Virus record (IMG/VR): IMGVR_UViG_3300046096_000317
Location: 1 to 28,930 of that record
DNA length: 28,930 bases
From: a virus
Strand: one strand, 5' to 3'
This document shows positions 1 through 28,930 of this stretch, in pieces; within the stretch, counting starts at the first letter, position 1, and each line of letters starts with the position of its first letter. The notes under the pieces were generated by a model. That model worked only from the letters and a program-made list of their open reading frames with translations. It was not told the origin of the DNA and did no database searches. Both the position numbers and the translations under genes were made by a program.

Positions 1-402
1 AAGCACTTTTAACTCTTTGCAAGCTAAACAACCCTTGCCTGCCAAATGGTTGTACAGGTCTTGCTCTAGCAAACCGTGCTCAGGGCAGGCAAATCTCAAT
101 CTGGGTTTGTTGGGTATTCTCAAGATATCTAGATAATTGTACTTCTCACCAAATATGCTTTTACCTATCTCTCTCACTTCATCCAGAGTATACATCTGAT
201 TAGCGCTGTTTGTAACTGTAGAGCATTTTTGGCAACCCTTACCTACAGAGTGGTTAGACCATGTTTGCTCAAACTCTCCATGTTCTTTGCAGCTTATAGT
301 AAGCCTTCTGTACTTACCATCCATACGATCTGAAATGTACTCGTACTTGTCACCATGCACCTCTCTAGCTTTGGCTATAAGTTGCTGAAAGGTGTGAGCC
401 AT
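1..402 (-). CDS. DUF723-type zinc-repeat protein, partial (3' end off window)
   Basis: The frame stays open from the ATG at 402 to the window edge, giving 134 residues with no stop. Two similar repeats of about 60 residues are visible (roughly residues 1-60 and 71-130). Each has an H/F-G-(D/E)-K-Y-x-Y start, then C-x-x-H-G (SCKEHG, ACPEHG), then a C-x-x-C end (GCQKC, GCLAC). This is the pattern of the DUF723 repeat, a putative Zn-binding DNA-recognition module common in phages, often fused to a C-terminal Vsr- or GIY-YIG-type nuclease in homing-type genes. No nuclease domain is visible; it would lie beyond the left edge. The start overlaps the stop of the upstream gene by one base (TAATG), so the two are translationally coupled. 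It runs opposite to the neighbouring structural genes, as expected of an inserted mobile cassette. The family call is fairly firm; homing function is inference. Confidence 0.75.
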   Translation of the reverse strand, partial: MAHTFQQLIAKAREVHGDKYEYISDRMDGKYRRLTISCKEHGEFEQTWSNHSVGKGCQKCSTVTNSANQMYTLDEVREIGKSIFGEKYNYLDILRIPNKPRLRFACPEHGLLEQDLYNHLAGKGCLACKELKVL

Positions 403-542
403 TACACCTGCCCTCTCTTCAAAAACTCCCTAAGAGCTAACCTGAGTACTTGTGCCATAGACATATCGTTTGTCTTAGCGTAAGCCCGAAGCTCTGCCAG
501 CAATTCCGCAGGTAGAGGGAATTCAAAAGTACCGTCTTTCAT
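402..542 (-). CDS. Small ribbon-helix-helix-like protein
   Basis: A 46-residue gene preceded by a good ribosome-binding site (AAAGGAGAACCAA before the ATG at 542). The sequence starts with a short strand (TFEFPLP) followed by two predicted helices (AELLAELRAYAKTN and MSMAQVLRLALREFLKR), the layout of CopG/Arc/MetJ-type ribbon-helix-helix DNA-binding proteins, which are commonly 40-50 residues. It ends in TAATG, overlapping the start of the DUF723 gene. The likely role is as autoregulator of this two-gene leftward cassette, or of the divergent late promoter in the 130-bp gap at 543-671. The fold assignment is a motif-level judgement with no catalytic residues to check. Confidence 0.6.
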   Translation of the reverse strand: MKDGTFEFPLPAELLAELRAYAKTNDMSMAQVLRLALREFLKRGQV

Positions 543-610
543 TTGGTTCTCCTTTAAGGTTCCCCAATTCTACACCAAAATTTTCAAACCCAACGCATAC
601 TTTAGATATT

Positions 611-639
611 TTGACAAACCTAATTAGCACACTCATGCT
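611..639 (+). promoter_or_regulatory. Candidate sigma70-like promoter for the neck/tail operon
   Basis: A perfect -35 hexamer TTGACA (611-616) is followed after 17 bp by CATGCT (634-639), a weak -10. It lies in the 129-bp gap between the leftward RHH gene and the rightward gene at 672, where a promoter is needed. A possible second promoter for the minus-strand cassette should also lie here, but no good match was seen. Confidence 0.4.
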
Positions 640-671
640 ACAGTAGCCTCTCCCAACCATAAAGCATCACT

Positions 672-1166
672 ATGACCGCACCAGCAGCAGTTCCCGCCGA
701 AGTTCGTGCAGTCCTTGGAGTGTCTGCAACGGAACTCCCCGACAGTGTTATCAGTTTAGGCTACAGCAATCTTCAGGTTATTTTAGAACTTGAAGACGTT
801 AATCTGGGCATACCTGCACTTTACACCACGGTTTCTGCCCTACCAGAGATTAGTCGCACCGTCACGCAACAACGGTTCTATGATCTGGTTAATCTGTTTT
901 GCACATACTCAAGAGCTAAAGACCTATTGGCAGCATTACCAATGTTCTCCGTGCAACGACTATCAGATGGTAGGGCAGAATTCACTCGGCAAACCGATCC
1001 TTTTGAGGACGTAAAGCTAGGTGTCCGAGGCATGTTTAATAGCCTTCGGATTAAACTGACCGGAGTATATACTATTTTGACTCCTGCCGATGCAGTTTAC
1101 ACAGATGTTCGGCATGAGTTTACTTCGGCTGTCGGCCTAGCTACCGACCCTGTGACAAATGGCTGA
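672..1166 (+). CDS. Putative head-tail connector (adaptor-like) protein
   Basis: A 164-residue, largely helical protein with no motif I can name with certainty. It is called a connector because of size and position: first in a run leading through a second neck protein, a tail-completion protein and a tail terminator, the place where most siphoviruses encode the head-completion adaptor that docks below the portal. The N-terminus (PAAVPAEVRAVLGVSATELP) resembles the short helical start of such adaptors. The ATG at 672 has no strong ribosome-binding site. The stop overlaps the next gene's start by 8 nt, so the two are probably translated together. A generic late hypothetical protein is the alternative. 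Confidence 0.45.
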   Translation: MTAPAAVPAEVRAVLGVSATELPDSVISLGYSNLQVILELEDVNLGIPALYTTVSALPEISRTVTQQRFYDLVNLFCTYSRAKDLLAALPMFSVQRLSDGRAEFTRQTDPFEDVKLGVRGMFNSLRIKLTGVYTILTPADAVYTDVRHEFTSAVGLATDPVTNG

Positions 1167-1998
1167 TTTATTCCTAGTCGCAAATCATTTCGACGATATA
1201 GCTATCACTGATGGCTACACGGGTGCAGCCTTGTTCTTTGCACAGACTAGCACTTTTTTAGGCGCTAGTCCTGACGGTTCGGTAGCTCAGAAGCGGGTGT
1301 TTTCAATGACACCTGCTACAACTCTACCCGTTAGGAACTGTGTAGTAGCTCTTACGGAAATGTACCTGCTAGGTATAGGTATTCTTGATGGTATCTACGG
1401 TCTACCTATTCGTAAATCTGTGTGGGCTAAGAGAGTTACAGACAGTGTGGCTATCCTAACTCCGGGGCAGGCTTGTTTAGCAGGCGCTGGTACAGTAGCT
1501 TATGCTCGTAAACAGTATCTCAAAGACACTGTGAATGGCGCTACTGATGCTGAGTATGACCCATTCTGGGAAGTGTTCTTTGCTACAGGAGAGCCTGTGG
1601 TTAAAGGCTCTATACTCAAGGTAGGTAGTACGTATTACAGAGTTCGCAGCGCCCACCTTGATGAGGCAGGGTTTATAAACGCCAGCAGCGACGAATTAGA
1701 CAGTGGTAGCTACGTCGCTATTACTTTCGCTCAGACGGGCGCGTATGACCCTGTAACGGACTCCTACAGCGCCGGTACGCTGACCACAAATGGCTTTATG
1801 TTTGACCGCTACAAGCTTTACGACCAACTGACTGGCGCTGACCGCTTGAATCATGCTGGTGATATGACAGCAATAGTAGCAGCCAGTGATGTTACTCCAG
1901 TTATAGGTAGAAAAGTTACTGTAGCTGGTAGAGAGTGGAACATACTAAATGCTACGGCTGAAGCTGATGCGTGGACTCTTCATTTAAGGAGAGTATGA
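1159..1998 (+). CDS. Putative head-closure / neck protein
   Basis: 279 residues. The last 50 or so residues (DVTPVIGRKVTVAGREWNIL, then a short Asp-containing turn and a strand ending LHLRR) have the small beta-barrel pattern of head-closure or stopper proteins such as lambda gpFII and SPP1 gp16. A large N-terminal extension (about residues 1-220) has no recognised domain. The gene overlaps both neighbours (8 nt upstream; its stop lies at the next start), fitting a tight late operon. The neck role is inferred from the C-terminal pattern and gene order. The extension may be a separate neck or decoration domain specific to this phage. Confidence 0.45.
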   Translation: MADLFLVANHFDDIAITDGYTGAALFFAQTSTFLGASPDGSVAQKRVFSMTPATTLPVRNCVVALTEMYLLGIGILDGIYGLPIRKSVWAKRVTDSVAILTPGQACLAGAGTVAYARKQYLKDTVNGATDAEYDPFWEVFFATGEPVVKGSILKVGSTYYRVRSAHLDEAGFINASSDELDSGSYVAITFAQTGAYDPVTDSYSAGTLTTNGFMFDRYKLYDQLTGADRLNHAGDMTAIVAASDVTPVIGRKVTVAGREWNILNATAEADAWTLHLRRV

Positions 1999-2486
1999 TG
2001 TTTCAGGTAACTGGCATAGATACTTTTCGCAAGTCTTTAGAGGGCCAGATGGCCGCTATGCATGGCAGGATAAATGCGGCTTACAGAGAGTTTATAACAA
2101 ACATACTCACAGAGTTAGTGGAGAATACTCCGCAGTGGTCTGGAGACTTAGCTGCTTCTTGGAGAGTCAGGGCAGAAGGCTTAACTTCTAGATCAGGCGG
2201 TTCATCTACTACAGGCTTTAAGCGTGACCCTATTGAACGGCCACCTCCTTTCTTTAAGGGCGATGAGCCTGCGATTGTCTATGCTCTATCGGTTAATTCA
2301 GAAGTAATACAGAGCATTAGATACAACACTAGAGTTACGATATTTAACGACAACCCTACTGCAGAAATAATCACACAGTCAGATATAGTCTTACGTCCTG
2401 GTAACTTTATACCCGGAGACGTAATGGCTGTAGCTCACACTATAGCAAAGTACGGGAATGCCACCATGAGATTGAGCACAGGATAA
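1998..2486 (+). CDS. HK97 gp10-like tail completion protein
   Basis: 162 residues from the ATG at 1998. AGGAG at 1987-1991 sits 6 nt before this ATG, against 3 nt before the ATG at 1995, so 1998 is preferred over the upstream possibilities at 1971 and 1995. The N-terminal half carries the family's typical stretch, a helix followed by NTPQWSGDLAASWRV, as seen in HK97 gp10/lambda gpZ-type proteins that complete the upper end of the tail and help it join the head. The gene sits directly before the tail terminator, the usual order. Confidence 0.65.
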   Translation: MFQVTGIDTFRKSLEGQMAAMHGRINAAYREFITNILTELVENTPQWSGDLAASWRVRAEGLTSRSGGSSTTGFKRDPIERPPPFFKGDEPAIVYALSVNSEVIQSIRYNTRVTIFNDNPTAEIITQSDIVLRPGNFIPGDVMAVAHTIAKYGNATMRLSTG

Positions 2487-2487
2487 T

Positions 2488-2904
2488 ATGGCAACACTTG
2501 AACAAGCTCGTATAGATATTGTGACAGCCATAGAAGCGGCTAAGGCAGGTGCGCCTGTATCTCCCTTGGTTATAGAGTACGACAACCGTATTGTGGTAGA
2601 CACACAAACACAGACTAAGCCCTACCTAGCAGTCCACGTAAAGTTTATGGAAGGTAGGCAAGCTGATCTGTCAGCTAGACCGATACACAGAATATCAGGC
2701 CAGATTCACTTAGCTGCTGTAGCTAAAGATGGCACAGGGTCATCTGAGGCCTTGAAGCTGCTAGACTTCTTCTATCCTCAACTGCATCAGCGGTCTATGG
2801 GTGTAGTTAGATGTCACATGGCTACACTGGCACAGGTCAAACCCCACCTAGGTTGGAATTACTATCCAGTGCTTATACCCTTTTGGTTTGACAAAATCTA
2901 CTGA
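2488..2904 (+). CDS. Tail terminator protein (lambda gpU / DUF4128-like)
   Basis: 138 residues, starting 1 nt after the preceding stop. An amphipathic helix (EQARIDIVTAIEAAKAG), a VIEYDNR turn, a strand with PYLAVHVKF and a C-terminal strand pair ending PFWFDK follow the order of tail-terminator proteins, which cap the tube when the tape measure dictates the final length. Its place between the gp10-like protein and the tube protein agrees. No catalytic function is expected. Confidence 0.65.
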   Translation: MATLEQARIDIVTAIEAAKAGAPVSPLVIEYDNRIVVDTQTQTKPYLAVHVKFMEGRQADLSARPIHRISGQIHLAAVAKDGTGSSEALKLLDFFYPQLHQRSMGVVRCHMATLAQVKPHLGWNYYPVLIPFWFDKIY

Positions 2905-2916
2905 GTCTAAGAATCT
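2888..2916 (+). promoter_or_regulatory. Weak candidate promoter before the tube gene
   Basis: TTGACA (2888-2893, overlapping the last codons of the terminator gene) with GAATCT 17 bp downstream, in the 100-bp gap ahead of the tube protein. The -10 match is poor. It is listed because high tube-protein expression would justify its own promoter and the arrangement resembles the one at 611-639. The gap 2905-3004 otherwise holds only the strong ribosome-binding site GGAGAAC before the ATG at 3005. Confidence 0.2.
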
Positions 2917-3004
2917 TACTGTCAACTTATAGCCTACTCTTAACCCACAATCACCTTCAACTCGACATACAGAGTATTATTCCCTAACTTTTTGGAGAAC
3001 CGCA

Positions 3005-4228
3005 ATGCCTTTAGCCTCTAGCTCCCTCGTACAAGTACGCTATATCCCCGAAGCTACCTTTGGTGTCATTCCTATTGCAGGAAACCCAAAAGATATTCGC
3101 ATTACTGGCGAGTCACTTGATTTCATGATTACTAAAGAAGAGTCTAAAGAGATTAACTCTACTCGGACTATCTCTAGTGTCACATCCGTAACAGCTTCCG
3201 CTTCTGGTGGTTTGAATGCTGAACTGTCGTATGCAGAGTACGACCCCCTGTTTTCGGCTATTTTGCAGTCTACTTGGACTGTGTTCGGTACTAATGGTGT
3301 GCAAGGTACTCCTGCCACTGTAACAGCTACTGCTACTACCTTGACAGCCTCTGTTGCGCCTACAGCTAACGATGCATGGACAGGTTTGAAGCGTGGACAG
3401 TGGTTCCGCTTTGTGCATCCAACATCTGCCAACGACGGTAAGTTGTTTAGAGTGTCTACGTCTGTAGCACCCACTACTACTGTAATTACTCTGGATACTA
3501 ATACTCCAGCTACTGTTGCAGGTTCTCTGGCAGGTGGCATTGTTCAGACCTCTCGCTTGACACATGGCACTACCCAGACCAGCTACACAATCGAACGCGC
3601 TGCTACTGATATCAGCCAGTTCCTTGCTTACACTGGTATGACACCTAGCAAGCTGACTGTGAACATCGCTTCTGGTAGCTTGACCTCGTTGTCTTTTGAC
3701 TTCATGGGCAAAGACGCTAGCCGTGCTGCTACTACTCAGTTGCCCGGTACACCAATTGCTTCTCAAGCCTATGATATCCAGTCTGGTGTCTCTGGCTCGT
3801 CCTGCGCTTTGTGGGAAGGTGGAGCACCTATCACTGGAACCTTCGTCAAGTCTATCAGCTTGAACTATGACAATATGCTGCGTAGCCAAGAGGCTATTTG
3901 CACATTGGGTGCAGTCAGTATAGGTTCTGGTACTATCGGTGTCTCCGGTTCTCTGTCTGTCTACTTTGCTGATGGTGCTCTGTTTGACAAGTTCAAAGCT
4001 AATACCAACTCTAGCTTGATCTTCTCTAGCCTTGACACTGCTGGTAACGGCTATGTATTCACTATTCCTGTAGTGAATATCTCTTCATGGAAAGTGACAG
4101 CAGGTTCTAAAGATCAAGACCTCATGGTTGATCTGCAGTTCATTGGTCTGCGTGATGCAGCTAATGCTGACGTGACATTGCGTAAAGTGCTTTTCATTGA
4201 TAGAGTCGGCGCTGCAGTCCTGCCGTAA
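3005..4228 (+). CDS. Major tail (tube) protein
   Basis: 407 residues. The N-terminus (VQVRYIPEATFGVIP, followed by an ITGESLDF strand) is typical of phage tail-tube proteins of the Phage_tube/TTP families: a Y-x-x-E-x-T-F/W-G-x-x-P signature and a beta-rich body with many Ser/Thr/Gly. At least one further beta domain is inserted (about residues 95-175, TATATTLTASV onward), which may form a surface-exposed Ig-like ornament or part of a second tube-like half. A strong ribosome-binding site (TTGGAGAACCGCA) and a terminator right after the gene suggest high, discrete expression. It is the only tube-like gene, which with the lack of a sheath gene points to a non-contractile tail. Confidence 0.8.
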   Translation: MPLASSSLVQVRYIPEATFGVIPIAGNPKDIRITGESLDFMITKEESKEINSTRTISSVTSVTASASGGLNAELSYAEYDPLFSAILQSTWTVFGTNGVQGTPATVTATATTLTASVAPTANDAWTGLKRGQWFRFVHPTSANDGKLFRVSTSVAPTTTVITLDTNTPATVAGSLAGGIVQTSRLTHGTTQTSYTIERAATDISQFLAYTGMTPSKLTVNIASGSLTSLSFDFMGKDASRAATTQLPGTPIASQAYDIQSGVSGSSCALWEGGAPITGTFVKSISLNYDNMLRSQEAICTLGAVSIGSGTIGVSGSLSVYFADGALFDKFKANTNSSLIFSSLDTAGNGYVFTIPVVNISSWKVTAGSKDQDLMVDLQFIGLRDAANADVTLRKVLFIDRVGAAVLP

Positions 4229-4254
4229 AGTTGGTTGGTGGTGTGTGTGTGACT

Positions 4255-4287
4255 AATCCCGGCACAATTTCTTGTGCCGGGATTTTT
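4255..4287 (+). terminator. Rho-independent terminator after the tube gene
   Basis: A 13-bp perfect stem (4255-4267 with 4272-4284), 4-nt loop TTTC, followed by T residues to 4287. It lies 26 bp past the tube-gene stop and separates the tube transcript from the HNH and chaperone genes. Confidence 0.9.
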
Positions 4288-4297
4288 CTATTTATGA

Positions 4298-4324
4298 GTT
4301 ATACTTAGGAAACTAGAGTATAAC
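4298..4324 (+). promoter_or_regulatory. Hairpin in the leader of the HNH gene
   Basis: GTTATACT (4298-4305) pairs with AGTATAAC (4317-4324), and an inner TAG/CTA helix closes a GAAA tetraloop with one bulged G. The only Shine-Dalgarno-like bases (AGGA, 4307-4310) lie in the upper stem and loop, and the ATG follows one base after the stem. Folding could mask the ribosome-binding site. Regulation is inference. Confidence 0.55.
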
Positions 4325-4325
4325 A

Positions 4326-4896
4326 ATGCATAAGTCTGAAATTTCCAAAGAGTTCCATGCACCTGGCAGAGTAGTAACTAAAAAGTTGCTCGATACTTTG
4401 TTTGTCTACAGAGGGGGTAAACTTTACCGCAAGGTCTACGACTCTGAAGTAGAGATAACCTGTGTCACTAGAGTCGGCTATATTGTTGTAAACATTTTTG
4501 GAACTGTGCATTACATACATAGACTTATATGGTGTATGCATACTGGTGAAACGCCTACAATGACTGTAAATCATATAGATCAGAATAAGCTTAATAACAC
4601 TATTGAAAATTTGAGAGAGGTCACAGCCGCTATCCAGAGAAGGAACATGCCACTGTCTTCTAGGAATAAGACAGGTGTGTGGTGTGCATTGGGACAAGTC
4701 TAGAAAGACGTATATGGCTTATCTGGCCGATAAAGATGGTGTAAGACACCACTTAGGAAGAACCCCTGACTTAGCAGAAGCCATACGTTGGCGTAAGGAG
4801 GCAGAATTAGCGGAAGGCTACTCTGAAAATCATGGTAAGCCTGCAAATTTTGCAGTAGAATTGGGCCTCCACCAACCTAAAGGAAATATCCTATGA
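4326..4896 (+). pseudogene. HNH-AP2 homing endonuclease, frameshifted
   Basis: Two overlapping frames together make one known protein type. The first (4326-4703) has an HNH core: the strand before RLIWCMHTG, then VNHIDQNKLNNTIENLREV, the H-N-H metal and catalytic arrangement. The second (from about 4675 to 4896) holds an AP2-like DNA-binding domain (GVHWDKSRKTYMAYL, HLGRTPDLAEAIRWRKEAE). In intact relatives the linker reads N-x-T-G-V-x-G-V-x-W. Here that phrase is split across frames inside the GT-rich run 4674-4686; restoring one GT unit would give TGVCGVHW and rejoin them. So it is either a 2-nt deletion by slippage or a sequencing error. The remaining ORF would give an HNH protein without its DNA-binding domain. 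The AP2 frame stops in ATGA with the chaperone start, so ribosomes in that frame would couple to the next gene. Confidence 0.8.
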
Positions 4897-5327
4897 CAGA
4901 AGCAGCCACTCCAAATAACGCTATCGACTTCTTTACGACTTTTGCAACAGACAAGTCGAAAGAAAAAAAGGGTACGTTTACCACAATTCCTGACTGCGGT
5001 GATACCAAGTTCTTGGTAGCCCGTGCAGGTAATAGTGAGTATAACCGCATTCTTAGCTCGCTATTTAAGCGTAATCGTGCAGTCCTTGAATCTAAAGGTG
5101 AGGAGGCTAACGAAAAGTCTGACGCTATCTTGGCTGAAGTCTATGCCAAGACTATTTTGTTGGGCTGGCAAGGAACTATCATGTTCCAAGGTAAGCCTAC
5201 TGCCTACAGCGAAGATGCAGCCAAGACCCTCTTGATGCTTAAAGATTTTCGTGCTAAGGTAGAAGCTGTAGCTTCTGACATGAACACCTTTAAGGCTGTT
5301 CAAGACGAAGAAGACGAAAAAAACTAG
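4893..5327 (+). CDS. Tail assembly chaperone (lambda gpG analogue)
   Basis: 144 residues with an acidic, lysine-rich C-terminus (VQDEEDEKN). It sits between the tube and tape-measure genes, the invariant place of the G/GT chaperones that coat the tape measure and recruit tube subunits; they are not part of the virion. The central region (AEVYAKTILLGWQG, then LLMLKDFRAKV) matches the helical pattern of these proteins. The last two codons before TAG are AAA AAC, part of the slippery heptamer at 5318-5324. The start overlaps the HNH-AP2 stop (ATGA). Confidence 0.8.
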   Translation: MTEAATPNNAIDFFTTFATDKSKEKKGTFTTIPDCGDTKFLVARAGNSEYNRILSSLFKRNRAVLESKGEEANEKSDAILAEVYAKTILLGWQGTIMFQGKPTAYSEDAAKTLLMLKDFRAKVEAVASDMNTFKAVQDEEDEKN

Positions 5328-5668
5328 ACGCCTATCTTAGTTGGGTAGTAAAGTGGGGAAGTGAAGTCCCCACTTTACTTAAGATGCAGGAAGAGAGTGG
5401 CATCACACCTAAAGCCCTGCTAGATAGGCCCGAACTAAATCAGCGATGGCATTTTGCTAAAGATACTTTCGACGCACTTGGAGGCAGTCGGAGATATACA
5501 GCAGGTGGCCCAGCTAATATACCGTTCTCTGAGTTTTACCTGTACGCTAAGGCATATGCCTTTGAAGACAGCGACACAACAGAGGTATGGGAAGACTTGA
5601 AACTTCTTGACACTATTTGGCTATCAAAAGTAGCTGAAAAGCAAGCTGCATCGCAAAAGACCACTTGA
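4893..5668 (+). CDS. Tail assembly chaperone G-T frameshift product
   Basis: A -1 slip at A-AAA-AAC (5318-5324) moves ribosomes into the frame that continues from 5324 to the stop at 5666-5668, adding about 114 residues (LDAYLSWVVKWGSEVP...) for a protein of about 258 residues. No stop interrupts the joined frame, and no ribosome-binding site supports separate translation of the T part from the internal ATG at 5384. In lambda a few percent of ribosomes make gpGT, whose T domain binds tube subunits while G binds the tape measure. The T part ends LSKVAEKQAASQKTT, its stop embedded in the following terminator. Confidence 0.85.
5318..5324 (+). promoter_or_regulatory. -1 ribosomal frameshift slippery site A-AAA-AAC
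   Basis: A run of seven A residues (5317-5323) followed by C gives the canonical X-XXY-YYZ heptamer in the zero frame (AAA at 5319-5321, AAC at 5322-5324), immediately before the TAG at 5325-5327. It joins the G and T frames of the tail chaperone. Confidence 0.88.
5347..5379 (+). promoter_or_regulatory. Stem-loop downstream of the slippery site
   Basis: A 13-bp perfect stem (5347-5359 with 5367-5379) and 7-nt loop, starting 22 nt after the slippery heptamer. It is inside the T reading frame and lacks a following T tract, so it is not a terminator. It is a plausible frameshift stimulator, though the spacer is longer than the usual 5-9 nt. Confidence 0.6.
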
Positions 5669-5682
5669 TAGTGGTCTTTTTT
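5655..5682 (+). terminator. Rho-independent terminator overlapping the T stop codon
   Basis: AAAAGACCAC (5655-5664) pairs perfectly with GTGGTCTTTT (5671-5680); the 6-nt loop TTGATA contains the TGA stop of the G-T product, and T residues run to 5682. Ribosomes finishing G-T would cover the stem, while ribosomes stopping at 5327 would not. Confidence 0.85.
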
Positions 5683-5696
5683 CGTCTGCGCTCGGG

Positions 5697-5717
5697 TAAA
5701 ATGCTGTAAGCATTTTA
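5697..5717 (+). promoter_or_regulatory. AT-rich hairpin before the tape-measure start
   Basis: TAAAATGCT (5697-5705) pairs perfectly with AGCATTTTA (5709-5717) around a 3-nt loop. It ends 12 bases before the ATG at 5730 and just before the weak GGAT ribosome-binding site. Its function is unknown. The TAAAAT could also be read as a -10 element, but there is no good -35 at the right distance. Confidence 0.45.
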
Positions 5718-5729
5718 TTGGATAAGCCC

Positions 5730-8700
5730 ATGACCGACACAGCAAACCTAAATATAGACCCTTCCGGTGTTGTCACGGGTGTCAAAAAGATAGAGAGCAG
5801 TATAAACGAACTGTTCAGGACGTTTAAGACTTTTACATCTAGCCTTGATACACTAAACAATGCTGCTACCAAGAGTATGGGTAGCATGTATGACGAACTG
5901 ACGATTAAGGCTGCTAAGGGAGAGAACGGCTTAGAGCAAGTCAGACTAGATGCCTTAGTCAAGATGAAGGCCGATACAAGGGCCAGATTGAACGTAGCAA
6001 GTGGCGAGAACACAGAGATTCAAAGGCTATATGATTCTAGACTTGCAACTGCATCTACGCTTAGCAACCAAGAACTGAATGTCTGGAAGAAGTTTGGTGC
6101 AAACTTGGGTGCTATACAAAAGGCACAACTGCAAGGTACTGAGCTAGCCTATCTGCAAGGTCGGTTAGAGCGCGCTCAAGAAATAACTAGCCTAGCCTCC
6201 CATCTTGCAAATGTAGAGGCCGCTTCGGTTAAGCTGAGAGCAGCCTATGACAAGGCTGTTTCTGGTAAACGTAAGAGTAGCGAACTTAAAGCCCAACTCA
6301 AAGAAGCTGAAGCCGAGGTTGAAGCTAGTCGAATTAGATTGGCAGCACTTAATGACGCCTTTGATAAGTCGGATGTAGAGGCAATAGCTAGGCACAACGC
6401 TTTACTTGTAGTTAAGCGCAAAGCCCACTTATCAGAGATTATAGCAGAGGACAGGGTAGCCTATGAGCTAGGCGAAGCTCTGTACAAATCTTACGTAGCT
6501 GAAGTCACTGCTGCAGAAAAGACAGCAAATGCAGCGGCAGTTGCTAGACGTAAAGCTGTCTTAGCTGACATTATATCAGAAGACAAGGCTGCGTATGAGC
6601 TAGGCGAAGCTCTGTACAAATCTTACGTAGCTGAAGTCACTGCTGCAGAAAAGTTAGCTAATGCAACAGCAGTAGCTAGGCGTAAGGCCCACTTAGCAGA
6701 TATCATAGCAGAAGATAAAGCTGCGTATGAGCTAAACGAGGCCATTCTCAAGTCCTACTTGGCGGAGGTAACTGCTGCAGAGAAAGCTGCAGCTAAGTAC
6801 GCTAATGCCTTGCATGATGATATGCTCAGAGATGAGATTCGGTACCATACTGAAAGAGCCGCTATAGCTAAAGCAGGTTCAAAAGCTGTGGTTGCAGCTA
6901 ACAACAGTATCAACGGAATGGACTTTAAGCCTGCTAATGCAGGCTTGAGAGGCTTGACACAGGGTTTCGGTATGCTGTCTATTGGCATATCTAGTATGTT
7001 GCCGTTTCTTGCATCGTTTGCGGCTGGCTTTGCTTTCATAAACACCATCAAGGTGGGTGTGCAGTTTGAGAAGTCTATGTTTGAGATTCAGGAACTGGCG
7101 GGAGCCAGCACCAAGCAGATGGACTCACTGCGTGAATCTATAAGCAAACTTGCAGATACCACACAATACAAGCCTACAGAAATGGCAGAGGGCTTATCTA
7201 TACTGTCTTTGGCAGGCTTGAATGCTAACGAAGCTATGACAGCGCTGGTGCCAACCTTGAACTTTGCAGCCGCTGGTGGGGTCCGACTAGAGGCGGCAGC
7301 AGGTACTTTGGTAGCTGTCGGTACAGCTTATGGCTATAGCTCTGACAAGTTTACAACTGTTGCAGATGTTATCGCTAAAACTGCAGCAGATACTATGTCA
7401 TCTGTTACCAACATGTCAGAAGCTTTCAAGACTTCTTCTGTGGTAGCTCAACAGTATGGTCTGACACTTGATGACACCGCTCGTTCATTGGGTATGTTGG
7501 CACAGATCGGTATTACAGGTTCTGCTGCTGGTACATCTTACCGTAACATGATTACAGAGTTTAACAAGGGTACAGGCAGAGCAGCAGAAGCTATAAAGAA
7601 AATGGGTGTACAGGTAACTGACACTACAGGGGCTACTAGGCCCTTGTCGTTGGTCATGCGCGAATTGACTGCAGGGTTGATAGCCTATACTGGTGCTTCA
7701 CAGCAACGTATCCTACAAGATATGACTACTGAGCGCGGAGCTAAGTCTACCGCTGCTTACCAAGCCGCTGCACTTATTCAGATGAATAAGATGATGCCGA
7801 CATTGCAGAGAGAGATTGACTATCTGCGCCAGTCAGGTAAAGAAGCAGAAGCTAAAGCTTATGCTATTGAAGCAGTAGGAAAAGCTTATGCCGAACTAGA
7901 TGAAAAGGCTGCTAAAGCTAAAGTTAGCGAAGCTGGTATGGCCTTCTTCGCTAACTTGGAGAAGCAGTTTAAGCCTGCCGAGCAGCTAAGTGGTATCGCT
8001 GCCTCGCTGCAAGAGGCATTCTTGAAGACATTTAAGGCGCTAGAGGCACCGCTGTTCAATCTGGGTCAAGAGATTAGAAACCTGTTTAAGTCAGATGATT
8101 TTAGAAACGGTCTGACCACAGTAGCTTCACTGATGCTCAATGTGGTAGATGCTACAGTTGCAGTATCTAAGTTTCTGATAGAGAATTCAAAAGCTGTTCT
8201 GACTGCTGCCGCAGCCTATGTGGGGTGGAAGCTAGCTCTAGTAAGTGCAGATATTGCGTTAATAGTAGGTACTGCCACCTTTGCTGCAGCAGCCATGGCT
8301 ACTAAAGCCTTCGCTGCAGCTATGGCCGTGGCTACAGGTGCAGCTAATGCACTAACACTGTCAGCCGCCCTTGCAGGTTCTACATTCGCAATTAGTGGAG
8401 CAGCAGTTCTAGCTATCACAGCAGGAGTTGTGGCGCTGGGGGTCGCAGTAGTAGCCTTGACAGGCTACTGGCTACTGTCTGACACAGCGGCAGAGAAAGC
8501 CCTGAACGCTCAAAGAGATGCAGCTAATGCTAGACGTAAGGTTGCAGATGCAGAGGTAAAGGCTTTAGAGACTCAAATGAGTATACAAGCTGAGCAGTTG
8601 GACGCCAGCAATAGAGGTAATCTACGGACTCTCTATGACAGACAAAATAATGCTAAGCTTACTGAGATTATTAACGATAAAACTTTTCAGGCTTTTAAGG

Positions 8701-11700
8701 CCAGGAAAGAGGGAGAGCTTGGTCTGGAGAAAAAACTCTTAGATAGTGTTGCCATGTTGAAAAAATCATTGGTTACTGAAGCTCAAATGGAAGAGAAGAC
8801 GCGAGTAGATGCTGCCAATGCCCGTATTGACATGTGGGTTAAAGAAAAGGAAATGATCCTAGAAGCTATCCGTCTGAATCAGATCTGGGGCTTGACTGGT
8901 CTGCTAGGAGGGGGCAAGAGCCTTGAAGAGGCTGAAGCTATAGCTGATGAGCGTTACAGTAACTCTCTGGCCCGTATCAAGGGTGAAGCTGTAGCCCAGA
9001 AAACTGGAATGGCAGAGAGAATTAGGCTCTCTGTAGAGTTACAGACTAAACTTGCAGAGTTAGACAAGAAGACTGCGGGTACACCTAGAGTTGTAGGTGG
9101 TGAGACTTATGGGAGTAGCAGTCCCGCAGAGCAGACTAAAGCCCAAATAGAAGCTAGGACTTTGAAGGCTAAGGAAGACGCACTTCTGAAAGTTACTGAT
9201 GCTATAGAGAAGTTCAACAAAGGTACTTCTGATATGGAGCAGTCACTCCAAAAAGTTACCACTGCTGAGATGTTTGAGATAACAGTTATTCAACTGTTAG
9301 ACAAAGCCGTTGCTATGGGTGCTATCACATGGCAGAACGCTAACAAGGTCATAAAAGAGATAGAAGCTGCTAAAGCCAAGAGAGACGACGCTGAGGAAGT
9401 TAATGGTATTCAAAAAATTATAGATGCTACAGTTTTGCTTAACGAGAAGTTGCAGAGTACCTTAGAGGTCAATACCCAACTGTCAGCAGCAGAAAGCTTG
9501 AAAGCTCAGTTGAGCGTAGCATCAAGCAAGCTTACAAAGGAAGAGGCAAAGGTTTTAGCTGATAAGGCTAAGATGCTACTTGCTGTGTCTGTCTCTCTAG
9601 AGGCAGCTAAAAAAGACCAAGAGGCTTACAATAAATCAGTGCAAGATTCGATCAATATGCGAAAAGAGATACGTGTATTGGTAGAGACTATCAACGTCCA
9701 GAGCAAAGCAGAGAAAGCTCTAGAGGCTAACAGAGCCGAAGCTCTGCGGCAAGGTCCAGAGTTTCTTGCTAAGCTGGAAGCAGAGACTGCTATAACTGAA
9801 AAGTATTCGGGACAGATCGCTAAATTTACAGAGAGCCTAGAGCTTCAGGAAGCGGCTTACAATAAAGTTAGAGACGCTTCTGACTCTTGGGAGCTAATAG
9901 ACAAGACTGAGCTTACTAGAGCTAGAGAGCAGCTAGATGAGTTAATAGCTTTAGTTGCCAAATTGAGAGGCGAGGCTGGTGACAATGCCCTAGCTAAAGC
10001 TCTAACTACTCAGCGTGATGTTTTCTCATCATCTCTAGCTGACGCTGTGATGGTAGGCTTGGAGCAGGGTACTGAAGCAGGTGTAGCCTCTATGCGTAAA
10101 GTCATAGAGGACGAGTTCTTACGTAAGCCTATCCAATTATGGATTAAAGCCACTATCAGTGAAATCATGGGCGGTAAAGGTGGAAACACTAGCGTAGGAG
10201 GTGTGATCGCCGGTATAGCTGACGGTAGCACCTTGACTAAGCTGGCAAACTTAGGGCAAAACCTTGTAGGTACAGGTAGTATCAATGCAAGTGTAGGCAA
10301 GTTTGTCACATCCAGTATGGGTGAGACACTAGGCCTCAGCACTGCAAACTCAGTAGCATTTAACGGTGGTGGGCCAATGGCTCAGACCTTTTCACCTACT
10401 ACAGCAGGCTCAGTAGCCTCTAACCTACCTTACATGGCTATGCTTACAGCCTACCAACAAGGTGGTGTAGGTGGCTTCGCTTCGGGCGCGGCCAGTATTG
10501 CGCTTGGCGGAACTATAACAGGAGGTATTTCCGCACTTACCGCAGGTACCAGCGTCATGGCTGGAGCCGCGTCAGGGCTTACAGCGGCCTTGGCAGCGGT
10601 GCCGGTCTACGGATGGGTTGCGCTCGGCGCGGCGGCGCTCTTGGGCATAGGCAACAAGAAGTTTGAGACTACCTATGGTGGCGATTTCACTGCCGACCAG
10701 TCAGGTCTTAAACAGACACGTTCTAACGGTACTGGTGGCAACTTTGCCAATCAGGTGATGGAAAAGTCAATCCTTGGAACGACTATTAACATCAACAGTA
10801 TGCTAGCAGGACTTGGTAGCAAGGCTAGCGTTACCTCCTTGTCAGGTGGCGCCAATAGCAACATGGAGAAGGCAGAGAGCTACTCTTTTGCTGGTGGTAC
10901 GTTGTCTACTGGTCAGACATTCGGCTCACCTACTAGACTGTCAGACAACCTAGGTAAAATGGCACCAGAAGATGTGCTGAAAGCTTTTGGCATAGACCTG
11001 AAACGCGCTACCCTGCAAGCATTGCAGGCTGTAGCAGATGTGCCTGTTACTGTAGCTGACATGATGAAGGGCTATGACCTTGCTACAATGAAAGCAGAAG
11101 ATGTAGACGCATTTTATGAGGTCGTCAACAAAGTCATCACTGATACGCAAGGTTTGCAAGGCGCATTAAAAACACTGCCATTTAGTAACCTTACTGATCT
11201 GAGCTTCGATGCTGCTGCTGGCCTCATCAAGTTCTCAGGTGGGCTTGAGGCACTCTCTACTAACTTGACAGGCTATTACGACAACTATTACACTGCTGAA
11301 GAAAAACGTGCTCAGAGCATTACAAACATTACTAGGACCTTGAATGCTGCTGGTGTCGCAGTAACAGAGGCTCAGGTAGGTGCTGCGTCTAGGGATGATT
11401 TTAGGGACCTGTTTGAGAGCCTTAAAGACCTGAGTGGGCCAGAGGCTCAGATGGCAGCATCTGCTATGCTGTCGGTACAAGGAGCTTTTGCTGAGTTAAC
11501 ACCTGCCGCACAAGAAGTCAGAAAAACTTTTCAGCAGTTAGTTAAAGACGCAAAGACTATGACAGCAGAGGCTACTGAAGCACTTGTAGGCTTCGATGCT
11601 GCTGGACTTGGCAAGATGATGCTGGATGCAGCTTTTAACCCTCAAGCAGGTATGAGTGCAGCACAGTCTTTTGCTGTAGCACTTGAGACAAGTATTCGTC

Positions 11701-13694
11701 AAACCTTGATTAACTCAGTAGTAGGTGACATAGCTAGTGCGATATTCAGGAGTATCGTAGTGCCTATGGTTGCAGGTGCAGCCTTGGCAGATGGTGCAGT
11801 TGAGAAAATCGTTAGAGACTCTAAGGCAAAGTTGGAGGTGCTGGGCGCAATCTTTGCTTCGCAAGCGTTTAAAGACGGGCTTGCCAATGTAGCCAACTTA
11901 GTTGCAGGACTAATACCACCTATACAGCAGCTTAGCTATCAGTCTAACTACGCAGTAGTAGCTGTTGACTCACTAACTACGTCTGTAGGAGACTTAGGTA
12001 AAGCAGCAGAGACTAGCCTTAAAGACGCTAGAACAGGTGTACAGGCATTGCGTGATGAGGCTACTGATAGGTATGTAACTGCTCAAGAGAAGGTTATTGT
12101 TGCACAGCAAAATCTTGCTAACGCTATACACTCTACAGTCAAAAACTTTAAAGATTTTTTAGGCACACTAGATAACGCGCAGGCTCCTACAGAGAGACTG
12201 GCAGGAGCGAGGCAGAAATTTGAGGATCTGAGTACCAAGGCTAGAGATGGTGACATGGCTGCGCTTACCCAGCTCCCCGCTGCAGCTAAGAGTTTTTTAG
12301 ACTTGTCTAAGGGGTATAGCAAAACTGTTGTAGACTACCGTAGAGACGAGGCTAAAGTCCGAATCACTATGGAAGAAGCTATATTTGTTGGTAATGCGTA
12401 TCTCAAGACTTTGCCTGAGATTATGCAGGAGGTTAAAGATCCTATAACTGATGCGGCAGATAAGCTAGCAGATGCTTTAGTAGATGAAGCGGATGCTAGA
12501 GTAGAGGCTATAGCTATAATGGCTAGGCTTGAGCCATTGCAAAAGACTATCGGTGAGAGGTATCTAGAGCTTATTAAAGAACTGACTCCAGAAGAGGAGA
12601 AAGCTCTTAACGAGATGTACACTAAGGTCACTGGTGCGTATAAAGACCTTAAAGAACTAGGCATTGAGCCAAATCTTGCATCTAAGCTGATTGAAAAAGC
12701 GGCTACGGACAAACTTGCTATGTCTGGTGGTAAGTTAGGAAGCATGTACGACGAACTAACTGACTTACTAAAGGGCCTTGATATACCTGGATACTTCAAA
12801 TCCCTGGCTACAGCCTTGATAGATGCTGGCGATGTGGCTAGAAATGCGACTTCTGCAGCTAAAGCTCTTATAGAGAAAGCAGCCCAAGATAACGCAGACG
12901 CAATTAGAATTGCAGCCGCAGCGGCAGCGGCTAGGGCAGCAGCTAGTGCTGTAGGGCCTACACAGGGGCCACAAATACCTTACACAGGCCCTGCTATCCC
13001 TGTCACAGGGGGCGGTGGCCTAGTAACTGAGCCTGTAACCGGTTTGACTAAAGTAAGTGCAGTAGATACCGTGATTACTAACCCAGCCCCTGTAGTTACT
13101 CCAGCAATAGGCGTTACGCCAATAAGCACTACACTAATAGATGCTAGTAAAGCTCTAACTAACGTGCTTGGCTACAACGGCACTGGAACAGACGGGGCTA
13201 CTGCAAGTATAAGCGGTGGAGTGGTCACTGCAGTAAACTCTGGCGGTAACTATTCAGGCAGTCTAGTTGACACAGCTAAAATTTTTAGGCAGTATGAGAA
13301 GGCGAATGGTACAGAGGCTGCTATGTCAGTAGCTGCTGACCTAGGCTTTACTGGATCAGGTCTACAGCAGATTCTAGATGCAGCACCTAAATTTGCCAAG
13401 GGTGGTTACCACTCTGGAGGCTTGCGCTTAGTTGGTGAAAACGGCCCAGAGCTGGAGTCCACAGGTCCGAGTCGCATATACACAGCAGAGCAGACTAGAA
13501 TTATGCTAGGCAATAACAATGACAGCAATAATGCAGAGATACTAGCAGAACTAAAAGCTTTAAGAGAAGAGGTGAGGTTGGCACGGCAAAACTCGACCTT
13601 GGAAAACAACCAGATCATTCCCGCTGTCAAAAAAGTTGCCAATTACTGCGATAGGTGGAATACAATTGGCGTACCTACTACCGTTGTGGCATAA
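5730..13694 (+). CDS. Tail tape measure protein
   Basis: About 2,654 residues from ATG 5730; a TTG at 5718 would add four residues but has no better ribosome-binding site. The N-terminal 370 residues are coiled-coil-like and hold three 44-residue tandem repeats. Residues about 445-650 match the TP901-type tape-measure core (FEKSMFEIQELAG, TAYGYSSDKFTTVADV, LDDTARSLGMLAQIGI). Hydrophobic stretches at about 790-920 and 1565-1640 could enter or cross the host membrane during DNA injection. Long helical regions follow, then a Gly/Pro-rich hinge (about 2405-2440) and the common tail-end motif FAKGGYHSGGL ... GENGPEL (about 2554-2580). In siphoviruses the tape sets tail length; at the usual 0.15 nm per residue this predicts a tail near 400 nm (inference). 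No embedded peptidase motif was recognised. A patch at about 10480-10645 uses GCG-rich codons unlike the rest. Confidence 0.95.
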   Translation: MTDTANLNIDPSGVVTGVKKIESSINELFRTFKTFTSSLDTLNNAATKSMGSMYDELTIKAAKGENGLEQVRLDALVKMKADTRARLNVASGENTEIQRLYDSRLATASTLSNQELNVWKKFGANLGAIQKAQLQGTELAYLQGRLERAQEITSLASHLANVEAASVKLRAAYDKAVSGKRKSSELKAQLKEAEAEVEASRIRLAALNDAFDKSDVEAIARHNALLVVKRKAHLSEIIAEDRVAYELGEALYKSYVAEVTAAEKTANAAAVARRKAVLADIISEDKAAYELGEALYKSYVAEVTAAEKLANATAVARRKAHLADIIAEDKAAYELNEAILKSYLAEVTAAEKAAAKYANALHDDMLRDEIRYHTERAAIAKAGSKAVVAANNSINGMDFKPANAGLRGLTQGFGMLSIGISSMLPFLASFAAGFAFINTIKVGVQFEKSMFEIQELAGASTKQMDSLRESISKLADTTQYKPTEMAEGLSILSLAGLNANEAMTALVPTLNFAAAGGVRLEAAAGTLVAVGTAYGYSSDKFTTVADVIAKTAADTMSSVTNMSEAFKTSSVVAQQYGLTLDDTARSLGMLAQIGITGSAAGTSYRNMITEFNKGTGRAAEAIKKMGVQVTDTTGATRPLSLVMRELTAGLIAYTGASQQRILQDMTTERGAKSTAAYQAAALIQMNKMMPTLQREIDYLRQSGKEAEAKAYAIEAVGKAYAELDEKAAKAKVSEAGMAFFANLEKQFKPAEQLSGIAASLQEAFLKTFKALEAPLFNLGQEIRNLFKSDDFRNGLTTVASLMLNVVDATVAVSKFLIENSKAVLTAAAAYVGWKLALVSADIALIVGTATFAAAAMATKAFAAAMAVATGAANALTLSAALAGSTFAISGAAVLAITAGVVALGVAVVALTGYWLLSDTAAEKALNAQRDAANARRKVADAEVKALETQMSIQAEQLDASNRGNLRTLYDRQNNAKLTEIINDKTFQAFKARKEGELGLEKKLLDSVAMLKKSLVTEAQMEEKTRVDAANARIDMWVKEKEMILEAIRLNQIWGLTGLLGGGKSLEEAEAIADERYSNSLARIKGEAVAQKTGMAERIRLSVELQTKLAELDKKTAGTPRVVGGETYGSSSPAEQTKAQIEARTLKAKEDALLKVTDAIEKFNKGTSDMEQSLQKVTTAEMFEITVIQLLDKAVAMGAITWQNANKVIKEIEAAKAKRDDAEEVNGIQKIIDATVLLNEKLQSTLEVNTQLSAAESLKAQLSVASSKLTKEEAKVLADKAKMLLAVSVSLEAAKKDQEAYNKSVQDSINMRKEIRVLVETINVQSKAEKALEANRAEALRQGPEFLAKLEAETAITEKYSGQIAKFTESLELQEAAYNKVRDASDSWELIDKTELTRAREQLDELIALVAKLRGEAGDNALAKALTTQRDVFSSSLADAVMVGLEQGTEAGVASMRKVIEDEFLRKPIQLWIKATISEIMGGKGGNTSVGGVIAGIADGSTLTKLANLGQNLVGTGSINASVGKFVTSSMGETLGLSTANSVAFNGGGPMAQTFSPTTAGSVASNLPYMAMLTAYQQGGVGGFASGAASIALGGTITGGISALTAGTSVMAGAASGLTAALAAVPVYGWVALGAAALLGIGNKKFETTYGGDFTADQSGLKQTRSNGTGGNFANQVMEKSILGTTININSMLAGLGSKASVTSLSGGANSNMEKAESYSFAGGTLSTGQTFGSPTRLSDNLGKMAPEDVLKAFGIDLKRATLQALQAVADVPVTVADMMKGYDLATMKAEDVDAFYEVVNKVITDTQGLQGALKTLPFSNLTDLSFDAAAGLIKFSGGLEALSTNLTGYYDNYYTAEEKRAQSITNITRTLNAAGVAVTEAQVGAASRDDFRDLFESLKDLSGPEAQMAASAMLSVQGAFAELTPAAQEVRKTFQQLVKDAKTMTAEATEALVGFDAAGLGKMMLDAAFNPQAGMSAAQSFAVALETSIRQTLINSVVGDIASAIFRSIVVPMVAGAALADGAVEKIVRDSKAKLEVLGAIFASQAFKDGLANVANLVAGLIPPIQQLSYQSNYAVVAVDSLTTSVGDLGKAAETSLKDARTGVQALRDEATDRYVTAQEKVIVAQQNLANAIHSTVKNFKDFLGTLDNAQAPTERLAGARQKFEDLSTKARDGDMAALTQLPAAAKSFLDLSKGYSKTVVDYRRDEAKVRITMEEAIFVGNAYLKTLPEIMQEVKDPITDAADKLADALVDEADARVEAIAIMARLEPLQKTIGERYLELIKELTPEEEKALNEMYTKVTGAYKDLKELGIEPNLASKLIEKAATDKLAMSGGKLGSMYDELTDLLKGLDIPGYFKSLATALIDAGDVARNATSAAKALIEKAAQDNADAIRIAAAAAAARAAASAVGPTQGPQIPYTGPAIPVTGGGGLVTEPVTGLTKVSAVDTVITNPAPVVTPAIGVTPISTTLIDASKALTNVLGYNGTGTDGATASISGGVVTAVNSGGNYSGSLVDTAKIFRQYEKANGTEAAMSVAADLGFTGSGLQQILDAAPKFAKGGYHSGGLRLVGENGPELESTGPSRIYTAEQTRIMLGNNNDSNNAEILAELKALREEVRLARQNSTLENNQIIPAVKKVANYCDRWNTIGVPTTVVA
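6417..6812 (+). repeat. Three 132-bp (44-residue) tandem repeats in the tape measure
   Basis: Units start at 6417, 6549 and 6681, each beginning Arg-Lys-Ala and containing E-D-x-x-A-Y-E-L-x-E-A and SY-x-AEVTAAEK. Units 1 and 2 share 60 identical bases (6462-6521 and 6594-6653), so that duplication is recent or recently converted; unit 3 is more diverged. Confidence 0.92.
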
Positions 13695-13703
13695 TGCGAA
13701 ATC

Positions 13704-14672
13704 ATGGCTCTTAACGTCCTAAAACCAGCGACAAGCCCAACCCTACTGACTAACTCGGCAGTGGATAGCACCGACCCTGTGTATGCCGCAGGCACTACCT
13801 ATGCACTTGCCGCCGTAGTAAAGTATCAGAACTACAGGTACGAGAGCCTACAAGCAGCTAACATAGGTAAGACTCCTGACTCTCCGTTGTCAGGTAACTG
13901 GTGGTTAAAACTAGGGCCAACTAACCACTGGGCCTGTTTAGACACTAGAACTAGCACCGCTACTAAAGCTACAGGTTCTCTGATAGTCACTGTAAAACCT
14001 AATGCAATTGTCAATAGTGTGGCTGTACTAGGAATATCGGGGACTAGCCAGGTACAGGTGCAGGTATACAAGGGCTCTGGTAGGACCACTACTGGTGGAG
14101 ACACTGGTACAGGTGATCTTATCTACAACAGCATTAGAACAATGGATAATACCTATGTTTCTAACTGGTACCAGTGGCTATTTGAACCTTACGAAGTATT
14201 TACAGACTTGTTATTCGGTAACATGACAGGCTCTGCACTAGCTATAGACCGAGTAGCTCCATACTATTCCGCAGAGATAGTGGTAACTTGCACAGGTAAC
14301 TCTGGAGCCTCTATAGTAGGTGTAGCAGGCATACTTCTAGGCACTGCTGTAGAGCTAGGTACGGTCGATTACGGAGCAACCGCAGGTATCACTGACTACT
14401 CTATTAAAGAGACAGATGGTTTCGGTGAAATAACTCTTGTAGAGCGCGGGTTTTCTGACAAAGCAAACTACACTTTGACTGTTCCGAAGTCACAGATCAG
14501 GCGAGTACACAGTACACTATCTGCTTTGCGTGCAACACCTTGCGTGTGGGCCGCAAGCGATGATTATGATTTGAGCCCATTAACCGTTTACGGCTACCCT
14601 AAAGAGTTTCAACTGAATGTAGCGTATCCAGATGCCAGCACATACTCTTTAGAGATAGAAGGACTAACATAA
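13704..14672 (+). CDS. Distal tail protein with carbohydrate-binding-like N-terminus
   Basis: 322 residues, first gene after the tape measure, where siphoviruses encode distal tail or baseplate-hub proteins. Residues about 26-80 (PVYAAGTTYALAAVVKY, a YESLQAAN turn, PLSGNWWLKLGPTNHW) follow the pattern of small chitin/carbohydrate-binding-like modules frequent in phage tail proteins: Y-x-x-G-x-x-Y, aromatic strand, a Trp-x-x-x-G-P-T-N-x-W end. The remaining beta-rich region (about 85-322) is unassigned and resembles conserved phage tail proteins carrying this GPTN motif. The start lies 9 nt after the tape-measure stop with a poor ribosome-binding site, suggesting coupled translation. The exact baseplate role is inferred. 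Confidence 0.6.
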   Translation: MALNVLKPATSPTLLTNSAVDSTDPVYAAGTTYALAAVVKYQNYRYESLQAANIGKTPDSPLSGNWWLKLGPTNHWACLDTRTSTATKATGSLIVTVKPNAIVNSVAVLGISGTSQVQVQVYKGSGRTTTGGDTGTGDLIYNSIRTMDNTYVSNWYQWLFEPYEVFTDLLFGNMTGSALAIDRVAPYYSAEIVVTCTGNSGASIVGVAGILLGTAVELGTVDYGATAGITDYSIKETDGFGEITLVERGFSDKANYTLTVPKSQIRRVHSTLSALRATPCVWAASDDYDLSPLTVYGYPKEFQLNVAYPDASTYSLEIEGLT

Positions 14673-15521
14673 ATGCCAACAACAATTCCAACGCTACCAC
14701 CAGCACCTAGTGATAGGTCTGATCCAGCAACGTATAATACAGTAGCTAATACATGGGCTGCTGCTTTACCTGCTTACACAGTAGCAATGAATACTCTAGG
14801 TGGAGAGTTGACCACCATAGGGAATACCGCTACTGCATCCCAGGGTGCAGCAGCAACTAGTGCCACTAATTCTTCCAATAGTGCTACTCTAGCTGGTCAA
14901 TGGGCAACATTAGCTACATTAGTGGCTAGTACAGATTATTCGTCAAAAGAGTACGCTACTGGTGTAACAGCACCGCTGGGTAGCTCAAAGAACTGGGCTA
15001 CACAACTTGCAGCTACTGTTGCATCTAGTGGGGATTACTCATCAAAAGAGTACGCTACTGGTGTAACAGCACCGCTGGGTAGCTCAAAGAACTGGGCTAC
15101 TAAAGCTAATACAGCAGTTGCTAGCGGGGAGTTCTCTGCTAAGGAGCACGCGGTAGGCACTTCAGTTACTACAGGCTCAGCTAAAGATTGGGCGACTAAG
15201 TTAGCTTCAGAGGTTGTTACTGGTCAAGGGTTTGGTGCTAGAAAGTATGCTAACGATGCGGCTGCTAGCAGTGCGGAGGCTACTGCACTTAATATCCGAT
15301 ACCAAGGAGTTTCATCATTTGACCCTATCGTGAATAAGACTGGTGGAGCCTTAGTTGTTGGGGACTGGTACTTACGCACTACTGACAGCCTGCTCAGGGT
15401 GTATAATGGCACTATCTGGGTTACTGGTGTAGGGTCAGTAGCTGGCGTATCTAGTATAAACACACAAACAGGTGATCTTACATTACCTCCACTTCCACTT
15501 TTCTCACTAGGAGTTATATAG
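14673..15521 (+). CDS. Tail fibre protein with KEYA repeats
   Basis: 282 residues beginning directly after the preceding stop. The N-terminus is proline-rich (IPTLPPAPSDRSDPATY) then Ala/Ser/Thr-rich helix (about 45-90), probably a trimerising shaft. Three 33-residue units follow (about residues 88-185) with the S-x-KEYA/HA-x-G ... G-S-(S/A)-K-(N/D)-WAT pattern common in phage fibres. The C-terminus has a small beta module (SFDPIVNKTGGALVVGDWYL, RVYNGTIW) of the type found before fibre tips, ending in an unusual proline-rich tail (LPPLPLF). It is likely a structural fibre joining the distal tail to the receptor-binding proteins encoded next. Confidence 0.72.
   Translation: MPTTIPTLPPAPSDRSDPATYNTVANTWAAALPAYTVAMNTLGGELTTIGNTATASQGAAATSATNSSNSATLAGQWATLATLVASTDYSSKEYATGVTAPLGSSKNWATQLAATVASSGDYSSKEYATGVTAPLGSSKNWATKANTAVASGEFSAKEHAVGTSVTTGSAKDWATKLASEVVTGQGFGARKYANDAAASSAEATALNIRYQGVSSFDPIVNKTGGALVVGDWYLRTTDSLLRVYNGTIWVTGVGSVAGVSSINTQTGDLTLPPLPLFSLGVI
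14943..15100 (+). repeat. Direct repeat in the tail fibre gene (59 bp x2, 99-bp period)
   Basis: 14943-15001 and 15042-15100 are identical over 59 bases. A third, diverged unit follows at about 15130-15200 (SAKEHAVGTSVTTGSAKDWAT). Such repeats can expand or contract by recombination and so change fibre length. Confidence 0.92.
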
Positions 15522-15522
15522 C

Positions 15523-15900
15523 ATGGCAATAAATGCAAATTTCGCAGGCACCCCAAAAGTAGGGGCAGCGGTTATATCAGCGGCTAACACAGCACTTGAT
15601 GGTACAGGCACTGTACCAGTAGTCTTTACTGCGGGGGCTAGTGGTTCTCGCTTAGATAGTGTGACAGTAAAAGCACTTACTACTACTGTTAATGGTATGG
15701 TTCGATTGTTTCTGCATAATGGCACTACGTTTTTTCTATTAACTGAAATAGAGATGATGGCAGCTACTTCAAGTACTACTACAAAATCTGCTGAAAATGG
15801 TATAACTCTTAATATTGTTATTCCTACAGGTTGGAGTCTAAGAGCTTCTACCAGTATTGCTCAAAGTTACAATGTAATAGCTATTGGAGGTGATTTCTAA
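15523..15900 (+). CDS. Small beta-rich tail-tip/fibre-associated protein
   Basis: 125 residues, predicted all-beta, opening MAINANFAGTPKVGAAVISA. The pattern 'VKALTTTVNGMVRLFLHNGTT' (split here as VKALTTTVNG and MVRLFLHNGT) followed by an acidic strand and a late IPTGWSLRASTS strand is seen in small phage proteins encoded beside tail fibres, probably a single beta-sandwich domain. No enzymatic residues are visible. The stop overlaps the next ATG (TAATG), indicating coupled expression with the large repeat protein, so it may be its attachment, capping or chaperone partner. Confidence 0.5.
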   Translation: MAINANFAGTPKVGAAVISAANTALDGTGTVPVVFTAGASGSRLDSVTVKALTTTVNGMVRLFLHNGTTFFLLTEIEMMAATSSTTTKSAENGITLNIVIPTGWSLRASTSIAQSYNVIAIGGDF

Positions 15901-18338
15901 TGAACTACGGTACTTACTCCTTTCCCAAGAAGTCTTATGATTTCGATATGGACACCGAAGGTACGGTGGCTTTGGTAGCCGCCTCGACTATACAGTCCGG
16001 TGATATAGTCTTTAATACTTTAGATGGGGCAGTTTCGCTGCAAGTGCCACAACCTGTCACATCTACTATAGACAATAACTCTACTAGCCCAATTTACCCC
16101 GTAGAGTTGGTTACCCCCTCAAGTGAGAACGCTATTGCAATATGCACACTAGTCAGTGGGGATACCGTAGTTGTAACAAGTACAGCTACTGCTGTAAAAT
16201 TCAGCCGTTACAACTCTTCAGGTGTACTTCAAGGTAGTATAACTACTGTAGAGACGCTTTCTTCAGTTCAGACTGTGGATGTTGCAGCCTTGACAGGGGG
16301 TAGTTTTGTTATAGCTTATGGGTATAATGTTGCAGGCGTTAAATTTGCACAGTACTCTTCTACAGGCACATTGGTAGGCTCAATTACCAATATCCAGAAC
16401 CCTGGACAGTTGGCTAGAGTAGCAGTAGCTCCACTGACTAGTGGTAACTTTGTTGTAATTTGGGGTATATCTGGTGGTGGTGCTAGTTTTGCTCAGTACA
16501 CTACAGCCAACGCTCTAGTCGGGAGTGTTACGTCACCAAGTTGGCCTGGTGGTGCTTCATCTTCATCTGTGGCTGTAGCTGGGCTTACTAATGGTAATTT
16601 TGTAGTAATTAGGGGGGGAGGTTCTAGTGGGTCAGTCGAGGCTTACCAGTATAACTCAAGTAATACTATAATTGGTTCGGTTATTACATTACAGACTAAT
16701 TTAACGACTTATTCATATGTGGGTGTCACAGGTTTAGAAAACGGCTCTTTCGCCTTGGTTTACCAAATGGAATCCAACCAAGTGCGCTACAGGATATACA
16801 ACACCAGCAATACTCTCATTTACGGTGATGTAGTACTCGCTAACGGCAATAACGGATGGTTGGCTGTTAGAACTCTAGCCAACGGTAATTTTGTAGTAGT
16901 CTACCAAGTTATTACAGGTACTCAGCCTGTGTACTACACCCAACTTACCCCCCTAGGAGCTTTTGTAGGGCTTAAGGATAACCTTGTTGGTACTTCCGCA
17001 GCAGGTTCTGGGCTAAGTGTAGCAGGCTTCAGTGATAGCAGTTTTGCTATTGCTTACTGTAACGCTGCAGGTCACTACTTTACTAAATTTAATAAAGTTT
17101 CTGCAGTACTTCCAGCACTTATCCCGCAACTTGACACTACGCTACATTCCACCCAGTACTCGATTCAGAGTATGGAACCAGCATCTACTACTAATGGCAG
17201 AGTAGCAAGTACACTTTTAGCCAATGATTGTTTTGTAGTAGCTTACGGTACAAATAACGAATCCGTCAGACTGTCCATAAGGCATCCTACAGGGCAACTT
17301 AAAGTAGGGCCAATTTCTATTGATAAAACTAACACAAATACTCAGGTTTCACTGTGCACTTTGGCTAATGGAAATTTTGTGCTAGCATTTATGGGTGTCT
17401 CCCAAGTTGGAAATTATCCCAAGTTTGTACAGTATACACCCGAAGGTGTCCGTGTAGGCTCAATAACTACAGTAGAAGCTAGCTCAGTTAACTCCCTAGC
17501 CATAACAGCTCTTAATGGTGGTGGTTTTGTTATCGCTTATTTGATCTCATCAAATGTCTTAAAATTTAATCAGTACGATAGTACTGGTACAATTGTTGGG
17601 TCTACTACTACAGTTGCGTCCTCTATTACGAACCCTATAGCCGCAGCTACTTTAACTAACGGTAACTTTGTAATAGCTTATCAAAATGCTACCAACGCAT
17701 TTTTTGCAATCTACAACACAAGTAATCAACAGCTTATATCCAGTAATGCAGACACAGCCACTATCACTAGTCCGTACCCTATCGCTGTAGTCTCCTTACC
17801 TAGCAGCAACTTCGCAATAAGCTGGTTTGTTACTAATGCTAGATTTGCAATCTTTGCACCTTCTGGGGTACGGGTAGGGGCGGTAATTACACCTGAAGTT
17901 ATAGGTACTGTAGCTATAGCTTTGGGGGTCGCAAGGAATGGTAATGTCTTATGTCTGTCAGGTGGCAAGCTGCACCAATACACATTGTCTGGTAATCTGG
18001 TGGGTTCTGTAGCTGTGGGTGGCAGCGGCACTACCAACGTTGCTGTGGCTATCTCAACGCTTACCAATGGGAGTATTGTATCGACCTACACTTTAGGTTC
18101 AGTTACTAATATCATTATACACACACCAAGTGCTAGGTATGTCTCAGGTGTTGCTCTCAATAACGCTTCCGTAGGTGACTATGTACGGGTTAGGTACATC
18201 AAGTCTGATTACCGAGCAGGTTCATTTAGTACCCGAGAAACCTTTGGTGTTGGTCTTAGTTTTGACCATAGAAGCCTTGGGGGTATCGCTGGGACTATTT
18301 CTAGCAAAACTCTATTCTCTAGAGGGCTTGCGTCATGA
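15900..18338 (+). CDS. Large repeat protein, putative beta-propeller receptor-binding protein
   Basis: 812 residues. From about residue 78 to 747 there are about 14 repeats of 42-55 residues with the core L-x-N-G-x-F-V-(V/I)-x-Y followed by a strand, a Q-Y/I-Y-N-x-S/T-G-x-x-V-G turn and a variable loop (for example LTNGNFVIAYQ, LANGNFVVVYQ, LNGGGFVIAYL). This is the four-strand blade rhythm of beta-propeller-type repeats, known from bacterial surface proteins. A non-repeat stretch (about residues 400-430) separates the first seven repeats from the second seven. The C-terminal 65 residues (VSGVALNNASVGDYVRVR onward) form a different, capping-like module. It lies between a fibre gene and a DUF4376-type gene, so host-surface binding is the likely job. 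The repeat call is firm; the propeller fold and receptor role are inference. Confidence 0.7.
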   Translation: MNYGTYSFPKKSYDFDMDTEGTVALVAASTIQSGDIVFNTLDGAVSLQVPQPVTSTIDNNSTSPIYPVELVTPSSENAIAICTLVSGDTVVVTSTATAVKFSRYNSSGVLQGSITTVETLSSVQTVDVAALTGGSFVIAYGYNVAGVKFAQYSSTGTLVGSITNIQNPGQLARVAVAPLTSGNFVVIWGISGGGASFAQYTTANALVGSVTSPSWPGGASSSSVAVAGLTNGNFVVIRGGGSSGSVEAYQYNSSNTIIGSVITLQTNLTTYSYVGVTGLENGSFALVYQMESNQVRYRIYNTSNTLIYGDVVLANGNNGWLAVRTLANGNFVVVYQVITGTQPVYYTQLTPLGAFVGLKDNLVGTSAAGSGLSVAGFSDSSFAIAYCNAAGHYFTKFNKVSAVLPALIPQLDTTLHSTQYSIQSMEPASTTNGRVASTLLANDCFVVAYGTNNESVRLSIRHPTGQLKVGPISIDKTNTNTQVSLCTLANGNFVLAFMGVSQVGNYPKFVQYTPEGVRVGSITTVEASSVNSLAITALNGGGFVIAYLISSNVLKFNQYDSTGTIVGSTTTVASSITNPIAAATLTNGNFVIAYQNATNAFFAIYNTSNQQLISSNADTATITSPYPIAVVSLPSSNFAISWFVTNARFAIFAPSGVRVGAVITPEVIGTVAIALGVARNGNVLCLSGGKLHQYTLSGNLVGSVAVGGSGTTNVAVAISTLTNGSIVSTYTLGSVTNIIIHTPSARYVSGVALNNASVGDYVRVRYIKSDYRAGSFSTRETFGVGLSFDHRSLGGIAGTISSKTLFSRGLAS
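16131..18140 (+). repeat. About 14 degenerate ~48-residue protein repeats
   Basis: Repeats at roughly 48-codon spacing, each with an (A/L)-x-x-L-x-x-G-x-F-V-(I/V) core. They are conserved as protein, not DNA, so they are ancient. An interruption at about 17110-17200 divides them 7 + 7. Confidence 0.75.
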
Positions 18339-18844
18339 AACTCTTAAATGTAGATGGTAGCGTCATCATTGAAGCAGACAGCATCACCTATGACGGGAGC
18401 TTACAGGCTTGGGTTGTAGGTAATGATGCGTACACAGATCAAAGTCTAAGGTATATGTTGGACACAGACCCATCAATAGCTTTTAATTTGGCTACAGCTA
18501 AGCTAGCTAAGAACCTTGAGATTAACAGGTGGAGGGCACAAGCTAATCAAACTACTTTTAATCACGCCGGTAAAGTGATAGCTTGTGATGCTCTGAGTCG
18601 TAGTGATATTGATGCAGTAGCAGGCAGTGTAGCCTTGAATGGGGCGTTTCCAGTAGGATTTCCTAACGCATGGAAAGCTGTGGACAACTCATATTTGGCT
18701 TTACCAGACATTGAGGCGTTCAAAGCCTTGTATGGCTCTATGACACTGCAAGGTACTATCAACTTTGGTCAGTCTCAGACTTTGAAAGCTGCACTAGCTG
18801 CTGCTGCTACAATTGACGAAGTTAACGCTATAGCGTGGGCCTAA
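18335..18844 (+). CDS. DUF4376-like tail fibre accessory protein
   Basis: 169 residues with start and previous stop overlapping (ATGA). The N-terminal 55 residues (VDGSVIIEADSITYDGSL) look like a small beta tail-attachment module. Residues about 55-169 show the DUF4376 pattern: a helix ending NLEINRWRAQANQTTF, a short strand with an ALSRSDIDAVAG turn, an AWKAVDNSYLALP stretch, and a final helix LKAALAAAATIDEVNAIAW. DUF4376 proteins occur beside phage and prophage tail fibre genes and are thought to be fibre tips or assembly factors. The assignment rests on pattern and position. Confidence 0.65.
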   Translation: MKLLNVDGSVIIEADSITYDGSLQAWVVGNDAYTDQSLRYMLDTDPSIAFNLATAKLAKNLEINRWRAQANQTTFNHAGKVIACDALSRSDIDAVAGSVALNGAFPVGFPNAWKAVDNSYLALPDIEAFKALYGSMTLQGTINFGQSQTLKAALAAAATIDEVNAIAWA

Positions 18845-18845
18845 T

Positions 18846-19343
18846 ATGAACTACAAACAAGTTCGACCTTTAATCAAGTCCGGTGACCTACTTGCTTGGT
18901 CACACAGAGCACCTTGGTATAAGTCTTGGTACGACTTTAAGATCGCTATGGTGCGTGCTTTTACTCAATCTGAGTACAGTCATGTAGGCATAGCTTGGTG
19001 CATTGGCGATAGGGTATTTGTACTAGAATCAGTAACACCTCTAGTGCGTATATATCCTCTGTCTAAACTAGGAGAGTTCTACCATGTGCCGCTGCCAGTC
19101 AACTGGGAGGATGCCCCACTTGAATACGCCCTGTCTAAAGTGGGGGAACCATACTCTCAGTTACAGGCTATACAGGCTGTTTTCAACACACCTAAAGATG
19201 ACAGTTTTTGGCAGTGTGCAGAGTACGCAGCAAGAGTGTTAAGGCTTGCTGGTATAGGTTTAGGGGACAACTACACACCTACCGCCTTGGTACGAGAAGC
19301 CATGTTACAGCACGACTCTAGAGTTACACTAATTAAGCCATGA
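18846..19343 (+). CDS. Permuted NlpC/P60 (YiiX/C92-like) cysteine peptidase/amidase
   Basis: 165 residues. The order SGDLLAWSH (residues 12-20), SEYSHVGIAW with candidate catalytic His46, VFVLES with Glu61, then WQCAEYAARVLR with candidate nucleophile Cys124 and a closing TPTALV strand is the circularly permuted NlpC/P60 arrangement (YiiX/YebB-like, MEROPS C92). Related enzymes cut cell-wall peptide or lipid-linked amide bonds. There is no signal peptide, so the protein either acts in the host cytoplasm or is carried in the virion. Its place just after the receptor-binding genes and before a papain-like gene (4-nt ATGA overlap) fits a virion-associated wall hydrolase. The family call is good; the substrate is unknown. 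Confidence 0.72.
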   Translation: MNYKQVRPLIKSGDLLAWSHRAPWYKSWYDFKIAMVRAFTQSEYSHVGIAWCIGDRVFVLESVTPLVRIYPLSKLGEFYHVPLPVNWEDAPLEYALSKVGEPYSQLQAIQAVFNTPKDDSFWQCAEYAARVLRLAGIGLGDNYTPTALVREAMLQHDSRVTLIKP

Positions 19344-20248
19344 TCCAAGAATACATACCACCACGTACTAACTACCTTCACGTTCCTCGACCAGAGAACC
19401 AAGGGTTTTTACTTAGCTGTACTCGCTTTGCTTTAACTAGTGCACTTGAATCTCTAGCAGCAGCAGCAGGAGAGTCTATACAGTTATCTGTTAGATTTCT
19501 GTGGTACTACACAGATAAAACTAAACTAAGTATAGAAAGTGCCGTAGAGACTATTAACACTATAGGTACTTGCTTGGACTCTTTGTGCCCTTATGTCGTT
19601 AACCCCGAAGCACCTTACAACATAATCGACATTGATACACCCCCTAGTCTTGCAGCTTTGTTAGATGCACAATCACGCAAGTTTGATGTACAGATAGAAG
19701 CCATAGCAGGTAAGACAGAGATTATGCGTGCGTTAGCCCAAGGTTCACGCTTGATGATTAACAGCATACCGGGACAGTTTGCGGAACATGCAGAAGCTGC
19801 TATAGGTTATGATATTGATAAAGGTGTGCATATTCAAGGGTCAGGTAACACTAACTATTGGGAACCTTGGGTTAGTTTTAGTAATGGTATAGTTACCAAA
19901 GTCTGGGCTATTACAAAGTCACCTTGGCCGCTTATACCTCACCCTGACTACATACCAGAGTCAGCGCCAGAGTTTGATGGTACAACTTTGAAGATACCTA
20001 AAGGTAGGGTCTATAAAGGTTGGCCTACACCTAGCGAACACTTCATAAATATAAAACTTAGATTTAGCAGTTTTGGCACTGTAAAAGTGAACGACCCCCG
20101 CGTTTATGGGAGAGAGGTGATATACTTCGAATCGGCTGCGCGGCTTTCTTTACCTGTGGTTTTTGTCAATGGCGTGCGTTACGAACGTGTCAGTTTGACT
20201 GGATCTGTAGTGGAGCATGTAAGCGCAGAGCCAGCGCCGCCATTTTAA
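19340..20248 (+). CDS. Papain-like (C1-type) cysteine peptidase domain protein
   Basis: 302 residues. The N-terminal domain follows the papain fold motifs: NQGFLLSC gives an oxyanion Gln21 and nucleophile Cys27, the same 6-residue spacing as papain Q19/C25. It is followed by the active-site helix (TRFALTSALESL), then EHAEAAIGYD with His150, like the papain HAVAAVGY. The third motif reads HIQGSGNTNYWEPW; where papain has Asn175 in NSWG this protein has Gly167, although Asn170 or Asn172 is close. Residues about 200-302 form a beta-rich C-terminal domain with no match I recognise. No signal peptide is seen. It could process a structural protein, cut a host protein, or act at the cell envelope. 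Genuine phage-encoded C1 peptidases are unusual. The fold is well supported by motif spacing; activity is uncertain. Confidence 0.68.
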   Translation: MIQEYIPPRTNYLHVPRPENQGFLLSCTRFALTSALESLAAAAGESIQLSVRFLWYYTDKTKLSIESAVETINTIGTCLDSLCPYVVNPEAPYNIIDIDTPPSLAALLDAQSRKFDVQIEAIAGKTEIMRALAQGSRLMINSIPGQFAEHAEAAIGYDIDKGVHIQGSGNTNYWEPWVSFSNGIVTKVWAITKSPWPLIPHPDYIPESAPEFDGTTLKIPKGRVYKGWPTPSEHFINIKLRFSSFGTVKVNDPRVYGREVIYFESAARLSLPVVFVNGVRYERVSLTGSVVEHVSAEPAPPF

Positions 20249-20267
20249 CTAACTACCAAAACTTTAG

Positions 20268-20711
20268 ATGCTAATTCAGCACTCGAAAAAAGATCGTAGC
20301 AGCACTAAACGAGCTACACTACTGGCTCTTTTAGACTCAGACGTATCAGCATTACGTATAGCTTTAGCCATAGGCGCAATGCTTTTTGGATTAGGCTTAC
20401 TTGTTAGCGACATGGGAGAAGACAACGCAGCTTACGTGCGTATGTTCTATCTAGCCCCAGCATGGCTATGGGCAACCGCTTTTTTTACCTATGCCGTTGG
20501 CAAGCTCTATATTGCTATAAGCTGGCCAGAGAGAATACCTAAAAGCCTTGCTGCGGCTATTATAACTTTAGGTTTATTCTTGTGGTCTTATGTTTACTTT
20601 AGCTTTATAGCTGATGGACAGAGCCCTGCTGAGTATATGATGACAAGTCTACTGATTTGCGAGGTCTGGATTGGTGCTCATACAATGGCTGGAGGAAAGT
20701 GTGTTGATTGA
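20268..20711 (+). CDS. Four-helix membrane protein
   Basis: 147 residues. Four hydrophobic segments are apparent at about 28-47, 60-83, 92-114 and 119-141, with a basic N-terminus (KKDRSSTKRA) expected in the cytoplasm. No motif identifies it. Between the peptidases and the lysis genes it could be a holin, an antiholin, or an inner-membrane protein for entry or exclusion. The next gene overlaps its 3' end by 11 nt. Confidence 0.6.
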   Translation: MLIQHSKKDRSSTKRATLLALLDSDVSALRIALAIGAMLFGLGLLVSDMGEDNAAYVRMFYLAPAWLWATAFFTYAVGKLYIAISWPERIPKSLAAAIITLGLFLWSYVYFSFIADGQSPAEYMMTSLLICEVWIGAHTMAGGKCVD

Positions 20712-21111
20712 ACCTAATGACATATGGCAGCAAGCTGTAGCCGGGACCATGGGCGGTGGAGCACTTGTAATGCTTATATTTAAAATACTGTCTTTTATAC
20801 GTAAAGAACAGGAAGGTCAAAGCTCATCTGTAGCAACAGGCGCACAGTTTAAGATGCTACAGGAGCAGATTAGCCAAAACCACAGCGACTTTGTAGACTT
20901 AAAGGCTGTAGTAAACGTGATGGACAAGACTATTCACAAACAACAACGCACTATCACTAGGATGGAGATGCTGCTTCGCCAGTTTACAGGGCTTGTAAAA
21001 GAGCAAGGTATCGAGGTACCTGACTACATGCAAGAAGAGCTTGATGAGCTAATAACTGCGAGTGAGGACAGGTCACGTAACGAGCAGAACCGTAGAAATA
21101 CTGACCCATGA
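20701..21111 (+). CDS. Membrane-anchored coiled-coil protein
   Basis: 136 residues from the GTG at 20701, chosen because GGAGG (20691-20695) lies 5 bases upstream; a TTG at 20671 would lengthen it but lacks such a site. One transmembrane helix (about residues 12-30, VAGTMGGGALVMLIF) is followed by a charged helical stretch (about 30-105) with heptad spacing and an acidic tail. The ATGA at its end starts the 37-residue gene. Such one-TM coiled-coil proteins sit beside holin and endolysin genes in many phages; antiholin or scaffold roles are only guesses. Confidence 0.55.
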   Translation: MLIEPNDIWQQAVAGTMGGGALVMLIFKILSFIRKEQEGQSSSVATGAQFKMLQEQISQNHSDFVDLKAVVNVMDKTIHKQQRTITRMEMLLRQFTGLVKEQGIEVPDYMQEELDELITASEDRSRNEQNRRNTDP

Positions 21112-21221
21112 CAGAAGGTACTACAGCTCTTATACTGCTGCTAGTTATTGTAACTATTACTGGCGTATGCGTCTACTTAGACAGTATTGCCGATAAGGAG
21201 AAAGACGATGAAGTTGAGTGA
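21108..21221 (+). CDS. Small single-pass membrane peptide
   Basis: 37 residues. It starts in ATGA overlap with the upstream stop and runs 14 nt into the endolysin gene. It has one hydrophobic helix (ALILLLVIVTITGVCVYL) followed by a charged tail (DKEKDDEVE). Its last codons contain the AAGGAG ribosome-binding site of the endolysin, so translation of the two is linked. A pinholin-like or holin-modulating role is possible; translation itself rests on overlap and coding plausibility. Confidence 0.5.
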   Translation: MTEGTTALILLLVIVTITGVCVYLDSIADKEKDDEVE

Positions 21222-21711
21222 CCACTTTACTTATGAAGAAGCCACTTTCTCCGATACAGCCGTTCGCTGTGGCGTCAGGAATGAACCCGACTCAGGTCAA
21301 CTAGCTGCCATGAGAAAAGCTGCAGAAAGTATGGAGAAAGTGCGTAGCTTACTGGGCTTACCTATCTTGATTAACTCATGGCTACGTATTGAGCCATTAG
21401 AGAGACTCGTAGCTAAAAAAGACTACGAGGGCTGGTGTGTCAATAGAGGTTACAAAGCAGATGACGAATCCTGGGCCTTATACTTTTCTCGCAAATCACA
21501 CCCAAAAGGGTACGCCATAGACTTCAGATGCCCACAATTTGGTACACCATTGCAAATCTGCCAAGCACTAGTAGCTACAGACCTTAGATTTAATCAGCTT
21601 ATACAAGAAGGTACATGGGTTCATATTGATTTCTCCCCTGCTATGAAGATGGAGGTTAAGACAGCAGGGTTTGGGGCTAGCGGTGTACCTACATACACAG
21701 TAGGGCTGTAG
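21208..21711 (+). CDS. Endolysin, M15-family peptidase
   Basis: 167 residues from the ATG at 21208, which has AAGGAG 7 bases upstream; an upstream TTG at 21187 would add seven residues and is less likely. The start LSDHFTYEEATFSDTA is the usual N-terminal motif of phage M15 (VanY/M15_3-like) peptidases. Zinc ligands are visible as SHPKGYAIDF (His98, Asp105) and WVHID (His139, with Asp141 beside it). Between strand ILINSW and His98 there is an enlarged loop (about residues 58-97). The enzyme would cut peptidoglycan cross-links (L-alanyl-D-glutamate or D,D-peptide bonds). With no signal peptide it needs a holin to reach the periplasm; the surrounding TM genes supply candidates. Confidence 0.82.
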   Translation: MKLSDHFTYEEATFSDTAVRCGVRNEPDSGQLAAMRKAAESMEKVRSLLGLPILINSWLRIEPLERLVAKKDYEGWCVNRGYKADDESWALYFSRKSHPKGYAIDFRCPQFGTPLQICQALVATDLRFNQLIQEGTWVHIDFSPAMKMEVKTAGFGASGVPTYTVGL

Positions 21712-21713
21712 CG

Positions 21714-22091
21714 ATGGTAGAGACGTATGGTTCAGCAGTTTTACTCGGCGTAATAGCAATAGCTGCGTGTTATATGCTGTACCGTTGGCAGCATAACCAC
21801 CCTAACTTTGACTTGTCAGATTTACTGACTGGCGATAATGGTAAAGTGAGTCTTGCTAAGTTTGGACAGGCTGCAGCACTGATAGTCAGTACCTGGGGTT
21901 TTGTAGCACTTGTGCAGCAAGGTAAACTTACTGAGAGCTACTTTGTAGGTTACATGGGTATTTGGGCCGGCTACCGCCTAGCCCAGTCAGCAATCGGTAA
22001 ACAAGCGGAGAACCAAAATGGTCTTTCTAAACCTAATACCACGAACAGCCCTCCTAGCTGCAGTTGTCCTCCTGACCGCCCTGTTAGCTAA
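21714..22091 (+). CDS. Holin-like membrane protein
   Basis: 125 residues, immediately after the endolysin. Helix 1 lies at about residues 5-22 (SAVLLGVIAIAACYMLY) and helix 2 at about 52-68 (AAALIVSTWGFVALV), with a possible third at about 77-92. The middle (FDLSDLLTGDNGKVSLAKF) is a conserved phrase in a group of small phage membrane proteins annotated as holins. The last 25 residues, rich in Pro, Ser and Cys, overlap the start of Rz by 74 nt in another frame. Position strongly suggests a holin or lysis regulator. Confidence 0.6.
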   Translation: MVETYGSAVLLGVIAIAACYMLYRWQHNHPNFDLSDLLTGDNGKVSLAKFGQAAALIVSTWGFVALVQQGKLTESYFVGYMGIWAGYRLAQSAIGKQAENQNGLSKPNTTNSPPSCSCPPDRPVS

Positions 22092-22521
22092 AGCTGCATG
22101 GGACGGGCACCAAGATGGTCAAGAGTTAATGAAACTGACTGACAAAATTAGCCAGCTTGAAAGTAATATTAAAGACAGCCAGTTTGCGGCTGCTAGTGCC
22201 CGGATTATTAACCTGAAGAAACTAGATGAGGCCAAAAATGCAGCTAAAAAACGTGAGAAGCAGTTACGTGATGATATTGATAGTCTCAAGTCTATCTCTG
22301 ATGGGCTGCGAACATCTGTCACAGAGGCCCGAATCATCTATCAGCTTGACGGAACTGCCCAAACCCCCAGAGACAGACTTGCCGATTTCGGGTACGAGTT
22401 ACTTGAAAGATGCGAAAGCAGATATCTCTCAGTGGCAGGACGAATTGAGGGCTATGTTGGATACATACAAGAACTTAGAGAAGCTTGGCCCACCACCCAA
22501 GCCTGTACTGCCAAGCGTTAA
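22018..22521 (+). CDS. Rz: Inner-membrane spanin Rz
   Basis: 167 residues with a GGAG site 7 bases before the ATG. An N-terminal signal-anchor helix (about 8-26, ALLAAVVLLTALLAKAAW) is followed by a long periplasmic coiled coil (about 33-115) and a short C-terminal region (about 120-167) expected to contact the outer-membrane partner. This is the i-spanin layout. Spanins fuse the inner and outer membranes in the last step of Gram-negative lysis, which fixes the host's envelope type. A second frame inside this gene encodes Rz1. Confidence 0.8.
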   Translation: MVFLNLIPRTALLAAVVLLTALLAKAAWDGHQDGQELMKLTDKISQLESNIKDSQFAAASARIINLKKLDEAKNAAKKREKQLRDDIDSLKSISDGLRTSVTEARIIYQLDGTAQTPRDRLADFGYELLERCESRYLSVAGRIEGYVGYIQELREAWPTTQACTAKR

Positions 22522-22525
22522 ATAG
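22238..22525 (+). CDS. Rz1: Outer-membrane spanin lipoprotein Rz1 (embedded in Rz)
   Basis: Lies in the other frame inside Rz and ends 4 nt beyond it. From ATG 22238 (GAGG 6 bases upstream) it has 95 residues; an ATG at 22226 is also possible. It has a basic N-region, a hydrophobic core (VMILIVSSLSL) and the lipobox LMGC with Cys24 as the lipidated residue, followed by a mature part rich in proline (LPKPPETDLP, GPPPKPVLP). This is the o-spanin signature. It is longer than lambda Rz1 and carries a helical segment (about 60-85). Nesting in Rz is typical. Confidence 0.85.
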   Translation: MQLKNVRSSYVMILIVSSLSLMGCEHLSQRPESSISLTELPKPPETDLPISGTSYLKDAKADISQWQDELRAMLDTYKNLEKLGPPPKPVLPSVK

Positions 22526-24580
22526 CTATAGTTGCACTACCGTAGTAGCGAAGCTATCGCATAGCTGACTGTGAGTCACAACAACTACTTGGTCGTAAGA
22601 GACTGTACTGAGTAGCCCCAGCATAGCCGCTTCCCTTGTATCGTCCATCCCCGCGCTGGGTTCGTCCAGCAACAGGAACCCTACCGAGGGCAGAAACGTC
22701 TTGCCAAGGGCCATACGGATAGCCAGCCCTAGAGCATCTAGGGTAGACCCTGAAAGCCCCGCCACGGCCCTGCCGTTGGCTTGGAAAGAGTTAGCAGTCC
22801 TTGTTACAGAAGTCACCTCTCCACGTATCTGACTGAAGTAAGTAGACACAGAAGCTAGCACTATGGCCCACAATCTTGAAGCTACTACTGGCCTAGCCTC
22901 TCGTAGCTTCTTAATTAGCGCGTTATTTTTCTGCATGAACAGTAGAGACTGCTCTAGTATCGTCTTACTAGCCAGCGACTTCGTGTAAGCGTCTAACATA
23001 GTCTCATACCTATAAATTACCTGCTCTAACTTATGTCTAGCTTCCTGTGCAGCTACTCTAGTAGAGTACACTAGAGCCTGTTTACTGGTAATCTTTTTAC
23101 CAAGCTCTCGTTTACTCAGCAGAGCGGCTTCAGAAACCTGTTTAATAGAGTAGTCTACTCTACAGGTCTCCAGCTCTCGCTCTATATCTGCACATCTATC
23201 TGCAAGGTTTAGATGCACAGCCATAGACTTGTCGTAGCTAGACTTGAGATGCTCAGCCTGTTTAATCTGGTTACTGTAGTCTGTAACGTCAAGGTCGTCA
23301 GGTATGACACCTGCAATCCATGTAACCCTAGCTGGAAGGTGTCTACTGTCTATCCTCATATAGCTACCAAGTCTAGCGTATAGGCTTCGGACAGATAAAT
23401 CTATCTTCCTGAGCATGTTCAGCTCGTCTTGAACGGCCTTGAAGCCTTCAAGTACTTGCTTATCTCTGCTTTCAGATACCTGCAATTCAGCTATAGCTTC
23501 TGTATGCTTAGCGTTCTTAAACACCACCTCTGGTACGTCAGACAAGTCTTTGCCACACAGCCCACAGGCGGTCTCTGTGATAAGCATAGCCTTGTGTGTA
23601 GCTATCTGCTCTCTGGTATCTGATAGCTGTTTGCGACAGGCCTCCATACCTTTCGTGTTTACTGCCCACAATGTGTCATAATCACCCTCTCTAGACTGGG
23701 CAAACTGCTCCAGCTTCAAGAACTGCTTATAAGCGCCAAGCTTTTCAATATTTGCGTTAGCTATTTTTTGCTTCTCGCGTAAGCTGTGTGCTGATATAGC
23801 GGGCTTTACCGGCACAATTTGCAAATCTTTCTTAGCCTGTTTAAGGGCAGACTCAAGTGTGGCTCTCTGTTGCTCTGCCACCACAACTCTTGCAATTGCA
23901 GTGGTGTGATAACCTTCATCTACGTCATCAGAGGCTATAAGTGCAGCCAGATCTAACTCTTCTAGACTTAAAGCACTGTTGGCAAATTCCAGAACAGGCT
24001 CTAAGTCTGACACATCTAAAACAGGCTTCTCAAGCTTAGATAAGTCGTCAATAGCTGCTACCACATTAGCCGTGTTACCGCACGGCAATTGAGCTTGTAT
24101 TTTGTTAATTAGACTATCAATCAGGTCTATGTTAGCTAGCCTCTCAATAAGAGGTACGGCCTCACCAGACTCAAGTGCACCCCGCAGGCCATTCTGACTT
24201 GCAATCATCAACTTAGTAGCCGCATCAGCATTGATACCAAACAACTTTTCTACAAACTTTGTGACCTCAGCCTGTCCATTGGCAGTCACTGTGCCATTGC
24301 TAATAACTGCACCAGACTTGCTGCGAACAATTTTGTAGGTAGAGCCTTCAAAGATAAAGTCCATCTCTACCCTGAGAGACGCCTCCGGTTTGTTGTAAGT
24401 AACAGTCTCTGCTAGTGTTAAGGGCAGTGCCCGTGCACCAAAGAAGGCATATACAATAGCCTGAAATCTTGTGGATTTAGATGACTCATTGGCACCCCTC
24501 AAAGCTGTTAAGCCTTTGCCAAATACCATTGTATCATCTTCAACTTTTTTGAAGTTAACTAACCGCAATCTAGTTATCAT
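22526..24580 (-). CDS. sbcC: SbcC/Rad50-like recombination ATPase (T4 gp46 type)
   Basis: 684 residues. Domains in order: an N-terminal ATPase lobe with a P-loop-like GANESSKST (residues 29-37); coiled coil; a CGLC zinc hook (Cys339, Cys342); returning coiled coil; a C-terminal lobe with ABC signature LSGS (609-612), Walker B FLLLDE (635-640), D-loop (SAGMDD) and H-switch His670 in VVVVTHS. With the SbcD-like nuclease it should form an Mre11/Rad50-type complex for end resection and recombination-dependent replication or host DNA breakdown. The P-loop lacks the Gly normally before Lys (Ser34 instead) and has Glu32 as in Rad50-type NE-x-GKST loops. The start overlaps the HNH stop (ATGA); the stop abuts the rightward Rz1 gene with no gap. 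Confidence 0.9.
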   Translation of the reverse strand: MITRLRLVNFKKVEDDTMVFGKGLTALRGANESSKSTRFQAIVYAFFGARALPLTLAETVTYNKPEASLRVEMDFIFEGSTYKIVRSKSGAVISNGTVTANGQAEVTKFVEKLFGINADAATKLMIASQNGLRGALESGEAVPLIERLANIDLIDSLINKIQAQLPCGNTANVVAAIDDLSKLEKPVLDVSDLEPVLEFANSALSLEELDLAALIASDDVDEGYHTTAIARVVVAEQQRATLESALKQAKKDLQIVPVKPAISAHSLREKQKIANANIEKLGAYKQFLKLEQFAQSREGDYDTLWAVNTKGMEACRKQLSDTREQIATHKAMLITETACGLCGKDLSDVPEVVFKNAKHTEAIAELQVSESRDKQVLEGFKAVQDELNMLRKIDLSVRSLYARLGSYMRIDSRHLPARVTWIAGVIPDDLDVTDYSNQIKQAEHLKSSYDKSMAVHLNLADRCADIERELETCRVDYSIKQVSEAALLSKRELGKKITSKQALVYSTRVAAQEARHKLEQVIYRYETMLDAYTKSLASKTILEQSLLFMQKNNALIKKLREARPVVASRLWAIVLASVSTYFSQIRGEVTSVTRTANSFQANGRAVAGLSGSTLDALGLAIRMALGKTFLPSVGFLLLDEPSAGMDDTREAAMLGLLSTVSYDQVVVVTHSQLCDSFATTVVQL

Positions 24581-25272
24581 TCGTAACCTCTTTTCTTCAA
24601 TATGATATTGCTTATTAAGCTTCTACTTACACCGTACTTTGCAGACAACTCTAATTTAGATATTCCGTTAGAGAATGCCAACCTTATATCCTCACAGTCA
24701 GAATCTTTTAACTTTCTAACAGGGTTAGCTTCTCCGCGAACAGGCGTATAGTTTTTAGGGCTGTACGCTTTTCCAGGAAGCAGTCCACCACATCTTACCT
24801 CTTTAGTAAGAGCCTCTTCTGCTGTGTATCCTAGTACATTTATTCTAGCTTTTATGGTGTGGTAACCTATCCCAAGTTCTTTAGACCACTCCATCCATGA
24901 TTGAGTCTTACCATTGAAGGTAAGAGTTTTGGCTATTCGGGTATTTCTGGTCTGTTCTAGTCTAGTAGCCCATACACAATTTTCAGGACTATAAGGTTTC
25001 TCATTGTCCACTCTCTCTAAAGTCATGCCTTCAGGCCGCAGTCCCATATCTTGCAAATAGTTATCAAACCCTTTCTCCGGGTCTAACCATCTATCGCAAA
25101 TAGTGATACCTCTGCCACCGTAATACCTGTAATCAGGATTGCTTGGATTAGTGCATCTTTGCTTTGTAATACCGAACGCAGACTTCATTGCTTTAATCCT
25201 AACCAGCAATGCTTCAGGCGTCATATTGGCATCTTCGGGCCTCACTGCAATTGTTTCAAGATTAGTATTCAT
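24577..25272 (-). CDS. HNH homing endonuclease with C-terminal HTH
   Basis: 231 residues inserted between the two subunits of the SbcCD-like complex. The core (about residues 38-110) has the phage HNH-type pattern RCTNPSNPDYRYYGGRGI, ICDRW, a DMGLRP turn, LERVDNEKPYSPENCVWAT (catalytic and metal-binding D/N/N positions) and LEQTRNTR. A middle region (about 115-165, TLTFNGKTQSWMEWS, LGYTAEEAL) looks like a NUMOD-type DNA-binding repeat. The end (about 190-228, LSAKYGVSRSLISNII) is a helix-turn-helix. Free-standing endonucleases of this kind cut a cognate allele lacking the gene. It ends in ATGA with sbcC. Its ribosome-binding site is weak and a perfect hairpin lies upstream. Confidence 0.82.
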   Translation of the reverse strand: MNTNLETIAVRPEDANMTPEALLVRIKAMKSAFGITKQRCTNPSNPDYRYYGGRGITICDRWLDPEKGFDNYLQDMGLRPEGMTLERVDNEKPYSPENCVWATRLEQTRNTRIAKTLTFNGKTQSWMEWSKELGIGYHTIKARINVLGYTAEEALTKEVRCGGLLPGKAYSPKNYTPVRGEANPVRKLKDSDCEDIRLAFSNGISKLELSAKYGVSRSLISNIILKKRGYE

Positions 25273-25285
25273 GTGAAAATTCTTT

Positions 25286-25316
25286 AGGTAAAACCTGAGT
25301 ATATCAGGTTTTACCT
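25286..25316 (-). promoter_or_regulatory. Perfect 13-bp hairpin between sbcD and the HNH gene
   Basis: 25286-25298 pairs with 25304-25316 around a 5-nt loop. On the minus strand it begins 2 bases after the sbcD stop and ends 14 bases before the HNH start; AAAGAATTTT follows rather than a clean T tract, so it would be a weak terminator at best. It might instead be an RNA-processing or translation-control element, or mark the insertion boundary. Confidence 0.6.
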
Positions 25317-25317
25317 G

Positions 25318-26316
25318 CTACTCCAACCCTTTCAGGACGGTCATTTCGTCCTTGGTTAAAACCTCTGCCAAGGCCGCGAGAACGTCGAAAGCCCTAACAC
25401 TCTCAAGCGACTCGCCAAACCCTGCTGCGCCCGATTCTGTAGCGATTCGCACACCGTTTGACACGACAAACGCCGAGCTTGCTGCGCGGAATTTTGCCAC
25501 AGCACTGACCACTTGAGCGGCTTGTTCGGCGGTAGCATCACCTACTAGCTTGACAAACTTGTGATCGGTAATCTCAGGGCTATCCCAAGGTTGTTCACTG
25601 TAGTGGTCAGCTCTATCGGCTATCTTCAGTAGAGTGACTACACCTTCAGCAGTTACCTGTGTAAGGTACTTAGCATCACACCCCTGCCAATCTGAAACCG
25701 AGGTTGGAATCTGGTTGCCAGGAATAATTACTTTACCGTCTTGTTTAGTTACATGCTCGTGGGCTATAACAATCTTCTTTGCTTTACAGGCAGTAACTTG
25801 TTCCTTACTTATATTCAAGGATTGGTCGCTCTGTGCAGCAAAGAAGTTGTCATAGTTTACATGCAGAAACAGTACTTTGCATTCAGGTACTTTAAGTAGC
25901 TCTATGTCAAACATCTGCTGGTTAGGCATATGAGAGATGACATAGCCATAGGGTGTCAGTACTCCACCACCCTTGATAACTGCTACTGTGTGCGGAAAGT
26001 ACTGCTTAAGCAGCTCGCCTAGCATATCGAAACTAGATAGCTTACCGCTAGTCTTCTCGTCGTCGTGATTTCCGCTAACCAAATACAGTGTGCGTCCTCG
26101 CTCTAACCACTCAGACAGAGCAGTGTATGCAAACAGCAGATCAGACAAAGCTACTTGAGCTTTATCGAATAAATCACCCAAGATCATCAAGTCTGACCCA
26201 GCAGGTAGGGACTTGAAGGTGGTCTGCATATAGCTAGTCAAGGCTAACTGACTAGCCTGTGTAGTACCTGAAGACCTTATGGTCCCGATGTGTGTATCAT
26301 TTATGACTGTTAGCAT
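25318..26316 (-). CDS. sbcD: SbcD/Mre11-like nuclease (T4 gp47 type)
   Basis: 332 residues. The metallophosphoesterase motifs are complete: NDTHIG (Asp7, His9), ILGDLFD (Asp48), SGNHDD (Asn83, His84), LHVNYD (His152) and IAHEHV (His186, His188), which bind two Mn ions in this family. The C-terminal 100 residues (from about 235) are the capping or ATPase-docking region, and the last 65 codons are GC- and CpG-richer than the rest. It partners the SbcC-like protein. The start follows the nuclease stop directly (TAGATG) and is served by GGAG in the preceding gene's end. Confidence 0.9.
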   Translation of the reverse strand: MLTVINDTHIGTIRSSGTTQASQLALTSYMQTTFKSLPAGSDLMILGDLFDKAQVALSDLLFAYTALSEWLERGRTLYLVSGNHDDEKTSGKLSSFDMLGELLKQYFPHTVAVIKGGGVLTPYGYVISHMPNQQMFDIELLKVPECKVLFLHVNYDNFFAAQSDQSLNISKEQVTACKAKKIVIAHEHVTKQDGKVIIPGNQIPTSVSDWQGCDAKYLTQVTAEGVVTLLKIADRADHYSEQPWDSPEITDHKFVKLVGDATAEQAAQVVSAVAKFRAASSAFVVSNGVRIATESGAAGFGESLESVRAFDVLAALAEVLTKDEMTVLKGLE

Positions 26317-26751
26317 CTATTTCTCCATAATAAGGTTCATCATCTCTTCAAATATCAGTGCATCTGTTGCTCTAAAATCCCAACTGCCGGTCTCTTCTAC
26401 ACCGAAGTAGTCTAGATCGCACATCCTCCAAAGGTCTGTAGTGCTATGATAAACCAAGATGACACAGATGGAGCCAGCTAGTTGCCGCTTCTTGAGTCTA
26501 GCCCTTTGAGACCTATCAAAGTTCTGCCTACTAAGCCTGTAATCATGAGCTACTTCTTTACACTCTATGATAATGTTCTTACCTGCAACATAAAGCACAA
26601 AATCGCCAACACGGGGGTTAGCCATCTTACCCATACTGCTACGGGCATCATAGATACGCTCAAAGCAGAAGTCATGTCTACCTGCCTCTATCTTAGTAAA
26701 GGCTTTCTGCAACTTAGCTTCAGCTACCTTGCCTCTGTTAGCTTCGGTCAT
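26317..26751 (-). CDS. PD-(D/E)XK nuclease, RecU-like resolvase candidate
   Basis: 144 residues from the ATG at 26751, preferred over 26805 because it forms the 4-nt ATGA overlap used throughout this operon and has GAGG 8 bases upstream. NRGKVAEAKLQKAF resembles the RecU opening (N-R-G-x-x-x-E). PRVGDFVLYV (Asp), IIIECKEV (Glu-x-Lys) and the following SRQNFDRSQRARLKKRQLAG helix with Gln complete a PD-(D/E)XK nuclease fold. It is likely a Holliday-junction or branched-DNA nuclease working with the SbcCD-like pair. It could instead be a generic PD-(D/E)XK or VRR-NUC enzyme. Confidence 0.65.
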   Translation of the reverse strand: MTEANRGKVAEAKLQKAFTKIEAGRHDFCFERIYDARSSMGKMANPRVGDFVLYVAGKNIIIECKEVAHDYRLSRQNFDRSQRARLKKRQLAGSICVILVYHSTTDLWRMCDLDYFGVEETGSWDFRATDALIFEEMMNLIMEK

Positions 26752-26975
26752 GCGCTGAACCTCGCTACAACTCTCTGCCAAAGTGTAGGCTTTGGCTCCC
26801 AGCATTTACCGTAAGGCCCACACTTAGCCCCCGGATACCTAGCCTTCCAGCACAGTGGATACTCAGTGTACCCTGTTACAGGGTCTGGCTCTACTGCACC
26901 GGGAAGTGTGCAGACAGGGTGAATCTGAAAAGATAGTTTTTTCTTCCAAGCGCAGTTTACACAGAAGTTACTCAT
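26748..26975 (-). CDS. Small cysteine-rich (zinc-binding-like) protein
   Basis: 75 residues with six cysteines: CVNC near the N-terminus, then VCTLPG, YPLCWKARY, KCGP and GKCWEP. The C-x-x-C start and ending C-G-P-x-G-K-x-W/F-E-P are shared by small phage proteins of unknown function that probably hold one zinc ion. It is coupled by ATGA overlaps to thyX upstream and the nuclease downstream. The function is not known. Confidence 0.55.
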   Translation of the reverse strand: MSNFCVNCAWKKKLSFQIHPVCTLPGAVEPDPVTGYTEYPLCWKARYPGAKCGPYGKCWEPKPTLWQRVVARFSA

Positions 26976-27649
26976 AGCCCATGCTCCTCAAAAGCTGCAA
27001 CTGCGACAGGCACAATAGGTCTGACAAGCTCTAGCATAGCTTCGGCATAGACCCGAATCTCCATTTGAGCATGGCTGTGATTTCTCAGTGAGATGAACTT
27101 AAACAGATTTAGCAGGTTCATTGTAGTGAAGAAGTGTGTAAATGTATTCAAGGGTAATACACCTCTTGCTAGCTCTCTTGGGCACCCTTCACGGATTAGC
27201 CTCTGGTAAATGTTGAAGGCATCTGCACAGGTGTTCAATATAGCGACCTGAAACTCCTGAGCTTTAGGGTGTTCTTCGTCTGTTCGTTGCTGCTTGTTAT
27301 TGACAGACTGCTGTGTGATAGCTGACACCTCTGGAACATAGTATGTTTCAGGCAGTTCAGCGTAGCGACCAGACACCTCTGAGTAGCTCTGTGTCCTGTG
27401 TCTCATCCACTGTCTTGCCACAAATATCGGCAGGTGCACATCAAATGTTAGCGTAACAGCTTCTAGCGGGCTGCTGTGTCTGTTCTTGACTAGATAGTTA
27501 ATCAGCTTAGCGTCTTTGCCTTCGTCTTCCCCTGTACGCCATTCGGCTGCGTAGGAAGTACGTGCAGCACGTACTATAGAGAGGTCTGATCCCATAGACT
27601 CAATGAGAGCTATGGAGCCGTGGTTGAGAAGTTTAATTGGTTGTGTCAT
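26972..27649 (-). CDS. thyX: Flavin-dependent thymidylate synthase ThyX
   Basis: 225 residues. The ThyX signature RHR-x7-S-GRY is intact as RHRTQSYSEVSGRY (residues 83-96); HSSPLEAVTLTFD upstream, and NTFTHFFTTMNLLNLFKFIS and HAQMEIRVYAEAM downstream, complete the FAD/dUMP-binding core. It makes dTMP from dUMP with methylene-tetrahydrofolate and FAD. Lying next to the DNA polymerase it supplies thymidylate for phage DNA. An insertion-like loop (about 106-125, Gln/Asn-rich) is ordinary for the family. It is coupled by 4-nt overlaps to both neighbours. Confidence 0.96.
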   Translation of the reverse strand: MTQPIKLLNHGSIALIESMGSDLSIVRAARTSYAAEWRTGEDEGKDAKLINYLVKNRHSSPLEAVTLTFDVHLPIFVARQWMRHRTQSYSEVSGRYAELPETYYVPEVSAITQQSVNNKQQRTDEEHPKAQEFQVAILNTCADAFNIYQRLIREGCPRELARGVLPLNTFTHFFTTMNLLNLFKFISLRNHSHAQMEIRVYAEAMLELVRPIVPVAVAAFEEHGL

Positions 27650-27843
27650 GTTCTTTCCTCTATTGCTATGTAAACTATTTGCTCATCTTGGTCATGCAGA
27701 AAGTGGTGTACCATCTGCACGACCATGAAGTTCTTGTCATTAAAAGTTACTACTTCACCGACCCTAGGCAGTATGGTTAACCGCCTGAAAGCGAGTACTT
27801 TACTGCTGTTAGGTAGCTGAAAGTTGACTGGTAAGTCTCTCAT
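27646..27843 (-). CDS. Small phage protein of unknown function
   Basis: 65 residues, beta-rich, with LPRVGEVVTFNDKNFMVVQM as its most distinctive stretch, a pattern found in short phage proteins near replication genes. No catalytic or binding motif can be named. ATGA overlaps with the polymerase upstream and thyX downstream support it as a real gene. Confidence 0.5.
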   Translation of the reverse strand: MRDLPVNFQLPNSSKVLAFRRLTILPRVGEVVTFNDKNFMVVQMVHHFLHDQDEQIVYIAIEERT

Positions 27844-28930
27844 GCTGCCTCTTTCAAAGTTGCCAGTCCGCTGTCAATAGCTTCTTTGCTAGGCACGTTA
27901 CCAATTTCAATCTGCACTCCAAAGCTAGGTCCGAAACTAATAGAGCTACCTATAGGTACTACCATGTCAGCGTATGGAGCCACCATACATCTGTGCATAG
28001 CTGGTAGAAGACCATACAGATCGTCTATCGCAACACTTGCTAGCACCTCATCGTGTACTGGACCAATAATCTCACAATCAAATAGTTGCTCAAGCCTAGC
28101 CTTAAACATCCTACCTTCTGCGCGCTTTGTCATCTCAGCACTTGAACCTTGAATCTTTGTGTTGACTGCCTGACGTTCAGCTTTGCTATTCTCATAGCGA
28201 TCACTGGAAGTCAAGGCAGGTTGCAAGTGGCGTACAGCTCCCATCTTGGTCTTAACGTAACCGTACAGTTTGGCGTCTGCAATGACCTCTTGCTTCCACT
28301 CTAGTGATCTAGGGAAAGCATGTTCCTTAGCGTCGATAAAGGCTTGAGCATCTTCTTCTGAGACTAGAAGTGTCATAGCAACTTTAGGAGCCATAGCTCC
28401 GTACTCAGTTGTAAAATTGACTTTCTTACCTCGTGTTCGGCACTCTTTAATGAACTTATGCTGTGGATGTGCTTTATCACCTAGCGCAGCCATGAACATT
28501 TCGTAGCTCCAGCTCATCTCAGAATCTTTACTACGAGCAATACCTAGTCCGGTTAGAGCGTGCATGTCTTTAAGGTTATCGCCTATGAAACAATCTAGCA
28601 TGTTCTGGTCACGACTATAATCAGCAATAACTCGCAACTCCTGCGCCTCAAAGTCCATAGACACGATAACAGCATTTTTCTTGTGAGGTACAAATACCTC
28701 ACGGAACCTAGCAGCTTGTCCCTCTATCTTAGGATGCTTAGGCATTTGTTGAGTATTGGGAGCACTTGAACTAGCTCGGCGTGTATTGGTAGCGCACTGA
28801 TTGTGACTGCTATGGATACGCCCTGTCTTCCAGTGCACAAAATATGGATAAGGTTTGTAATATAGACCTCTACGTGTTTCCACCATCTTCATCAACTGCA
28901 AGGCTTGGAGTACAGGTTTAGTCTCGTCTG
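27840..28930 (-). CDS. Family A DNA polymerase, C-terminal part (5' end off window)
   Basis: About 362 visible residues; the frame is open to the right edge, so the N-terminal part, including any 3'-5' exonuclease domain, is outside. HWKTGRIHSS and NTQQMP form the thumb/palm template-binding region. Motif A is SMDFEAQELRVIADYS (metal-binding Asp, variant of DYSQIELR), motif B is RTRGKKVNFTTEYGA (O-helix with Lys, Phe and Tyr), and motif C is GPVHDEVL (catalytic Asp). All catalytic residues are present. It should be the phage replicative polymerase, in one operon with thyX and the recombination genes. Confidence 0.95.
   Translation of the reverse strand, partial: DETKPVLQALQLMKMVETRRGLYYKPYPYFVHWKTGRIHSSHNQCATNTRRASSSAPNTQQMPKHPKIEGQAARFREVFVPHKKNAVIVSMDFEAQELRVIADYSRDQNMLDCFIGDNLKDMHALTGLGIARSKDSEMSWSYEMFMAALGDKAHPQHKFIKECRTRGKKVNFTTEYGAMAPKVAMTLLVSEEDAQAFIDAKEHAFPRSLEWKQEVIADAKLYGYVKTKMGAVRHLQPALTSSDRYENSKAERQAVNTKIQGSSAEMTKRAEGRMFKARLEQLFDCEIIGPVHDEVLASVAIDDLYGLLPAMHRCMVAPYADMVVPIGSSISFGPSFGVQIEIGNVPSKEAIDSGLATLKEAA

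Follow-up and report, generated by a model that had tools for sequence, protein, structure and literature searches.

A close described counterpart of the locus considered here is found in Alteromonas phage V22, where RBP gp26 is followed by the DUF4376 chaperone gp27 and then by gp28, a 'permuted papain-like amidase' (PMC7289586). V22 gp27 has been experimentally shown to be a fibre chaperone (PMC7289586, PMC10579305), and both V22 gp27 and A5 gp9 are DUF4376 fibre chaperones proposed to serve as transient caps (PMC7289586, PMC10579305). The role given to gp28 comes from annotation only, as viral metabolism and protein catabolism (PMC7289586, PMC10579305). Relatives of the C92 family to which such amidases belong are described as acting on acyl-amide bonds, and a lipid-linked role has been discussed for them (PMC3142127, PMC10318531); an envelope acyl-amide target for C92 proteins is therefore plausible. 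One YiiX-like protein, LnsA, is involved in the N-acylation of lipoproteins (PMC7387801).

The window analysed here, which comprises the whole of a 28,930-base IMG/VR virus record, contains a fibre-chaperone-C92 arrangement directly followed by a second cysteine-enzyme gene and a lysis cassette. The relevant features are as follows, in window positions:

13704-18844: tail-fibre genes, the last member being the DUF4376 gene
18335..18844, plus strand: DUF4376-type tail-fibre chaperone gene, directly 5' of the C92 gene (Pfam DUF4376, E=5e-13)
18846..19343, plus strand: P0001, predicted C92/YiiX-like permuted papain-like enzyme, 165 aa (PHROG 1128, E=5e-13)
19340..20248, plus strand: P0002, divergent C1 papain-family protein, 302 aa (C1 profiles, E=3.5e-5 and 3e-9)
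19340-19924, plus strand: putative catalytic-domain region of P0002, about residues 1-195 (confident stretch of the AF2 model)
19925..20248, plus strand: C-terminal extension of P0002, residues about 196-302, without Pfam or PHROG match and mostly at pLDDT <50
20268..20711, plus strand: holin-like membrane protein whose gene opens the lysis cassette (hydrophobic segments and, weakly, a PHROG holin match at E=0.04)
21187..21711, plus strand: M15 endolysin (PHROG 894 endolysin, 6e-21; Pfam Peptidase_M15_3, 8e-7)
22018..22525, plus strand: Rz-like spanin (PHROG 312 Rz-like spanin, 4e-6)
22226-22525, plus strand: ORF nested in the Rz-like spanin, with a lipobox-like LMGC read from the sequence

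The ORFs of P0001 and P0002 share an ATGA overlap, and their coordinates, lengths and overlap are exactly those of the initial annotation. Its placement of the pair between tail-fibre genes and a lysis cassette is likewise correct, with the holin-like ORF, the M15 endolysin and the Rz-like spanin lying downstream. A search with PADLOC found no link to anti-phage defence. Elsewhere in the window, a single tape-measure-like ORF of 2,658 aa spans 5718-13694, and SbcC-like and SbcD-like genes with an HNH-endonuclease-like ORF between them occupy 22526-24580, 24577-25272 and 25318-26316 (minus strand), with genes resembling ThyX and a family A DNA polymerase after them, all as read from the sequence.

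We think it fairly probable that two gene modules meet at this point, a host-recognition module of fibre, chaperone and C92 enzyme and a lysis-side C1 protease, and that they do not make up one system. This reading draws on two patterns, namely that C92 genes travel with the fibre chaperone and that C1 genes stand in or beside lysis genes in phages Morgana, Mufasa8 and MMB025.

The evidence on P0002 indicates a divergent, shortened member of the C1 papain family. A first C1 profile, made from papain plus nine other C1 proteins with P0002 left out, was run against 5,391 targets including 3,000 shuffles; it scores P0002 at 22.3 bits (E=3.5e-5), and the best non-self or shuffled target reaches 6.4 bits. 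Leave-group-out profiles mostly give lower scores, the worst being 10.0 bits (E=0.2), with P0002 the top protein every time. A viral C1 profile raises the score to 34.7 bits (E=3e-9; best non-self 6.5 bits), and a direct phmmer comparison with the viral C1 protein L168 gives 1.2e-7. These profile tests were controlled with shuffles and ORFs, and the scores, far above those of the shuffles, bear out the earlier papain-like call. The Pfam C1 model itself (PF00112) does not match P0002. Nothing useful came from searches of P0002 against Pfam, PHROGs, NCBIfam, PADLOC and PDB sequences, from a tblastn search covering 50,697 phage records with an E limit of 10, or from pattern-seeded scans of viral and genome contigs; the motif pattern QGxxxSCTxFA returned chance matches only.

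Gln21, Cys27 and His150, the last opening HAEAAIGYD, are located as originally claimed and coincide with positions that do not vary among 59 viral C1 proteins. An AF2 model made with an alignment of these 59 relatives is confident for about residues 1-195, with Cys27 starting a helix (27-42) and His150 starting a strand (150-158). Because that alignment consisted of C1 proteins, the model supports a papain fold and is not independent proof of it; from the single sequence, AF2 gives a pLDDT of 32. Residues 197-302 are mostly at pLDDT <50 with few strands, and the model does not confirm the 'beta-rich C-terminal domain' proposed for this part of the protein. No signal peptide is evident in the N-terminus of P0002 when read by eye.

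The catalytic Asn of P0002 is uncertain, one alignment placing Asn171 on the C1 Asn and others placing Gly or Ser there, so the protein may have little activity or none, and that it is a degenerate or inactive form is a real possibility. In its stronger form, in which P0002 has lost catalysis or is decaying and now serves as a binding or structural module, this explanation appears rather unlikely: the ambiguous Asn, the absence of GGH and NSWG and the loss of about 20-25 residues before His150 all fit it, but Gln21, Cys27 and His150 are retained together despite strong divergence and the frame stays open for 302 codons.

The initial annotation had called papain-like proteins rare in phages, a view that the searches do not support. 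At least 120 viral stretches match one fixed-spacing C1 pattern in viral contigs, some of which may be cellular, and all 80 loci examined among the matches listed hold genuine C1 proteins. C1 proteins also occur in isolated phages of Gordonia, Arthrobacter, Burkholderia and Alicyclobacillus. In Gordonia phage Morgana, the gene order is lysins A, C1, holin, lysin B; in Arthrobacter phage Mufasa8, the C1 gene lies in or beside the lysis cassette; and in Alicyclobacillus phage MMB025, the endolysin is glycoside-hydrolase-like and peptidoglycan-binding and has a C1 domain fused at its N-terminus. The neighbours of other C1 genes in viral contigs are mixed and include portal, terminase, sheath and fibre genes. 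Viral C1 genes are thus not confined to lysis neighbourhoods, which counts against the meeting of two modules proposed above.

Two further sets of C1 genes were encountered outside this comparison. A papain tblastn in phages returned two faecal 'Bacteriophage sp.' records, L082 and L083 (MT837935, MT839909), which were set aside as bacterial-looking; their C1 peptidases have RNA-methyltransferase-like and cell-wall-amidase-like genes as neighbours, and the records resemble fragments of bacterial chromosomes. Behind the plasmid C1 peptidase genes in L089, L084 and L086, or at a distance of one gene from them, are I42 protease-inhibitor genes.

P0001, for its part, belongs with the permuted C92/YiiX-like enzymes. 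As a single sequence it matches the Pfam C92 model (PF05708) at E=0.0032, under the curated cut-off, and the NCBIfam YiiX model partially at 3e-5. A profile of eight phage relatives finds 3KW0 from B. cereus (9e-9) and E. coli YiiX, 2IF6 (0.0012), as its top PDB matches, and with the active-site Cys and His retained the earlier YiiX-like call stands. The candidate catalytic residues His46, Glu61, Tyr103 and Cys124 follow the C92-type permuted order of His, polar residue, Tyr and Cys. Among 45 non-redundant relatives, His46, Tyr103 and Cys124 are kept in every one, and the position of Glu61 is Ala, Ser or Glu, mostly one of the first two. P0001 is probably catalytically active, as a Cys-His amidase or a hydrolase of acyl-amides. 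Its N-terminus, read by eye, has no evident signal peptide.

PHROG 1128 and some phage records label C92-type proteins 'enoyl-CoA hydratase/carnithine racemase-like', and such a label falls on window 18846-19343 and on L217:3242-3748, L010:5935-6453 and L011:7016-7426. Sequence and profile comparisons of these proteins favour C92 permuted papain-like enzymes over that label.

The association of C92 genes with the fibre chaperone is tight. Seeds were picked by DUF4376 homology to the window gene alone, regardless of downstream content, which gave 57 viral loci, 54 of them with at least 600 bp downstream. A C92-type gene lies immediately 3' of the DUF4376 gene in 43 of the 54 and anywhere in 46, some of these loci being near-identical (38 DUF4376-linked C92 sequences are non-redundant at 90%). 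By comparison, just 4 of 60 loci gathered via another tail gene contain a C92 gene. L231, L265 and L269 have a tail-sheath-like gene next after C92, and C92 therefore follows the tail and not lysis. One locus carries a 427-aa ORF with NPDL-type repeats between its DUF4376 and C92 genes (L080:6206-7486), so the module can accept an inserted gene. Taken together, gene order across these loci suggests that C92 travels with the fibre-chaperone module. No published description of the linkage was found, and this conserved linkage is the useful part of the analysis, worth following.

Should the linkage prove functional, dozens of phages unrelated to one another would each have an enzyme coupled to the tail-fibre chaperone, and the PHROG 1128 label 'enoyl-CoA hydratase / host takeover' is suggested to be wrong for these genes. 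A more specific proposal, which we advance only tentatively, is that a widespread phage module pairs the DUF4376 chaperone with a dedicated C92 Cys-His enzyme that would either remove the chaperone cap or, while the phage adsorbs, act at the fibre tip by hydrolysing an acyl-amide of the envelope. Were it true, it would add to tail-fibre function an enzymatic step for which no description was found. The linkage is directly testable in V22, where fibre and chaperone have already been expressed and assayed.

Cap removal is the main alternative to an envelope acyl-amide target for C92. As an explanation in its own right, with the C92 enzyme acting as a maturation factor that frees the tail fibre of its DUF4376 chaperone cap by clipping or release, it fits the very tight linkage and the likeness of the proposed V22 gp27 and A5 gp9 caps to chaperone domains that are autoproteolysed elsewhere (PMC10579305). 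It nonetheless seems improbable: V22 gp26 and gp27 co-expressed without gp28 separated on gel filtration (PMC7289586), so C92 is not needed for chaperone release in V22, and the enzymes related to C92 are those described as acyl-amide-bond enzymes (PMC3142127, PMC10318531).

The initial annotation had gone further and proposed that P0001 and P0002 may form an undescribed two-enzyme unit, and the lack of recurrence in related phages had been set beforehand as a refuting condition. A C1 gene or P0002 homologue was found in 0 of the 54 DUF4376 loci, and a C92 gene in none of the roughly 120 viral C1 loci listed, many of which have short flanks. Nor does a C1 gene stand beside C92 in L001, V22, Slickus01, ctfzr933 or XC31. 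Among the loci examined, MMB025 alone has C92 and C1 in one tail-lysis interval, where they are non-adjacent: a tail fibre is followed by a C92-like gene, which bears the PHROG 1128 label and scores 17.6 bits against the C92 profile, and then by two small genes, HNH and the endolysin with its N-terminal C1 domain. As this interval holds both, the combination is not wholly unique. That the two enzymes act jointly on the envelope or on one host protein is very doubtful. The ATGA overlap, the active-site Cys/His dyads retained in both proteins and the shared interval of MMB025 speak for it, but no second adjacent case turned up in any of these sets and the nearest C92 relative of P0001 (L001, 56% identity) directly precedes a predicted membrane protein. 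What stands of the earlier interpretation is two distinct cysteine-enzyme folds with their Cys and His; the rarity and the two-enzyme unit are not supported.

We thus return to two modules meeting at a boundary. P0001 would be the C92 member of a recurring host-recognition module of tail fibre, DUF4376 fibre chaperone and C92 enzyme, and probably works with the fibre at the host envelope, as the phage adsorbs or enters, or else takes part in maturation by acting on the fibre and chaperone cap. P0002 would be optional C1 protease cargo on the lysis side. Its probable course is to build up in the cytoplasm and to act late, once the holin opens the membrane, cleaving protein in aid of the M15 endolysin and spanins; a late protease that assists lysis is its most likely role. 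The analysis shows where the genes lie, which families they belong to, that DUF4376 and C92 are linked, that His, Tyr and Cys are conserved and that the pair does not recur in the loci covered; the catalytic activity, substrates, timing and location of both enzymes are inferred. Against this division stands the ATGA overlap, which hints that translation, and with it perhaps function, is coupled.

Set beside the known systems, the window resembles V22 in that a C92 gene of the PHROG 1128 type comes right after the DUF4376 chaperone, and differs from it in that V22 has no C1 gene at that place. P0001 shares with 3KW0 and YiiX (2IF6) the order His-(polar)-Tyr-Cys, and the spacing of its His46 and Glu61 (15) equals that of His49 and Glu64 in both structures (PMC3142127). 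Unlike C92 YiiX/YaeF-like NlpC/P60 enzymes, P0001 has no evident signal peptide and scores under the Pfam cut-off, and its phage relatives depart from the YiiX/YaeF-like enzymes in mostly having Ala or Ser at the Glu position. The phage C1 'cysteine proteases' compared with P0002, namely Gordonia Morgana gp30, Arthrobacter Mufasa8 gp26, Burkholderia FLC9 gp163 and the MMB025 endolysin domain, share its C1 papain-family domain, and three of the four lie beside or inside lysis genes. P0002 differs from them in lacking GGH and NSWG, in its shorter Cys-His distance (123 residues versus about 145) and in having a C-terminal extension of its own.
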